Of a stretch of 54,915 bases of DNA, positions 1 to 54,915 are shown in pieces; positions within the stretch are counted from its first letter, which is position 1, and every line of letters begins with the position of its first letter. The stretch is taken from assembly GCA_021325275.1 (NCBI GenBank), contig JAJPHL010000035.1, positions 1 to 54,915 of the forward strand. Direction: 5' to 3'. Origin of the DNA: Terriglobia bacterium. Its GTDB lineage: Bacteria > Acidobacteriota > Terriglobia > JAJPHL01. A model generated the notes under the pieces. That model made no database searches, had not been told where the DNA came from, and saw nothing but the letters and a program-made list of their open reading frames with translations. Both the position numbers and the translations under genes were made by a program.

Positions 1-163
1 ACGCGTGATCGTCGCTCCGTGCTCCATCGTCCCCAGGCGGCTCTTCGAGCACGTCGACAGGGCAACTCCGTCTGCCCTCTTGACTTTACTTATCATGGAT
101 GTCCCGCGCGCTGCAGATCAGGCTATCCCGCCTCTTCCCTGTAACTAGCAAGAACCATCGAGC

Positions 164-1582
164 TCAGCCGCCGGCGGTCATGGGTGGCTGCAAGCGATTG
201 GCGTCGCAGGAGCATAGCCCCACGAGGTCGTGACTATTGTAGTTGGCGGTCGGCTGAAGAAGCCGCCTATCCATAGTGGACAGCGACAGCTTGAGATCGG
301 AATAGGCTGCCCCTTCATGAAAAATCCGGAGCGCCTCCGCCACGACAAGGCTGGCAGCGGTCGCACCGACAAAAGGAACGGCAACGGCTTTCCCGGCCAA
401 CTGGTATCGGCCGCACTCATCGTCGGTCAGGGCTTGGTAAGCGGGATTTTCGTCCGCCATGCGTTGCTTTTCGGCAGCCATTTTTTCTTCTTCGTCCGCG
501 CTGATGTCAGGCCACAGATCGTTAGGCAGACGCGCATTGGGAAGCGTGTGCAGGGCAATTGTGTCGAAGTTGCTCGCCGTGCCGCCTAAACCGCTCTCAA
601 TAACGCGAGCAAACTCCGCAGTGCCAAGATCGCGGCGCGGCGGATTGGAGTCGAAGCCGCAGAACGCGAGCTTCGGTTCTTTGGTGCGGCATCGGAAGTG
701 CTCATCGAAGGGGCGCTCGATCAGCCGCGTCTGAAAACCGCGCTCCTCAAGCCAAGTACAACATATTCTCGTCTTGTACCGGCCCTGGTCTTCATTCCTG
801 AACAGAAGGCCGGTCTCCAAGTTTGGTCCCTCGACCTTGTCGAAGTCATTGAGGTAGATTTTTACTTCGCCGGGATTTGAATATGGCATTGTCGCGAGCG
901 ACCAGAGATAAGCATTCCCGAGATGTCCCAAGCCGAGGACCCAGAGTTCGCGGGGAAGAAACTCAACCGGAACCCCAAGCGCCTCAGGGGCGCTCACATC
1001 TGCGTCCGGCCGCCAGAGCGATAACGCTACCGTCCGGCGAGTCGCGGTGATGCTGATGTCGGCAAACGCGGAAAACAGCTCGGCGATCGCAAGCGAGCCG
1101 GCCAGAACTCCTGCGAGTGAACAATACTCACGTTGGGGCAACGGCTCGACGACGTGAGCTGATCCCACTTTCGCGATCCATCCGTCGAACGTGGCACGCA
1201 ACGCGTCGTGGGGAGCGAGAGCGTTGCCAAAAACAACGGCGTGCCCGGATGCCATCTTGTCGACTGTCGTGAGTGCGTCTGTGCTGAGGATAGTGCGCAC
1301 TGCGGACCCAAGATTTTGCTTGCGAGATGGCCAGATCAATAGGGGCGTGTCGGCGACATCGGGCTCAAGGGCGACGGTTACGGCCCCGGGAAAGCAGCGA
1401 TGGGCGATGTTGGCGGCGGTGAGCAGGGCGAGTTGGAGCGTGTAAGAATGCCGGAGGTCTCGGCCGCCGAGCAGATTGACGGCGAACTGCCGACGGCGGT
1501 CAATGACTTCGGCCACGCCGGTCTGGTCACGATCCACCAACAGTTTTGAAATGCGAGACAAATCCACTGCTTGGTTATTCAT
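164..1582 (-). CDS. E1-like (ThiF/UBA-type) activating enzyme of a bacterial ubiquitin-like conjugation operon
   Basis: 472 residues from the ATG at 1582, six bases after the JAB stop and preceded by GGTGAG; a longer in-frame start at 1645 would overlap the JAB gene. The C-terminal half is a ThiF/E1 adenylation domain: glycine-rich nucleotide loop GLGHLGNA at residues 217-224, then DFDKVEGPNLETG (246-258) with the acidic/Asn ATP-binding residues. A charged insertion (about 350-388) ends at Cys390 in DDECG, directly before the helix GATAASLVVAEALR, the usual place for the E1 catalytic cysteine. The N-terminal ~200 residues contain a similar helix (SLAGVLAGSLAIAELF) but no nucleotide loop, suggesting an inactive adenylation-like domain, as in E1 enzymes of this class. 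Expected role is to adenylate the C-terminal glycine of the Ubl encoded at 2569-3105 and pass it on. It is the last gene of the operon. The family call is confident; substrate and chemistry are inferred from context. Confidence 0.88.
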   Translation of the reverse strand: MNNQAVDLSRISKLLVDRDQTGVAEVIDRRRQFAVNLLGGRDLRHSYTLQLALLTAANIAHRCFPGAVTVALEPDVADTPLLIWPSRKQNLGSAVRTILSTDALTTVDKMASGHAVVFGNALAPHDALRATFDGWIAKVGSAHVVEPLPQREYCSLAGVLAGSLAIAELFSAFADISITATRRTVALSLWRPDADVSAPEALGVPVEFLPRELWVLGLGHLGNAYLWSLATMPYSNPGEVKIYLNDFDKVEGPNLETGLLFRNEDQGRYKTRICCTWLEERGFQTRLIERPFDEHFRCRTKEPKLAFCGFDSNPPRRDLGTAEFARVIESGLGGTASNFDTIALHTLPNARLPNDLWPDISADEEEKMAAEKQRMADENPAYQALTDDECGRYQLAGKAVAVPFVGATAASLVVAEALRIFHEGAAYSDLKLSLSTMDRRLLQPTANYNSHDLVGLCSCDANRLQPPMTAGG

Positions 1583-1587
1583 TACTC

Positions 1588-2082
1588 TCACCAAAGTGTT
1601 AACGCGATGCGTGCATTTTTCGCGGCGGCGCGGTGCGTGCGCCATTTGCAGTCGCCAAGATACTCGTAGATGCCAATCGCACTAAGCGACCACCACGGAG
1701 TGCGGGCAAAACTCGGAATGATCAAGGCCGTATGGCCTACGATCGGCACCATGGGATTCTGCTGATCGGTTGGGCTCTGTAGAACGCCGCGGGGATGTGT
1801 ATGCACGTCGGCCAGCACCCGCAGCTTGTTTTCGCGGCAGTATTGCCAGAGGGCTGCGTGTCCGGCAGCATGGAAGGCGATAGCTCCGTGCTGATAGGCG
1901 TCGGGGTCGAGTTCGTCATAGCAAATATACCGGCTGACCTTCGCGCCGTTTTTGTGCGGAATCCCGAGCAGAAACGCACCGCTCTCTCGACGCCCCGCGC
2001 ATTTTTTTCGCAACCGTAGAATGACCTCTCGCCAGAGGACCACGGGAAGGCGAATTGGAATGGTCAAAGGGTTAGTTGCCAA
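1588..2082 (-). CDS. JAB/MPN (JAMM) metallo-isopeptidase, deubiquitinase-like
   Basis: 164 residues from a TTG start that overlaps the end of the E2-like gene by 11 bases. A complete JAMM zinc site is visible: Glu33 in RRESGAFLLG, His94-x-His96, Ser103 and Asp106 (HTHPRGVLQSPTD). The gap between the second His and the Ser is six residues, one shorter than the common x7 spacing. JAB proteins in bacterial Ubl operons process the Ubl tail or remove Ubl from targets. Here the Ubl gene already ends in glycine, so deconjugation is the more likely job (inference). It sits third in the order Ubl-E2-JAB-E1, and the overlap and short gaps indicate one transcript with translational coupling. Confidence 0.88.
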   Translation of the reverse strand: MATNPLTIPIRLPVVLWREVILRLRKKCAGRRESGAFLLGIPHKNGAKVSRYICYDELDPDAYQHGAIAFHAAGHAALWQYCRENKLRVLADVHTHPRGVLQSPTDQQNPMVPIVGHTALIIPSFARTPWWSLSAIGIYEYLGDCKWRTHRAAAKNARIALTLW

Positions 2083-2563
2083 GGTAATCTCCGGAATTCA
2101 GAAGCGAATGGATTTCCTGCAAATAATCCACGATAGTGTGGTTGCCCGTCCATATGAGGTGCGGTTGAGTTGTCGGCCAGTCGGCGTGCTCTTGAGCGGC
2201 AATCCGGTCATATGGGTGGTAGAAGGCGTGGTTCTTCCAGTCAGTACGGAAAACCTTCGCAAATCGGCTGTTGGGAGCGCCTTTCGGACGCTTCTCGATT
2301 TCGAGCGCAGCCTTGGTCGACACGTCCCAGAATGTGCCGGTCGGTGGAACGGACCGATATCCGCTGAGATCAAGCAGAACGAAATAACGCTGCGGAGCGT
2401 TAGGCCTCTCCGCCGCGGCGATCCACAAGACCCTGTTCGGCCACTCGGGCGGCTCCGGAACGAGGTCCTGGTCGGGAATGCCCCAGAACCCCTTCGCGGC
2501 ACCGGCTTTGAATTCGGCCGACAGTAAATCCTCACCGAACAAACGCTGATCAGGTTTATCCAT
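2072..2563 (-). CDS. E2-like conjugating-enzyme fold protein lacking any cysteine
   Basis: 163 residues from the ATG at 2563, five bases after the Ubl stop. An upstream in-frame extension to 2830 would overlap the Ubl gene and is rejected. Position between the Ubl and JAB genes, size, and the pattern of a short strand-rich core (QRYFVLLDLSGYRSVPPTG, residues 58-76) followed by a FYHPYDR segment (114-120, compare the His-Pro motif of E2 enzymes) point to the bacterial E2-like family. No cysteine occurs anywhere in the 163 residues, so a thioester cannot form. Candidate nucleophiles are Ser, Thr or Tyr side chains, or the protein could act as a scaffold. I recall that some bacterial Ubl pathways (Bub) were reported to use a non-thioester E2 intermediate, but cannot verify that here. 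The E2 call rests mainly on operon position and weak motif resemblance. Confidence 0.72.
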   Translation of the reverse strand: MDKPDQRLFGEDLLSAEFKAGAAKGFWGIPDQDLVPEPPEWPNRVLWIAAAERPNAPQRYFVLLDLSGYRSVPPTGTFWDVSTKAALEIEKRPKGAPNSRFAKVFRTDWKNHAFYHPYDRIAAQEHADWPTTQPHLIWTGNHTIVDYLQEIHSLLNSGDYLGN

Positions 2564-2568
2564 ATGCA

Positions 2569-3105
2569 CTAGCCCTGTGGCGTAATCTCTTTGACAAGAT
2601 CGAAACACAGCGAACAGTGCGGCGCACTCACGAGTTCGCCGAGATGGAAGTCGGAGCGCGGGCGCTCCGCGCTTTTGCAGAGTTGGAGAACGTATTCGCT
2701 CGCGATCTTGGGATCGATGGGAAACTTCCGGCGCGCCCAATGAGCCACAACCCCGACCGTAGCTGCGGGGGAAAACCTCCGGTGCTTCGTGTCGTGGCCA
2801 AAATTTACCGCAACAGCCACGCGGCGGCAACGATGGCAGTGAATGTGATGGTGATGCTTGATTTTGAGGGTCTCAATGGTCAACGTGATGTCGATCGGCT
2901 CGTGCTGGTCCGAGCCATCTTCGATTTCCTTGGGTTCATGCAACGCATCTTCGCATTCTCCAACAAAGACGAGGGTGTCCTCGCCTTCCTTGAAAAATCC
3001 CGTCCGGATCAACACATCTCGGAGGATCTCGCCGGGCGCGGCGACAACGACCTTCGGTTTCGCCGCCTGCCCATGAACGAACAATTCCAGTTCATCGTTG
3101 TGCAT
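2569..3105 (-). CDS. Tandem ubiquitin-like (beta-grasp) protein with zinc knuckles and C-terminal glycine
   Basis: 178 residues, ATG at 3105 preceded by AAGGTGA. Two beta-grasp-like units can be read. Unit one covers residues 5-82: strands ELELFVHG and KVVVAAPG, helix EILRDVLIRTG, strand DTLVFVGE, and a last strand DITLTIETL. Unit two covers 94-178: strand RVAVAVNFG, strand KHRRFSPAAT, helix VGVVAHWARRKF, strand EYVLQLC, final strand CFDLVKEITPQG. Unit two is bracketed by Cys90-x2-Cys93 and Cys164-x2-Cys167, consistent with one bound zinc. A histidine run (84-87, 89, 91) lies just before. The chain ends Thr-Pro-Gln-Gly, exposing a terminal glycine as needed for adenylation without trimming. 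First gene of the Ubl-E2-JAB-E1 operon and its presumed conjugated modifier. The two-domain layout resembles ISG15-like BilA proteins. The fold assignment is by eye. Confidence 0.8.
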   Translation of the reverse strand: MHNDELELFVHGQAAKPKVVVAAPGEILRDVLIRTGFFKEGEDTLVFVGECEDALHEPKEIEDGSDQHEPIDITLTIETLKIKHHHHIHCHRCRRVAVAVNFGHDTKHRRFSPAATVGVVAHWARRKFPIDPKIASEYVLQLCKSAERPRSDFHLGELVSAPHCSLCFDLVKEITPQG

Positions 3106-3162
3106 AAATCACCTTTCCCCCCGTCATAGGGGCTTGCATCGGAAGTGCCGAAGTGTCATAGT

Positions 3163-3258
3163 ACTGTCTTGACGGACAACGGTTCCTCCGCGCCATTTAC
3201 TCGACATGGCGCGGTGTTCCATTGAGGATCGCCTCAAATCGTTGTCCATACAGACAAC
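3163..3258. promoter_or_regulatory. Paired operators between the Ubl operon and the XRE regulator
   Basis: Two sites share the same geometry. The first is ACTGTC-N6-GACAAC at 3163-3180 and the second is GTTGTC-N6-GACAAC at 3241-3258, the latter a perfect 6+6 inverted repeat. One lies on the side of the Ubl operon (58 bases from its start), the other 37 bases before the XRE start. The likely reader is the XRE protein encoded at 3295, giving coordinated repression of both directions. The motif is seen; the binding protein is inferred. Confidence 0.62.
3188..3214. promoter_or_regulatory. 9-bp perfect inverted repeat in the divergent promoter region
   Basis: CCGCGCCAT and ATGGCGCGG are separated by nine bases and lie between the two TGTC-N6-GACA operators. 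No T-run follows on either strand, so it is unlikely to be a simple terminator. It may be a third protein-binding site or an RNA hairpin in one leader. Confidence 0.4.
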
Positions 3259-3294
3259 AGTATCACGCACGCATCTTTGTGTCAAGGAGAGCTA

Positions 3295-3687
3295 GTGGAT
3301 CAGCCGTCCTTCGGGTTTTTACTTCGTTATTTGCGAGATCAGAGAGGTCTTTCACTTCGTGAGTTTGCGCAGTTGGCGGACGTGGATCACGCCTATGTTT
3401 ACCGTTTGGAGGCCGGCGATAAAGAGTCGCCGTCCGAGGAAGTAGTGACGAAGTTCATACGGGCACTGAAAGCGGGAAAGCGCGAGGCTAATATGCTGCG
3501 CTACTTGGCAGAACATCCCGATACGGACGCTGCGCTGGTTTCACACGTCATGAATGACCCAACCGTGACCTATGAGATCTTCACCTCTACTGCCAGCATG
3601 GTGTTTCGGGGTACCGGACGTCCGGATTATTCGAAGAGGATCGCCCTTGTGCGAAGGATTCTGGAGGAAGAGCAGAATGATGGATGA
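3295..3687 (+). CDS. XRE-family (Cro/CI) transcriptional regulator
   Basis: 130 residues. I choose the GTG at 3295 because AAGGAG lies five bases upstream; an in-frame TTG at 3277 has no such site. Residues about 8-60 form a helix-turn-helix: FLLRYLRDQRGLSLREFAQLA then VDHAYVYRLEAG. The rest is a short C-terminal tail that could hold the cleavage site of its partner protease. The stop overlaps the start of the ImmA-like gene, a pairing in which a DNA-binding repressor is destroyed by a metalloprotease on stress. The gene diverges from the Ubl operon and is the obvious candidate to bind the TGTC-N6-GACA operators. The arrangement resembles the CapH/CapP control pair of CBASS systems (functional analogy, inferred). 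Confidence 0.85.
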   Translation: MDQPSFGFLLRYLRDQRGLSLREFAQLADVDHAYVYRLEAGDKESPSEEVVTKFIRALKAGKREANMLRYLAEHPDTDAALVSHVMNDPTVTYEIFTSTASMVFRGTGRPDYSKRIALVRRILEEEQNDG

Positions 3688-4540
3688 GACTACGGTGGTA
3701 ATCAGGGCCCGGGGGCTGGTTGCTGAAGTGAAGCCGACTGAGATTCCCGTACCCATCGAGGCGTATCTGAATCACGTCGGCGCGACTCTGCGTGTTGAGG
3801 ATGATCTCGAAGAAGATGAAGCAGGCTTTTCATTCCAAAGTAATGGCAAGTGGTACATTGGGGTTAACGGCAACGACCGCGAAGAACGGCAGCGATTCAC
3901 CATTTGCCATGAGTTGGCGCACATAGTCCTTCAATTACCGTCCGAACACAAGGCAAGCCCTTGGTGGAGTTACATGAAACGGCCGAAAACCGAAATCCTC
4001 TGTGACGTCTTTGCCGCGGAATTGCTTCTTCCGTTCCGCCTCTTCCAACCGTTAGCAGAAGGAATGGCAATCAGCTTCACCTCGATCGACGAACTCGCCG
4101 CGCGGTTTATGGCTTCACGAACCGCAACGGGTTCTCGGTTCGCAACCGTCATTAAGGCTCCGTGCGCCTTTGTCCTGTCTGAGCAAGGAAAGGTCCGATA
4201 CGCTGCGCGATCCACTTCCTTGAGAGAAGCCAGTGCATGGATCCCGCCGCGGCGAGATATTCCTGCAGGCAGCGTCTCGGGACGCCTTAGGGCTGGCGAG
4301 AAGAATCTGGTCGCCGAGGCGATCGATGCGGAGGACTGGTTTAACGATTGGGATCGCGGTGGAACGCTGATGGAAGAGGCCCGCTATCACAGTGAGTGGG
4401 ACCAAACGTTAACTCTGCTGTCGTTCGAAGACGAAGAAATTCCACCGCCATCATGGGCACCGCCCCGACTAAGTGAAGAGGATGAACTCCTGCCGGAACT
4501 GGACGGCGTGCTCCGCTTCAAAAGCAAGAAAGGCCGCTAG
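3677..4540 (+). CDS. ImmA/IrrE-type zinc metallopeptidase
   Basis: 287 residues from the first of two adjacent ATG codons, with GGAGGAAG six bases upstream; it overlaps the XRE stop by 11 bases. The zinc motif HELAH is at 78-82 within RFTICHELAHIVL, and the downstream helix CDVFAAELLLP supplies a plausible third ligand, Glu115. This is the domain layout of ImmA/IrrE proteins, which inactivate XRE repressors by cleavage. The C-terminal ~120 residues are a family-specific extension with many acidic residues and no motif I recognise. Co-translation with the XRE gene and divergence from the Ubl operon suggest it relieves repression of that operon under a signal such as DNA damage or infection; the signal is unknown. 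Confidence 0.88.
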   Translation: MMDETTVVIRARGLVAEVKPTEIPVPIEAYLNHVGATLRVEDDLEEDEAGFSFQSNGKWYIGVNGNDREERQRFTICHELAHIVLQLPSEHKASPWWSYMKRPKTEILCDVFAAELLLPFRLFQPLAEGMAISFTSIDELAARFMASRTATGSRFATVIKAPCAFVLSEQGKVRYAARSTSLREASAWIPPRRDIPAGSVSGRLRAGEKNLVAEAIDAEDWFNDWDRGGTLMEEARYHSEWDQTLTLLSFEDEEIPPPSWAPPRLSEEDELLPELDGVLRFKSKKGR

Positions 4541-4883
4541 TAGAAAGGCGCGCGAAGCCTCGTACGGTTTGCTTGGGGGGAAAGGCGTCGGCCTGGGCTT
4601 GACTGTTTTTTCCTCCGCTTGGATGCGGAGGATGCGGGGCAAATGCGCGGCCAGCTTAAGCTGCGTAGTGCATCCAAAAGAAAACAGCGAAGCAGATCAG
4701 GCCCTCCCGACCTCTCTCCTTCTGCTCTTGTCAAGTCCCTAGTTGTATACGTCCTTTACATGTCTAAACATGTCGTTTTCTGGGTCAAGTGCACAATCAC
4801 CATCATTTTTTCTTGATTCCCTCGTTCGTGCGTCATACTGTATGTAGGGTGTTGCGAGCGAACCTCCCCCCGGTGAGGCAGAA
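4541..4883. other. Intergenic stretch with a direct repeat and a stem-loop
   Basis: No convincing gene. Contains an 8-bp stem at 4611-4632 (TCCTCCGC / GCGGAGGA, six-base loop) and a direct repeat ACATGTC at 4758-4764 and 4768-4774, each copy holding the palindrome ACATGT one helical turn apart. TTGATT near 4813 with a TACTGT-like hexamer 17 bases later could be the promoter of the 4884-6067 pair. The base composition looks more AT-rich than the flanking core genes. Confidence 0.4.
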
Positions 4884-5156
4884 ATGGCGCAACAGAGGCA
4901 ACGATTGAACATCGGCTACAAAGTAGAAACCCACCACCACCTGACGCGAGCAACAGAACAGGAAGTCCGCGAGAATGGCGCTCAGGTTCTTCGGAATGCT
5001 GACCAAGGGATCCAGACGGCTGTTGTCGGAACAGACGGTTCGGTTCGTGCAGTGGTTGGCTTAAACGGAAACCGTTACCTACCTGATCCTGACCCAGATC
5101 CTCTAGACGAGATCCTCCGATCTGCTCTCGAATCTAGTTCGAGTGAGCCGAAGTAG
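4884..5156 (+). CDS. Small hypothetical protein, first of a two-gene unit
   Basis: 90 residues, hydrophilic, no signal or membrane segment. Shows HHHLTRATEQEV near residue 17, then ATAVVG-like small-residue stretches (QTAVVGTDGSVRAVVGLNG) and a Pro-Asp repeat (DPDPDPLDE) near residue 68. I do not recognise a family. The stop is five bases before the 301-residue gene, so the two are probably co-transcribed. Its place directly downstream of the XRE/ImmA pair in an accessory island suggests a link to defence or stress functions, but nothing in the sequence proves this. Confidence 0.6.
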   Translation: MAQQRQRLNIGYKVETHHHLTRATEQEVRENGAQVLRNADQGIQTAVVGTDGSVRAVVGLNGNRYLPDPDPDPLDEILRSALESSSSEPK

Positions 5157-5161
5157 CGCGT

Positions 5162-6067
5162 ATGCCCGGCGTGCCAGTGCCCGAGGGCTACGTACGGCCC
5201 GATCCTGAGCCTGGCCCGCATCTGCCCACTCTCAACAAATCAATAGTCTGCACGCTCAACGACGGGGCGGAACGCCAATACCCGGCCCTTAACGATTACT
5301 TAGAACATTACATCTCGCAGGGAATCGTACGAGACCAAGCTGATCTTGTTGAGAACTATGGCCACCTTATCGCTGAAGTTTTCTTTCAGTGGGTCACCAC
5401 CGGGCAATTGGGTTGTCTGTTTGCCGTTAAACTCGCGAAAAGACCGCGAGAGAACCGATGGCTGCCAATCGTGCAACTCCGCGCTTTATCAGAAGGGAAC
5501 CAACTCGGCGGTCAACTGAATTCTCACTTAGACGACGCCAGCGACAGCCACGAGGCTGTCGCGATCATCTTCCCTGACGTGGTTACGCCGCAAGACATTG
5601 TGGCTCTCGTAAATGCCCTTTGCAGTGACCCGTCCGGCCGCTGGTATCGAACCGACGATGGCATCGACCCGGATGAGTCGGGTGCGCTTCGCTTGATTGG
5701 GCTGCGGTGGATATTGAAAGGTGGAACTAGTGTTAACTACGTGCTCGGGTTCGCTTCACTCGCTACAATGCCGTTGACGCGTCGCAGTCCGTTCACAGCC
5801 CTGTTCCTTCGGGTCAAGGAAGAGAAACGGACGCCGGCGCACCGTGAAGATGGCCGTGTGCAGGTTCATCTCGCAGATCTAGACTCAACGTTCCATCCCC
5901 AGTTGGTTCACGACAGAATTTGGGAACAAACCAAAGCGACCCGGGCCAATCATGTTGAACCGCAAATGACATCAGCAGCACGGGCGCGCGTTACGTTCTC
6001 TGTGTCGCCCGAGGCAGCAGCAAACCTTTGTCCTGCGAAGACCGTCACTCTGGAAAAAGACGGGTAA
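5162..6067 (+). CDS. Hypothetical protein of the accessory island
   Basis: 301 residues, soluble, no signal peptide and no recognised motif. The N-terminus is Pro-rich (PVPEGYVRPDPEPGPHLP). Hydrophobic strands and helices through the middle (LIAEVFFQWVTTGQLGCLFAVKLA; EAVAIIFPDVVTPQDIVALVNAL; LRLIGLRWILKGGTSVNYVLGFASLATMPLTRRSPFTALFLRV) suggest one compact alpha/beta domain of about 230 residues. It follows the 90-residue gene by five bases and was probably acquired with it. Function unknown. Confidence 0.65.
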   Translation: MPGVPVPEGYVRPDPEPGPHLPTLNKSIVCTLNDGAERQYPALNDYLEHYISQGIVRDQADLVENYGHLIAEVFFQWVTTGQLGCLFAVKLAKRPRENRWLPIVQLRALSEGNQLGGQLNSHLDDASDSHEAVAIIFPDVVTPQDIVALVNALCSDPSGRWYRTDDGIDPDESGALRLIGLRWILKGGTSVNYVLGFASLATMPLTRRSPFTALFLRVKEEKRTPAHREDGRVQVHLADLDSTFHPQLVHDRIWEQTKATRANHVEPQMTSAARARVTFSVSPEAAANLCPAKTVTLEKDG

Positions 6068-6182
6068 TTGGACGCTGGCTTCTCAACTCCCCCTGCGAAT
6101 CGACAGCGTTCGTGTATTTCCCGACGCAAAAAGATGGCTCACAGACGTGCCGCGATAGCGCGAGGTGGCGTCTGCGTATTCC

Positions 6183-6785
6183 TCAATTGCGGCGCCCTCG
6201 AAATAGAACCATGCCCCTAAACTCTGGTTGGTCCCTAAGAAGATTGGGTATTACCCTGCAATAGGATTGTGGAACACCGATTTCATGCACGAGCCTAGTT
6301 ACTTGAACCGGCGCAGTGAGGCGCGCGAGGTACCAGCGCAATCGCTCTTTGATATCGTATGGAATCGCTTCATTCTTCTGCTGTAGGCATCGGATCTTGT
6401 CGCCGATTTCGATCGTGCCACCTTTCAGCACCGCTCCGAAATAGCCACGCTTGTGCTCAATGGCCTTGAGGTTGACGACGTCCTTGATCCTGTAGCAGGG
6501 CTCACAATGAACCGTCAGCCGGATGAGCACACACCCGATTTCAAGGACCGTCCCGGAAGGATGCTCGTGCAAGTTGCCAGTCAGCGAATCGTCAATCACG
6601 ATGTTCTCTCGTAGATCGCCTGGCCGCAGTTGAAACTGCAATAGTGTGCTAAAGGGTACTATTAGGACCTGCCTGATTGGCGACACGGCCACGTTACCTT
6701 CAATTCCGCGTCGTGCTACACGTAGTTGGCTAGCTTCGGTGAGATGCCCTTTGCGCTTAGTTTTCAGGAAGAGGTTCGTGACCAT
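6183..6785 (-). CDS. MOSC-domain protein with a C-terminal MGMT-like helical tail
   Basis: 200 residues. Residues about 30-130 match the MOSC pattern: SPIRQVLIVP, then LRPGDLRENIVIDD, EIGCVLIRLTVHCEPC with the conserved Cys near residue 96, and KRGYFGAVLKGGTIEIGDKI. MOSC domains carry sulfur or bind molybdenum cofactor (MOCO sulfurase, YiiM, mARC). The last ~55 residues (IPYDIKERLRWYLARLTAPVQVTR... EIGVPQSYCRVIPNLLRD) look like a winged-helix of the alkyltransferase-like kind, with a Pro-x-x-Tyr-Cys segment. The start is the ATG at 6785, without a strong ribosome site. Stand-alone gene; substrate unknown. Confidence 0.7.
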   Translation of the reverse strand: MVTNLFLKTKRKGHLTEASQLRVARRGIEGNVAVSPIRQVLIVPFSTLLQFQLRPGDLRENIVIDDSLTGNLHEHPSGTVLEIGCVLIRLTVHCEPCYRIKDVVNLKAIEHKRGYFGAVLKGGTIEIGDKIRCLQQKNEAIPYDIKERLRWYLARLTAPVQVTRLVHEIGVPQSYCRVIPNLLRDQPEFRGMVLFRGRRN

Positions 6786-7060
6786 CGGATCGTTGTCTAC
6801 TACTATCGGATTTCAGTGCAAGCATAACAGAATCTGACCTGTGAAATGCGCGGACCGCCTGATCCGCATAAACCTGTTCTTCACGAGTCTCCGGCGAACA
6901 TCAGAATAGCGAGAGTTGATTCTCGTCGTTTGCCGCCGAATGCACGTCCAAGTGATCTGCCTTTCGGCGCTACGGTGCGCATTCACTGTGGGAAATCGTG
7001 AATCATGCCTTCGACGCCCGGCGGAATATCGACAGACGCCGCATGCTCTCAATCGCCGTG

Positions 7061-7276
7061 CTAGGACATAGGCGAGACCGTCGTCAGCCATTGTCTGTAG
7101 CCCCGGAACGTCAGCCGGGCCGATTTCAGATCCCGGTCGAAGTCCGTCCAAAGGCCCTGATCGCCGCGTGAACTAGCCCGGCCCAATTCGTCGAGAAAGG
7201 TCAAGAGCGCGCGTTGCTTCGCGGTTCGGCGACGGCCTCGTGCTCTCTTAAGGACTTCTTTCTTCATGAATGTCAT
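7061..7276 (-). CDS. Small basic hypothetical ORF (doubtful)
   Basis: 71 residues from 7276, or 68 from the ATG at 7267. The N-terminus is strongly basic (KKEVLKRARGRRRTAKQR), followed by an amphipathic segment (ALLTFLDELGR) and WTDFDRDLKSARLTFRG. No family recognised and no clear ribosome site. It lies just downstream of the decayed TonB receptor on the same strand. The rest of 6786-7366 shows no other gene or repeat. Confidence 0.3.
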   Translation of the reverse strand: MTFMKKEVLKRARGRRRTAKQRALLTFLDELGRASSRGDQGLWTDFDRDLKSARLTFRGYRQWLTTVSPMS

Positions 7277-7366
7277 TATCGCTTAGCTTGTTTAAAACAC
7301 CAACATCTCGTTCGGGAAAAAACGCCTCTACCAACGACGGCTCTCACCAAGCTCGGTCGCTACGTT

Positions 7367-8180
7367 TCAAAATGCCAGCCGACACTGAAACTCGATTCGC
7401 CGATTGCCGCTGGCGATTGCCGCCGCCACCAGTGACAAGGGCCGTCGATTGGCCGAAATAGGGCGAGCTCAAGTTTCCGTCCGGCAGTGCAACGTTGGGA
7501 TGGTTCAACAGATTCCGGGACAATGCGGTAAAAGTTAGCTCCATGGGATCGCGCTTGCCTTTCACTTCTTGCCCTAACTTGAAGGTCTTCGCGAGCCGCA
7601 GGTTCAGTGATACCAAGCCCGGGCCGACTCCGTAATTCCGAGGAATGATCGTTTGCCCCGGCATCGGCGCAAGATCGAAGGCGCCGAACGCCGTTTGCAC
7701 TACGGAGGAGCGGCTGAGATCGGTCGCGAAGGCGGGGCGATCCGTGAAAATGGTGTCGCCGTTCAGGTCGCGGCCGATCGTGATGTTGAAAGGACGCGTC
7801 GACGTTGCCACGAGCATCGGACTCAATCGCAAACCCCAGCGGAAAAGAAACGAACCGCTAAATTGGACGCGGTGGCGAATATCGAATCCGGCGCGTCCAT
7901 ACTCGGGATGAAGGTTGGAGGAATCGGCGGGAAACGTTGAGGCGGAGTCGGTGTCGCTCGAGGCCTTGCCGAATGCGTAGGAGCCGTTGAACGAGATCTT
8001 CGCGTTGATTCGCGCCGTCAGGTTCGTGACCAGTTGATCCTGCTTGAAGATTCCGCTCGACTCATAAAGGTAGACCGTACTCACGTTGGGCGCCGTAACG
8101 ATTCCGGTGGGAGTAATGTCGCGGGAACGCAAATTATGCCAGCCGCGCGAATGAAGATAGTTCACCGCCACAACGAGATT
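7367..8180 (-). pseudogene. C-terminal remnant of a TonB-dependent (carboxypeptidase-regulatory-like) receptor
   Basis: About 270 residues resemble the last beta-strands of acidobacterial receptors: NLVVAVNYLHSRGWH, YSFG-like GSYAFGKASSDTD, GRAGFDIRHRVQFSGSF, and NLLNHPNVALPDG. The first ~800 residues, signal peptide and plug are missing; similarity starts abruptly near 8180. Near the 3' end the open frame loses the expected ending. Shifting by one base inside the glycine-coding GGTGGCGGCGGC tract restores GNRRIEFQCRLAF and a TGA at 7367-7369, the normal terminus of these receptors. So the piece is both 5'-truncated and frameshifted. The intact relative in this window is at 41133-44306. Confidence 0.8.
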
Positions 8181-8337
8181 CTTGGGGGGAATACGGGGAC
8201 AAGCTGGACTTGACGAGTTTCTTCTCAAAAACCGCAGGCTCGTATAAGAATCATGTCCCGAAAGAACAATTCGTCAACGCAGGATGACACCGTCTCCCTG
8301 ACCGCGGTATCATCACGTCCACCGAGAAGGAAACCCT

Positions 8338-8814
8338 ATGGAGTGTCCGAACTGCCGACGGGTCAATCCACCGTCATCGAGCGTCTGCGATTGCGGATAC
8401 GATTTCGAGAACCGCGCGGTTCGCACACCGCAGAAGGCCGGTCTCCCATCCGCACCTTCAGCCGATGATCGCCTCGTGAAAGTGTTTTGGCGGATCGCGA
8501 TGGGAGTGGCGTTCCTCTGGATATTTGTGGAGCGGGGCTACATGTGGGTTGGCGGCCTCCTGATGTTGCTGGTTTGGGCGATCCTTGGCGCCACGGCTAT
8601 TGCGCTCGCCAACTGGCGTTCCATCGGTTTCATGGCGCTGGCCTATGGTGCGTTGGAGTTCACATGTACGCTCGGTCCTGGCAGCAATCCATGTGAACCG
8701 ATGAACGGCACGAGGTTGCTCCTAGTGATCGCGGCGGCTGTCGGCCTATTCGTTTACGACAGGTGGTCCGAGCGACGTTCCATGTCCGCGGCGCCGAAAC
8801 AGGGAGAACCCTGA
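8338..8814 (+). CDS. Zinc-ribbon membrane protein
   Basis: 158 residues. The N-terminus MECPNCRRVNPPSSSVCDCGYDF is a four-cysteine zinc ribbon (C-x2-C...C-x-C). Three or four hydrophobic segments follow: FWRIAMGVAFLWIFVERG, GGLLMLLVWAILGATAIALA, FMALAYGALEFTCTLG and LLLVIAAAVGLFVYD. AGAAGGA precedes the ATG by six bases. Such short ribbon-plus-helices proteins are common in this phylum and have no assigned function. Confidence 0.75.
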   Translation: MECPNCRRVNPPSSSVCDCGYDFENRAVRTPQKAGLPSAPSADDRLVKVFWRIAMGVAFLWIFVERGYMWVGGLLMLLVWAILGATAIALANWRSIGFMALAYGALEFTCTLGPGSNPCEPMNGTRLLLVIAAAVGLFVYDRWSERRSMSAAPKQGEP

Positions 8815-8870
8815 TTGGTCGAGGGACCAAGGGGACTAGACCAGGGACTAATGGCCAGCCTGGTAGCGGA

Positions 8871-11800
8871 TTACCTTTGCGGCGCGGTGCCATCGCGGAC
8901 GCACGCCCAATGGACCTCGTGCGATTCATCCGACATCGAGGCTTTCGCAAACGGACACGTGAACGCCGCTGGATTCGGCGTGCCTCTCATGAAATGGGGA
9001 CATTCATCCATTGCGGTTCGGCGATCCTCGCGCCGCCGGATCATCGGAATGCGTCCGAGCTGGACCAGGGCATCCATACATTTTGTTCCGGTCTGGGTGC
9101 TCTCATCATTGGGATCCGCGGGGGCCTGCATTTTCGCAAATCCCGCGAGGGTTTCGTAACACCCGTTGGCGATCGATCGCTGAATCCGCTTCTGATCCAT
9201 GCCCATGGACTTGCAGAATGCAAACGTACCGTTTAGGTGATCCTTGGAGCGGGGATAAATCGACATCACTTTGCAAACCACCACGCCTTTCAGAAAGTCC
9301 AGCTCGCGCTGGCTGGCCGGCGTGGCCCCGGAAGTGAGCAGCCGGCCCACTTGGCGATGGACGCTTTCGGCCGTCATTTGCATGGACACGAGTTTGACGT
9401 TGTCCTGCAGCGAATCGGCGCGCTGCTTGGTGGCGAGAATCGAGTCGTAAGGTCCGTCCCTGTCCTCGGCTCGGGACGGCAACACGTCCAATGCTCCGGC
9501 CAGAATCAGATCCGGGCGATCGTGGCGCGCCTGAAGACAATCCATGACGCGTTCCTTGGGATGCGCTTCGAGGTGAGCAAGCTGCGCTTGGGAAAGGATC
9601 TGGACCGCCGGCAAAAACGGCAGGTTGTCGAACAAGCCGCCATCGGAATAGAAAACGTTCGGAAGGCCGGCGCCCGGGAACACCGAGCTCTGGCGGCGCG
9701 GCGCAAAGACGGCTGGAAATGCGCTGGAGGATAGCGCCGCCTCCACATAGTCGTAGGGCGCGCCGGGGTAGAGTCCCCAACCGCCGAGCAAGACGGACGA
9801 CTGCGTGCCCAAGTCGGTGGTGTCACCGAAGTACGCAATCGGCCGCGATTGCGAGAAGCCGGCGAAGGGCTGGCGAGCGCCGGCTGGCGCGATTTGTTCG
9901 CCGAGTAGATCGCGTGCCGCAATCTCCAACAATGACGTGCCGATCACGGACGTCTCAATTCCCATGCGGCTCAATGTCTCTCGCTTGAGTTGGGTTCCAA
10001 ACAATTGGACAGCTTCGGCCACGTGACCGGCGACAAACGCCGCGGCGATCCGGGAAGTTTGACGGTGCGGGACCATGAACAAGTCGGAAATGGCGTCGAT
10101 CAACGCCGCCGGCGCGCCGGAAACGGCAAAACCGGCGTCGGAGCGGCTTCCCCGGTGAACCATGCGATGGATATCCCGCGGCGAGAGATGCACGGCACGC
10201 CCGCGTAATCCTAGTTCGCGGGCCGCCGCCTTCACCGTTTTGGTCAGCGCGACTTTGTCGTCGACGTGCAGAAATGTTTTGACCAACCGATCGAGAGTAT
10301 CTCTTTGGAACGCGAACATGGCGCCGAGCGCACCGCCCATCAACGTGCCGACCGACGCGCCCACGATCAGATCCGGCTGAATATTGCAGTCGCCCAGCGC
10401 CGCCACCATTCCGATGTGGAATGCGCCGCGGAAAACTCCGCCATTGGCTAGAAAAACGATTCGCGGCTCGGCGCCGGAGAGATTCGGGAATGTTTTCAAC
10501 AACTGGGTGCGCTCACCGATCGAAGCCACCAGCGATACCAGGGGAGAAACGGTGTCGTGAGGTTTTGGTTTCCGCAATTGTTGCGTGCAGCGGCGGCAAA
10601 CTTCAGGCAAGCCCGGCGTCTCGCCTAGGAATCCGGCGCGGCGATCGGTGATGCGCACGAGCAACTCGCGGCAGGGAACGTGGCCCTCGCCGGGTATCGC
10701 CCTGAGATCGTCGCGATATAAACGCTCCAGCGAGGCTCGGCAGCCGGCCGCGACCACCGCCAAAACGTCGTCGCGCGATGGATCGAGCGGTCGTTTGAAT
10801 TCCAGTTCTTGATCCGGTGCGATCTCGTCGGCGAACACCGTCTCCGGCGCGCGGGTTCCTTCGGGACCTGGAACTCCTTCCGGAATCATTCGTTCAAGCG
10901 CGCTTAGGAAATTCGTATTGATGACTTCGAGCTGGGTGTCGCGGCGCTTCGAGAGAGTCATGCTGCGAATGCCAACGTCGATGATGTCGGGAGGTGTGTC
11001 GGAGGTCGGAATCTCCGCGCCCGAACGCGGGCGAATGGGAACCGAGTAAACCACATGGATCGCGGGCCGCCTGTTCCGCCGCTGCCCCGCCGTCAAGGTT
11101 GCGACCACCGGCGAGGTGGGATTCCGCCGCAGGTAGGTGAACAGAGCAGGAATCGGATTCTGCCGAACCACGCTGCCGTCCACCAGCGCCAACGGCTCCT
11201 TTTTGTTCTTGGCCTTCCACTCTTGTTCCAGATCCGCGCTCAACCAACACTCCCGTTCCTCGGGTGTTCGCAGAAGCGTAGGCTCGAACAACGGCGGCAG
11301 CGCCAGCGCCGTGCGCAACGCATCGACCAATGGCGTGCCGGTGCGGGCCCACAGTTGCATCGCGTCCTTGGGCTTGTCGTTCAGTGTGAGGGTTTGAAGG
11401 GGCGCAGCCACGATCAACACCGGCATGGGATCTTCGCTCAACACGGCCCCAACATGCGTGGTGGAATCGTGCGACACACTCCAAGCCGGATCGAAGAGCT
11501 TGGCCAAGCGGTAACTAAGGTGATAATGCGGCACGATGCCTTTGAGCAAACCCACCTGCTTCAGGATGTCCGAGATCACAGGCCGCCCCACTTCCGGGAT
11601 CGAGGCTACCGTAAAGATTCGCACCCAGGTCAGGTTCAAGACCGCGCCGGAAAGATAATAAATGAGCAGGTCCGGCGTGTCGGACGGAAAGAACGCCCCA
11701 ATCAACGTCAGAAGCTTCCACGCAACCCACCAAGCGACTGCCATCAGGACAGCGACCGCGCCGCGCCACACCAACGGGTAGGCAGTCGCGCGTCGCTTGA

Positions 11801-13223
11801 GCCAATCGCTCCGCATGACGCACCGGCGCAGAAACCAGGCGCCGATCGCCAGGATCAAGGCACTCGCAAACGGGGCAACACATGCGCAGATCGCCGGCAA
11901 CAGGCGCTTCACGATTTCCAGTCGCGCGTTCGCTTCGTCTCCTCGCTCAGGGTGCAGCGCGTGATATCCGTGATAGATGAGCAGAATAATGCAGGTCTCG
12001 GTGTAGCAAATCAGGCTGATCGCGTGAACTGTGAGAAACGAAAAGATTGGCCAACCAAATAGCGGCCGTTGGATTCTCAAACGAAGCTTGGGCAACAATC
12101 CTCGACGCACCATCCAATGACGAAGTTCCGGAACCGCGGCGAGCGGTACCGAGACGATAAAGCTGACCAGCAACCAGAAGAACCCGATAACAATTGCAAT
12201 TCCCGCGGCGTCGGAGTGCCCGACGATGGCCCAGATTATTGCTCCCCCAAGCGCCAGGAGGGTCACGAAGTTGAAAATGGAACCGCCATAGATGAAGGCG
12301 CGAATCACGGGACTGACGAAACGTCGAACAAACGGCCGGCTGATGATCCAGCGCCGGAGGCGAGCGGTGAAGCTGATGCCCCATAACAACACCACGACCG
12401 CGCCAACGCTAAACCAGATCCTCGGGAACCATTCACCCACCTTGCGAGACACCGCGTCGGGAAAACTTCCGGCGAATCCTCCAATCCCCACCAGGGCAAT
12501 GATGATCAAGCCGAAAATGAGGCTCACCAGGTTGAACGCGCCGAGGATTCGCCAACCAAATGGCGGCGAAGCTCCGCGTTCCGCGGCAGGGGCATCGAAC
12601 TGGTAATCCGGAAACATCTCCGGAGAGAGCATCGCGTAAATCACCAACTGCGTGACCAACACGAGTGCGGACCAGAGCACACTCAAAGCGCTCTTGAATC
12701 TTTGAAAGGCCGGGAACTTTTCTTGAACGCGTACCCAACTCACGATGAGTTGGGCCACGCGGCCGACGCGCAACGGCAAGCGAGCCAGCCATCGACCTAA
12801 GCGAACCAACAAGTATCGCCGCCGGCGCGCGTCGCGTTCCACCGGCTTGAGATAGTCGGGTGCGGCCGAGTCGCGAATGGGAATCATGTCGGCGAAGAAA
12901 TCGGATTGATCGGGCAAAGCCTCCCAGAGCACCGCCCAGGAATTGTCGGTGAATTCCTGGAGGTATTTCCGAAACCATTGCCAGCGCGCGGCCTCTTCGG
13001 CAGGCGCCGGCAAGCCCGCGCCTTTGGCCGCTTCGCGATACGCCGTCTGCATGGCGACCGCACTGACGGCACCCATCGAAATACCGGCGACAATGGCGGG
13101 TGGCTTGCGCTCCGCGGCGAGATACGCATGAATCGTCCCGGCGCCGAAAACCGCGCCGGCGGGTCCGGCTGTGAAACAGATGGCGTCGTCGCCGCCCTGT
13201 GGTTCCGGCGGGTGGGGTTGCAT
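8871..13223 (-). CDS. Giant double-patatin phospholipase-like membrane protein
   Basis: 1450 residues; ATG at 13223 with AGGAG upstream. Two patatin modules are visible. Module one has an oxyanion-type loop GPAGAVFGAG (about 20-29), nucleophile elbow GISMG with Ser49, and an Asp-Gly (VDGSVVRQNP) only at about residue 680. Between them lie about nine hydrophobic segments (about 175-570), so a membrane domain appears inserted inside the catalytic module. Module two has NGGVFRGAFHIG, elbow GASVG (Ser near 956) and YSDGGLFDN (Asp near 1191), a full Ser-Asp dyad. The C-terminal ~200 residues are Cys-rich and of unknown role. Patatins are acyl hydrolases of membrane lipids. No N-terminal signal peptide is seen. 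Stand-alone gene, divergent from 13252. Confidence 0.85.
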   Translation of the reverse strand: MQPHPPEPQGGDDAICFTAGPAGAVFGAGTIHAYLAAERKPPAIVAGISMGAVSAVAMQTAYREAAKGAGLPAPAEEAARWQWFRKYLQEFTDNSWAVLWEALPDQSDFFADMIPIRDSAAPDYLKPVERDARRRRYLLVRLGRWLARLPLRVGRVAQLIVSWVRVQEKFPAFQRFKSALSVLWSALVLVTQLVIYAMLSPEMFPDYQFDAPAAERGASPPFGWRILGAFNLVSLIFGLIIIALVGIGGFAGSFPDAVSRKVGEWFPRIWFSVGAVVVLLWGISFTARLRRWIISRPFVRRFVSPVIRAFIYGGSIFNFVTLLALGGAIIWAIVGHSDAAGIAIVIGFFWLLVSFIVSVPLAAVPELRHWMVRRGLLPKLRLRIQRPLFGWPIFSFLTVHAISLICYTETCIILLIYHGYHALHPERGDEANARLEIVKRLLPAICACVAPFASALILAIGAWFLRRCVMRSDWLKRRATAYPLVWRGAVAVLMAVAWWVAWKLLTLIGAFFPSDTPDLLIYYLSGAVLNLTWVRIFTVASIPEVGRPVISDILKQVGLLKGIVPHYHLSYRLAKLFDPAWSVSHDSTTHVGAVLSEDPMPVLIVAAPLQTLTLNDKPKDAMQLWARTGTPLVDALRTALALPPLFEPTLLRTPEERECWLSADLEQEWKAKNKKEPLALVDGSVVRQNPIPALFTYLRRNPTSPVVATLTAGQRRNRRPAIHVVYSVPIRPRSGAEIPTSDTPPDIIDVGIRSMTLSKRRDTQLEVINTNFLSALERMIPEGVPGPEGTRAPETVFADEIAPDQELEFKRPLDPSRDDVLAVVAAGCRASLERLYRDDLRAIPGEGHVPCRELLVRITDRRAGFLGETPGLPEVCRRCTQQLRKPKPHDTVSPLVSLVASIGERTQLLKTFPNLSGAEPRIVFLANGGVFRGAFHIGMVAALGDCNIQPDLIVGASVGTLMGGALGAMFAFQRDTLDRLVKTFLHVDDKVALTKTVKAAARELGLRGRAVHLSPRDIHRMVHRGSRSDAGFAVSGAPAALIDAISDLFMVPHRQTSRIAAAFVAGHVAEAVQLFGTQLKRETLSRMGIETSVIGTSLLEIAARDLLGEQIAPAGARQPFAGFSQSRPIAYFGDTTDLGTQSSVLLGGWGLYPGAPYDYVEAALSSSAFPAVFAPRRQSSVFPGAGLPNVFYSDGGLFDNLPFLPAVQILSQAQLAHLEAHPKERVMDCLQARHDRPDLILAGALDVLPSRAEDRDGPYDSILATKQRADSLQDNVKLVSMQMTAESVHRQVGRLLTSGATPASQRELDFLKGVVVCKVMSIYPRSKDHLNGTFAFCKSMGMDQKRIQRSIANGCYETLAGFAKMQAPADPNDESTQTGTKCMDALVQLGRIPMIRRREDRRTAMDECPHFMRGTPNPAAFTCPFAKASMSDESHEVHWACVRDGTAPQR

Positions 13224-13251
13224 CGTTGTATCTCCTGTCTGCTTGCCTACT

Positions 13252-13716
13252 ATGACGCAAGTGGAGACCGAAATCCTTTTTTCAACGCCGGGCGAAGCGC
13301 CGCGGCATGACTCCGGCTATAGCCGCTGGCGTCTCGGATCGGCTGTGGGAAGTGTCCGATATGGTAGCCTTGCTGGAAGTCAAGCAGCGAGCCAAGCAAC
13401 CAGCTTGATAGGAGCGGGATTGAGACGTGAAGAGAAGCTGCTTCAAGTCCGCGACACATTGCTGCGGATCTTTTGGGGCTGCGTCGGAATAGCTTTCCTA
13501 TCCCTTGCACTAATAGGACGGGACCCCCACGGCCATGAGGTGAGCCTCTGGAGACGTGCCGTGGTGTTTGCCGGAGGGTTGTTCTTTCTCTATGTCGGTC
13601 TAATGTACTACCTTCCAAAGTATCGGAAGCAGCGCGCCGAACTGGATCGGTTCATAGAGGAAGCAGAGCGCGAAGATGAAGCGGAGCGCAAAGCCAACGA
13701 ACCACCCTCAAAATAG
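13252..13716 (+). CDS. Small two-helix membrane protein (hypothetical)
   Basis: 154 residues if the ATG at 13252 is used; no ribosome site is obvious and an earlier start at 13171 would overlap the divergent patatin gene. Two transmembrane segments (TLLRIFWGCVGIAFLSLALIG and AVVFAGGLFFLYVGLMYYL) are followed by a highly charged tail (ELDRFIEEAEREDEAERKANE). The N-terminal ~60 residues look less protein-like, so the real start may lie further in. No family recognised. Confidence 0.5.
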   Translation: MTQVETEILFSTPGEAPRHDSGYSRWRLGSAVGSVRYGSLAGSQAASQATSLIGAGLRREEKLLQVRDTLLRIFWGCVGIAFLSLALIGRDPHGHEVSLWRRAVVFAGGLFFLYVGLMYYLPKYRKQRAELDRFIEEAEREDEAERKANEPPSK

Positions 13717-13929
13717 CGCTGAAAAGTTATGAGGCCCATGCAATCGAAGCATCCGCAACCAATCGAAGCAAAACGACTTTTCCCAAAACACGTGGATGTT
13801 CACGTCGTCGGCCTTCATTTCCACCGGGATGCAAAGCAACCGCTTGTGCATTAGCGCACAGACGCGGGCTCTCCACGGAACAGACACGGGCAACTTCCGC
13901 TTGGTAATCTGCCAGCAAGGGAGAGTTCC

Positions 13930-15657
13930 ATGTTTAGTCGAGGCATGTTTAGCCGAGTCCCCACGCGGACCATTCTGGCGCCTGGATCAAACGCACTGTC
14001 GTGCTCGATTCTGGCGCCTGGATCAAACGCACTGTCGTGCTCGATTCTGGCGCCTGGATCAAACGCACTGTCGTGCTCGATTCTGGCGGCGGTTTTCACG
14101 CTGCTCGCGACAGTATGTCTGGCGCAGTCCACGGTCACGCGCGTAATCCAAACCGATCCTAGTGTCACGTATGACGGTACGTGGTACACGAACAACAGTT
14201 CCTCCAACATCGACAGCCTCGTCGCGCTGACCAACGCCAAAGGATCAATGACCGCGCTGACGTTCACAGGCACAGGCATCACCTGGATCGGAGTGAAGGA
14301 CCCTTACTCCGGAATCGCGTGGGTTTATCTGGACGGAACGGTCTCCACGGTTGATTCCTACAACGCGTCTACGTTGTATCAGCAGCCTCTGTTTTCGAAT
14401 CAGAATCTGGCGCCCGGCCAACACACCATCGCGATTGAAGTGCCGCACATTCGCGACGCTTACACGCAAGGTTCGTGGGTTTGGGTCAACGCGTTCGACA
14501 TCTCCAATGGCTCGGCGGTGTTGAACGGAACCAGCGCCTCCGCCGGACGCGTGGAGGAGAACAATCCAGCGATCGTGACCACTGGCACTTGGACATCGAA
14601 GTCCAGCGCCGTATTCAGCGGCGGGTCCGCGCTGATTAGCGATCAAGCGGGGTCGCGCGCCACGTTCACCTTCAACGGCACGAGCGTCATTTGGCTCGCG
14701 TACCGCGACCAATGGTCGGGAATCGCCAACGTCTATCTCGATGGGGTGCTGCAAACCACCGTGGACCTCTACCAGTTGTCGGCCCAAGCCGAGTTTCCCG
14801 CTTGGAGCGCCAGCGGGCTGCCCGCGATACCGCACACCGTCACCATCGAAGCGACGGGAAACAGCAACCCGAGTTCCGGCGGAGTGGGCATTTGGGTCGA
14901 TGCGTTTCAAGTGGTGCTCAGCCCGGTGACTCTGGGTCCGCCGACGTTGAACACCGGCGGCGTAGTGAACGCCGCGAGTTTCCTGCCGGCGCCGAACAAT
15001 CAGGTCGCCGCCGGTCAAATCGTTTCGATCTTTGGCGGCAACTTCATGGCTTCGGGGCAGGCCAACGCGTCCGCCATCCCGCTGCCGGTGCAACTTGGTT
15101 CGAATAACATTTCGGTGAACGCTTGCGGAAGCAACATTCCGCTGTTCAGCGCGTTTCCCGGCCAAATCAATGCGCAATTGCCTTTCGAATGTCCAGCGAC
15201 AGGATCCGTTGCGATGACGGTCACGGCGGGCGGGCAGACGAGTGCGGGTCAAACGTTCAATCTCGCACCGGCATCTCCCGGAATCTTCACGCAAAGCTCG
15301 ACGGGCGCCGGCGACGGAGTGATCTTGCACGCGGATTACTCGGCGGTGACTCCTGCGAAACCGGCCAAGTCCGGCGAACAGGTTTTGATTTTCTGCACCG
15401 GGCTGGGCGCAACGAATCCGCTGGTGGCAACAGGCAGCGCGGCCGCGGGCGCCAACACAACAGTGAACGTCGTGACCGCGACGATTGGCGGCAGCGCCGC
15501 AACGGTTTTGCACAGCGGCCTCGCCGCGGGATTCGTGGGGTTATATCAAATCAACGCCATCGTCCCGGCAGGGCTGTCGGGCAGCCAACCTATTGCGATC
15601 GCGGTGGGCTCGTCGAGTGCCAGCCGGACGGGCGTGACGATGTCGGTGAGTCCTTAG
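13930..15657 (+). CDS. Secreted protein with Solibacter-type C-terminal domain
   Basis: 575 residues; ATG follows GGGAGAG. The N-terminus is odd: a 15-bp duplication (MFSRG/MFSRV) and three 12-residue repeats precede the signal core ILAAVFTLLATVCLAQ (about residues 48-63). Two similar beta-sandwich segments follow (about 65-200 and 210-335), each with the pattern ITWIG/VIWLA ... WSGIAWVYLDG / WSGIANVYLDG, resembling carbohydrate-binding modules. Residues about 345-575 (GVVNAASFLPAPNNQVAAGQ... SIFGGNF... FPGQINAQLPF... LQVLIFCTGLG-like) match the Solibacter C-terminal domain seen in many secreted proteins of this lineage. Likely surface or extracellular polysaccharide binding; no catalytic residues recognised. 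Confidence 0.82.
   Translation: MFSRGMFSRVPTRTILAPGSNALSCSILAPGSNALSCSILAPGSNALSCSILAAVFTLLATVCLAQSTVTRVIQTDPSVTYDGTWYTNNSSSNIDSLVALTNAKGSMTALTFTGTGITWIGVKDPYSGIAWVYLDGTVSTVDSYNASTLYQQPLFSNQNLAPGQHTIAIEVPHIRDAYTQGSWVWVNAFDISNGSAVLNGTSASAGRVEENNPAIVTTGTWTSKSSAVFSGGSALISDQAGSRATFTFNGTSVIWLAYRDQWSGIANVYLDGVLQTTVDLYQLSAQAEFPAWSASGLPAIPHTVTIEATGNSNPSSGGVGIWVDAFQVVLSPVTLGPPTLNTGGVVNAASFLPAPNNQVAAGQIVSIFGGNFMASGQANASAIPLPVQLGSNNISVNACGSNIPLFSAFPGQINAQLPFECPATGSVAMTVTAGGQTSAGQTFNLAPASPGIFTQSSTGAGDGVILHADYSAVTPAKPAKSGEQVLIFCTGLGATNPLVATGSAAAGANTTVNVVTATIGGSAATVLHSGLAAGFVGLYQINAIVPAGLSGSQPIAIAVGSSSASRTGVTMSVSP
13972..14088 (+). repeat. Three 36-bp tandem repeats inside the signal-peptide region
   Basis: Copies start at 13972, 14008 and 14044, followed by nine bases of a fourth. 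They look identical and keep the reading frame, encoding ILAPGSNALSCS three times ahead of the hydrophobic signal core. Identical copies imply recent slippage or duplication, and copy number could vary between strains. Confidence 0.95.
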
Positions 15658-15704
15658 GGTTCCGGCGTTACGGCTGATCTGCGTGTTTCCCGCGCTACAG
15701 CAAC

Positions 15705-15917
15705 TCACGCGTACCGATAGTCGAGGGTTCGCGCCGCCAGTTCGATTCTTACCGGCTTCCGCCGAAGGCTGATGTTCTGGAATCCGGCGACGGCAGCGCT
15801 GGTCTTATCTTGCAAACCATCGCCCAAGGCTAACGCCAGGAAGCGAATCAAGAGGTCGCTCTGGACGCCTACCGGATCTTCATCGTTCTCCCATTTCGAT
15901 AGCGTGGCCTTGTCCAC
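15705..15917 (-). pseudogene. Remnant of an XRE/MqsA-type regulator
   Basis: The frame encodes DKATLSKWENDEDPVG, the recognition-helix end of an antitoxin-like HTH, then ~45 residues of its C-terminal tail. In-frame stops close the frame just upstream, so the zinc-finger or first helices are gone. It lies back-to-back with the HigB-like gene, whose promoter now occupies the place of its missing 5' end. Likely an older toxin-antitoxin or regulator gene partly replaced. Confidence 0.55.
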
Positions 15918-15945
15918 ATGGACGGTTCATCGAAAGACCTCTCGA

Positions 15946-15967
15946 AATATAGCCGCTGTGCTATATT
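15946..15967. promoter_or_regulatory. Palindromic operator overlapping the -10 of the HigBA-like pair
   Basis: AATATAGC and GCTATATT form a perfect 8-bp inverted repeat with a six-base spacer. The right arm contains TATATT, a good -10 hexamer placed so that transcription would start at or next to the GTG start codon at 15974. No ribosome site lies in between, so the mRNA may be leaderless. Likely bound by the antitoxin at 16332 for autorepression. Confidence 0.65.
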
Positions 15968-15973
15968 CATCAT

Positions 15974-16339
15974 GTGGAATGGGAGATCGAAGTCACCGAT
16001 GAGTTCGAGGATTGGTGGAACACGCTCTCCGCGGCCCAACAAGAAGACGTTCGCGCTGTCGTCGTTCTTCTGAGGACCTTCGGCCCCGCGCTTCGTTATC
16101 CACACAGTTCGGGCATCACGACGTCGCGACATTCGCACATGCGGGAGTTGCGCATTCAGCACCGTGGAAAACCGTATCGCGTGCTGTATGCGTTTGACCC
16201 GAGGCGCTCGGCGATCCTATTGATCGGAGGCCGGAAGACGGATGAACGTCGTTGGTACGAAATCCACGTTCCGGCTGCCGACCGGTTGTACGACGAGTAC
16301 TTGGATGCACTGAAGAAAGAGGGTTGGATCGATGGCTAA
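15974..16339 (+). CDS. higB: HigB/RelE-family toxin
   Basis: 121 residues from a GTG start. Pattern of the phage-Gp49/HigB-like branch of RelE toxins: MEWEIEVTDEFEDWW, then HMRELRIQHRGKPYRVLYAFDPRRSAILLIGG, then WYEIHVPAADRLYDEYL. The basic RIQHRGKPYRVLY strand and the Asp-Pro-Arg-Arg turn are typical of these ribosome-dependent mRNA interferases. The downstream antitoxin gene overlaps by eight bases, the toxin-first order of HigBA systems. Symbol by family and order; the exact subfamily is not proven. Confidence 0.85.
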   Translation: MEWEIEVTDEFEDWWNTLSAAQQEDVRAVVVLLRTFGPALRYPHSSGITTSRHSHMRELRIQHRGKPYRVLYAFDPRRSAILLIGGRKTDERRWYEIHVPAADRLYDEYLDALKKEGWIDG

Positions 16340-16649
16340 ACCGTTTCGAAGTCTAGAGCGAAAAATGTCCGCCGCATCGCGCGCGCGGTCTGACCGGAAG
16401 GCAAGAAAACTGATGGCCGAGATGCCGCTGAACGATATCCGCGCGGCGCGGCAGCTCACGCAGGAACACTTGGCCAAACTGCTTCGGATCAAGCAGGCTT
16501 CGGTATCCAAGTTGGAACGCCGAGCCGATATGTACATCAGCACGCTGCGTGGCTTTGTGAAGGCAATGGGTGGCGAACTCCAGATCGTTGCGCGCTTCCC
16601 CGAAGGCGAAGTGCGGGTCAGCCAGTTTGATCCCGATTCCAGCCGATAG
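16332..16649 (+). CDS. higA: HigA-like XRE antitoxin
   Basis: 105 residues. Helix-turn-helix at about 37-70: LNDIRAARQLTQEHLAKLLRIKQASVSKLERRAD, followed by MYISTLRGFVKAMGGELQIVARFPEGEV, the conserved tail of HigA-type antitoxins. It overlaps the toxin gene and should both neutralise the toxin and repress the pair at the palindrome 15946-15967. Convergent with the amidohydrolase gene, seven bases away. Confidence 0.87.
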   Translation: MAKPFRSLERKMSAASRARSDRKARKLMAEMPLNDIRAARQLTQEHLAKLLRIKQASVSKLERRADMYISTLRGFVKAMGGELQIVARFPEGEVRVSQFDPDSSR

Positions 16650-16656
16650 CCCCCAT

Positions 16657-17958
16657 CTAACGGATCCGCCAACCGTTCACTGGACCACTGTTGAAAAATT
16701 TCGCCGGCGTCATCACGCCGTCGCGCTTGAAGACGATGCCGTCCTTCATTACGAATGGCACGTTGCGCAAAGCGTCGATGTTCTCCAGCGGATTTCCGTT
16801 CACGGCGATGATGTCCGCCGGGAGACCCACTTTCAAAGGGCCGCGCTTGTCTTTCAAATCGCAGACTTCGTAGCCGTTCACGGTCATGATCTTCAGGATC
16901 GCCGGTGCCGGAATGCCCGCAGCTTTCCATGATTTCAGAAAATCGATCACCACTTCCCCGCGTGTCATCCCCGGGATGAAGTAGTCGGCGTCGGTGGAGA
17001 AAGCCATTTTCACGTGATTGGCGTAGGCGTTCTTCAATCCCGCCACCACGCGCGCGAATCCGGCTTCGGTCTGCGCGTTATATCCGGTGTAAGGAGTCTC
17101 GGTGCCGACGCGCCAAATGCCTTTCGCGGCCATCGCCTTGTGAACTTCATCGTCGAGCGCGGTCGAGTGCTCGATGGACCACAGGCCGGCTTCCACCGCG
17201 CGGCTCGCGCCGGCGGGCGTTTGCACGTGGCCCGCGACCTTCATGCCGCTCTTGGCCGCTTCGGAGATGAACAATTTCATTTCGTCGACGGTGTAGCCGT
17301 AGGGCTTGGCGTCCACCATGATCTTGATGACTTTCGCGCCGAACAAAACATTCTTGCGCACGGCTTTTACGATTTCGTCGGGCGTGTCGGCGTCGAGATA
17401 TTCGGGATACACGAGATTGGCGTGCTCGGGAGTGGGAAAAAACTGTCCGCCGAATCCACCGATGATGAGTCCGGAGTTGATCACGGTGGGGCCGGGAATC
17501 CAACCTTGGTCAATGGCTTGGCGCAACGCGGTATCGGCGTAATTGCCGTTGTTTCCGAGGTCGCGCACCATGGTGAATCCGGAATTCAGCATCGTGATGC
17601 CGTTCGAAACGGCTTGCACGGCGCGAATCGCCGTGGAGTCCATCACGTAGGTCAAGTAGTAGACATTGTTCTCAGGATCTTTCTTGTAAGTGAGCGCGAG
17701 ATGGTTGTGCGCGTCGACGAGTCCCGGCAGCACGGACTGCTTGGAGAGATCGATCATCTCCGCGCCCGCCGGCACGGTGGGATTCGCACCGATCGCGACG
17801 ACTTTTCCGGCTTGCACCACGATCGTTTGATTCGGCGTGGCGGTTCCCGTCTCCGGATCGATCAAGAGTCCGGCGCGAATGGCGATGGCGGGAGAGGTTT
17901 GCGCGGCGGCGAGCGTGGCGCACAGAGCCAAGAAAGGGAGAAGTCGCTTGGTGATCAT
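16657..17958 (-). CDS. Secreted metal-dependent amidohydrolase
   Basis: 433 residues; ATG at 17958 with GGAGG upstream (a longer frame reaches 18093). Signal peptide LLPFLALCATLAAAQ. Metal-binding landmarks of the imidazolonepropionase-like amidohydrolases: VDAHNHLAL (His-x-His), KIMVDAKPYG (bridging Lys), VAGHVQTP, SIEHSTALDD and FSTDADYF (final Asp). Acts in the periplasm or outside, on an amide or imidopeptide-like substrate not identified here. Probably a separate unit from the glycosidase-like gene upstream (127-base gap). Confidence 0.85.
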   Translation of the reverse strand: MITKRLLPFLALCATLAAAQTSPAIAIRAGLLIDPETGTATPNQTIVVQAGKVVAIGANPTVPAGAEMIDLSKQSVLPGLVDAHNHLALTYKKDPENNVYYLTYVMDSTAIRAVQAVSNGITMLNSGFTMVRDLGNNGNYADTALRQAIDQGWIPGPTVINSGLIIGGFGGQFFPTPEHANLVYPEYLDADTPDEIVKAVRKNVLFGAKVIKIMVDAKPYGYTVDEMKLFISEAAKSGMKVAGHVQTPAGASRAVEAGLWSIEHSTALDDEVHKAMAAKGIWRVGTETPYTGYNAQTEAGFARVVAGLKNAYANHVKMAFSTDADYFIPGMTRGEVVIDFLKSWKAAGIPAPAILKIMTVNGYEVCDLKDKRGPLKVGLPADIIAVNGNPLENIDALRNVPFVMKDGIVFKRDGVMTPAKFFNSGPVNGWRIR

Positions 17959-18085
17959 GGATCCTCCATGTGGGAACGATGTGAGACGGCTCATCGTAGC
18001 ACGGCTTGCGCGGGTGCGATTTCGGTGTTGCGAACTGTCGACCCACCGGTCACCTTGGTTCGGCCGACTGCGATCATTCGCGGCT

Positions 18086-20455
18086 CTACGCAATCACCAG
18101 CACTTCGTGGTCCAGCACTCGCTTGACTTCGACCGTGGCCCAGCCTTGCTTCGTGCCGACGGCCGCTTTGCCTCCCGCCACCAGCAATTGCGCGGATCTT
18201 CCCGCCACACCGGCCGGCAATTTGATCCGCACTTCAAGCGGCCCGATGGGAATGTACTCGTCAATGGGTCCGCGCCATGTGCCCGCGCTGATCAGATTGA
18301 CTAGATGCAGGATCAAGTGATCCTCCTGCCGGTAAAGATGACAATCCACCAGTCCCGCTCCGCGCACCTCGAGCGGGATGCGCCCATCCGCCGCCCAGCG
18401 TACGATATTGGCCAGGAGGTTGGCGTGATCGGGCAAGTTCTCCCGCGCGTAACGGCGGTCGATGTCGGCCGACAAGTAGGCAATGCGCGACGTCCCTCTA
18501 GTGCGAAGTATGAGGCCGGGGATGTCGGTCTTGGTTGTTCGCATCCAAGCCGTCTCCGGAGGATAGGTCGGGAAAGCCGGGATGAATGTCAGCGGAACGA
18601 TCGCGTCAGGATCGGTGCGCAACGGTTCCAGCATGCCTCCGAATGGAAGAATGTCTGTCTCCTCAAATCCGGCCAGCACCGGATGACGCCCGCCTACGGG
18701 TGCGGGTTCGTCGCCCGTCTTTGGTCCCCAAACCTTAGCGCGGAGTTCGGGCGTAAGCCGCAAATAAGTGTGGCGGGAAACGAGTGCGTTCGTGCGGCCG
18801 ATGTCCTGGCCGGTGGAGTGCGCGCCGAAAATACCGGCTAGGCCGAAGTCCGCACGCAGGTCGCCCCACTCGTTGTACATGCTCGTGGGGCCGGTGGCGA
18901 TGAGGCTGCCGCCGCGTTCCACAAAACGTAGGATGGCCGCGCAATGCGCGCCGGAAAGCGCGCCCACTCCCGGTAGCGCCAGCACCGAAAAGCCGGGCCC
19001 GTCGCGATCGATGTGGTCGGCGTGGACTGGCAGGTACGGAATGCGGGCGCGGATCATGGCCTGCACGAAGCCTTGGTAGGGAGCATCGACAAGCTCGGCG
19101 GCATGGTCGCGACCGAAATAGTCGGTGTTCTGCTGCGTCCACACCACGCCTACCGCCGCCACCGGCTTGCGGTTTAAAAGAAAGCGCTGGTTGGACTTGA
19201 ACCACTGCATGACGGGCTCCGCGGTTTTATACATTCGCCGGTCTTCGCCATAAGCGCCCACGTGATGCCACCACGGCTGAATGCCCCCGGCTATTCCCTC
19301 AATCATCCACTGGCGCGCTTCCGCCGCGGGTTTGCTCGCCGCTCGAAACGAAGTCAGGCGGCTGTTGCCGTACATCGCCATGCTCTCGGGCGCCATTCTG
19401 TCCCAGCCGAGGAGTCCGTGGACGAGTTTGCCGGTGTCGCCGTTCTGCTGGAAGCCGGTGGAATCGGAGCGCGACTGGTGATCGAGAAAAATCATGTCGG
19501 CGCGCTCGCAAATGCGCTTCATATCGCGGAACGAATTGCTCTGGCTGGTAATCGAGCCGCTGTTCATTCCGGACCAGATGCAGTGAGGCCCGCCCGCCGC
19601 CCGCGTGACGCGATTGTTCAGGTCCCATATTTCGAGGCGGCGCGCATAGCCCCACTCGATCCACTGGCGATACGCCTGGTCGTTCCAGTTTTTTGTCTTT
19701 GGCAGCGCCTGGCCGGTGTTGTTCTTGAATCGTCGCGCGCAATTCTCGCAATAACAAATCGTGTTGCGCGACAGCCCGGACCAACTGTTGTCGGAGAAGC
19801 CTTCGGGATGCGACCGCTCGATAATTTCGGTCAACACGCCGGGCAGATACTCGTCGTAATACGGACTATTGATGCAAGTGACGTATTTGTCTTCGGCGCG
19901 GATCACCGCGCCCGCCGCGTCGCGCGAGAACCAATCGGGATGGGCTTGGTAAAAATCCTCAGCCGTGCGGTTGGAGTCCATGCGCGCCACCACGACGAGT
20001 CCATCTTTGTGGGCGGCGTCGGCCAATTCGCCGTACAGATCGCGGCCATTGAGGAACTCGGCTCTGTGGTGCAGCGGAAACTTGCTCGGGTAATACGCCA
20101 CGATCCCGCCGGCGTTGATGATCACGCCCTCCACCACTGTTCGCTTCCAGTACTCGCGCCACCATGCGATGTCGTATTGTAGCGGGTCCTTCTCGGTGGT
20201 ATTGGTTTGTCCCCAACGCGACACGCGCCGGTACCAGGGATTATTCGAAGATGCCACCTGTCCCGGCGAATCGGGAGGTGGACTTCGTTTTGATGTCGCC
20301 GATGAGTCGAGAGGCGGACTTCGCCTGGATGTCGCCGATGAGTCGAGAGGCGGACTTCGCCTGGATGTCGCCGGCAGAACGGCCGACACGGTTAGACCCG
20401 CGGCGGTTGTGAGCAGGCGTCTTCTTGTCCATCTCTCGCCGGACGTCAAAGGCAT
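18086..20455 (-). CDS. Tat-exported glycosidase-like protein (beta-galactosidase/fucosidase-like barrel)
   Basis: 789 residues. The N-terminus TRRRLLTTAAGLTVSAVLPA is a twin-arginine signal. Between it and the enzyme lies a 36-bp tandem repeat encoding SRRSPPLDSSAT-like units. The body has a barrel-like N-terminal half (YDIAWWREYWKRTVVEGVIINAGG; DLYGELADAAHKDGLVVVARMDSNRTA; a Cys pair in CYCENCARRF) and a glutamine-amidotransferase-like segment (FSVLALPGVGALSGAHCAAILRFVERGGSLIATG), as in the trimerisation domain of GH42-type beta-galactosidases, then a beta-sandwich C-terminus. Catalytic Glu/Asp not assigned. Probable role in sugar polymer breakdown in the periplasm. Confidence 0.75.
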   Translation of the reverse strand: MPLTSGERWTRRRLLTTAAGLTVSAVLPATSRRSPPLDSSATSRRSPPLDSSATSKRSPPPDSPGQVASSNNPWYRRVSRWGQTNTTEKDPLQYDIAWWREYWKRTVVEGVIINAGGIVAYYPSKFPLHHRAEFLNGRDLYGELADAAHKDGLVVVARMDSNRTAEDFYQAHPDWFSRDAAGAVIRAEDKYVTCINSPYYDEYLPGVLTEIIERSHPEGFSDNSWSGLSRNTICYCENCARRFKNNTGQALPKTKNWNDQAYRQWIEWGYARRLEIWDLNNRVTRAAGGPHCIWSGMNSGSITSQSNSFRDMKRICERADMIFLDHQSRSDSTGFQQNGDTGKLVHGLLGWDRMAPESMAMYGNSRLTSFRAASKPAAEARQWMIEGIAGGIQPWWHHVGAYGEDRRMYKTAEPVMQWFKSNQRFLLNRKPVAAVGVVWTQQNTDYFGRDHAAELVDAPYQGFVQAMIRARIPYLPVHADHIDRDGPGFSVLALPGVGALSGAHCAAILRFVERGGSLIATGPTSMYNEWGDLRADFGLAGIFGAHSTGQDIGRTNALVSRHTYLRLTPELRAKVWGPKTGDEPAPVGGRHPVLAGFEETDILPFGGMLEPLRTDPDAIVPLTFIPAFPTYPPETAWMRTTKTDIPGLILRTRGTSRIAYLSADIDRRYARENLPDHANLLANIVRWAADGRIPLEVRGAGLVDCHLYRQEDHLILHLVNLISAGTWRGPIDEYIPIGPLEVRIKLPAGVAGRSAQLLVAGGKAAVGTKQGWATVEVKRVLDHEVLVIA
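20272..20373 (-). repeat. Three 36-bp tandem repeats after a Tat signal
   Basis: Copies at 20272-20307, 20308-20343 and a partial one at 20344-20373. The middle and last match almost exactly; the first differs at several bases. They add 12-residue Ser/Arg/Pro units just after the signal sequence of the glycosidase-like protein. Period and copy number equal those at 13972, though the sequences differ. Confidence 0.93.
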
Positions 20456-20680
20456 GATTCACGATTCTCCCACAGTGGCCTTCGCAACGCGCAGCTTCAT
20501 AGGGAGGCGCGAAAACAAAGCCAAACAAGGCCGCTATTGAAACCCTAAGCGACCGCTTGGAGAGTAAATTCGCATACACTCAAACTGGATGCTCCACCGG
20601 CGCTAGGGACACCGGGATCAAGCTCTTCTCGTGTGGGAGCGTGGAGACACCCACCGGATTTGCGTTGGAAGGACTCCGAG

Positions 20681-21310
20681 ATGCGAAAAGGGTTTACGAG
20701 AAAACCGAAGGCGGACGAGCCCTCGACGCAAGGCAAGAACTACATAACGCCGAGCGGGCTGAAGCGCCTCCTGGATGAGCACAAGTTTCTGCTCGGCAGG
20801 GAACGCCCAGCCGTAACGGAGGTAGTGGCGTGGGCAGCCAGTAACGGCGACCGCAGTGAAAACGCCGACTATCAGTACGGCAAGCGGCGGCTGCGCCAGA
20901 TCGATGGGCGGATTCGTTTTCTCACGAAGCGAATCAAAGCTGCGGAAGTGGTGGACCCGGAAGCTCGGAGATCGGGGCAAGCGCCCACCAGAGCATTCTT
21001 CGGCGCAACGGTGCGCTATGCCAATGCGGCAGGGGTGGAGCGAGTGGTCAGCATTGTGGGCACCGACGAAATCGATCTCGACCGCAACTACATCAGTTGG
21101 GAGTCGCCTCTAGGGCGCGCATTGCTGAAGTCAGCAGCGGGCGACAGCGTTGTACTGCAAGCGCCCGGCGGTACAGAATATCTGGACGTACTGGAAGTGT
21201 GTTACCAGCGCATTCCTGTGGAACCATTTCTTGAACCACCTGGATCCGAGTCCTCGTCACAACCTCGCCCACGCCGATCCACGCGACAAAACGCACGAAC
21301 GCAGCCGTAA
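20681..21310 (+). CDS. greB: Transcription elongation factor GreB
   Basis: 209 residues from the ATG at 20681 with AAGGA upstream. The N-terminal coiled coil carries the GreB signature NGDRSENADYQYGKRRLRQIDGRIRFLTKRI (about 55-85), with acidic residues at the tip that stimulate cleavage by stalled RNA polymerase. The C-terminal FKBP-like domain includes VSIVGTDEIDLDRNYISWESPLGRALL. A Pro/Ser/Arg tail of ~30 residues extends past the usual GreB end (about 160 residues) and is probably disordered. Stand-alone gene. Confidence 0.93.
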   Translation: MRKGFTRKPKADEPSTQGKNYITPSGLKRLLDEHKFLLGRERPAVTEVVAWAASNGDRSENADYQYGKRRLRQIDGRIRFLTKRIKAAEVVDPEARRSGQAPTRAFFGATVRYANAAGVERVVSIVGTDEIDLDRNYISWESPLGRALLKSAAGDSVVLQAPGGTEYLDVLEVCYQRIPVEPFLEPPGSESSSQPRPRRSTRQNARTQP

Positions 21311-21432
21311 ACCAGTGAGTAGTTGTGCATGAAATTGCTGGAGTACGTCGCACCATGTACAACACTCATAAGGGTCGCAATAGTTGACGGCTCGGAGAGG
21401 GCCCCGAGGGGATGCCAAGAGATTTCCACGTG

Positions 21433-21540
21433 TCAGCGAAGATGAAGCGGATCGTGCGAATCGGATTTACGGAGATTCTTGAGCGCCGCCAGGATCGCGC
21501 CGCCCAACACCAGCGCAGCGAATGTTCCGAAGATAATCAT
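21433..21540 (-). CDS. 35-residue single-helix membrane protein
   Basis: ATG at 21540 preceded by AAAGGAGACTGTC, a strong ribosome site. The product starts MIIFGTFAALVLGGAILAAL, one transmembrane helix, then a short basic/polar tail (KNLRKSDSHDPLHLR). It starts 11 bases after the 53-residue gene and is probably its operon partner, under the sigma-54-type promoter at 21745. Function unknown. Confidence 0.6.
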   Translation of the reverse strand: MIIFGTFAALVLGGAILAALKNLRKSDSHDPLHLR

Positions 21541-21551
21541 GACAGTCTCCT

Positions 21552-21713
21552 TTACGCCGGCAAAATGGCTCGGCTTTCAGAGCGTTTTCCCCAATGGATC
21601 GGGTGTACGCGGTCACAAACGCGGCAGCGATATTGCCCATGAATCGGCCACATCGGCTGATCATGGACCACGCTGCACCACAAATCGTTGATTTGGATCC
21701 ACAGGCCTTGCAT
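21552..21713 (-). CDS. 53-residue Cys/Trp-rich small protein
   Basis: ATG at 21713 preceded by a perfect AGGAGG six bases upstream, which decides the start over a longer frame. Sequence features: LWIQINDLWCSVVHDQPMWPIHG then YRCRVCDRVHPIHWG, with a C-x2-C knuckle and several Trp and His. It reminds me of small conserved acidobacterial proteins, but I cannot name a family. First gene of a two-gene unit behind a consensus -24/-12 promoter. Confidence 0.65.
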   Translation of the reverse strand: MQGLWIQINDLWCSVVHDQPMWPIHGQYRCRVCDRVHPIHWGKRSESRAILPA

Positions 21714-21744
21714 CGGGTGCCTCCTCAAATCGCATTTTTCTAAA

Positions 21745-21760
21745 TGCAACTGTCGTGCCA
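21745..21760 (-). promoter_or_regulatory. Consensus sigma-54 promoter for the small-protein unit
   Basis: On the minus strand TGGCACG-N4-TTGCA, matching the sigma-54 consensus with GG-N10-GC spacing. Predicted start of transcription near 21734, about 20 bases before the ATG at 21713. Confidence 0.82.
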
Positions 21761-21809
21761 CGGACGCATCGTGGCAATTCACTCACGAACGGCACTTTCC
21801 CTCGGTGAG

Positions 21810-21845
21810 TGTCGGCGCTTCCGACAGTTCTCTCGACACGTGTCG
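21810..21845. promoter_or_regulatory. Enhancer-like activator array between divergent sigma-54 promoters
   Basis: TGTCG-N7-CGACA (21810-21826) followed by the perfect palindrome CGACACGTGTCG (21834-21845). Its centre is about 94 and 98 bases from the two predicted transcription starts, a typical distance for a sigma-54 activator. The same motifs recur at 25025-25063 next to the activator gene. Confidence 0.72.
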
Positions 21846-21898
21846 GGCATCTACGACATCTTGATGCCTGCTAGCTCCTTGGCGGGCCTAGGGTTTGT

Positions 21899-21915
21899 TT
21901 GGCCTTGCACTTGCA
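21899..21915 (+). promoter_or_regulatory. Sigma-54 promoter for the STAS/NTF2-like unit
   Basis: TTGGCC-N6-TTGCA, with GG at 21901 and GC at 21913 separated by exactly ten bases. Predicted start near 21926, twenty bases before the ATG at 21946. Confidence 0.75.
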
Positions 21916-21945
21916 ATATGGAAGAGGTGAAACGAGAAGCACGCG

Positions 21946-22221
21946 ATGTTAAGGATCACGATTAGCAATACGGCGAAGGAAGAGTTATGGACCTTGCAGG
22001 GCCGCCTCGTCGAGCCGGGCGTTGCGCAGTTGAAGGCGTGCTGGCAGCAGCACGACACGGCCGAGGGGCGGCGGCGAGTGGTGAACCTTGACGACGTAAC
22101 ATTCATCGACAGCAGCGGTGAACGATTATTGCGGCAATTGGCAAACCAAGGCGCGCAATGTGTGGCCGGCGATGTGTACGTCCAACATGTCCTTGATCGC
22201 TTGAGAGGGAAAAGAAAATGA
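21946..22221 (+). CDS. STAS-domain (anti-anti-sigma-like) protein
   Basis: 91 residues. The segment VVNLDDVTFIDSSGERLLRQLANQGA (about 45-70) is the STAS core with the usual phosphorylatable Ser region (DSSG, Ser56/57). STAS proteins bind anti-sigma kinases or act as signalling modules; no partner kinase is encoded nearby. The stop overlaps the next start by four bases. Driven by the -24/-12 promoter at 21899. Confidence 0.82.
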   Translation: MLRITISNTAKEELWTLQGRLVEPGVAQLKACWQQHDTAEGRRRVVNLDDVTFIDSSGERLLRQLANQGAQCVAGDVYVQHVLDRLRGKRK

Positions 22222-22664
22222 CGACGTCAGAAATGAGTCCGGAAGAAGTAGTCTATGCATTTCTCGATGCCTACAACGCCAAAGATTTCGACGGTGCGAT
22301 GGCTTTGCTCGCCGACGATTTCGTGACCGTTGGGGCGAGCACGAATTGGGACCCCATTCAGAAAGCTAGCTACCGGGACAAGTTGACATGCGCCGCGTTC
22401 GCATTTCCCGATAGCAGGTGGACGACGGCGAACATGGTGGTGTCGGGCGATACGGTTGCCGTCAGAGTGATTTGGACCGGCACTTTCATGCGGCCGTTGG
22501 CCTGGCGGGGACAGACGCGTCAGCCGACCGGCCGAAGCTATCGTGAACAGACGGTCTTGTTCTTCCGCATCGATGAGAACGGTCAGATCCGGGAACACAA
22601 TCATTACGAGTACTGGGATTTCTTGAGGGAACACAGCGGGGCGAGGAGCGCCGCTGCCGCGTGA
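22218..22664 (+). CDS. SnoaL/NTF2-like protein
   Basis: 148 residues. NTF2-fold pattern: VVYAFLDAYNAKDFDGAMALLADDFV at the N-terminus, then TVAVRVIWTGTFMRP and FFRIDENGQIREHNHYEYWDFLRE at the C-terminus. Such proteins bind or convert small hydrophobic molecules, or serve as dimer modules; no catalytic set can be named. Translationally coupled to the STAS gene (ATGA overlap). Confidence 0.82.
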   Translation: MTTSEMSPEEVVYAFLDAYNAKDFDGAMALLADDFVTVGASTNWDPIQKASYRDKLTCAAFAFPDSRWTTANMVVSGDTVAVRVIWTGTFMRPLAWRGQTRQPTGRSYREQTVLFFRIDENGQIREHNHYEYWDFLREHSGARSAAAA

Positions 22665-22682
22665 GATTGATACCGGCTTCGC

Positions 22683-23102
22683 CTACTTTGGAGCTTCTGA
22701 TATCAGAGCAAGACCGGGTATGCGCGCAAAATGCGTCCGGTTGTTGGAGACCAGCGGCACGGCATGGCGTATGGCCAACGCCGCGATCCATAGATCGTTG
22801 TCTGCCAAAGCCTGCCCTTCTTTGCGCAGCCGTGTCTTCAAGCGAGCGTACGCAACCGACGTTTCGTGGTCGAGCGGTAGTATGAAAGCTGCGTCGAGGC
22901 GACGCTGAAGATCGGCAGTTCTCCGTTCACCCCAATCTCGCCAGAAGGCCCCGAATAGCAACTCGCCCACTGTGATAAATGAAAGAGCCGTCGTGGTCCG
23001 TTCCACGTGGCGGAGATAGGGCCGGCCACGCGGGTCGCCTGGTTCCATCAGATAGGAGAAGACATCTGTGTCGAGCAGCACGATGTCCAGGAGATCGCTC
23101 AT
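22683..23102 (-). CDS. vapC: VapC-like PIN-domain toxin
   Basis: 139 residues from the ATG at 23102. PIN nuclease acidic residues: VLLDTDVFSYL near the N-terminus, the conserved Glu in FITVGELLFGA, and ALADNDLWIAALAI, with LVSNNRTHFARIPGL at the end. PIN toxins cut tRNA or rRNA. The antitoxin gene ends ten bases upstream. Convergent with the SnoaL-like gene. Confidence 0.88.
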   Translation of the reverse strand: MSDLLDIVLLDTDVFSYLMEPGDPRGRPYLRHVERTTTALSFITVGELLFGAFWRDWGERRTADLQRRLDAAFILPLDHETSVAYARLKTRLRKEGQALADNDLWIAALAIRHAVPLVSNNRTHFARIPGLALISEAPK

Positions 23103-23111
23103 CAAAAACTC

Positions 23112-23315
23112 TTAGCTCCGCGCGCGATAGATCTCCTTGACGAAGGCACCGATGTCCTCGCCAGGTGGGACGATTCCCGCGAAGGCCTGGGGATCGAATG
23201 GCTTTGCGCCGCGCGCACGAGCAAGTTCTTGGACGGTCTTGCTTTCCGTCTTGAGGTTGACGGGAAAAGACTTCGTACGATTCGGCCGGCGCGGGGCGTG
23301 AAGTCTTGCTTTCAA
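23112..23315 (-). CDS. vapB: VapB-like antitoxin
   Basis: 67 residues from a TTG at 23315 with GGAGGTC just upstream; a longer version from 23354 is possible. Basic N-terminus (MKARLHAPRRPNRTKSFPVNLKTES) and an acidic/aromatic C-terminus (PPGEDIGAFVKEIYRARS) that would wrap the PIN toxin. No canonical DNA-binding motif is clear. Assigned mainly by position before VapC. Confidence 0.65.
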   Translation of the reverse strand: MKARLHAPRRPNRTKSFPVNLKTESKTVQELARARGAKPFDPQAFAGIVPPGEDIGAFVKEIYRARS

Positions 23316-23397
23316 TTCGACCTCCGAGTCACAGTATACGCGAAATATCCGCAAGGCACGTCGCTAAGGCGGGAAGAAAGGACCAGCTCCAGCAAAT

Positions 23398-24969
23398 CTA
23401 CGACACGGTTCGAGGATCGATGCCCATTTTTTTCATTCGCGTGATCAGCGTCGTGCGCTTCAAGCCCAAACGCGCGGCTGCACCGTTGGGACCGCCGACG
23501 CGTCCCTTGACTTCTTTCAGAACGCGCAGAATGTTTTCCTGCTCGCCGGCGTTTTCCGATCTTGCCGTCGCCGGTGGCGCGGCGCCGTTGGCCAATTCCG
23601 GCACCGCGATCGCCAACGTGCTGCTGCGCGTCAGGATCACCGCGCGTTCCACAAGATTCTGAAGTTCGCGAATGTTGCCCGGCCAGTGCCATTGCGTCAG
23701 CTTGCGCATCGCGGCGGCCGGAATGTTTTCGATTCGCTTGCCCATCTGCCGCGCGTATTTCTGGCTGAAGTATTTTACGAGCAAGGGAATGTCGTCCTGC
23801 CGTGCGCGCAGCGGAGGAATGGCAATCGGAAAAACATTCAGCCGGTAGAACAGATCGCTGCGAAATTGCTTCTCTTCGATCATCTGATCTAAGTTGCGAT
23901 TCGTTGCCGCGACCAACCGGACGTCGACTTTCTTCGTCCGCGTGCTTCCCAGGCGTTCGAATTCGCCGTCTTGCAAAACTCGCAGCAGCTTCGGTTGAAG
24001 CTCCAACGGGATGTCTCCCACTTCGTCCAAAAACAAAGTGCCGCCGTCGGCAAGTTCCAGGCGACCCGTCTTCTGCGTGACCGCGCCGGTGAACGCGCCG
24101 CGTTCGTGACCAAAGAGTTCACTCCCGAGAAGGCCGGTTGGAATCGCGGCACAGTTCATCTTCACGAATGTCCGCTCTTTGCGGCGGCTGCGATCGTGAA
24201 TGCCGCGGGCCATCAGTTCCTTGCCGGTGCCGGTTTCTCCCAGCAGGAGCACCGTCGAATCGGTCGGCGCAACCGTGTCGATCAGTTGCAAGACCTGGCG
24301 AAGCGCCGGACTTTGGCCCACGACCCCTTCCACGATTCCTTCAAAGTCGGCCGTGGTGCGAATTTCCTCTTCCAAATACAGTTTTTCCTGCGCAAGCTTG
24401 TCTTTCAGCTCGGCGATCTGCTTGTACGCCAGCGCATTTTCGACGGCAATCGCAACTTGTCCCGCGGCTTGCAGCAGAAAATCGACATCGTCCGGGGCGA
24501 ACGAGTTCTCGAGTCTGCTGCCGAGGGCCAGAACGCCGAGCGTCCGGTTCCGGCTGATCAAGGGCAGGATGCAACTCGACACGATATTTTCAGCGCGAAT
24601 GAAGTCCTTTTCTACATCATTCAGCATTTCGTCGTTCAGCCGCGCGATAAAGGGCTGACTGGACTTGAAGACCGTGCCGATAATCGAGTCCTCAATGGAA
24701 AACGACAAAGGAGGGTCGGTCTGTCGGTCCGGAAAGTCCATGCCGCACCGGCGTATTTGCTGCAGGTCCCCACATGGCAGCCACACACTGGCGCCTTCGC
24801 AATGCATGAGTTGACGAATGCTCGCGGAGATCGCGCGCAGAACTTCGCGCGGGTCAAGGTTCGAGACCGTGGCGTTGGTGATGTCCAGCAGGAATCTCAG
24901 CCGGTCGCGCTCGCGTTGGAGTTCCAGCACTCCATCCGACGAGTAGTCCAGCACAGGCGCAGAGCTCAT
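23398..24969 (-). CDS. Sigma-54-dependent activator (GAF - AAA+ - Fis HTH)
   Basis: 523 residues from the ATG at 24969 (a GTG at 24978 is possible). The N-terminal GAF-like sensor is at about 20-185, then a short coiled coil (AELKDKLAQEKLYLEEEIRT). AAA+ domain: Walker A GETGTGKE, the sigma-54 contact loop GAFTGA, and Walker B-like GGTLFLDEVGDI. C-terminal Fis-type HTH: GGPNGAAARLGLKRTTLITRMKKMGI. Same layout as FhlA/NorR-type regulators, where the GAF domain senses a small ligand. It is divergent from the RND operon, with an enhancer-like array in between, so it is the prime candidate activator of that operon and of the units at 21433-22664. Confidence 0.93.
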   Translation of the reverse strand: MSSAPVLDYSSDGVLELQRERDRLRFLLDITNATVSNLDPREVLRAISASIRQLMHCEGASVWLPCGDLQQIRRCGMDFPDRQTDPPLSFSIEDSIIGTVFKSSQPFIARLNDEMLNDVEKDFIRAENIVSSCILPLISRNRTLGVLALGSRLENSFAPDDVDFLLQAAGQVAIAVENALAYKQIAELKDKLAQEKLYLEEEIRTTADFEGIVEGVVGQSPALRQVLQLIDTVAPTDSTVLLLGETGTGKELMARGIHDRSRRKERTFVKMNCAAIPTGLLGSELFGHERGAFTGAVTQKTGRLELADGGTLFLDEVGDIPLELQPKLLRVLQDGEFERLGSTRTKKVDVRLVAATNRNLDQMIEEKQFRSDLFYRLNVFPIAIPPLRARQDDIPLLVKYFSQKYARQMGKRIENIPAAAMRKLTQWHWPGNIRELQNLVERAVILTRSSTLAIAVPELANGAAPPATARSENAGEQENILRVLKEVKGRVGGPNGAAARLGLKRTTLITRMKKMGIDPRTVS

Positions 24970-25024
24970 CCTTTGCACCTCTCTTCAGATTGGATGTCGC
25001 ACCTAACTTCAGAGTCGCACATTT

Positions 25025-25063
25025 TCCGACAATGTGTCGGAGTTTGTGTCGGACGCCTCGACA
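25025..25063. promoter_or_regulatory. Enhancer-like array upstream of the RND operon
   Basis: TCCGACA-N3-TGTCGGA (25025-25041, perfect) followed by TGTCG-N7-CGACA (25047-25063), the same half-sites as at 21810-21845 but in reverse order. Centre is about 120 bases before the predicted start of the RND operon. Likely bound by the divergently encoded activator. Confidence 0.72.
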
Positions 25064-25136
25064 CTTCGCTGCCGTCGCGCGCCGACATTGCCGTTCTTTT
25101 TCCATTGAGTCAATGGTTTATGGCGCGATCCCGCCT

Positions 25137-25152
25137 TTGGCATTCGCGGTGC
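25137..25152 (+). promoter_or_regulatory. Probable sigma-54 promoter of the RND operon
   Basis: TTTGGCA with GG at 25139 and GC at 25151, ten bases apart; the -12 element reads GTGCC, weaker than TTGCA. Predicted start near 25164, 23 bases before the ATG at 25187. Confidence 0.5.
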
Positions 25153-25186
25153 CCTATCGACTGGGAACGGCAAGGAGGAAGTTGTC

Positions 25187-26404
25187 ATGAATGTATCGTT
25201 CAAACAAAAGCTGGCCGCAGCGGCACTCGCGGCGGGAATCCTCGCGTCAATGCTCACTTTAGCGGGGTGTTCGAGGAACGCGTCCGCCAATGCGGGCCAG
25301 CCGCCGACAGTGGTGCAGGTCGCGACGGTCGAGCAACGCGACGTTCCGATCGATCGCGAATGGATCGGCACGCTCGACGGAAAAGTCAACGCCGCCATCA
25401 AGGCGGAAGTGAGCGGCTATCTGATGTTACAGAATTACACCGAAGGTTCCTTCGTCAGAAAAGGGCAATTACTCTTTGAAATCGATCCGCGGCCGTTTCA
25501 AGCGGCGCTCGATCAGGCGCAAGGACAACTCGCACAGGCCAAGGCGCAGGTGACGCAGGCACAAGCCAAGCTCGCGCAGTCGGTGGCGAATCAGGGACGA
25601 ACGCAGCTCGACGTGGACCGTTACACGCCCCTGGCGAAACAGCAAGCCATCACGCAACAAGACCTCGACAACGCCGTACAGAACAACATCGCCGCCCAAG
25701 CGCAGATCGAAGCCTCGAAAGCGGATGTCGAGACGGCGCGCGCGCAAATCCAAGCGGCTACCGCCGCCGTGGACGCGGCAAAAGTGAACATCGGCTTCAC
25801 GCACTTGATTTCGCCGATTGACGGAATCGCCGGACAGGCCCTCGTGCAGGTGGGCAATCTCGTTGGCCCAACGACCGGAACGATCACCACGGTGTCGACC
25901 GTCGATCCGATCAAAGCGAATTTCACGGTCGGCGAGCAGGAGTATCTGAGCTTGACGCGCGGCGCGGGCAATCTCGCAAAAATGCGACTCGAACTGGTTC
26001 TCGCCGACGGAAGCGTCTACCCAACGAAGGGCACGTTCTCGTTTGCCGATCGGCAAGTGGACCAAAACACCGGCGCGATTCAGTTGACGGGACTCTTTCC
26101 GAATCCCGGGAATCGATTGCGGCCGGGACAATACGGCAGGGTACGCGCTGCCACGGGCACAACAGCAGGTGCGTTGCTGATTCCGCAGCGCGCCGTGTCG
26201 GAACTACAAGGCAGCTATCAAGTGGTCGTTGTGAACAACACCGACACCGTGGACGTTCGCAAGGTGAAAGTCGGCGGACAAATCGGAACCATGTGGATCG
26301 TAACCGAAGGACTCCAGGCAGGCGAGCGCGTAGTGGCCGAGGGCGCGCAAAAGGTGCGTCCCGGCATGAAAGTCAGCCCGAAGCCTTTTGTGGAGGGCAA
26401 CTAA
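25187..26404 (+). CDS. RND efflux periplasmic adaptor lipoprotein
   Basis: 405 residues; GGAGG eight to nine bases before the ATG. Lipoprotein signal ending LTLAGC. Barrel-sandwich halves around GYLMLQNYTEGSFVRKGQLLFEIDPRPFQAAL, then a long coiled hairpin (AQGQLAQAKAQVTQAQAKLAQSV...) and the second lipoyl half (LISPIDGIAGQALVQVGNLV), then the beta-barrel and membrane-proximal domains. AcrA/MexA-type. Links the inner-membrane pump at 26406 with the outer-membrane channel at 29612; a single base separates it from the pump gene. Confidence 0.95.
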   Translation: MNVSFKQKLAAAALAAGILASMLTLAGCSRNASANAGQPPTVVQVATVEQRDVPIDREWIGTLDGKVNAAIKAEVSGYLMLQNYTEGSFVRKGQLLFEIDPRPFQAALDQAQGQLAQAKAQVTQAQAKLAQSVANQGRTQLDVDRYTPLAKQQAITQQDLDNAVQNNIAAQAQIEASKADVETARAQIQAATAAVDAAKVNIGFTHLISPIDGIAGQALVQVGNLVGPTTGTITTVSTVDPIKANFTVGEQEYLSLTRGAGNLAKMRLELVLADGSVYPTKGTFSFADRQVDQNTGAIQLTGLFPNPGNRLRPGQYGRVRAATGTTAGALLIPQRAVSELQGSYQVVVVNNTDTVDVRKVKVGGQIGTMWIVTEGLQAGERVVAEGAQKVRPGMKVSPKPFVEGN

Positions 26405-26405
26405 C

Positions 26406-29400
26406 ATGTCTAAGTTCTTCATCAATCGTCCCATTGTCGCGATGGTCATCGCCATCATCACGTTGATTGTGGGAGGCGTGGCGATTTCGAACCTGCCAAT
26501 CTCACAGTTTCCCGCCATCGTTCCGCCGGAGATTCAGCTTCAAGCGAATTACGTCGGCGCGGACGCCAAAACGCTGGAGCAGGCGGTTGCCACGCCCATC
26601 GAACAGCAAATCAATGGCGTGGACAACATGAACTACATGTACTCGTTGAACGCCACGGGTAGTTCGTCGACGACCATCGTCGTGGACTTCGACATCAAGA
26701 CCGATCCGAACACGGATTTGATTCTGACGCAGTCGCGCGAGAATCTGGCGGCGGGCCAACTTCCGCCCGACGTGAACAGTTACGGCGTCACCATCAAGAA
26801 GTCGGTGACGGCTCCGCTGATGTTGGTATCGCTCTTCTCGCCGCACGGCACTCGCGACGCGCAATTCATGTCCAACTACGCGTTCATCAACCTCAACGAT
26901 CCCATCGCGCGCTCCTACGGCATCGGGCAGACCACCGTTTTCGGCGCGGGCGAGTATGCCATGCGACTGTGGGTGAAGCCCGACCAGTTGGCCAAGCTCG
27001 GCATCACGGTCACCGACATCGTCAACGCGGTGCAGGCGCAGAACACGGTGAATCCCGCGGGACAAGTCGGCGGGGCCCCCGCGCCGAGCAATCAGCAATT
27101 CACTTATTCGGTGCTCGCGCAAGGCCGCCTGACTTCACCGGAAGAATTCGGCGAAGTGATCGTCCGCGAGAATCCCAATGGCGGAACGGTGCGCGTGAAG
27201 GATGTCGCGCGCATCGAACTCGGCGGTCAGGACTACAGCATTGTCAGTCGCCTGAATGGCAAGAACGCCGCGATCCTGGCGATCTATCAGTTGCCGGGAT
27301 CGAATGCTGTGCAAGCGGCCGCCGGCGTACGGAAATTGATGACGCAGATGAAGCAAAGTTTCCCCGACGATATGGAATACGCCATATCGCTCGACCAAAC
27401 CCAGGCCGTCACGGAGGGAATGCGGGAAATCATCGAGACGTTGCTGATCGCGATTGCGCTGGTGATCGCGGTCATCTACATCTTCTTGCAAGACTGGCGC
27501 GCTACGCTCATCCCTCTGCTGGCCGTGCCTGTGTCGCTCGTGGGCACGTTCATCTTTTTCCCGCTGTTCGGATTCTCCATCAACACGCTCTCGATGTTCG
27601 GGTTGGTGCTGGCGATCGGTCTCGTAGTCGATGACGCCATCGTCGTGGTGGAAGGCGTACAACGTCACATCGAAGAGGGTTTGTCGCCCAAAGACGCGGC
27701 GAGAAAAGCGATGGAAGAGCTGGCGAGTCCCGTGATCGGAATTGCGTTGGTCCTCTCGTCGGTCTTCGTGCCCACGGCGTTCATTCCCGGCATCACCGGC
27801 AGACTCTACCAGCAATTCGCCGTAACCATCGCGATCTCGGTGGTGCTGTCGGCGTTCAATGCGCTGACGCTCAGTCCCGCGCTGGCCGCGTTGCTGCTGC
27901 GCCCGAGGAAAGAGAGCGGCGGTTTGCTGCAGAGATTCTTCAACTGGTTCAACGGAGTTTTCGGCCGCGGCACCGAGCTCTACGTCCGCTTGTGCGGCAG
28001 TTTCATTCGGAAGGGCGCGCTGGCTTTCGTGGTAATCGCGGGCTTCGCGTTGGGCGCATTTTTCTTTGACCGCCATCTGCCATCGAGCTTCCTGCCCGAT
28101 GAAGATCAGGGCTACCTGTACATCAACATGCAGCTTCCCTATGCGGCTTCCATCGAACGGACGCAAGCCGCATCGAAACAAGTGGAGGAGATCCTGGCCA
28201 ATACGCCCGGCGTGCAGTACACAACGTCGGTGAACGGTTTCAGTTTGCTGAGCTTCGTGCGCACGTCTTACAACGCCTTCTACTTCGTCACGTTGAAGCC
28301 GTGGAGCGATCGCAAAACTAGAGCGGAACAGTATCAGGAAATCAAGGCGCGTCTGAACGGGCAACTCGCGAGTTTGCCGCAAGGAACAGCCTTCAATTTC
28401 TCGCCGCCGGCGATTCCGGGCGTTGGCACCTCGGGAGGATTTACGTTCGTCCTGGAAGACCGCGCCGGACGCGACGTTCAGTTCCTGGCGAACAATCTGG
28501 ACAAATTCATTGCGGCCGCGCGCAAGCGTCCCGAAATCGGCGGGATCAGCACCACGTTTCTGCCGAGCGTTCCGCAGAAGTTCGTGAATGTCGACCGCGA
28601 GAAAGTTCTGAAGCAAGGCATTGCGGTCAACGATGTTTATCGAACGATTCAAGCTTTCATGGGCGGATTGTTCATCAACTACTTCAACGATTTCGGCCGC
28701 ACCTGGCAGGTGTACATCGAGGCGGAAGCGCCGTATCGGTCGAATCTCGAGAACGTCGGACAGTTTTATGTCCGCAACAGCAGCGGCCAGATGGCGCCGC
28801 TCTCCGCGCTGACGAAATTCGAGTCGCGCAATGGACCCGAGTTCACCATGCGTTACAACGAGTATCGCTCGGCGCAACTCAACGGCGCCGCGGCGCCCGG
28901 CTACAGTTCCGATCAAGCCACCGCGGCGCTGGAACAGGTTTTCCACGAAACGATGCCCGCCGAAATGGGCTTCGACTACATGGGAATGTCCTATCAAGAG
29001 CAGAAAGCGCGCCAGGGACTTTCGCCATCGGTCATCTTCGGGTTCTCGCTGCTTTTCGTGTTCCTGGTTCTCGCGGCGCTCTACGAAAAATGGTCGTTGC
29101 CGTTCAGCGTTCTGCTGGGAACGTCGGGCGCGGTCTTCGGCGCGCTCTCGGTTTTGTGGTTGCGCCGCGCGGTGCTCAACGCCATCTATCCCGCGTACAT
29201 GGTGCAAATCGAGAACGACGTTTACTCGCAAATAGGCCTGGTGATGTTGATCGGTCTCGCGGCGAAGAACGCGATCCTGATTGTTGAATTCGCCAAGGAG
29301 CGTTTTGAAAACGGGCAGCCGTTAGTGGAAGCGGCGCTCGAAGCCGCGAGACTTCGCTTGCGTCCCGTGGTGATGACCTCGCTCGCGTTTCTTCTGGGTT

Positions 29401-29609
29401 GCGTTCCGCTGTGGACGGCGACCGGCGCGGGATCGGTGGCGCGCCAGATCATGGGCTCCACCGTGATCGGCGGCATGCTGGCGGCGAGCAGCGTCGACAT
29501 CCTTCTGGTTCCGGCCATCTTTTGTCTTGTCGAGAGAATTTCCGGCGCCACGCGGGCGCATGTGCCCGCGATCGCGCCGCAAACCCCGGCGACGGTAACA
29601 GGAGACTGA
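26406..29609 (+). CDS. RND (HAE1-type) inner-membrane efflux pump
   Basis: 1067 residues, ATG at 26406. Starts MSKFFINRPIVAMVIAIITLIVGG, the standard AcrB/MexB opening. The proton-relay pair is in LVVDDAIVVVEG and the matching Lys in AAKNAILIVEFAKE. Twelve membrane segments in two repeats with two large periplasmic loops; full length for the family. Exports drugs or hydrophobic compounds with the flanking adaptor and channel. Substrate not predictable. A 698-codon open frame on the opposite strand is a codon-bias shadow. Confidence 0.95.
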   Translation: MSKFFINRPIVAMVIAIITLIVGGVAISNLPISQFPAIVPPEIQLQANYVGADAKTLEQAVATPIEQQINGVDNMNYMYSLNATGSSSTTIVVDFDIKTDPNTDLILTQSRENLAAGQLPPDVNSYGVTIKKSVTAPLMLVSLFSPHGTRDAQFMSNYAFINLNDPIARSYGIGQTTVFGAGEYAMRLWVKPDQLAKLGITVTDIVNAVQAQNTVNPAGQVGGAPAPSNQQFTYSVLAQGRLTSPEEFGEVIVRENPNGGTVRVKDVARIELGGQDYSIVSRLNGKNAAILAIYQLPGSNAVQAAAGVRKLMTQMKQSFPDDMEYAISLDQTQAVTEGMREIIETLLIAIALVIAVIYIFLQDWRATLIPLLAVPVSLVGTFIFFPLFGFSINTLSMFGLVLAIGLVVDDAIVVVEGVQRHIEEGLSPKDAARKAMEELASPVIGIALVLSSVFVPTAFIPGITGRLYQQFAVTIAISVVLSAFNALTLSPALAALLLRPRKESGGLLQRFFNWFNGVFGRGTELYVRLCGSFIRKGALAFVVIAGFALGAFFFDRHLPSSFLPDEDQGYLYINMQLPYAASIERTQAASKQVEEILANTPGVQYTTSVNGFSLLSFVRTSYNAFYFVTLKPWSDRKTRAEQYQEIKARLNGQLASLPQGTAFNFSPPAIPGVGTSGGFTFVLEDRAGRDVQFLANNLDKFIAAARKRPEIGGISTTFLPSVPQKFVNVDREKVLKQGIAVNDVYRTIQAFMGGLFINYFNDFGRTWQVYIEAEAPYRSNLENVGQFYVRNSSGQMAPLSALTKFESRNGPEFTMRYNEYRSAQLNGAAAPGYSSDQATAALEQVFHETMPAEMGFDYMGMSYQEQKARQGLSPSVIFGFSLLFVFLVLAALYEKWSLPFSVLLGTSGAVFGALSVLWLRRAVLNAIYPAYMVQIENDVYSQIGLVMLIGLAAKNAILIVEFAKERFENGQPLVEAALEAARLRLRPVVMTSLAFLLGCVPLWTATGAGSVARQIMGSTVIGGMLAASSVDILLVPAIFCLVERISGATRAHVPAIAPQTPATVTGD

Positions 29610-29611
29610 AA

Positions 29612-31033
29612 ATGAAAAACCGATTCCTCGCACTCTTTGCAATCCTGGTAGCGGCGATAGTGATGGCAGGTTGCACGCTGGGACCGAATTACCGCCGCCC
29701 GGTGGTGGCAACGCCACAAAATTTCCGCGCGCCGGATCCTCTTCCCGCGCCGCAAGCGACGTCGCTCGCGGATCTCAAGTGGTTCGAAGTTTTCAAAGAC
29801 GAGAAACTTCAGGACCTGATTCGCACCGCGCTCGCCGCGAATTACGATCTGCGCGACGCGGTGGTTCGCGTCGATGCGGCCCGTGCCAACCTGGGTATCA
29901 CGCGCGCCGACCAGTTCCCACAACTCGGCGCCGGCGGCAGCATCGAATTCAATCGGCTGTCGCGCAACGGCCAGACCCCGCTGCCGGCGACGGTCCTACA
30001 GTCGCAGAACCGCACGTTCGGTCAATCGACACTGAACCTGCTTTCCTTCGAAGTCGACATGTGGGGACGGTTGCGGCGCGCCACCGAAGCGGCTCGCGCG
30101 AATCTGCTGAGCGCGGAGGAGAATCGCAAGGCCGTGGTGGTCACCCTGGTCAGCGACGTCGCCACCGATTATCTCCATTTGCGCGAACTCGACTACGAAC
30201 TGGAGATTTCCCAAGCCACACTGGCCACGCGGCGGGATTCGCTCAAACTCACCACCGATCGCCAAAACGGTGGCGTCGCCACGCTGCTCGATCTGCGCGA
30301 AGCCGAGCAATTGGTCGATACCGCGGAGCAGACCATTCCGCAGTTGCAACAGCAGATCGAGCAAACCGAAAACCAAATCACGCTGCTGCTGGGACAGAAT
30401 CCCTCTGGAATTATCCGCGGCCAGGATTTCATGAAACAAGAACTGCCGCCGGAAGTGCCCGCGGGATTGCCATCCACGTTGCTCGAACGCCGGCCGGATA
30501 TTTTGGCGGCGGAGCAGAATCTGGTGGCGGCGAACGCCAACATCGGTGTCGCGAAGGCGTCGTATTTTCCACGAATCAGCCTGAGTGGATTTCTGGGTGG
30601 ACAAAGTACGCAACTCTCGAGCTTGTTCAGCGGTCCGCACAGCGCGTGGAGTTTTGTGCCGCAGGTCTCACAGCCGATCTTCGCCGCGGGAGCGTTGAAG
30701 TCGGGCGTAAAACTCGCGCAAGCGCAGCGCGAAGCTGCGCTCATCCAGTATGAGAAAACGATTCAAACGGCGTTCACAGACGTTTCGAACGCGCTGATCG
30801 CGCACCAACGCGTCCGCGAGAGCCGCGAGAAACAGGAGGCGCTGGTCGCCGCGTTGCAGGATCGGAAGCGGCTGGCGTATGTGCGTTATCAAGGCGGCGT
30901 CGATACGCAACTCAACGCCCTCGACGCCGACCGCGATTTGTTCCAGGCGCAATTGAGTCTCGCGGAGATTCGCCTGAACGAATTGCTGAGCGTTGTCCAG
31001 TTGTACAAGGCGCTGGGCGGAGGCTGGAATTAG
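29612..31033 (+). CDS. Outer-membrane efflux channel lipoprotein (NodT/OprM family)
   Basis: 473 residues from the ATG at 29612, GGAG upstream. Lipoprotein signal LVAAIVMAGC followed by TLGPNYRRP, the family start. Two repeats of long helices and strands (NYDLRDAVVRVDAARANLGITRA; EARANIGVAKA-like ANANIGVAKASYFPRISLSG) as in OprM. Third gene of the pump operon; two bases separate it from the pump stop. Only the NodT family is certain. Confidence 0.94.
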   Translation: MKNRFLALFAILVAAIVMAGCTLGPNYRRPVVATPQNFRAPDPLPAPQATSLADLKWFEVFKDEKLQDLIRTALAANYDLRDAVVRVDAARANLGITRADQFPQLGAGGSIEFNRLSRNGQTPLPATVLQSQNRTFGQSTLNLLSFEVDMWGRLRRATEAARANLLSAEENRKAVVVTLVSDVATDYLHLRELDYELEISQATLATRRDSLKLTTDRQNGGVATLLDLREAEQLVDTAEQTIPQLQQQIEQTENQITLLLGQNPSGIIRGQDFMKQELPPEVPAGLPSTLLERRPDILAAEQNLVAANANIGVAKASYFPRISLSGFLGGQSTQLSSLFSGPHSAWSFVPQVSQPIFAAGALKSGVKLAQAQREAALIQYEKTIQTAFTDVSNALIAHQRVRESREKQEALVAALQDRKRLAYVRYQGGVDTQLNALDADRDLFQAQLSLAEIRLNELLSVVQLYKALGGGWN

Positions 31034-31080
31034 TAAGGTCCGATTGAAAGAGAACGGCGGACGGCCCCGAAGGACTCTGT

Positions 31081-31360
31081 GTGACGACTCAGCGCCGAGC
31101 CTGCGACAGCAGGCGGCAGCGTGTAGCCCAGAGCGCGTGCCGAAGCGCTTTTGGCTTCGGCAAAGCTCTGGGTCTGCGTCGGAGGAAAGGAAAGCCCACG
31201 ACGTGGGCGACAGGACTTGGCGCTGAGCCTGCCGCCCACTTTGTGGGCTTTCAATTCTTGTAATCCGCGACCCAGGGCTGGCCCGCGAAAAAGCGCGCGG
31301 TCTGCGCCGCTGGGCTACACGCTGGCGCCTGCTGTCGCAGGCTCGGCGCTGAGTTGTCAC
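31081..31360. repeat. 280-bp element with 51-bp terminal inverted repeats
   Basis: Arms 31081-31131 and 31310-31360 match at 49 of 51 positions in inverted orientation. The interior carries two further stems: GCCCACG/CGTGGGC at 31193-31207 and GCCCAC/GTGGGC at 31233-31247. No ORF of note inside. Looks like a non-coding mobile palindromic element (MITE-like) or a very strong RNA hairpin after the efflux operon. The rest of 31034-31530 shows no gene. Confidence 0.85.
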
Positions 31361-31530
31361 CCAGACTGCTTCGGGGGCAAGTTTCCATCCAATAGAGCAA
31401 AGCACTCGGTGGGACACTACTGGGCGGTACCGAGCATTCCAATCATGCAATTCCGTGATACGCTTTCCGCTCTGCAGGAACGAATTGGTGGAATAGCTCT
31501 CGGGCGGTGCCCGATTCCGTGAGGTGATCC

Positions 31531-34500
31531 TTGTTAAATCGATTCCTTGGTCGTACGGCTTTGTTCCTTACCGCACTTGTCATGTATGCAGCAGCGCAGG
31601 CGCCACCTGCTCCGGTCAGCCCCAATCTGTACGAGGGCTTGCGTTGGCGCAACATCGGACCCTTCCACGGAGGCCGCATCTCGGCGGTGACGGGCGTGAT
31701 CGGCGAAGCCGGCACGTTCTATGTGGGCGCGCCGCAGGGCGGCGTCTGGAAGACGACGAGCGCGGGGGCCACCTGGTATCCGATCTTCGATCAGGTGACC
31801 GAGGCCGACAGCATCGGTGCGATCCAGGTCGCGCCGTCCGACCCGAACACTATTTATGTCGGCACCGGCGATTCCATTCGTGGTTCCGACGGCACAGGCA
31901 TGTACAAGTCGACCGATGCCGGTAAGACATGGAAGAACATCGGCCTAGGAGATACGACAAAAATCAACAAGCTGGTGATCGACCCACGGGACCCCAACCT
32001 CGTTCTCGCGTCCACAACCGCAGACTCGGGCGCGGGCGGCGTGTATCGATCGAGCGACGGCGGTAAAACTTGGGAGAACGTGCTGAAACCCCAGGGCGTG
32101 AACGGCACGCGTGACTTGGAATACGCCTTCGACATGCCGAATGTGATCTTCGCCGCGACGCAGGGCACAGGCGGCCGCGGATTCGGCACGGGTGGAGGGC
32201 GCGGCGGCGCTACCGAGCCCGCGAAATTGTACAAGTCGACCGACGAAGGGAAAACGTGGACGCAGATCACGACTCTGCCGTCGTACCCGGGCCGCATCAG
32301 CGTGGCGATCGCCATGCACACCAAAGGTCAGCGCATTTTCGTGGTCGGCAACCCGATCGAGAACGGCTCCGGCGTGTATCGGTCCGACGATGGGGGCGTG
32401 ACGTGGAAGCACATGGGCAACGGCGAGACGCGCATCGGTAACGGGCAAGGGAATTACAGCTCCGGCATTTGGGTCGATACGCAAAATCCGGACATCGTGT
32501 ACGTCGTCAGCGTTCCGCTCTACCGATCGACGGACGGCGGCAACACTTTCAAAATCTTCAAAGGCTCCCCCGGCGGCGAGGACTATCACTACGTGTGGAT
32601 CGATCCGACCAACGGGCAGCGCATGCTACTCGGCGTCGACCAGGGCGCGACCGTAACGCTCGATGGCGGAAAGACGTGGAGCACGTGGTTCAACCAGCCG
32701 ATCGGGCAGATCTATCACGTATCGACCGACACCCACTATCCGTACTGGGTGATGGGCGCGGAGCAGGATACCGGCGCGGTGATGACGCGCAGCCGCGGCG
32801 ACTTCGGACAGATCAACGTGTTCGACGCATCCTTGCTTCCATCGTCGGAGTTCGGCACAATCACCGCCGATCCGCTCCACGCCGAGATCATCTACGGCGT
32901 CGGATACGGTGCAGGACAAGGCGGCAGCGGCCTCATCAAAATCAATATGACGACCGGGCAGTTTGGGAACGTGGCGCCGAATTTCGGCGTGGACTCGACG
33001 AAGTATCGCCAGGTCCGCGATTTCTGGAAGCGTTTCGACACGGCGTTCGAGCCCAGCGCGATGTACGTCGGCTATCAGTGCCTGCTCGTGACCCGCGACG
33101 GCGCCATGACGTGGAGCGCGTTCAGCCCCGACCTCACGACGGCGAAGGATCAGCCAACGGTCGCGTGCGGCACGCCCGTGCCAACGCCGCCCGCCCCAGC
33201 CGCGACGCCGGAGACCCCACCCCCGGCCGGTGTACGTCCCCCGGGACCTAGCCCCGCGATCGTCGATTTTTCACTCTCGACCGCCAAGAAGGGTGTGGTC
33301 TGGACCGTCAGCAGCAATGGACAAATCTACAACACGATGGACGCGGGCAAGCATTGGACGAACGTGTCCAACGTCACCGATCTCCCGGCCAACGCAGCAT
33401 TCAACACCATTGAAGCCGGACACAACGATGCCGGTACCGCGTACCTTGCAGCCGCGCGCGCCGGGGGTGGCGGTGGCGGCGCGCCGAGCACGCTAAATGC
33501 GCCACTGATCTGGCGTACGCATGACGGCGGCAAGACATGGACGAAGATCGTGAGCGGTCTTCCGAGCGATGAACGCAACGGCAGTTGGGTGAACGTCGTC
33601 CGCGAGGACGCGCAGCAGAAAGGATTGCTTTTCGCCGGAACGGAAACCACTGTCTACGTCTCGTTCGACGATGGCGATCACTGGCAATCGCTGCGGCAGA
33701 ACATGCCGAGCACGTCGATCCGGGACTTGGTGGCTCACAACGACGATCACATGAACGATCTCGTGGTTGCCACCTATGGCCGCGGCTTCTGGGTGCTCGA
33801 CGACATGAGCCCGTTGCGAGAGATGACGAAGGCGCAAGCAATCGCGTCGGCGCCGGCGTATCTATTCAAGCCCGGCGACGCAATTCGCGCGCGGATCGAC
33901 GTAAATTGGGATCAACCGATCAACCGTGAAGAACCGAACGCACCGAACGCCCCGTACGGTGCGATCATCTATTACCACTTGAGCCGTCCACCTTCGGGAG
34001 AGATGACGCTGCAGGTGTTTGATGCCGCCGGCAAGCTGGTTCGCACGATCTCGAGCACGCTGCCGCCGCCGATCCAAGGCGCGCTGTACGTCGACTCCTG
34101 GGTCGCGTCCCCGGAGAGCCGGTCGTTGGCCACGAATCCGGGAATGCACCGTATCAACTGGGATCTGCGATACGACGATCCACCGGCGTTCAACCACGAC
34201 CTTCAGAACCAGATGAACGCGATCGCAGGCCTTGTGACGCCCGGCCCGCACGGTCCGCAGGCTTTGCCCGGCACGTACACACTGAAGTTGAACGTCGACG
34301 GTCAAACCTACACGCAAACGCTGCTGGTGCGGAACGATCCACGCTCGGGCGAGAGCGCGGGGATGATGGCCGCACTACGCGCGCAGAACAAGCTGACGCA
34401 ACTCGCATATCAGGCGATGAAAGACACGTACGCCGGCAACGACGAAGTGGCTGCGATCCGCAAACAGATCGCCGCGCTGACAGGCGGGAAGGCGCCGGCC

Positions 34501-34923
34501 GATGTCGCAAAAGAAGCGAGCGCGCTCGACGCCAAGCTGGCGCCCTTCGGCGGCGCGAGCGAGCGCGGAGGTCGCGGCGGGTTCGGCGGCGGTGGCGGTG
34601 GATTCGGCGGACGCGGTGGAGCGCAGGCAACGCCGGGCGCCGTCACATCATTCACGTCGCTCAACGGCACCTTCAGTTCGCTCGTCAGCCTCATGCAAGT
34701 CGGCCTGGACATGGCGCCGACGCCCGCGCAAATCGACACATGGGAAAGCGGCTGCAAGAACTTCAACGAAACCGTCGCCGCATGGAGCAAAATGCAGTCG
34801 GGCGATCTGGCGGCGTTTAACGGGCTTTTGACCAAGTCCAACCTGCCAGGGCTGACCATCGCGCCGACAAAGCTCGTCGCGCAGGCCTGCGCGTTTGCGC
34901 CGGCTGAACGATCGAAGAAATGA
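31531..34923 (+). CDS. Secreted BNR/VPS10-type beta-propeller protein
   Basis: 1130 residues from a TTG preceded by GAGGTGATC. Signal peptide TALFLTALVMYAAAQ. At least six Asp-box repeats: MYKSTDAGKTWKNI, VYRSSDGGKTWENV, LYKSTDEGKTWTQI, VYRSDDGGVTWKHM, LYRSTDGGNTFKIF and VTLDGGKTWSTW. These make one or two large propellers, as in the sortilin-like proteins often annotated as glycosyl hydrolases in Acidobacteriota. A second part (about 740-1000) is a beta-sandwich, and a glycine-rich run lies near residue 1020. No catalytic residues are evident, so enzyme activity is uncertain. Confidence 0.85.
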   Translation: MLNRFLGRTALFLTALVMYAAAQAPPAPVSPNLYEGLRWRNIGPFHGGRISAVTGVIGEAGTFYVGAPQGGVWKTTSAGATWYPIFDQVTEADSIGAIQVAPSDPNTIYVGTGDSIRGSDGTGMYKSTDAGKTWKNIGLGDTTKINKLVIDPRDPNLVLASTTADSGAGGVYRSSDGGKTWENVLKPQGVNGTRDLEYAFDMPNVIFAATQGTGGRGFGTGGGRGGATEPAKLYKSTDEGKTWTQITTLPSYPGRISVAIAMHTKGQRIFVVGNPIENGSGVYRSDDGGVTWKHMGNGETRIGNGQGNYSSGIWVDTQNPDIVYVVSVPLYRSTDGGNTFKIFKGSPGGEDYHYVWIDPTNGQRMLLGVDQGATVTLDGGKTWSTWFNQPIGQIYHVSTDTHYPYWVMGAEQDTGAVMTRSRGDFGQINVFDASLLPSSEFGTITADPLHAEIIYGVGYGAGQGGSGLIKINMTTGQFGNVAPNFGVDSTKYRQVRDFWKRFDTAFEPSAMYVGYQCLLVTRDGAMTWSAFSPDLTTAKDQPTVACGTPVPTPPAPAATPETPPPAGVRPPGPSPAIVDFSLSTAKKGVVWTVSSNGQIYNTMDAGKHWTNVSNVTDLPANAAFNTIEAGHNDAGTAYLAAARAGGGGGGAPSTLNAPLIWRTHDGGKTWTKIVSGLPSDERNGSWVNVVREDAQQKGLLFAGTETTVYVSFDDGDHWQSLRQNMPSTSIRDLVAHNDDHMNDLVVATYGRGFWVLDDMSPLREMTKAQAIASAPAYLFKPGDAIRARIDVNWDQPINREEPNAPNAPYGAIIYYHLSRPPSGEMTLQVFDAAGKLVRTISSTLPPPIQGALYVDSWVASPESRSLATNPGMHRINWDLRYDDPPAFNHDLQNQMNAIAGLVTPGPHGPQALPGTYTLKLNVDGQTYTQTLLVRNDPRSGESAGMMAALRAQNKLTQLAYQAMKDTYAGNDEVAAIRKQIAALTGGKAPADVAKEASALDAKLAPFGGASERGGRGGFGGGGGGFGGRGGAQATPGAVTSFTSLNGTFSSLVSLMQVGLDMAPTPAQIDTWESGCKNFNETVAAWSKMQSGDLAAFNGLLTKSNLPGLTIAPTKLVAQACAFAPAERSKK

Positions 34924-35030
34924 AGTCCACGGAATGTGGCGGACGGACTCGGATGGCCGGCAATACACCAAGTTTTGTCGAAATTGGCGGCCCCGAGAGC
35001 ATTATGACCGAGTAGATGGAGGTCCCTGGT

Positions 35031-35249
35031 ATGACGACGCGCGAAGCGCTCCACGAACTCATCGAACAGCTTCCCGACGCGCAAGCGGAACTCGCTCGCA
35101 CGTGGCTCGAAGACCTCTGCGACGCTTCGGACGAGGATGGGCCTCCGCTCGATGCCGAAACACTGGCGGCACTGGACCGTGGTCTCGCTGATGTTGCGGC
35201 GGGCCGCGTGAAGCCTCTCGAACTTTACGAGCGTGAACGCAACTTGTGA
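35031..35249 (+). CDS. Orphan antitoxin-like protein (RelB/ParD-type addiction module)
   Basis: 72 residues from the ATG at 35031; GGAGGT eight bases upstream. The acidic, helical sequence (REALHELIEQLPDAQAELARTWLEDL... LAALDRGLADVAAGRVKPLELYERE) is typical of short antitoxins paired with RelE/ParE toxins. A toxin-like start codon overlaps its stop by four bases, but that gene is broken (see 35246). Confidence 0.7.
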   Translation: MTTREALHELIEQLPDAQAELARTWLEDLCDASDEDGPPLDAETLAALDRGLADVAAGRVKPLELYERERNL

Positions 35250-35290
35250 ATTTCCGCATCAGCGTTGCGCGGGACGCGGAGAAGGTGATC
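35246..35290 (+). pseudogene. Decapitated RelE/ParE-type toxin
   Basis: GTG overlapping the antitoxin stop (GTGA) begins VNFRISVARDAEKVIL, a good RelE/ParE first strand and helix start, but similarity stops after about 15 codons and the frame continues into unrelated sequence to 35464. The toxic body is missing. The remaining region up to 35539 has no gene. Confidence 0.55.
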
Positions 35291-35539
35291 CTGCGGCGTC
35301 GATCAAGGCCAGTCCGTCCCCCTGGCTTTTTGGGGAATGCAGTTAGGCTCGGCCTTTGTTACATGTGTAAGGGCTCGCCAAACATTTTCAACAGCCATCT
35401 GAGGTGCGGGAACCGCAGGAAATTGGCTCTCGCGCCTCGTGCCCCCGTCGGCGCAGGAGTCTGAACGTTCTGCTCTGTTCATCTCTGGTTTAGTTAGCAA
35501 CCCTTAGAATCTGGACGTGGACCACGTGAAGGGAGCTCC

Positions 35540-36628
35540 TTGCGCGATACTCTTCTGAAAATTCACCGCTACGTAGCGTTGGGCGTCAGTCTGATCCTGC
35601 TGGTCGTTGGAACGACCGGATGTTTGTTGGTTTTTGAGCTCCGTATGGATCGCTGGCTGGATCCCGACGTTTCCTATGCCGCGTCGCAGGCCCCGCCGAT
35701 TCCCATCGCTCAGGTTCTGGCTTCGGTTGAAGGCAAATTTCCCGGCCAGAAGATTACGGAGATCAACCCGGGCGCCCCGGGTGAGTCCACCATGGTCCGG
35801 ACGAGCGGCGGCCTACGCGTGTTCGTAGATGGGTCTGGCAAAATATTGGGAACACGGACGGGAGAGCCGCTGTCATTCTGGGTGCGACACGTTCACCGCG
35901 AATTGATAGGCGGCAAAGCGGGAGCCTTCATCGTCAACATCGCCTCGGCTCTGTTGGTCCTCCAAAGCCTGTCCGGGTTGTACTTGTGGTGGCCCCTTAA
36001 ACGCGTGGGAGTGAAGTGGGACGCGTCATGGACCAGAGTCAATTTCGACCTTCATCACGCGGTGGGATTTTTTTCCAGCGCGCTGGTTTGCGTCATTGCG
36101 GTGACCGGTCTCATCAAGGCCTACGGCGACCAATTGCAGCCCTTCTTCGATCGCGTCACAAACTCTCCGGCCATGACGCGCGCACTCTCCTCGAAGCGGC
36201 CGGCCGGCACGACCGTTTCCCGAATCACCGTGGATGACGCCGTGGCGTCGGCCAAGTCGCAGCTTCCGGGCGCGGCGATCGGCCGCATCGCGCCGCCGAA
36301 AGGCAAGGACGGTTCGTGGGTGGTGACGATGAAGTTTCCCGGCGATTCCACCGCACCAGGACGAAGCTGGGTAGTGGTGGATCAATACAGCGGGCAACCG
36401 CTGGCGACGCTCGACTCCCGGACGGCGCCGCTGGGCAGCCGGATTCCCATTGTCAATCGGGCGATTCACGTCGGCGGGCTGTACGGATGGCCGTCGCGTC
36501 TGCTCGCGTTTCTCACCAGTTTGGCTGTGCTGATTCAAACCATCAGCGGATTCTGGATGTGGTGGCGCAAGCGCGCCACGCAACCGGTGGAAGCCCGTGT
36601 CGTCCGTCCCGCCGAGGTGAACGTGTGA
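35540..36628 (+). CDS. PepSY-associated membrane protein
   Basis: 362 residues from a TTG with GGGAG upstream. Four membrane segments: VALGVSLILLVVGTTGCLLVFE, AGAFIVNIASALLVLQSLSGLYLWW, AVGFFSSALVCVIAVTGLIKAYG and LLAFLTSLAVLIQTISGFWMWW, with the conserved HRY, VRHVHREL, LHHAVG and His-Val-Gly residues of PepSY_TM proteins. These include iron/siderophore reductases, and the His pairs could hold heme. Starts a three-gene plus-strand unit. Confidence 0.87.
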   Translation: MRDTLLKIHRYVALGVSLILLVVGTTGCLLVFELRMDRWLDPDVSYAASQAPPIPIAQVLASVEGKFPGQKITEINPGAPGESTMVRTSGGLRVFVDGSGKILGTRTGEPLSFWVRHVHRELIGGKAGAFIVNIASALLVLQSLSGLYLWWPLKRVGVKWDASWTRVNFDLHHAVGFFSSALVCVIAVTGLIKAYGDQLQPFFDRVTNSPAMTRALSSKRPAGTTVSRITVDDAVASAKSQLPGAAIGRIAPPKGKDGSWVVTMKFPGDSTAPGRSWVVVDQYSGQPLATLDSRTAPLGSRIPIVNRAIHVGGLYGWPSRLLAFLTSLAVLIQTISGFWMWWRKRATQPVEARVVRPAEVNV

Positions 36629-37389
36629 GATCGCTCTACTTCGCACTGGCCTTTCCCGCGCTACTCTTTTTCCAGGCGCAACTGAACGGGTCTCAGGAGC
36701 AACCGAACGGGCCGACGAGTCTGGTGATCTCCTATCGCGCCAAACCGGAGTTGCGCGCGAAATTCCTGGAATACATGGAAACGTCGGGCGTTGCTCAGTT
36801 TGAAAAATGGAAGCAGGCCGCGGTCTATCGCGACTACCAAATCCTCTACAGCGCCTACGCCGCGGGAAGCGCCTGGGACCTGGCGGTGATCCTGAACTTC
36901 GACCATTATTCCGATACCGAACGCTGGCAGGAAATCGAGAAACACTGGCCCGGCGGGCTCTCTCCGGAAGCGCTAGCCATGGCCGCGCCGCAAAGCTCCA
37001 CGCTCGCCGATTTGGTGGCGCACGCGGACGGAAAGCGCGACACGTCCAAAGCTGTCTACATGCTGCTGCGCTACGAAGTGCTGGTGGATGCGGGGCGATA
37101 TCTCAAGTACGTGGACGGCTATGTTGCGCCACAGTTCAAAGGATGGCTGCGCGAAGGCGCGCTCACCGGATATTGGATCTATGTGCCGCAAAACCCCGGC
37201 GGTCCGTGGTCCGCGTTCATGGTGCTGGAATACGCCGACAGTCAGGCGTTGGGCCGTCGCGAGGTTGTGAAGAACAAGGTGCGCGCGGAGCTTGCGGCCG
37301 GCGACCCCGTGTGGAAAGCCTTCAGCGACGACAAGACGGCCGTGCGCAAGGAACTGGAAGCGTCCGTATACCGTGCGATTCGTCATTAG
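36625..37389 (+). CDS. Secreted hypothetical protein coupled to the PepSY gene
   Basis: 254 residues from a GTG that overlaps the PepSY stop by four bases. Signal peptide MRSLYFALAFPALLFFQAQ. Two similar halves, each with an aromatic strand/helix unit: SLVISYRAKPELRAKFLEYMETSGVAQFEKWKQ and AVYMLLRYEVLVDAGRYLKYVDGYVAPQFKGWLRE. This suggests a duplicated ferredoxin-like (dimeric alpha/beta barrel, NIPSNAP-like) fold. Function unknown. Confidence 0.75.
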   Translation: MRSLYFALAFPALLFFQAQLNGSQEQPNGPTSLVISYRAKPELRAKFLEYMETSGVAQFEKWKQAAVYRDYQILYSAYAAGSAWDLAVILNFDHYSDTERWQEIEKHWPGGLSPEALAMAAPQSSTLADLVAHADGKRDTSKAVYMLLRYEVLVDAGRYLKYVDGYVAPQFKGWLREGALTGYWIYVPQNPGGPWSAFMVLEYADSQALGRREVVKNKVRAELAAGDPVWKAFSDDKTAVRKELEASVYRAIRH

Positions 37390-37433
37390 CGTTTCATCGT
37401 GGGTTTATCTTGAGCAGGATATAAACGGTGCCC

Positions 37434-37931
37434 ATGAGAAAACTCCTTGGAACTATTGCGATCCTCAGCTTGACCCTGTTGGCGCTGAACCTCATGGCGG
37501 AAGACGCGCCGAATCCGAAATATGCTCCCGCACAAGCCATCGCCGACAAAGTGGTGAAGGACCATCCTGAGGTGCTGGTCATCGCCATGCACGTCACGCC
37601 GCCCGGCGGCAAGGAGAACGTGATCGTGGCGTCGCGCTTCACCACCGCGCCCGGCAAAACCGAAATCCAGCGCATAGGTAAAGTGGCCGACGAAGATGAC
37701 ATGCGCGTGGTCAAGACGGGCAAGGCCAATCTGGAAGTGAATAAGACCGGCGATCGCTTCGAGGTGGAAGCCGCCATGCTCGACGGCGCGGGCAAGATCG
37801 TGGGCGCGGTGGGAATCGTGTTTCCCTACAAGGTGGGCGACGACAAGAAGGCGCTGGAAAAGAAAGGCCTGGCCATCCGCGACGAAATTCGCAAGCAGAC
37901 GCCGACTCTCGCCGCCTTATTTGCGAAGTAG
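37434..37931 (+). CDS. Small secreted protein, paralogue of 44448-44960
   Basis: 165 residues from the ATG at 37434. Signal peptide KLLGTIAILSLTLLALNLMA. The mature part shares with the protein at 44448 the blocks KHPE/DVL-like VxxxHPEVLVIAMHVTPPGG, RIGKVADEDDMRVVKTGKANLEVNK and DRFEVEAAMLDGAGKIVGAVGIVFPYKVGDD. No catalytic motif; a PAS/cache-like sensor fold is possible from the strand pattern but not shown. Third gene of the PepSY unit, convergent with the response regulator. Confidence 0.78.
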   Translation: MRKLLGTIAILSLTLLALNLMAEDAPNPKYAPAQAIADKVVKDHPEVLVIAMHVTPPGGKENVIVASRFTTAPGKTEIQRIGKVADEDDMRVVKTGKANLEVNKTGDRFEVEAAMLDGAGKIVGAVGIVFPYKVGDDKKALEKKGLAIRDEIRKQTPTLAALFAK

Positions 37932-37932
37932 G

Positions 37933-38667
37933 TTAGTCCTCGGCCACGCCATCGGCGCAAAGCATGTATCCTTCGCCACGACGCGTGCGCAGCAATGGTG
38001 GATCGAAGCCGGTGTCCACCTTGCGGCGCAGACGGCGGATGTAGACCTCGATCAAATTGGAACAAGGATCGTAGGCTTCGTCCCAAACGTGTTCGGAAAT
38101 CTCCTCGCGATTTACCAACTCGCCGGCGCGCCGCGCCAGGTATTCCAACAACGCGTATTCTTTTGCGGTCAAATTGATCCGCTTTCCCGCGCGACTTACT
38201 TTGCGGGCCCGCACTTCGATGCGCAGATCTCCCACTTCGATTGTCTCCACGTGCGGCGTAGGTCCACGGCGCAGCAGCGCGCGCACGCGAGCCAGCAATT
38301 CGCGATACTCGAAGGGTTTGATCAGGTAGTCGTCGGCGCCGGCGTCCAATCCGGTGATGCGATCATCCACGCCGTCGCGGGCCGTCAACATCAGCACAGG
38401 AGTGTTCGATCCGGCGGCGCGAATTTCCTGGCAAACTTTGATGCCGCTTTTCCGCGGAAGCATCAGGTCAAGGATGATCAAGTCGTAGGGAGTGACGGCG
38501 GCCTTGAACTCGGCCTCTTCGCCGTCGCCGGCGACGTCCACGGCATAGCTCTGTTCGCGCAGCCCTTGGGACAACATTCGGGCTGCTGCCAACTCATCTT
38601 CCGCAAGCAGAATTCGCAAGGCGCCTTCCTTGCGGGGCATTGTAGCAGGTTGCGGAGGGGATTGCAT
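37933..38667 (-). CDS. OmpR/PhoB-family response regulator
   Basis: 244 residues; ATG at 38667 with GAGGT upstream. Receiver: acidic pair in LLAEDE, phospho-acceptor Asp67 in LIILDLMLP, Thr in LMLTARD, Lys in LIKPFEYREL. C-terminal winged helix INLTAKEYALLEYLARRAGELVNREEISEHVW ... NLIEVYIRRLRRKV. No kinase adjoins it; the only histidine kinase in the window is at 49447-50868. Lies 104 bases downstream of the MFS gene on the same strand and may be co-transcribed with the transport locus. Confidence 0.95.
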   Translation of the reverse strand: MQSPPQPATMPRKEGALRILLAEDELAAARMLSQGLREQSYAVDVAGDGEEAEFKAAVTPYDLIILDLMLPRKSGIKVCQEIRAAGSNTPVLMLTARDGVDDRITGLDAGADDYLIKPFEYRELLARVRALLRRGPTPHVETIEVGDLRIEVRARKVSRAGKRINLTAKEYALLEYLARRAGELVNREEISEHVWDEAYDPCSNLIEVYIRRLRRKVDTGFDPPLLRTRRGEGYMLCADGVAED

Positions 38668-38771
38668 GAGTGTTTACCTCGCGCTTTTTAACATCGATAC
38701 ACCGGATGCACAGGAGGAAATGAACACCGCGTCCCATCCTGTACATCCTGTCGGTCGATGTGAAGAACCCG

Positions 38772-40070
38772 TCACGCCGGTTCCGCGACGGCCGAAGGCG
38801 CTGCTTCACGCGATGAACCGTTCGACGACCACAATGTGGCGATCAGCCCAACGGCCGCGGCGCACGACAGCCACACGCCGGGCATCGCTTTGTTGTGCGT
38901 CGCTTCAATCAAATAAGTGGCGATGGCCGGCGTGAATCCGCCGAACAGGGCCGTCGCGAGGCTATAGGCCAGCGAAAATCCGGAGGCGCGCACGTCCGGC
39001 GGCATGATCTCGGTCAGGTAGACGACCATCGCGCCGTTGTAACTGCCGTAGATGAAGGAGAGCCACAACTCTACCATCAGCAAACGCGAGAAAGACGCGC
39101 TGGCCACCAACCACAGCAGCGCCGGATACGCAGTCAACAGCGCCAGCACCGTAAAGGCGATCAATAACGGACGACGGCCCACTTTGTCAGAGAGCGCGCC
39201 CATCAACGGCAACCAGATGAAGTTTGAGATGCCCACGCAGAGCGTCACGATCAAATTATCCTTATCGGCCAAGTGCAACGCGGTCTTTCCAAACGTGGGT
39301 GTGTAGGCGGTGATGAAGTAGAACGACACGGTAGTCATAGTAACCAGCATCGTTCCCATCAGCACCAGTCTCCAGTTGGCCGCGACAGAGCGGAAAATCT
39401 CCGAGGTCCCGGGATGACGCTTGCGCGACTGAAATTCATCGGTTTCCGCGAGTGACCGGCGAATCAGGAAGAGAAACGGAATGATCAGGCAACCCACCAG
39501 CAAAGGGATCCGCCAACCGAAGTCGTCCATTTGGCCCTTGTTCAATTGGGAGTTTAGGAGCACTCCCAGCAAGGCCGCAAAAACCACCGCCAACTGCTGG
39601 CTGGCCGATTGCCAGGCCACGTAGAATCCCTTGTGACCGGGAGTCGCGATCTCCGAAAGGTAAACCGAGACTCCACCCAACTCCACGCCTGCGGAAAATC
39701 CTTGTACCAAACGCCCGGCCAACACCAAGACCGGCGCGGCGATGCCGATGGCGGCATAACCAGGTACGCAGGCAATGGAGATGGTGCCGATCGACATCAG
39801 CCCCAACGTCAGAATCAATCCGGCGCGGCGGCCGCGTTTGTCGATGTACGCGCCCAGAATCAACGCGCCGAGCGGGCGCATCAGGAAGCCCGCACCAAAG
39901 GTCATCAGCGCCAGCATCAGCGAAGCGAATTCGCTGCCCTTGGGAAAAAAAGTGCGTCCGATGGCCGCGGCATAGTAGCCGAAGACCATGAAGTCGTACA
40001 TCTCCAGAAAATTGCCGGAGGCAACCCGGATGACGTTTTTGATTTTGTTTCTGCGTGCTTCTGACGTCAC
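38772..40070 (-). CDS. MFS metabolite:proton symporter (citrate/tricarballylate-like)
   Basis: 432 residues from a GTG with AGGAA upstream. Twelve membrane segments. MFS signatures [21 protein letters not shown] in loop 2-3 and [15 protein letters not shown] in loop 8-9; N-terminal [22 protein letters not shown] matches the citrate/ketoglutarate/proline symporter group (CitA, TcuC, KgtP). Third gene after the TonB receptor and propeller genes, with a 25-base gap, which suggests it completes an outer-to-inner membrane uptake route. Substrate assignment is tentative. Confidence 0.85.
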
Positions 40071-40095
40071 AATTTCCTCGCTTTACTCTTTCAAC

Positions 40096-41121
40096 TTATT
40101 TTCCCACCACCAACACGACGAACGGCCCAGGCTTGTACATACCGCGCTTCGCGCTGGGCGGTCCTGTCGCCGTGGAAGGCACGCCTTCCGCGGTCGGCAG
40201 GAAGATGCGTCCGCCCGCGGCGTCCAATGCATGGGTTTTGGCGCCGCGTTGCGTGGCGATCGTGTCCACTAGCGTGAACTTGTCGGCGGAATCTTCATGG
40301 ACCACAAAGAGCTTGCCGTCGCCCGTGGAAGTGTAAGCGAGTTTCTTGGCCGGATCGAAACTGGTCGCGTCGACGTGCTCGCCGATGGGGAACGTAGTGA
40401 CTACCGCGCCGGAATCAGCGTTCAATACCAGCAGCTTCTTGTTCCCGCATCCGATAAAGAGGCGACGCGTCTCGCGATCCATGGCCATACTCGACGGCTC
40501 GTCGCATCCCGCCAGCTTGAAGCGCTTTTTCACGGCCATCGCTTTGGGATCCACCATCAGCGTTTCGTTCTTGTCCTCGAGATTGACCCACACCGTCCCT
40601 TTGCCGTCGCCGGCGATATATTCCGGCGCGCCGCCCAGCGCGATCGGACCCACGGAGCGGGCGTTGTTGGGATTCGCGAATGGATCGATCACGGTCATGT
40701 CGTTGCTGTCGCCATTCGACACCAGCACGCGGCGCGATCCTTCGTCGTAGACAATCGCATCTGGCTTGGTGCCGGTCGGGACATGGCCGACGACCTTTAG
40801 CGTCTTCAGATCGAACTCGATGGCCGAGTTGATTCCGTCGGCGGAAATGTAGCCCTTGCCCGCTTCCGGAACCAGCGCGATGCCATGCACTCCGGGCGTC
40901 TTGGGAATTTCACCGACGATTTTTCCCGACGAGGCGTCCAACACATTGACCGTGGTTTGATGAGCGACGAACAGCCGCCCACCCGTCGCGTCGTAGGTGA
41001 TGTAGTCCCAAGTGCCTTCACCGGGAACCGGAAACTTCTTGCTCAGTTTCAGGCCGGTCTCTGCCGCGTAAGCAACTGCGGCCAGGATCACCAACAGAAT
41101 CAATTGTCGAAAACGAATCAT
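40096..41121 (-). CDS. Secreted YncE-like seven-bladed beta-propeller protein
   Basis: 341 residues. Signal peptide LILLVILAAVAYAAE. Repeats of the YVTN/YncE type: DYITYDATGGRLFVAHQTTVNVLDASSGKIVGEIP, FDLKTLKVVGHVPTGTKPDAIVYDEGSRRVLVSNG, MAMDRETRRLFIGCGNKKLLVLNADSGAVVTTFP. Periplasmic; such proteins often accompany TonB receptors. Between the receptor gene (11-base gap) and the MFS gene. Confidence 0.87.
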   Translation of the reverse strand: MIRFRQLILLVILAAVAYAAETGLKLSKKFPVPGEGTWDYITYDATGGRLFVAHQTTVNVLDASSGKIVGEIPKTPGVHGIALVPEAGKGYISADGINSAIEFDLKTLKVVGHVPTGTKPDAIVYDEGSRRVLVSNGDSNDMTVIDPFANPNNARSVGPIALGGAPEYIAGDGKGTVWVNLEDKNETLMVDPKAMAVKKRFKLAGCDEPSSMAMDRETRRLFIGCGNKKLLVLNADSGAVVTTFPIGEHVDATSFDPAKKLAYTSTGDGKLFVVHEDSADKFTLVDTIATQRGAKTHALDAAGGRIFLPTAEGVPSTATGPPSAKRGMYKPGPFVVLVVGK

Positions 41122-41132
41122 GAGCTAATCCT

Positions 41133-44100
41133 CTAGAAAAAGATTTTCAAGGCAAACTGGATCTGCCGGGAAGTGGTGGACGTTGAGTTCAGGAATCCCG
41201 CTGACGCGATCGGGTTCAGCACCGCCGTCGCGCCTTTTCCAGACAAGCCGAACAACTGCGCGCTGGCCGCGGTGGGCGGGCTGAAGTTGGTGTGATTCAC
41301 AATGTTGAACATCTCGGCGCGGAACTGGATGCGGAACTGCTCGGAAACCTTCGGCACCGCAATGTTCTTCACCATCGACCAATCCAGATTCATCAGTCCC
41401 GGCCCGACAATTTCATTGCGTCCGCCATCGCCCAAGCGGGTGATCGGCGTGGGCGCGGCGAAGCACTGGAGTTTGATGTAGCTCGTGGGGTTGCCGGGAT
41501 TCACCGGATTCCCGCAACCCGGTGAGTTCAGACGGTCGGGGAAGTCGTACGGCACGCTGCTGTTCAATCCCAGGGCGTCGCCGGAGATGGCCGCGGTGAA
41601 CGGCAAGCCGTCCGATACTTGCAGGATCGTGCTGAATTGCCAACCGCGCTCCAGCCAGTTGAGCGGCTTCACCGTCGTCTTCCATTCGGGAACTTCCCAA
41701 ATGCCGTTGATGGTGGCGATTCGGCCGTCATTGAAATCGGAGGGCGCCTTGCGTAGGTGCGAATCGAAAATCGGCAAGCTCGAGACGCTGTTGGTGTACG
41801 CGGTTTGGATCGACGCCGAAGACGTATCCAGACTCTTCGACCACGTGTAGGCGCCCTGCACCTGCCAGCCGTGCGCCAGGCGCTTCTGCACGCGCATTCG
41901 CAACGCATCGTAGGTGGACGATACTTGCCAGAACAGCGCCGTGACGTTGCCGACAGTCGGCAGCGGCTTGGTCCCGCTGCCTTGCGGCAGCGGCCAGACG
42001 TAGCCCGCCGGCGTGAGCGTCGGCTGGACGTCGTTAATGTCGCTCGAAATGAACGGCGAGTGGACGCCGTGCGAACCGGCATAAGCCACTTCCACGATCA
42101 AGTCCTGCTTCAGGGCGTGTTGAATATTGAAGTTCCACTGCTGCACGTAATTCAGTTTGGGATTCTGCTCGATGAAAGCCGTGCGCAACGCGCCCGCGGC
42201 CACCGAGGCATAGAGATTGTTGGGAAACGATCCCGTTCCCAGCGTAGTGCTCGATCCTTGTTCCAGATAGGGAGCCGAAAGCGAGGACAGCAGCGACATT
42301 TCGTAGGTCAACGGCAGGGAATCGTAGATTCCAAAACCGCCCCGGAAAACCGTTTTGCCGCTGCTGAACGGCGTCCACGCAAAGCCGACGCGCGGCGAGA
42401 AATCGAGCTTCGTCGGATTGTTGAAATACGGCGATCCAATGTGAATCACCGGCGAACTGAGCGTGGTCAGCGTCGCCAGCCGGTTGTGCTCTTCGGTGGG
42501 CACGCTGGCCATCTCGTAACGGATTCCAAGATTCAGCGTCAAGTTGTGGCGTACGCGCCAGTCGTCTTGCAGGTAAGCGCCGAAGATGGACTGCCGTTGT
42601 CCCAGTGGAGTGCCGGTGCCGGGGACGTTGGCCGAAAAACCGGTGGGCTGATTTTGCAAGAACCCCGCGATGGAACCAAAGGTCGCCGTACCGTTGGAAG
42701 CGCCCGCGCCTTGGGCGTTGGAATAGAGACGCTCAAAACCCGCGCCCATCTTCAGCGAGTGGCTGCCGCGGGTCATGGAAAGATCGTCGTAGGCTTGGTA
42801 GGAGGTGTAGTTGAAGTGATAATCGCCGATCGCTCCCACGCCGCCGAGGAAGAGCGTGTACCCGCCGATGTTGATTTGCCCCAAGTTGCGGCCGGGCACG
42901 AATCCCAGCGAGGGATCGGACGCCGCTGGGTTGATCGCGGCGATGGACGCCACCTGCTCGGCGACCACGCGGTTCACGCCAATCCGCGCGAAGTTGATCA
43001 CAGTCGGCGAGAAGATGTGGCTCTCTTCGATATTGGCGGTTTGGCGGCGCGACAACGTGCCATCGAGCACGAAGTCGTAGGCGTCCGGCCCGTTTGTGTC
43101 GCCCCGGTCGATCAAGTAGGTTCCGTGCACCAAGTCCTTGTCGGAAAAACGGTGATCCAATCGAGTAGTGAAGAAATTCTCGTGGGTGATGTTCTCCGCG
43201 CTGAAGGCAAAAGTGCCCGCATCACCTTTCGTTCCGGAGTTGGGCAGCGGAAAGAGAGCCAGATAAGGCGCCACCTTCGGATCCACCTTCACCGTTCCGG
43301 CCACCAGGATTCCATTGTGCGCGTTGGCGGAAGGCACCGTATCAACCGTGCTGACACCCAAACCTTGTTGCACTCCTTCATAGTCCAAGAAGAAGAACGT
43401 GCGATCGCTGTGGATCGGACCACCGACCGATCCTCCGAACTGATTCCGCTTGAAGGGCGGAATGACCGCGGGATCGAAAAAATTGCGCGCATCCAGCGCG
43501 CTGTTGCGGAAAAACTCGTAGCCCGATCCATGAAACTGGTCGGTACCCGATCGGGTGACCGCGTTGATGACGCCGCCCGACGTTTTGCCATAATCGGCTG
43601 GCGCGTTGCTGGTGACCACCGAAAATTCCTGGATCGCATCCACACCCAAGCTCACGCCCAGGACGCTGGCCGGTCCACTGCCGGCATAGTCGTTAAGGCT
43701 GACGCCATCGAGACGATAGTTGTTCTGCTCCGGCCGGTTTCCGCCGATCGACATCATCTGTCCCAAGCCACGATTGCCGCGCGTGTTGGCGAGTCCCGCG
43801 CCGACAGCGGCCTCGGTGCGAATAATCGCGACTCCGGGTTGCAATGCCGCAAGGCTGGTCCAGTCGCGGCCATTCAAAGGAAGTTCGCGAACCGTTTGGC
43901 CATTGTTGACCGCGCCGATGTCGGACGACGCCGTCTCTACAACGGGGGCGTCCCCCCGCACCTCTACTTTCTGCTCGGTTGCACCGAGGCTGAGTTGGAC
44001 ATCGATCACCACCGAAGCTCCTACTTCGATCAAGATTCCGGGATGCTCCGTGGTCGAGAAGCCGTGCATCTGCACGGTCAGGCGGTAGGTGCCGGGCGTC

Positions 44101-44306
44101 AGATTGGGCGCGCTGTACAAACCTGACGAACTGGACTCCACGTGGCGAACTTCATGGGTGTCCATCTTCTCAATGGTGATGGCCGCTCCTGCCACCGCCG
44201 CACCTGTGGGATCGGTGACGGTTCCCGACAACGAACCTCCCGAAAGTTGCGCCGCCGCCGCGGACGCGACTAAAAGCAAGGCCAATGGCAAAGTGAATCG
44301 CAACAT
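41133..44306 (-). CDS. TonB-dependent outer-membrane receptor with carboxypeptidase-regulatory-like domain
   Basis: 1057 residues from the ATG at 44306 (a TTG at 44321 also fits). Signal peptide LPLALLLVASAAAAQ, then the Ig-like regulatory domain LSGTVTDPTGAAVAGAAITIEKM, plug (ELPLNGRDWTSLAALQPGVAII ... VNAVTRSGTDQFHGSGYEFFRN) and a ~750-residue barrel ending in SRQIQFALKIFF. Typical acidobacterial OmpA/SusC-like importer of complex ligands. First gene of the receptor-propeller-MFS unit. The decayed relative lies at 7367-8180. Confidence 0.93.
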   Translation of the reverse strand: MLRFTLPLALLLVASAAAAQLSGGSLSGTVTDPTGAAVAGAAITIEKMDTHEVRHVESSSSGLYSAPNLTPGTYRLTVQMHGFSTTEHPGILIEVGASVVIDVQLSLGATEQKVEVRGDAPVVETASSDIGAVNNGQTVRELPLNGRDWTSLAALQPGVAIIRTEAAVGAGLANTRGNRGLGQMMSIGGNRPEQNNYRLDGVSLNDYAGSGPASVLGVSLGVDAIQEFSVVTSNAPADYGKTSGGVINAVTRSGTDQFHGSGYEFFRNSALDARNFFDPAVIPPFKRNQFGGSVGGPIHSDRTFFFLDYEGVQQGLGVSTVDTVPSANAHNGILVAGTVKVDPKVAPYLALFPLPNSGTKGDAGTFAFSAENITHENFFTTRLDHRFSDKDLVHGTYLIDRGDTNGPDAYDFVLDGTLSRRQTANIEESHIFSPTVINFARIGVNRVVAEQVASIAAINPAASDPSLGFVPGRNLGQINIGGYTLFLGGVGAIGDYHFNYTSYQAYDDLSMTRGSHSLKMGAGFERLYSNAQGAGASNGTATFGSIAGFLQNQPTGFSANVPGTGTPLGQRQSIFGAYLQDDWRVRHNLTLNLGIRYEMASVPTEEHNRLATLTTLSSPVIHIGSPYFNNPTKLDFSPRVGFAWTPFSSGKTVFRGGFGIYDSLPLTYEMSLLSSLSAPYLEQGSSTTLGTGSFPNNLYASVAAGALRTAFIEQNPKLNYVQQWNFNIQHALKQDLIVEVAYAGSHGVHSPFISSDINDVQPTLTPAGYVWPLPQGSGTKPLPTVGNVTALFWQVSSTYDALRMRVQKRLAHGWQVQGAYTWSKSLDTSSASIQTAYTNSVSSLPIFDSHLRKAPSDFNDGRIATINGIWEVPEWKTTVKPLNWLERGWQFSTILQVSDGLPFTAAISGDALGLNSSVPYDFPDRLNSPGCGNPVNPGNPTSYIKLQCFAAPTPITRLGDGGRNEIVGPGLMNLDWSMVKNIAVPKVSEQFRIQFRAEMFNIVNHTNFSPPTAASAQLFGLSGKGATAVLNPIASAGFLNSTSTTSRQIQFALKIFF

Positions 44307-44447
44307 ATCTTGAACCCCCAAGCATCGTTGATCGGGCCTGATTGTAAGTGAGCCAAGCTGAACGCAAGATGAATCGAAGCCGGCCGGAAGTTCATATTGG
44401 GTTCATGTCCTCCCTGTTACCTTGGGCGTCCGGAGAACCGTCACCCT

Positions 44448-44960
44448 ATGAAAACCGTTGTTTCGTCGTTGCTGACCGGGCTTTTGGCCGCCGCTCTCGC
44501 GGGACAAACCAAGGCGCCGGAGACCAAATCCGCGCCGAAAGCCGCAGCCGCCACATGGAAGCCGGCGGGCAAGATCTACGCCCAAAAGCTGGTGGAAGAT
44601 GCTCTCGAAAAACATCCCGACTTGTTGATCTTCGTCTTTCACGTCACGCCTCCCGGAAAAACCACCAACGTGATCATCGCCTCCAACATCGGTCGCATTG
44701 GCAAAGTCGGCGACGAAGACGATCTGCGCGTGATCAATACCGGCAAGCCCAACCTGGAAGTGAATACCTACGGCGATCACTTCGAAGTGGAAATGGCCGA
44801 AAAAGACTCGGCCGGCAAGACGATCGGCGCGCTGGCCGCGGTGTTCGCCTACAAAGACGGCGACGACAAAGAGAAACTGCATCAGAAAGCCGAAGCGATC
44901 CTTGCGGAGATCGAGAAACAAGCGCCTACCAAAGCCAAGCTGTTTGCACCTGTCAAATAG
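44448..44960 (+). CDS. Small secreted protein, paralogue of 37434-37931
   Basis: 170 residues from the ATG at 44448. Signal peptide SSLLTGLLAAALAGQ, then a Lys/Ala-rich linker and the shared core (KHPDLLIFVFHVTPPGK; RIGKVGDEDDLRVINTGKPNLEVN; GDHFEVEMAEKDSAGKTIGALAAVFAYKDGDD). Eight bases before the PstS-like gene, with which it is surely co-transcribed. Divergent from the TonB receptor. Function unknown. Confidence 0.82.
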   Translation: MKTVVSSLLTGLLAAALAGQTKAPETKSAPKAAAATWKPAGKIYAQKLVEDALEKHPDLLIFVFHVTPPGKTTNVIIASNIGRIGKVGDEDDLRVINTGKPNLEVNTYGDHFEVEMAEKDSAGKTIGALAAVFAYKDGDDKEKLHQKAEAILAEIEKQAPTKAKLFAPVK

Positions 44961-44968
44961 GGGAGACC

Positions 44969-46018
44969 ATGAAAAAACTAACTGTGCTGTTGGCGTTTGC
45001 CACGCTGTCCCTTTTCGCGCAGGATTCCAAGCATCCGGCGTTTCACGAAACGAATCACGCGAAGGCCCCGGCAGGCCTCGCCGCCTACAAGCCCGTGAAG
45101 GGCTTGTCCGGCCAGCTTCGCAGCGTGGGCGCCGACACGATGGAGCAGATCACCAAGAACTGGCTGGAAGGCTTCAACAAGCTCTATCCCGACGTGAAAT
45201 TCACCATGGAAGCGAAAGCCAGCGGCACGGCGGGACCGGCGTTGGTGGACGGAACCGCCGATATGGGACCGGTTGCGCGCGAGATGTTACCGAACGAGGT
45301 TGAACCGTTCGTCAAGAAGTACGGCTACAAACCCTTCGCCGTGCGCGTGGCCGGCGGATCGTACCGGACGCCCGGGAAGACGCATGCGATCACGTTCTTG
45401 GTGAACGCCAAGAACCCGGTCGAGAAGCTGACCTACGCACAACTGGACGCGATGTTCTCCTCGACGCGCAAGCGCGGCCACGCCGATATCAAGACGTGGG
45501 GCGAGGTTGGCGTGAAGGGCGAGTTCGCCGACAAGCCGATCCACCTGTGGGGACTGATTCGTCCCAACGGCATCGCCAATTTCGTGCAAGAGCGCGTGCT
45601 CAGCATCAAACCGGACGACTTGGGCGAATACAAGAGTCCGATCACCGAGCGCACCACCGTCGGCAACCTGCCGGCGCTGGACGCAATCGCGCAAGGTGTC
45701 GCGGGCGATCCGTATGCTATTGGATATTCCGGCTTCAGCAATGTGACGCCGGAAATCAAGGCGGTGGCGTTATCGATCGGTGACAACGGTCCGTTCTACA
45801 AAGGAACGTTCGAAGAAGTGGCGGCACAGAAGTATCCGTTGAGCCGCGTGATCTACATCTACGTGAATCGCGCGCCCGGGAAACCGCTCGATCCGAAGAT
45901 CAAGGAGTTTCTGAAGTACGTCCTCAGTAAGGAAGGTCAGGCGGTGGTGGAACAGGAAGGCGTTTTCTTGCCGTTGCCGCTCGAGTTTGTGAAAGAGGAG
46001 TTGAAGAAGATCGAGTAG
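44969..46018 (+). CDS. PstS-like phosphate-binding-type periplasmic protein 1
   Basis: 349 residues; GGGAG before the ATG. Signal peptide LTVLLAFATLSLFAQ. PstS-like fold landmarks: GQLRSVGADTMEQITKNWLEGFNKLYPDVKFTMEAKASGTAGPALVDGTADMGPVAREM (ligand loop with SGT), and the C-terminal YPLSRVIYIYVNRAPGKPLDPKIKEFLKYVLSKEGQAVV. No permease or ATPase genes (pstC/A/B) occur in the window, so it is probably not part of a local ABC importer; a role in sensing or extracellular capture is possible. Confidence 0.88.
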   Translation: MKKLTVLLAFATLSLFAQDSKHPAFHETNHAKAPAGLAAYKPVKGLSGQLRSVGADTMEQITKNWLEGFNKLYPDVKFTMEAKASGTAGPALVDGTADMGPVAREMLPNEVEPFVKKYGYKPFAVRVAGGSYRTPGKTHAITFLVNAKNPVEKLTYAQLDAMFSSTRKRGHADIKTWGEVGVKGEFADKPIHLWGLIRPNGIANFVQERVLSIKPDDLGEYKSPITERTTVGNLPALDAIAQGVAGDPYAIGYSGFSNVTPEIKAVALSIGDNGPFYKGTFEEVAAQKYPLSRVIYIYVNRAPGKPLDPKIKEFLKYVLSKEGQAVVEQEGVFLPLPLEFVKEELKKIE

Positions 46019-46089
46019 GCGTTTGCTCGGCTAGTGGGCTGTCTGCGAGTAGTCGATAGGGCATTGGATTGCGCGCGGGGACATGCGCC

Positions 46090-46231
46090 TTGTATCAGGG
46101 CACGGCTTCAGCCGTGCCGACCTCGTTTCATTGCTACTGGGCTTTAGCCCCTGTGTCTGGCGTGCGCAGCGGCTAAAGCCGATTCCTCTTCCGCGAGCAT
46201 GCGGCACGGCTAAAGCCGTGCCTTGATACAA
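46090..46231. repeat. REP-like palindromic element between convergent genes
   Basis: Arms 46090-46118 and 46203-46231 are inverted copies (27 of 29 match) and each arm is itself a palindrome (GGCACGGCT/AGCCGTGCC). Two more GGCTnnAGCC stems lie between (46139-46150, 46170-46181). Sits between the 3' ends of two convergent PstS-like genes, so it could stop transcription from both sides. The rest of 46019-46305 has no gene. Confidence 0.85.
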
Positions 46232-46305
46232 AACCGCGCTCGTTTACGCGATCGACAGACGGGCAAGTCAACCGCAAAACTGTCCTTTCGGTTTCATCTG
46301 AGAAC

Positions 46306-47310
46306 TCAGTCCAACTTGGCGCGTTCCTTCCAAACCATCGCCGAAGTCAGCGGTAGGTAAATCTGCTGTCGCGACACTTCGGCCTGTCCTTCACGGCTCA
46401 AAATGTAGCGCATGAATTCCCGCACCAACGGACTCGCCGGTTTGCCGGGCGCGCGATTCACGTAGAAGTAGACCGTGCGCGTCAACGGATACGTGCGATT
46501 GGTCACGTTCGCCTTGGTCAATTCCACATAAGTACCGCGCTCGTCCGCCGCCAACGCCAGCGCCTTCACTTGCGCGGTCTTGTGGCCGAAGCCGCAGAAT
46601 GCGATGCCTTCCGGATCGGCGGCCAAGTCTCGAACCATCAGGTCGCCGGCGTTGGCCGATACTTTTCCGTCGGGCGTGTTGACGTTGGCGTATTCGTGCA
46701 GATTGCAATTCCACAGGTGCTTCCCGCCGAGCACTTTTTGTTCGAAGAAATAGCCGAGACCCGTGTTGGTCTCGTATCCGTACGGATGAATCGGACGTTT
46801 GGCCCATTCGCCCGTGGCTCCGAGATCGCCCCACGTCGGTGCGACGCATCCGGAAGGCGCGCGAGCGCCGCAGCCGAAGGCGCGCGCCACTTGCGGCAGC
46901 GTCAGGCGCGAGATGGGATTGTCCTTGTGTACGAAGATCGCAAAGGCGAAGGTTTCGAGCGGTACGTTGAAACTCGCCGTCGCAACGGACAGCTCCGTGG
47001 CGTCGTATCGGAAGACGCGGCGAAAGGCGATCGACTCCATGGGGATAATCTCGCGGCCCATCAGCGCGATGTCGGCAGTTTCCAGATACAATCCGGCGAT
47101 GGCGTTGGCCGTGCCAAGCATCTTGTCTTCGAATCGCACACCGGGATGATAGCGGCGAAAGCCCTCTTCCCAGAATTTCAGAATCGTCTCCATGTGATAG
47201 TTACCGAGCGTGCGGATCACGCCCTCCACCGGCCGCTCCGGCTTATATTCCGGCATTGGTGCGGCGGCATCTTGCGCCAAAAACAACAGAGCCACGAGAA
47301 ATGTAGTCAT
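46306..47310 (-). CDS. PstS-like binding protein 2
   Basis: 334 residues. Signal peptide TTFLVALLFLAQ. Ligand-site region GTANAIAGLYLETADIALMGREI, then YPLTRTVYFYVNRAPGKPASPLVREFMRYILSREGQAEV, aligned by eye with its neighbours. The usual SGT of PstS is replaced by GTANAI. Only three bases separate it from the upstream PstS-like gene, one transcript. Confidence 0.85.
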   Translation of the reverse strand: MTTFLVALLFLAQDAAAPMPEYKPERPVEGVIRTLGNYHMETILKFWEEGFRRYHPGVRFEDKMLGTANAIAGLYLETADIALMGREIIPMESIAFRRVFRYDATELSVATASFNVPLETFAFAIFVHKDNPISRLTLPQVARAFGCGARAPSGCVAPTWGDLGATGEWAKRPIHPYGYETNTGLGYFFEQKVLGGKHLWNCNLHEYANVNTPDGKVSANAGDLMVRDLAADPEGIAFCGFGHKTAQVKALALAADERGTYVELTKANVTNRTYPLTRTVYFYVNRAPGKPASPLVREFMRYILSREGQAEVSRQQIYLPLTSAMVWKERAKLD

Positions 47311-47313
47311 GGC

Positions 47314-48432
47314 TTAATCCAATAGCGCCCGGCTGCGCGCGGCTTGCGATTCGCGCAGCGGAAGATAGATTGCCTGATCGAGCACGATCCTCTGTCCTTC
47401 ACGGCTGAGCACGAAACGCAAGAATTCCTTCAGCGCGGGATTCACCGGTTTCGCCGGATCGCGATTGAAATTCAGGAAAACCAGGCGCGACAGCGGATAC
47501 GCGGCCGCGGCCACGTTTTCATAGGTCGGCGCGTAAGCCTCGCGGCCCTCTGGCGCCAAGGCCAACAGTTTTACCGGCGCATCGACATACGCCAGTCCGG
47601 CATAGCCGATGCCGTAGCGGTCAGCGGCCACGCGGCCGGCCAGCGGGAAAACCACTTTGTCGAACGAGATGCCGTCGCGCCATTCGCCGCGTTTTCCCGG
47701 CACGCTTAACACGCGCTGGCGCACAAATTCTTCAAAGCCGTTCCACGGCTGCACGCCGTATGCGTGAATCGGCTTGTCGGCCCATTCGCCCGTCAATCCA
47801 AGATCGCCCCACTTGGTGATCGCCGCACTGCCGCGATGTCGCGTGGAGGAAAGCATGCCGTCGAGCTGCGCGAAGGTCAGCTTTTCGATGGGATTATCTT
47901 TGTGGACGAAAAAACCAATGGCGTCGAGGAATCCGAAATGGCGATACGTTCCGCCGCAGATCGGCACACTCAATGGATCGTAGTGGAACGCGGCGCGGAA
48001 ACCGGTGATGTCGTCGGGACGCAGTTCGCGCGACACGAAGACCAGATCGAGGTTACCCTTCACCAATTCCTGTGCGCCCAAACTGCCCGCGTAGGGCGGC
48101 GCCACATCAATCTCGACGCCGGGATAATACTTGCGAAACGCCTCGATCCACTTCGCGGCGAGTCCCGGCAACACGTCCGATGACGCCGCCTTGAACTTCG
48201 CGGTGAGTTTGCGATCGGCGTGCGGCTCATACGCCTGCAGCGCGGCGTCCAGCGTTGGCTGCAGGATTTCCGGCACAGGCAGCTTGCGGCCGTTGGCGCG
48301 GCCCGCGGCGGCTTCGGCGTCGGTTTGCGGCTTGTTGGTGGGCAGCGCCGGCGTGACCCATTGCACCATCGATTGCCCGTACAAACCGGCCGCCGCCAGC
48401 AAGGCGAATGAGGCCAAAAGCGTTTTTCGCAT
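47314..48432 (-). CDS. PstS-like binding protein 3
   Basis: 372 residues from the ATG at 48432. Signal peptide TLLASFALLAAAGLYGQ. Carries an extra ~70-residue N-terminal part (LPVPEILQPTLDAALQAYEPHADRKL). PstS-like body: KAASSDVLPGLAAKWIEAFRKYYPGVEIDV, YAGSLGAQELVKGNLDLVFVSREL, YPLSRLVFLNFNRDPAKPVNPALKEFLRFVLSREGQRIV. First gene of the two-gene minus-strand unit; divergent from PstS-like 4. Confidence 0.85.
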   Translation of the reverse strand: MRKTLLASFALLAAAGLYGQSMVQWVTPALPTNKPQTDAEAAAGRANGRKLPVPEILQPTLDAALQAYEPHADRKLTAKFKAASSDVLPGLAAKWIEAFRKYYPGVEIDVAPPYAGSLGAQELVKGNLDLVFVSRELRPDDITGFRAAFHYDPLSVPICGGTYRHFGFLDAIGFFVHKDNPIEKLTFAQLDGMLSSTRHRGSAAITKWGDLGLTGEWADKPIHAYGVQPWNGFEEFVRQRVLSVPGKRGEWRDGISFDKVVFPLAGRVAADRYGIGYAGLAYVDAPVKLLALAPEGREAYAPTYENVAAAAYPLSRLVFLNFNRDPAKPVNPALKEFLRFVLSREGQRIVLDQAIYLPLRESQAARSRALLD

Positions 48433-48525
48433 AGCGAGATCCCCTTTAACGCTGCGCAGTCTATCTCGGTCCAGCTTAATGCAGCATGAACAGGGAGCCA
48501 TGCCATCCCGCTGTACACTACTCTG

Positions 48526-49467
48526 GTGCGCCGCTTATCCGTCTTGTTGTCCATGCTCGCCGCCATTGCCTGCCACGGCCAAGCCACCATCCGCGTTTGG
48601 GGCAGCCCGCAGATGAGTGGTGTGATGCGCCTGTGGGAGCAAGGCTTTCAGAAGCATCATCCCGAAATCGACTTTCACGACGAACTCCACGGAACCGCCT
48701 CGGGCATCGCAGGATTGTACACCGGCGTCGCGGACCTCGCGCTGATGGGCCGCGAGATTTGGCCGGCGGAAACGTTGGCGTTCCAAACGGTATTTCCCTG
48801 GAAGCCGGTGGAGATCGAGGTAGCCACGGGAAGTTACGACATTCCGAAGTCAACATATGCGCTGGTGATTTACGTCCACAAATCGAATCCGCTAACGAAA
48901 CTGACCCTGGATCAGGTGGCGGCGGCCTTCGGATCGAAAGCGCGCACATGGGGCGATCTCGGAATCGGCGGAGAGTGGGCCGGCAAGGCGATCCATCTGT
49001 ACAATTTCGACTACGACAACGACAAAGCGCTGTTCTTTCGCCGTCGCGTGCTTCAGGATGGCTACCGTTGGGACAGCGCGACGAAGGAATTCGCCAATCA
49101 GACCAACGCGCGCGGCGAAACCATCGACTCAGGACAGTTGATTCTCGACGCGCTGGCGCGCGATCCGTTGGGGCTGGCCGTTTCCAATCCGCACTACGCC
49201 AATCGCGATGTGAAAGCGCTGGCGCTTGATGGCGTAACCGCCAGCGTCGAGACGGTGCGTTCTCGCGCCTACCCGCTGACGCGCGCGGTCTACATTTACC
49301 TGAATCGCGATCCCAAGCAGCCGCTCGATTCGAAGGTCGGTGATTTTCTCAGTTACATCCTCAGCGCCGAAGGACAGCAAGACGTAGCTCGCGAGGCAAC
49401 GTACCTGCCGCTAACGCAGGAGGTGATCGCCGCGCAACTGCGTCAATTAGGTGTTGCCGTTCGGTAG
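48526..49467 (+). CDS. PstS-like binding protein 4
   Basis: 313 residues from a GTG. Signal peptide RRLSVLLSMLAAIACHGQ. Core: IRVWGSPQMSGVMRLWEQGFQKHHPEIDFHDELHGTASGIAGLYTGVADLALMGREIW, then YPLTRAVYIYLNRDPKQPLDSKVGDFLSYILSAEGQQDV. Most like protein 2 (46306). Its last 21 bases overlap the end of the histidine kinase gene tail to tail. Confidence 0.85.
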   Translation: MRRLSVLLSMLAAIACHGQATIRVWGSPQMSGVMRLWEQGFQKHHPEIDFHDELHGTASGIAGLYTGVADLALMGREIWPAETLAFQTVFPWKPVEIEVATGSYDIPKSTYALVIYVHKSNPLTKLTLDQVAAAFGSKARTWGDLGIGGEWAGKAIHLYNFDYDNDKALFFRRRVLQDGYRWDSATKEFANQTNARGETIDSGQLILDALARDPLGLAVSNPHYANRDVKALALDGVTASVETVRSRAYPLTRAVYIYLNRDPKQPLDSKVGDFLSYILSAEGQQDVAREATYLPLTQEVIAAQLRQLGVAVR

Positions 49468-50868
49468 AATCGGTAACACCGCGACGAAAACGCTGCCCGT
49501 TGAATCGGAACGTTCCAGCGACAAACTTCCGCCATGCGCCTGGGCGATCGACTGCGCGATCGCCAACCCCAAGCCCGCGCCGCCTCCGATGCTGGGATCG
49601 CTTGGGCGCGAGCGTGGTTTGTCCACGCGAAAGAAACGCTCGAAGACGCGCGCTTGCGATTCCGGAGGAATGCCCGGTCCGGTGTCGCTGACGGAGACAA
49701 CGTAGGCGCCGTTCTCGCCATGCAAATCCACGGTGACTTTTCCTCCGGCGGGCGTGTACTTCACGGCGTTGTCCAGCAGGTTCGAAACGAGTTGGCGCAG
49801 CATATCTTCATCCGCCTCGCAGGGCGATTCGGGCAAAGGCGGCGACTGCACCGCAACGTCCTTCGATGCTCCCAGCACGCGCGTGGCGCGCGTGACTTCC
49901 AGGATCAACTCGTCCAGGTGAAAGAAATGCTTTTGCAATTTCAGTTGGCCGGAGTCGGCGCGCGCCAGCCGAAACATATCCTCGACGATATGCGTGAGGC
50001 GGCGGCTCTGTTCGTCCACGATGGTCAGCGCGCTGCGGTAGTCGTCTTCGTCGCGGCGCGATTTTCCAAGCGTCACCGAAGCCGTGGTGCGCAGCACCGA
50101 AACCGGCGTGCGCAGCTCGTGCGAAGCGTCGGCCATAAACTGGCGTTGCACAGCGAAGGCCGCGTTCAGGCGCGACAACAGATCGTTGAAGGCACTGGCC
50201 AGTTTGCCCAACTCGTCGGCGGGATTGGCAATGGACAAACGCTGATCCAGATTCTCGGCGCCGATGCGCAGCGCTTGCTCCGACATCACCATCACCGGTT
50301 CCAGGCTCTTGCGCGCCAGGAACCAGCCACCCGTTGCGGCCAGCAGCAAACCGAACGGCACGGCGATCGCCAGGATCAAACGGTCGGCAGCGAGCTCGCC
50401 GAGCAGCGGCGTCAACGAGCGGCTGGTGACGATCGTGTAAGTGCGGCCCACCGGATCGAGCGTGACGCGCACCGCGGCGACGCGCCAGTCTCCGCCCGCC
50501 GCCTGCACGGTGGCCAAATGGATGGCGCCGTCCTCCAATTCGCCGGCCGGAAAGCGGATGCGCTCGCTGATCCCAACAGGCTTTTCCGCTAACAGGCCGC
50601 CTTGAGCGTCGAGAATCGCTAGCGTATGATCGGGAAGGTTCAGTGTTTTAACGGCGTCGCGGGCGGCCAGTTCATCCAATCCGCTCTCGCTCAATTCCTT
50701 GGTCAAAATGGAAACGGTGGCGCTGCAAACGGATTTCAGAATACCGTCCGCGCGCTCATAAAAATTGTCGCGCAACAGCACGTACAGCCCGAAACTGAAG
50801 CCGACCAGCAGCAGGGCCAGCACGCCGACATGCCACAACGTCAAGCGTGCGCGTACGGAACGAAACAT
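49447..50868 (-). CDS. Membrane histidine kinase (HAMP-HisKA-HATPase)
   Basis: 473 residues. TM1 about 12-32, periplasmic sensor about 35-160 with no recognised fold, TM2 about 164-185, HAMP, then phospho-acceptor His250 in ADASHELRTPVSVLR, N box NLLDNAVKYTPAGG, G boxes DTGPGIPPES and GGGAGLGLAIAQ. CusS/TctE-like architecture. The window's only response regulator is at 37933-38667, ten kilobases away on the same strand, so the two may be split partners around the transport/PstS-like cluster (inference). Confidence 0.93.
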   Translation of the reverse strand: MFRSVRARLTLWHVGVLALLLVGFSFGLYVLLRDNFYERADGILKSVCSATVSILTKELSESGLDELAARDAVKTLNLPDHTLAILDAQGGLLAEKPVGISERIRFPAGELEDGAIHLATVQAAGGDWRVAAVRVTLDPVGRTYTIVTSRSLTPLLGELAADRLILAIAVPFGLLLAATGGWFLARKSLEPVMVMSEQALRIGAENLDQRLSIANPADELGKLASAFNDLLSRLNAAFAVQRQFMADASHELRTPVSVLRTTASVTLGKSRRDEDDYRSALTIVDEQSRRLTHIVEDMFRLARADSGQLKLQKHFFHLDELILEVTRATRVLGASKDVAVQSPPLPESPCEADEDMLRQLVSNLLDNAVKYTPAGGKVTVDLHGENGAYVVSVSDTGPGIPPESQARVFERFFRVDKPRSRPSDPSIGGGAGLGLAIAQSIAQAHGGSLSLERSDSTGSVFVAVLPILPNGNT

Positions 50869-50930
50869 GGCACCAGAGTATTCCGCGCGTCACACGATTG
50901 CAAGGCGCTGGTGGAACGTTCTCCGGTAGA

Positions 50931-51980
50931 ATGCGGTCAATGCTGTTGCGAGTGGCGGTGTCGCTCGGTCTTTTGTTGGCGGGAACTTCCGCAGCGGGCG
51001 CTGCCGCGCCCAAGCAACATGTGCGGATCGCCGTGGGATCGAAGCCCGGCAACTTGGTTTATCTGCCGCTGGATCTGGCTCGCGCCGTGAACTACTTCGC
51101 CGACGAAGGCCTGGAAGTGGAGTTCACCAACTTCGACGGTGGAACCGACGCGGCCCTATCCCTGGCCGCGGGTCACGCCGATTTCTCCGGCAACTCGATC
51201 GATCACGCCATCAAACTACGGTCCGCGGGCAAGGATCTGAAGATGATCGTATCCTTCACGACGTTGCCGACGGTGACCCTAGTCATCCGCCGCGATCTGA
51301 AGCCGCAGATCCGAACCATTCAGGATCTCAAAGGGCGGCGACTGGGCGTGACCGCGATCGGCGCGGGCACTCACGTTCTGGCGGCCTCCATCCTCAAAAA
51401 AGCCGGCTGTTCCCTTGCCGACGTTCAAGTCGTAGCGGTCGGTTCCGGTCCGCGCCTGATCCAGGCTTTGAAGAGCGGCCAAGTGGACGCCGCTATGGCG
51501 ACCGATCCAACCACTACCGAGCTGCTGATGAGTGGCGATGCATCCCTGCTGCTGGACATGGTCACGTTTGAAGAGACCCAGCGAATCTTCACCGGTGAGT
51601 ACCAATTCACCGGATTGCTGACCCGCCCCGATTTGATTGCGACGCGCCCTCAACTTGTCCAGAGCGTCGTCAACGTGATCGTGAAAGCGAACCGCTTCAT
51701 CGCCACGCACAGCGCCGCCGATATTGCCGCTCGCCTGCCGGCCGGAATCGTGAGGGACCGCTACATTTATGTAAAGAGTCTGGAACATTCCCGTCCCTCG
51801 TTCTCAAAGGACGGCTTGGTAACTCGCAACGGAGTTGCCAACAACATCCAATCGCAACTCACGTTTGGCGTGGCCACGCAGGCGTCATCTACTGCGCGCG
51901 CCCTTTATTCTCCAGCGGACGGACTGGAACCGGCCACCTTCTTCGACATGCAGTATGTTCTCAAGACCCTAGGGAGATGA
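50931..51980 (+). CDS. NitT/TauT-type (SsuA-like) substrate-binding protein
   Basis: 349 residues from the ATG at 50931 (50940 also possible). Signal peptide LLRVAVSLGLLLAGTSAAGAA. NMT1/SsuA pattern: LPLDLARAVNYFADEGLEVEFTNFDGGTDAALSLAAGHADFSGNSIDHAIKLR, then DLKGRRLGVTAIGAGTHVLAASILKKAGCSLADVQVVAVG. This family binds nitrate, sulfonates, thiamine precursors or riboflavin. No cognate permease or ATPase genes nearby. Divergent from the kinase. Confidence 0.87.
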   Translation: MRSMLLRVAVSLGLLLAGTSAAGAAAPKQHVRIAVGSKPGNLVYLPLDLARAVNYFADEGLEVEFTNFDGGTDAALSLAAGHADFSGNSIDHAIKLRSAGKDLKMIVSFTTLPTVTLVIRRDLKPQIRTIQDLKGRRLGVTAIGAGTHVLAASILKKAGCSLADVQVVAVGSGPRLIQALKSGQVDAAMATDPTTTELLMSGDASLLLDMVTFEETQRIFTGEYQFTGLLTRPDLIATRPQLVQSVVNVIVKANRFIATHSAADIAARLPAGIVRDRYIYVKSLEHSRPSFSKDGLVTRNGVANNIQSQLTFGVATQASSTARALYSPADGLEPATFFDMQYVLKTLGR

Positions 51981-52119
51981 AGCGGTCTCGCGCCTCGCCC
52001 GCCGGAGGTCCCGGGACACTCTTGGAGACTCTGGCGATGCCGGTTGCCGCGGTTGGCGTCATCCGAAACCGCAGGGAGCGGACGAGGCCGAAGCGCGTCG
52101 AAGCGTGTAGAATGACGGA

Positions 52120-52546
52120 ATGCTTTTAGCATCTGGGTCGCGTCTCGGCGTCTATGAGGTGCTTGCCCCACTCGGCGCGGGCGGAATGGGAGAGGTCTAC
52201 CGCGCGCGTGATGCCAAACTGAATCGCGAGGTCGCCATCAAGATCATGCCGGCGGCCTTCGCTGCTGATCCCGCTCGTCTGGCGCGATTCCAGCGCGAGG
52301 CGCAGGTCCTCGCGTCGCTGAATCATCCCGGAATTGCGGCGATTTATGGATTCGAAGCTGGCGGTTCTCCCGCGCAACATCCATGCGCTTCCGGTGGAAG
52401 GTGGGCCAATGAAGCGCTTGACCGACTTCGGGGAGCGTCCGGTTCTGATCGTTCGCCGCTTCGCATGGTCGCCGGATGGCCGGTTCATTTATGCCGCGGT
52501 AGCCGAGACCGACGCCGATATTGTGCGAATCACTGGACTGCTATAG
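52120..52546 (+). pseudogene. Internally deleted Ser/Thr kinase-propeller gene
   Basis: The first ~84 codons are a kinase N-lobe: LGVYEVLAPLGAGGMGEVYRARDAKLNREVAIKIMP, then ARLARFQREAQVLASLNHPGIAAIYGFEAGG. At that point the sequence jumps, one frame over, to the last ~55 codons of the usual C-terminal WD40/TolB-like propeller (NIHALPVEGGPMKRLTDFGE, FAWSPDGRFIYAAVAETDADIV) with a TAG at 52544-52546. The catalytic loop, DFG and most of the propeller, about 700 residues, are gone. Confidence 0.82.
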
Positions 52547-52881
52547 AACGCACTCGACGTTTCCGATGGGCGACGACAGCCGTTCTGGAAGATAGCGTTC
52601 GGCCTTCTTGACTTAACAGGAGGAAATTGGCTCGCCACCCGCTACGTTAACGAAATTCCGGAACCTCGACGGCCAGAGACGATGGCGAAACCCTGAACTT
52701 TCAGTACTTTCCAGTAAAAACTCAGCCTGGTATGTGCGCCAGGATCTCCGAACACACCATCCGTTCCAAAGCTAGGAAGAACATTCGCCTCTGAAGCCGG
52801 GAATTCGGAGGGCATAATTGACCACTACCCGGCGGTCAGTCAACTGGACCTCCGTTCGGTTACAGGGTAGCATCATGGATC
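52547..52881. other. Intergenic stretch without gene
   Basis: No ORF, repeat or strong promoter is visible. A weak inverted pair TGACC/GGTCA lies near 52820-52840. Confidence 0.4.
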
Positions 52882-54915
52882 ATGCCTTTCACCAAAGGCA
52901 CCAAGCTGGGACCCTTTGAAATACTGGCGCCTTTAGGCGCGGGCGGAATGGGTGAGGTCTACCGCGCCAAGGACCAAAGACTGGATCGCGAGGTCGCGCT
53001 GAAAGTCCTGCCGCCACAGGCGCGCGAGGACTCGGAAAGCCGTCAGCGCTTCCTCCGCGAGGCCAAGACCGCCTCCTCTCTCAATCATCCCAACATCTGC
53101 ACGATTTTCGAAGTCGGCGAAGCAGCCGGCCAACTCTTCATCGCTATGGAACTGGTGGAGGGGCAATCGCTCAACCATGCCATCCCGCCAGATGGCCTCG
53201 CCCCCGTGACTCTGTTAGGTTATGCCGTGCAACTCACCGCCGCAGCCGGTCATGCGCATGCCCGCGGCATTTTGCATCGCGACCTCAAACCCGCCAACGT
53301 GATGGTGCTGCCGGATGGGCGCCTTAAGGTTCTCGACTTCGGTTTAGCAAGCCGTTTTGAGACCAGCTTGGAGGGAGTCACACAATCGAACGCGGGCCTC
53401 GATCAACAGAAGCAGTGGGCTGGCACGCTTCCCTATCTAGCTCCCGAGGTCCTGAAGGGAGAGCCGCCTTCGGTGAAAAGCGATCTCTGGGCCTTGGGTG
53501 TGACCTTCTTTGAAATGGCTTCCGGCCGGCGGCCTTTTAAAGGGAATAGCGGCATGGAGCTTTGCTCCGCGATTCTGCGGGACTCACCGGCGGCGTTGCC
53601 TTCGGAGACACCGGCGGGCCTACGCCTTGTCGTCGAGAAATGCTTAGCAAAGGAGCCAAGGCAGCGCTACGGCTCGGCAGTTGAAGTCGAGGCTGCGCTC
53701 CAGATCGTCCCCTCGTCGGGAATTGTCCGTGGAGAACCGCCGGCCGTTCAGCCGCGACGGTTACGTTGGAGTGAGATGGCCGTAGGAGCAGGTCTGCTCC
53801 TAATGATTGCGCTGGCGCTGGTTTGGAGAATCAGGATGCCGGCACCTTCAATCCAAGGGCCTCCCCGTATCGCGTCCCTGGCCGTCCTGCCGCTCCAGAA
53901 TCTCTCCCGCGATCCCGACCAGCAGTTTTTTGCGGACGGAATGACGGAGTCCCTGATCTCTAGCCTGGCTCAGGTTCGCGCGCTCAAAGTGATCTCGCGC
54001 ACTTCCGTAATGCGCTACAAGGGATCGCCGAAGTCTCTGCCGCAAATCGCGCACGAGTTAGGCGTCGACGCCGTGTTGGAGGGTTCGGTTCAACGCGTCG
54101 GCCAAAGGGTCAAGATTACCGCGCAGTTGATTCACGCGGCCACCGACTCCCATCTTTGGGCCAAAGACTACGAGCGGGACTTGACCGACGTCTTGGATTT
54201 GCAGGACGAAGTCGCGAGAGCCGTCGCCGGAGAAATCCGCATCCAAGTGACGGCGGAAGAATCCAGGCGCCTCAATCAATCTCGCCGGGTAGTGCCGGCA
54301 GCTTACGAAGCATATCTTCAGGGCCGCTATCATCGCTGGAAACTGGACGAGAACAATCTCAAGCAGGCGATCGCATACTATGAACGCGCCATCCAGGCGG
54401 ATCCGAACTATGCGGCCGCTTACGCCGGTCTTTCCGCGGCGTGGCGAGAGCGAGGCATCTGGGGAGCCAAGTCTTTTCGCGAGGTTGAGCAACCGAGCCG
54501 GGCGGCCGCGCTGAAGGCACTTGAACTCGACGATACTCTGGCCGACGCTCATGCGCAACAGGCAGCCTTGAAAGAGATTTACGACTGGGACTGGACGACC
54601 TCGGAAAGTGAGTATCGCAAAGCGCTCGCATTGGACCCCGCGGAGCTAGAAGCGCTCTCAGGCTATGCCACCTTGCTGATGACTCTGGGCCGCTTTCCGG
54701 AGGCCATTGCCGCGGTGGGTCAGGCACTGGCTCTCGATCCGCTCTCTTCGACGGTAGAGAGCAGCTTCGGACGCATCTGTTTTCGCGCTCGTAAGTACGA
54801 CGACGCGATCGCCCACCTGAAGCGTGCGATCGAACTGGACGAGTCGAACTACGGAGCTTACAGCCGTCTTGGTGATGTATATGAAGTGCTCGGTCGTTTT
54901 TCCGAAGCTGAAGCG
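52882..54915 (+). CDS. Transmembrane Ser/Thr protein kinase with TolB-like and TPR sensor region (3' end cut by window)
   Basis: At least 678 residues; the frame is open to the last base. Kinase domain 1-270: P-loop LGAGGMGEVYRAKD, Lys in VALKVLP, catalytic HRDLKPANV, DFG in VLDFGLAS, and APE in YLAPEVLKG. One membrane helix at about 297-315 (MAVGAGLLLMIALALVW). The outside part starts IASLAVLPLQNLSRDPDQQFFADGMTESLISSLAQ, a module common in adenylate cyclase/TolB-like proteins. From about residue 470 there are TPR repeats (AIAYYERAIQADPNYAAAYAGLS; EAIAAVGQALALDPLSSTVE; DAIAHLKRAIELDESNYGAYSRLGDVYEVLGRF). Typical of Acidobacteriota. Confidence 0.93.
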   Translation, partial: MPFTKGTKLGPFEILAPLGAGGMGEVYRAKDQRLDREVALKVLPPQAREDSESRQRFLREAKTASSLNHPNICTIFEVGEAAGQLFIAMELVEGQSLNHAIPPDGLAPVTLLGYAVQLTAAAGHAHARGILHRDLKPANVMVLPDGRLKVLDFGLASRFETSLEGVTQSNAGLDQQKQWAGTLPYLAPEVLKGEPPSVKSDLWALGVTFFEMASGRRPFKGNSGMELCSAILRDSPAALPSETPAGLRLVVEKCLAKEPRQRYGSAVEVEAALQIVPSSGIVRGEPPAVQPRRLRWSEMAVGAGLLLMIALALVWRIRMPAPSIQGPPRIASLAVLPLQNLSRDPDQQFFADGMTESLISSLAQVRALKVISRTSVMRYKGSPKSLPQIAHELGVDAVLEGSVQRVGQRVKITAQLIHAATDSHLWAKDYERDLTDVLDLQDEVARAVAGEIRIQVTAEESRRLNQSRRVVPAAYEAYLQGRYHRWKLDENNLKQAIAYYERAIQADPNYAAAYAGLSAAWRERGIWGAKSFREVEQPSRAAALKALELDDTLADAHAQQAALKEIYDWDWTTSESEYRKALALDPAELEALSGYATLLMTLGRFPEAIAAVGQALALDPLSSTVESSFGRICFRARKYDDAIAHLKRAIELDESNYGAYSRLGDVYEVLGRFSEAEA

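What the first reader, a model, noticed from the sequence alone, without database searches (positions are those of the whole stretch)
164..3105. Complete bacterial ubiquitin-like conjugation operon (Ubl - E2-like - JAB - E1)
Four overlapping or closely spaced minus-strand genes supply a modifier, an E2-like protein, a JAMM peptidase and an E1. No CD-NTase or effector gene is present, which separates it from type II CBASS, where E1/E2-like and JAB proteins also occur. The order is that of the BIL/Bub antiphage operons. It may be a divergent acidobacterial member of that family.
Basis: partly seen in the sequence, partly recalled or inferred. Interest (0 to 1): 0.85.

Follow-up and report, generated by a model that had tools for sequence, protein, structure and literature searches.

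The report
BIL defence operon with cysteine-free E2
A soil bacterium carries a known kind of anti-virus operon that attaches ubiquitin-like tags to proteins, but it belongs to a conserved branch in which the middle enzyme (E2) has lost the cysteine that normally carries the tag, so the tag must be passed on in some other way.

Summary
Minus-strand 164-3105 encodes four tightly packed genes, and each matches the PADLOC BIL (bacterial ISG15-like) models over nearly full length: BilA, BilB, BilC and BilD, E 6e-46 to 3e-135. This is BIL, not a new family and not type II CBASS. Predicted structures confirm a tandem beta-grasp BilA and an E2-fold BilB.

First, BilB has no cysteine at all. At the E2 active-site position, 64 of 66 ordinary BIL operons have Cys ('LPCDR'); the window and its clade have Tyr ('HPYDR', 16 of 17; the other has Trp). 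That clade is strongly supported (100/100) and spans Acidobacteria and alpha-, beta- and gammaproteobacteria. The E1 cysteine (Cys390), the JAMM residues and the BilA terminal glycine are all kept, and BilB is under purifying selection. A separate rhizobial lineage has Trp at the site, so the cysteine was probably lost at least twice.

Second, the operon is divergently paired with CapH-CapP, a regulator pair that responds to DNA damage. Two conserved GTTGTC-N6-GACAAC palindromes lie between them.

Most likely BilB acts as a non-catalytic (UEV-like) partner and BilA passes from the E1 cysteine straight to targets. The loss is shown by sequence; the transfer route is inferred.

The parts
2569..3105 (-). 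bilA: tandem beta-grasp (ISG15-like) modifier, 178 aa, ends exactly at Gly178 (EITPQG, codon 2572-2574), so no C-terminal trimming is needed to expose the Gly
   Evidence: PADLOC BilA E 5.9e-46; AF2 pLDDT 94.3; Foldseek/VIA hits to di-ubiquitin, ISG15 and the 8tyx/8tyz bacterial Ubl; the family profile alone hits linear di-ubiquitin, 2w9n E 1.4e-6; Gly178 invariant in 57 sequences
2072..2563 (-). bilB: E2-fold protein, 163 aa, no cysteine
   Evidence: PADLOC BilB E 6.8e-47; PF24702 E 1.1e-34; AF2 pLDDT 95, best structural matches are bacterial E2 chains 8tz0_C (Z 10.8) and 8tyz_C (Z 9.9); translation without Cys
2210..2218 (-). His116-Pro117-Tyr118 (CAC CCA TAT) of BilB: Tyr stands where 64 of 66 ordinary BilB have Cys; His116 is present in 17/17 of the clade and 0/66 of the others
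1588..2082 (-). bilC: JAMM peptidase, 164 aa, with E33, H94, H96, S103, D106 intact
   Evidence: PADLOC BilC E 1.2e-56; phmmer to 8tyx_B BilC E 6.9e-7; residues conserved 17/17 and 68/68
164..1582 (-). bilD: E1-like enzyme, 472 aa; ATP-site residues and Cys390 (codon 413-415, TGC) intact
   Evidence: PADLOC BilD E 3e-135; profile match to NEDD8 E1 E 0.002; Cys390 conserved in all readable sequences
3277..3687 (+). capH-like XRE-family helix-turn-helix repressor, divergent from bilA
   Evidence: PADLOC capH E 3.4e-13, Pfam HTH_31 E 1.1e-12
3677..4540 (+). capP-like peptidase (Peptidase_M78, HELAH), start overlaps the end of capH
   Evidence: PADLOC capP E 3.6e-53; Pfam M78 E 1.5e-14; overlap read directly
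3163..3180 (.). palindrome ACTGTC-N6-GACAAC, bilA-proximal; probable CapH operator
3241..3258 (.). palindrome GTTGTC-N6-GACAAC, capH-proximal; probable CapH operator, and the only exact copy in the 54.9-kb window. The pair recurs, 75-78 bp apart, in all seven loci examined whose capH-capP is close to the window's, the window included

Best explanation
This is a DNA-damage-inducible BIL-type ubiquitin-like conjugation operon of a conserved sub-lineage whose E2 homologue (BilB) carries Tyr in place of the catalytic Cys and has no cysteine. Proposed working: (1) CapH represses both divergent promoters through the paired palindromes. Single-stranded DNA made during phage infection or DNA damage activates CapP, which cleaves CapH and lets bilABCD be expressed (inferred from the published CapH-CapP mechanism). 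(2) BilD adenylates BilA at Gly178, which is already exposed, and holds it as a thioester on Cys390 (inferred from intact residues). (3) BilB cannot take BilA as a thioester (shown by sequence). It binds the charged E1 as a UEV-like adaptor, positioning the target or stabilising the E1-BilA thioester, so that BilA passes directly from Cys390 to a lysine or amine of the target, probably a phage structural protein as in the characterised BIL (inferred). (4) The intact JAMM enzyme BilC removes or recycles BilA (inferred).
For: BIL membership of all four proteins. BilB has no Cys; 6 of the 14 clade BilB in alignment A3, the window included, have none, and the clade has no conserved Cys column that could substitute. 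Tyr 16/17 and Trp 1/17 in the clade versus Cys 64/66 outside. His116 was gained in 17/17 versus 0/66, so the whole motif changed in concert. Clade support 100/100, and the wider tree needs two changes between Cys and aromatic. A second lineage with Trp at the site also keeps the E1 Cys, JAMM residues and BilA Gly. E1 Cys390 and ATP-site residues and all five JAMM residues are retained. BilB dN/dS is 0.07-0.23 wherever dS is measurable, in the range of its operon partners, so it is not decaying. Clade-specific residues of BilD are enriched in 313-402, around Cys390 (7 of 15, binomial P 0.014 uncorrected). BilA ends at the Gly in 16/17 versus 31/65. CapP-like genes lie beside 13/17 versus 1/65 operons at E<1e-30, with a conserved operator pair. 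No UQ_con E2 in the 12 other clade-host genomes searched. UEV domains of eukaryotes, E2 folds without the catalytic Cys, are an established precedent (PMC9944984).
Against: No experiment was possible. Direct E1-to-target transfer is inferred from absence. The window's own genome encodes a UQ_con E2 with a Cys at C26:51828-52094. That Tyr118 corresponds to the catalytic Cys of the structurally solved BilB rests on motif spacing and fold position, because the solved E2 (8tz0) is not detectable by sequence. The primary BIL and Bub papers were not readable here, so this E2 variation may already be noted in them.
Confidence: 0.55

Rival explanations
1. BilB is still a covalent carrier but through a different nucleophile: Tyr118 (helped by His116) holds BilA as an aryl ester, or Tyr118 itself is the acceptor.
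For: Tyr is nearly invariant in the clade and coupled with a new His two residues before it; the surrounding E2 active-site residues (Y115, P117, D119, R120, H126, W129) are kept.
Against: One clade member has Trp (L036) and a whole second lineage has Trp, which cannot carry an ester; no precedent for a Tyr-loaded E2 is known to me.
Confidence: 0.1
2. The catalytic E2 is supplied in trans by another gene of the host, and BilB works as a UEV beside it (as Mms2 does for Ubc13).
For: The window's genome has a UQ_con E2 with an HPN motif and Cys in a separate cluster with a JAMM protease and a RING-like protein; BilB also resembles Mms2 structurally (Z 8.5).
Against: 12 of 12 other clade-host genomes have no UQ_con match, Prok-E2_B was not found in the window's genome (that search had no positive control), some clade members are on plasmids, and only one BilB exists in the window's genome.
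Confidence: 0.12
3. The lineage no longer conjugates. BilD-charged BilA acts non-covalently or as an E1-bound signal, with BilB as sensor or brake, and BilC acts on something else.
For: Loss of the E2 Cys; BilA no longer carries residues after Gly that BilC would need to trim.
Against: All E1 and JAMM catalytic residues and the terminal Gly are under strict conservation, which is hard to explain without conjugation and deconjugation.
Confidence: 0.13
4. Ordinary BIL operon: the Cys was lost in one genome or misread, or the operon is decaying.
For: None beyond the single-locus view.
Against: 15 further operons in distant phyla share Tyr; dN/dS far below 1 in all four genes; all frames are open.
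Confidence: 0.02

Closest known systems
BIL / Bil (bacterial ISG15-like; Millman 2022, Hoer 2024, PADLOC PDLC03844-03847)
   Same: All four genes, order A-B-C-D, tandem-Ubl BilA, JAMM and E1 catalytic residues, C-terminal Gly
   Different: BilB active-site Cys replaced by Tyr (Trp in one member and in a second lineage), new His two residues before it; BilA already ends at Gly; CapH-CapP alongside. Single Leu or Ser exceptions were seen inside the Cys lineages (L044, L056)
Ubl-E1-E2-JAMM complex of Chambers 2024 (PDB 8tyx, 8tyy, 8tyz, 8tz0)
   Same: E2 and Ubl folds (Z about 10), BilC sequence match E 6.9e-7, E2 motif spacing C-x5-E-x-H (PMC11354881) matches the family's Cys-to-His spacing
   Different: Its E2 and E1 were not detected by sequence profile, and it has the catalytic Cys138
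Bub (bacterial ubiquitination-like) operons
   Same: Ubl + E1 + E2 + peptidase and association with CapW or CapH-CapP (219 of 544 with either; PMC13373217)
   Different: The proteins here match Bil models; they were not tested against Bub models. Bub operons have not been shown to stop phage (PMC13373217)
Eukaryotic UEV proteins (Mms2, Tsg101)
   Same: E2 fold without the catalytic Cys; Mms2 structural match Z 8.5; Tsg101 reportedly has Tyr at the site (from memory, unverified)
   Different: UEVs such as Mms2 work beside a catalytic E2, and none is encoded in this operon
CapH-CapP regulators of CBASS and other operons
   Same: HTH repressor plus M78 peptidase, divergent, with operator-like palindromes
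   Different: Here beside BIL; I found no report of this pairing in the papers I could read

Membership tests
BIL (bacterial ISG15-like) | Four genes bilA-bilB-bilC-bilD in that order | tested here: met
   PADLOC models E 6e-46 to 3e-135, nearly full length; order read directly
BIL (bacterial ISG15-like) | BilA with two ubiquitin-like folds and a C-terminal Gly | tested here: met
   AF2 pLDDT 94.3; di-Ub/ISG15 matches; Gly178 invariant
BIL (bacterial ISG15-like) | E1-like BilD with ATP site and catalytic Cys | tested here: met
   Cys390 and ATP-site residues
BIL (bacterial ISG15-like) | JAMM peptidase BilC with metal and catalytic residues | tested here: met
   E33, H94, H96, S103, D106
BIL (bacterial ISG15-like) | BilB with E2 fold | tested here: met
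   AF2 pLDDT 95; best matches bacterial E2 8tz0/8tyz Z 10.8/9.9
BIL (bacterial ISG15-like) | BilB catalytic cysteine (present in the characterised system; a feature of the mechanism rather than of the gene family, since the family model scores Tyr and Trp members well too) | tested here: not met
   No Cys in window BilB; Tyr118 at the site. PADLOC BilB E 6.8e-47 for the window and 2.5e-45 to 5.2e-41 for the Trp members. I file the operon as a variant of BIL, not as a canonical BIL enzyme cascade
BIL (bacterial ISG15-like) | Anti-phage protection by BilA conjugation to phage structural proteins | not testable with these tools
   Needs phage challenge and mass spectrometry
Type II CBASS | CD-NTase and effector next to E1/E2-like Cap2 and JAMM Cap3 | tested here: not met
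   No CD-NTase or effector among the neighbouring genes to 6.1 kb by Pfam, NCBIfam and PADLOC; the operon lies 163 bp from the contig end, so only one side could be read. The nearest patatin gene (8871-13223) is more than 4 kb beyond capP
Bub operons | Bub-type Ubl, E1, E2 and protease | tested here: inconclusive
   No Bub model was available; the proteins match Bil models full length
CapH-CapP regulator pair | HTH repressor followed by overlapping M78 peptidase, divergent from the operon, with operators | tested here: met
   PADLOC capH 3.4e-13 and capP 3.6e-53; operator pair conserved in 7 loci including the window
UEV (E2 variant) | E2 fold without the catalytic Cys and working with a catalytic E2 | tested here: inconclusive
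   First half met; no partner E2 in the operon, one UQ_con gene elsewhere in this genome only

The most novel reading that the evidence does not exclude
Two lineages of bacterial ubiquitin-like conjugation systems have independently given up the E2 thioester while keeping an E2-fold protein. They attach the modifier by a route not used by canonical E1-E2 cascades: direct E1-to-target transfer guided by a cysteine-free E2 homologue, or a non-thioester intermediate.
Probability: 0.5. Interest if true: 0.8.

Novelty: new variant of a known kind. Interest (0 to 1): 0.62.

Why it matters
The E1-to-E2 thioester hand-off is the hallmark of ubiquitin-type conjugation. A conserved, selected, multi-phylum lineage that keeps the E1 cysteine, the modifier and the JAMM enzyme but has no conserved cysteine in its E2 makes a direct question testable: can an E2 fold support conjugation without carrying the modifier, and is that how E2s or UEVs began? 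It also warns that defence catalogues lump two or three chemically different systems under one name, since one BilB model scores Cys, Tyr and Trp members alike. The conserved CapH operators give a ready handle for inducing the system.

Tried and rejected
Type II CBASS: no CD-NTase or effector found. A single-genome loss or sequencing error: rejected by 15 other Tyr operons. Decaying bilB: rejected by dN/dS. A relocated cysteine: no conserved Cys column in the clade. A UQ_con E2 in trans as a general solution: absent from 12 of 13 clade-host genomes. Proving that Tyr118 equals the catalytic Cys of the solved E2 by sequence search: profile and single-sequence searches do not reach 8tz0_C; only fold, motif spacing and consistent numbering support it. 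Reading the primary BIL and Bub papers: not held. Phage genomes: no BilB hit. Using locus ids as a search centre failed and was replaced by genome handles. The BilB matches first seen at weak E-values (L003, L011-L014) were mostly chance or distant and were set aside; L020 and L021 are distant members and were kept out of the counts.
Full report
OBSERVATION. The four minus-strand genes are present at the stated coordinates and are tightly packed: 5-nt gap, 11-nt overlap, 5-nt gap. Against PADLOC-DB each protein matches one BIL model over nearly its whole length: BilA 5.9e-46, BilB 6.8e-47, BilC 1.2e-56, BilD 3e-135. Pfam adds DUF7665 for BilB (1.1e-34) and sub-threshold JAB and ThiF matches. 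The genome holds one copy of the operon, at the very end of contig C27.

FOLDS. Two structure predictions were run from alignments of unmodified homologues. BilB (pLDDT 95) is an E2: the best structural matches are the E2 chains of the solved bacterial E1-E2-Ubl complex, 8tz0_C Z 10.8 and 8tyz_C Z 9.9, then many eukaryotic E2s. BilA (pLDDT 94.3) is a tandem beta-grasp protein; the family profile alone finds linear di-ubiquitin in the PDB, and the model finds di-ubiquitin, ISG15 and the bacterial Ubl 8tyx/8tyz.

THE MISSING CYSTEINE. The window BilB has no cysteine at all. A BilD-profile scan of 84,980 species genomes, plus plasmid and viral collections, gave about 85 BIL loci. At the position of window Tyr118, 64 of 66 BilB outside the window's clade have Cys (one Leu, one Ser); the 17 BilB inside have Tyr (16) or Trp (1). 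Around it the residues Y115, P117, D119, R120, H126 and W129 are shared by both groups, but position 116 is His in 17/17 of the clade and never His in the other 66. A second, frequent cysteine of ordinary BilB (53 of 66, at window Leu66) is also gone, and no other cysteine column is conserved in the clade; six of the 14 clade members in alignment A3, the window included, have no cysteine. A review gives the characterised BilB motif as Cys138, Glu144, His146, His151 (PMC11354881); the spacing from Cys to the invariant His (+8) is the same here, and in the fold match model residues 1-156 correspond to chain residues 8-179, which puts Tyr118 near 138. This correspondence is well supported but not proven residue by residue, because the solved E2 is out of reach of sequence searches. 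The conclusion that the window's BilB cannot form a thioester does not depend on it, since there is no cysteine.

EVERYTHING ELSE IS KEPT. In the same clade the E1 cysteine (Cys390) is present in every readable BilD, the ATP-site residues are nearly invariant, the five JAMM residues of BilC are invariant, and BilA always has the terminal Gly. BilA ends exactly at that Gly in 16 of 17 clade members versus 31 of 65 others, and its tail is TP[QK]G rather than RV[NE]G. dN/dS of BilB is 0.07-0.23 wherever dS is measurable, in the range of its operon partners. Clade-specific residues of BilD concentrate around Cys390 (7 of 15 in 313-402, binomial P 0.014, uncorrected).

PHYLOGENY AND A SECOND LOSS. 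On a BilD tree, which does not contain the trait, the Tyr operons form one clade: quick tree SH-aLRT 99, careful tree 100/100. It includes Acidobacteria, Bradyrhizobium, Mesorhizobium, Silicimonas, Marinicaulis, Paraburkholderia, Methylomonas and Acidithiobacillus. Five further, more distant rhizobial/alphaproteobacterial operons (L108, L109, L123-L125) have Trp at the site and again keep the E1 Cys and the JAMM residues, and their BilA keeps an Asn-Gly end. The careful tree needs two changes between Cys and aromatic. Leaving out the window's and the centre's own genomes, even draws found 2 Tyr and 3 Cys operons in Acidobacteriota and 2 Trp and 2 Cys in Alphaproteobacteria, so forms without the active-site Cys are common, on small numbers. 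One PADLOC model scores all three types.

REGULATION. Divergent from bilA are a CapH-like HTH gene and an overlapping CapP-like M78 peptidase gene. With a CapP profile at E below 1e-30, such a gene lies beside 13 of 17 clade operons and 1 of 65 Cys operons (related sequences, so the P value of 7e-11 is only indicative, and the profile was built from clade members). All five Trp operons also have an M78 match nearby, one of them weak. Between capH and bilA the window has two palindromes, GTTGTC-N6-GACAAC at 3241-3258 (exact, the only exact copy in 54.9 kb) and ACTGTC-N6-GACAAC at 3163-3180. The pair, 75-78 bp apart, recurs in all seven examined loci whose capH-capP is close to the window's, including the window, Silicimonas and Marinicaulis; L024 and L036, whose regulators are more distant, do not show the pair. 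CapH-CapP is published as a DNA-damage switch in which ssDNA activates CapP to cleave CapH, and CapW or CapH-CapP accompany 219 of 544 Bub operons (PMC13373217).

MECHANISM. The sequence shows that the E1, JAMM and modifier parts are intact and that the E2-fold protein cannot carry the modifier on cysteine. The simplest reading is that BilB has become a UEV-like adaptor and that BilA goes from E1 Cys390 directly to targets. Eukaryotic UEVs are E2 folds without the catalytic Cys (PMC9944984). A Tyr ester is disfavoured because Trp replaces Tyr in one clade member and in the second lineage. A catalytic E2 in trans is disfavoured because 12 other host genomes have no UQ_con gene, although the window's own genome does have one. 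Conjugation to a phage tail component is known for the Collimonas BIL (PMC11364771) and is extended here by inference.

WHAT IS KNOWN AND WHAT IS NOT. As a family this is BIL, already known. What appears new, with the caution that the primary papers could not be read, is the recognition of a conserved branch without the E2 cysteine and with its own regulator. I recall, without being able to verify it, that the P. caffeinilytica CF1 operon was among BIL systems tested for defence; its copy here (L105, plasmid NZ_CP031468.1) is of the Tyr type. If that recollection is right, the branch is already known to protect cells and only its chemistry is open.

Noticed in passing
G000 contig C26 about 48030-52271 (locus L111 5031-9272, + strand): A second, unrelated ubiquitin-like cluster in the same genome: membrane-anchored JAMM protease, FHA protein, RING-like zinc protein, GYF-type membrane protein and a UQ_con E2 with an HPN motif and a Cys (PF00179 E 1.5e-7).
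   Followed up: partly
L106 6013-7302 (Burkholderia cepacia ATCC 25416 plasmid): An orphan BilD of the Tyr clade without bilA, bilB or bilC, near a patatin gene and, further off, a SIR2 gene.
   Followed up: partly
L029 5879-7362 (Mesorhizobium escarrei): BilD with only the last 34 residues of BilC left; bilA and bilB deleted, a decayed relative of the intact plasmid operon L104.
   Followed up: yes
L107 113-3469 and the upstream ORFs of many Cys-type loci, e.g. L082 865-4284: A large ORF of about 1,150 aa, a UvrD-like helicase in the one annotated case (L107), lies upstream of bilA in many Cys-type operons and gives weak matches to the M78 profile in several.
   Followed up: no
L032 and L084 (Marinicaulis sp. 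OFTM65): One metagenome-assembled genome carries both a Tyr-type and a Cys-type BIL operon; Bradyrhizobium G477 carries a Tyr type and a Trp type.
   Followed up: no
window 8871-13223, - strand: A 1450-aa protein with patatin phospholipase regions and hydrophobic stretches, unlinked to the BIL operon.
   Followed up: no
window 4884-6067, + strand: Two small genes (90 and 301 aa) downstream of capP without significant family matches in Pfam, NCBIfam or PADLOC.
   Followed up: no
L044 5044-5520 and L056 189-668: Isolated BilB with Leu or Ser at the active-site Cys inside Cys-type lineages; the BilD of L056 is nearly identical to those of Cys-bearing L055 and L057.
   Followed up: no

Follow-up and report, generated by a model that had tools for sequence, protein, structure and literature searches.

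A BilABCD operon of a Terriglobia bacterium encodes an E2-fold protein with tyrosine in place of the usual cysteine

Introduction

How can an operon for ubiquitin-like (Ubl) modification work when its E2-like protein has no cysteine? What defines an E2 enzyme is a cysteine to which the modifier is bound as a thioester. The question is raised by contig JAJPHL010000035.1 of a Terriglobia bacterium (GenBank assembly GCA_021325275.1), of which positions 1 to 54,915 (54,915 nucleotides, forward strand) are here called the window. A first-pass annotation, made from the letters and their open reading frames, had paired an E1 that keeps a plausible catalytic cysteine with an E2-like protein that has none. 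It had proposed that transfer goes through an oxyester or other non-thioester link, or that the E2 is a scaffold and the E1 transfers directly. Judged from its homologues, this E2-like protein probably acts without the cysteine-bound intermediate that is usual for E2s.

The operon is related to known anti-phage Bil systems and may likewise act in phage defence, by conjugation to a phage structural protein. In Collimonas, the Bil system modifies the central tail fibre of the phage with its Ubl, as described in an excerpt of PMC11364771.

Materials and methods

The BilB alignment comprises 40 core proteins from the window, 16 loci, four others (L018, L019, L020 and L022), 17 of 22 plasmid records and two further records. 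Sampling started from the window protein, and the residue counts given below depend on that. Dropped from the set were L001, L021, L036 and L037 (copies of included rows), L025 (which matched none of the aligned genes), L023 (only the N-terminal half of BilB), and the distant L024, L026, L027 and L028, which served as outgroup or were unused. The identical L015 and L016 were both counted, as was L046, whose BilB is truncated. The five plasmid records left out are apparently near-copies by organism and score, and six more Rhizobium records were left out as well. An ORF at L023 (positions 805-2082) seems to fuse a BilA-like end with a BilB of which only the N-terminal half is there and the active-site half is missing.

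Results

PADLOC identified four adjoining minus-strand genes at window 164-3105 as a complete BilABCD operon (Table 1). BilA matched no Pfam domain, and the Pfam matches of BilC (Prok-JAB, 2.7e-4) and BilD (ThiF, 8.4e-06) lie under the Pfam cut-off.

Table 1. Coordinates of the bil operon and of the adjoining regulatory features in the window
Feature	Position	Strand	Description
bilA	2569..3105	-	Ubiquitin-like modifier, 178 aa, C-terminal ...ITPQG with Gly as last residue; PADLOC BilA 5.9e-46
bilB	2072..2563	-	E2-fold protein, 163 aa, ATG at 2563, stop ends at 2072, no Cys, FYHPYDR at 114-120; PADLOC BilB 6.8e-47, Pfam DUF7665 1.1e-34
bilC	1588..2082	-	JAB/JAMM deconjugase, 164 aa, TTG start, 11-base overlap with bilB; PADLOC BilC 1.2e-56
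bilD	164..1582	-	E1, 472 aa, Cys390; PADLOC BilD 2.9e-135
Shared promoter region between bil operon and HTH gene	3106..3276		Divergent; two perfect inverted repeats, read by eye
HTH regulator gene (CapH-like)	3277..3687	+	Divergent from operon; HTH_31 1.1e-12
ImmA/IrrE-type M78 metallopeptidase gene (CapP-like)	3677..4540	+	Peptidase_M78 1.5e-14

The other three components are intact. The E1 cysteine named by the first-pass annotation is residue 390 of BilD when read from 1582, and its column holds cysteine in 36 of the 36 rows that extend so far, the other four loci being incomplete. It aligns with a conserved cysteine of two MoeB/ThiF-like paralogues encoded in the same genome (L050/L051). 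The JAMM residues of BilC (E, H, H, S, D) are all present in the window; both histidines, the serine and the aspartate occur in 40/40 loci and the glutamate in 39/40, missing only from the truncated L046. The C-terminal glycine of BilA is found in 40/40, with a further tail beyond it in seven. E2-fold protein, JAMM protease, E1 and Ubl are conserved together at every core locus.

A profile search of the genome found one BilB only and no second one. The other three ThiF-domain matches of the genome are all on other contigs; a second Bil operon that might help in trans was thus not seen. Searches of the genome with the Prok-E2_B and Metal_CEHH profiles found nothing; control genomes were also without matches, so these searches are uninformative.

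The count of zero cysteines in BilB was confirmed for its minus-strand ORF, and the E2-like assignment of the product was borne out by the PADLOC match within BilABCD and by structural matches. At the cysteine frequency of the 16 other gene products of the window (0.88%), the chance of zero cysteines in 163 residues is about 0.24. A cysteine-free count is unremarkable by itself. The part that is not chance lies in the aligned position and its conservation, and the argument was therefore shifted to the aligned site, residue 118 in window numbering.

The first-pass annotation had allowed that a different start or a sequencing correction might restore a cysteine. An in-frame upstream TTG start (ORF 2072-2830) was considered and rejected, because it lies within bilA and close homologues begin where the ATG lies; this TTG, which would add cysteines that are all far from site 118, is likely not the BilB start. 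Sequencing error at site 118 was likewise rejected, because seven further loci have tyrosine there, encoded by TAT or TAC.

An AlphaFold2 model of window BilB has a mean pLDDT of 90.7. In Foldseek searches with this model the leading matches are E2 enzymes, at modest E-values (best 4.0e-03). A structure aligner placed bacterial E2(BilB) 8tz0_C at the top (Z 11.3, rmsd 3.3, 131 residues), followed by eukaryotic E2s at Z about 9-10, with 1zuo_B at Z 10.2 and the Mms2 chain 1jat_B at Z 8.9. The model of a control Cys-type BilB (L006) also has 8tz0_C as top match (Z 11.2). A sequence search of solved structures found none matching window BilB. As modelled, window BilB is an E2-fold protein; the common fold says nothing on activity. 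The hallmark catalytic cysteine of E2s is absent from it, and tyrosine stands at the aligned site.

Site 118 is cysteine in 27 of the 40 aligned BilBs, tyrosine in 8 (window included), tryptophan in 3, leucine in 1 and alanine in 1. The cysteine of most BilBs thus falls within residues 114-120, the FYHPYDR region in which the first-pass annotation had suggested looking for a substitute nucleophile. Homologues with cysteine at the aligned site, which it had held to count against its own reading, do exist among these 27. However, no cysteine is found at this site in the window's own clade of eight or in five others, and the difference is therefore lineage-specific and not an artefact. Tyr-type genes encode the residue by TAT or TAC, and the five Cys-type rows compared use TGT or TGC, a difference of one base. 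Cys-less sites outside the Tyr type are Leu in L033 (Sphingorhabdus plasmid), Ala in L035 (Amnibacterium plasmid) and Trp in L047-L049 (Rhizobium and Bradyrhizobium plasmids).

FYHPYDR is identical in 8/8 Tyr-type BilBs at pairwise identities of only 39-74%. Tyr115, Arg120 and His126 are invariant in 40/40 BilBs; an active-site role for His126, as for the histidine C-terminal to the cysteine in some bacterial E2s, may be supposed. Six residues are invariant in the Tyr type and absent in the Cys type (Lys94, Phe114, His116, Tyr118, Thr143 and Asp146), three of them within FYHPYDR. The suggested alignment for an invariant Ser, Thr, Tyr or Lys gave, between residues 110 and 135 of the Tyr clade, Tyr115 and Tyr118, together with His116 and His126, and no Ser, Thr or Lys. 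No cysteine is common to the whole Tyr type, although three of the eight have one at residue 157. In all 13 Cys-less BilBs, Tyr115 is the sole invariant residue besides His126 that could act as a nucleophile.

The catalytic residues of the 8tz0 BilB are Cys138 with Glu144, His146 and His151, as given in an excerpt of PMC11354881. A residue count on the 8tz0 PDB chain agrees with these positions. The 8tz0 BilB is related to L027 (1.5e-45), which matches Metal_CEHH (PF14455). A register of hydrophobic-[Cys/Tyr]-four residues-Arg is common to 8tz0 BilB and DUF7665, and in it Cys138 falls on Tyr115, not on 118. In L024, a DUF7665 protein (1.3e-14), column 115 is Cys and 118 is Gln, and the distances to the Asp-Arg and His-Pro-x-Trp that follow are unchanged. 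The more distant E2-like L026 and L028 likewise have Cys at column 115. This comparison suggests that core BilBs have tyrosine at the classical site and that the cysteine of most lies three residues further on. Profile-profile alignment against the Metal_CEHH E2 family covers the N-terminal half only (probability 82) and ends before the active site, and global profile-profile runs did not produce a sensible register at the active site. Equating Tyr115 with Cys138 is therefore a motif argument plus one intermediate sequence.

The name BilB covers two E2 families with little sequence likeness, DUF7665 (the PADLOC BilB) and Metal_CEHH (the solved form), as seen in L027 and L056-L060 versus L006. 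Catalytic residues of one family cannot simply be transferred to the other.

The Tyr type forms one clade, with support of 99/97 on the BilB tree and 100/100 on the BilD tree. Its members are the window and five other acidobacterial genomes (L002-L005 and L022), a Mesorhizobium plasmid (L029) and a Paraburkholderia caffeinilytica plasmid (L030), and it thus spans Acidobacteriota, Alpha- and Betaproteobacteria. Pairwise dN/dS between the window and L005 is 0.108 for BilB, 0.123 for BilA, 0.081 for BilC and 0.151 for BilD. In six further pairs dN/dS does not exceed 0.35; their dS values are large or could not be computed. By these measures the Tyr-type BilB is under purifying selection. Together with its phylogeny and the intact partner sites, this indicates a stable, old and widespread lineage of Cys-less E2s, not decay or error. 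A single clade of all 13 Cys-less BilBs is not rejected on the BilD tree (p-AU 0.094), so several losses of Cys118 and its gain in one branch are both compatible with the tree. Two surveys of 321 genomes each, with the same genomes among the matches listed, matched only their own seeds and give no frequency. Viral contigs held no relative, and phage records held none for a Cys-type query.

Homologues of the divergent HTH gene are present at 6/6 acidobacterial Tyr-type loci (window counted). Homologues of the M78 gene are present at the same 6/6 and also at L029 and L047. CapH and CapP are DNA-damage regulators of immune operons according to an excerpt of PMC13373217. The window pair is alike in being HTH and peptidase genes beside a putative immune operon, with assignment by domain and position only. 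By analogy, it would probably switch the Bil operon on upon DNA damage. The inverted repeats of the intergenic region have arms at 3188-3196/3206-3214 and 3241-3246/3253-3258 (read by eye) and are possible operators.

On proteobacterial plasmids (L031-L034, L039-L043, L045 and L049), the Bil operon follows a gene for a UvrD-type or ATP-dependent helicase and has no HTH/M78 pair. These helicase-preceded operons are mostly of the Cys type and include the Leu-type L033 and the Trp-type L049. Elsewhere in the window, the 1450-residue product of positions 8871-13223 carries a patatin-like phospholipase domain close to the C-terminal end. As ordinary neighbours on a chromosome, 26388-29609 and 41133-44321 encode an AcrB-type efflux pump and a large beta-barrel protein of the outer membrane.

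Discussion

The favoured reading, to which we give about an even chance, is a Bil operon in which BilB is an adaptor that forms no thioester and BilA is transferred directly from the E1 thioester. BilD would adenylate the C-terminal glycine of BilA and hold BilA as a thioester on Cys390. The role of BilB would be to engage BilD~BilA as well as the target and to position them, never carrying BilA as a thioester itself. An amine of the target would then attack the E1-bound BilA, and BilC would mature BilA or remove it. Leu, Ala and Trp at site 118 cannot carry an acyl group, yet the E1 cysteine, the JAMM residues and the Ubl glycine are kept, so conjugation seems to be kept without an E2 cysteine. 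The Leu, Ala and Trp types therefore leave, as a mechanism common to the Cys-less forms, either transfer from the E1 thioester, which is favoured, or an ester on Tyr115. Against an adaptor count the invariance of Tyr115, which a pure adaptor does not need, and the Tyr-clade-invariant His116 and Tyr118 beside it, which resemble a retooled active site and not an abandoned one. An E2 of some further family, beyond the three profiles searched in this genome, might also act in trans.

These same residues speak for an aryl oxyester, in which BilBs of the window's clade would carry BilA on Tyr118, possibly with His116 acting as base, or BilBs across DUF7665 would carry it on Tyr115. Tyr115 is the only invariant potential nucleophile of the Cys-less BilBs apart from His126, it stands by register where 8tz0 has Cys138 and L024 has cysteine, and Tyr118 and His116 are invariant in the Tyr clade and specific to it. 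Phenol esters are activated acyl donors, closer to thioesters than alkyl esters are, and to our knowledge no E2 uses tyrosine as an acyl carrier. An ester on Tyr118 alone leaves the Leu, Ala and Trp types unexplained, and an ester on Tyr115 leans on a register that the profile-profile alignment does not reach. We regard the aryl oxyester as possible, at well below an even chance. Its broadest form, in which the whole DUF7665 family has moved the acyl carrier to Tyr115, conjugates by a tyrosyl ester, and treats Cys118 as dispensable and replaceable by Tyr, Trp, Leu or Ala, is unlikely. The oxyester and the scaffold with direct E1 transfer are still the two leading readings, and sequence alone cannot decide between them.

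Three further explanations carry less weight. UEV and Mms2 proteins are Cys-less E2 folds that assist a partner E2, and the Mms2 match to the BilB model would fit a UEV-like helper of a separate cysteine E2 whose gene lies elsewhere in the cell. BilB shares with these E2 variants (Mms2, UEV1) the fold without the catalytic cysteine; however, no partner was found here with the BilB, Prok-E2_B and Metal_CEHH profiles (the latter two with uninformative controls), and the Tyr-type plasmid operons L029 and L030 have no second E2-like annotation alongside. Such a helper is very unlikely. We are equally doubtful that BilA is activated for another purpose, such as non-covalent signalling or sulfur-type chemistry, with nothing conjugated. 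Sulfur-carrier systems likewise combine an E1-like protein with a Ubl and have no E2 thiol, but here an E2-fold protein and a JAMM protease accompany the two in every core locus, which is the plan of conjugation. Decay of the operon with loss of BilB activity is barely credible. Decay classically shows itself in the loss of a supposed catalytic residue, but FYHPYDR is kept by all eight diverged Tyr-type BilBs, each of the four genes has a low dN/dS, and the E1, JAMM and glycine sites are intact.

The window resembles BilABCD of Collimonas sp. OK412 and relatives in gene set, gene order and all four PADLOC matches, and its BilB belongs to the same E2 family (DUF7665) as that of Cys-type Bil loci. 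It differs in the tyrosine that stands where 27/40 sampled BilBs have cysteine; our guess is that the Collimonas BilB is Cys-type. The Bil system of Paraburkholderia caffeinilytica was reportedly one of those assayed for phage defence in E. coli; if that system is the plasmid operon L030, which reads FYHPYDR, its activity would bear directly on the Tyr type. The Bil operon of 8tyz/8tz0, presumably from Ensifer aridi, has given a solved E1-E2-Ubl complex whose E2 shares its fold with the window model and is its best match. That E2 is of the Metal_CEHH kind, with C-E-H-H residues, whereas window BilB is DUF7665, has no PF14455 match and lacks such a cysteine.

Cys-less E2-like proteins are on record from other bacterial Ubl operons as well. 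The polyUbl operons of row 6e have an E2/RWD-like protein without a conserved cysteine, which was judged likely inactive in the excerpted text of Iyer et al. 2006 (PMC1779556). The polyUbl and Bub operons are, like the window operon, bacterial Ubl operons with a Cys-less E2-like protein, but polyUbl operons have a polyUbl and a fused JAB-E1, whereas the window has the four-gene Bil plan. We take bub operons to be the row 6e polyUbl operons, and Ye et al. 2026, on the Bub mechanism, reportedly found a Ser oxyester. In archaea, SAMP modifiers are attached with neither an E2 nor an E3, according to an excerpt of PMC11354881. A literature search that did not extend to Hor 2024 and Chambers 2024, the primary papers on Bil, found no paper on DUF7665 or on a Cys-less BilB. 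A Cys-less E2 with a conserved tyrosine inside the Bil plan was absent from the literature searched, though it may already be in print.

Across the Bil set, a single aligned E2 position is filled by Cys, Tyr, Trp, Leu or Ala, in otherwise intact four-gene pathways small enough for one plasmid. It lets one ask directly whether an E2 must form a covalent intermediate at all. The answer bears on how E1-only conjugation could predate E1-E2 relays, and on whether oxyesters can replace thioesters in Ubl transfer.
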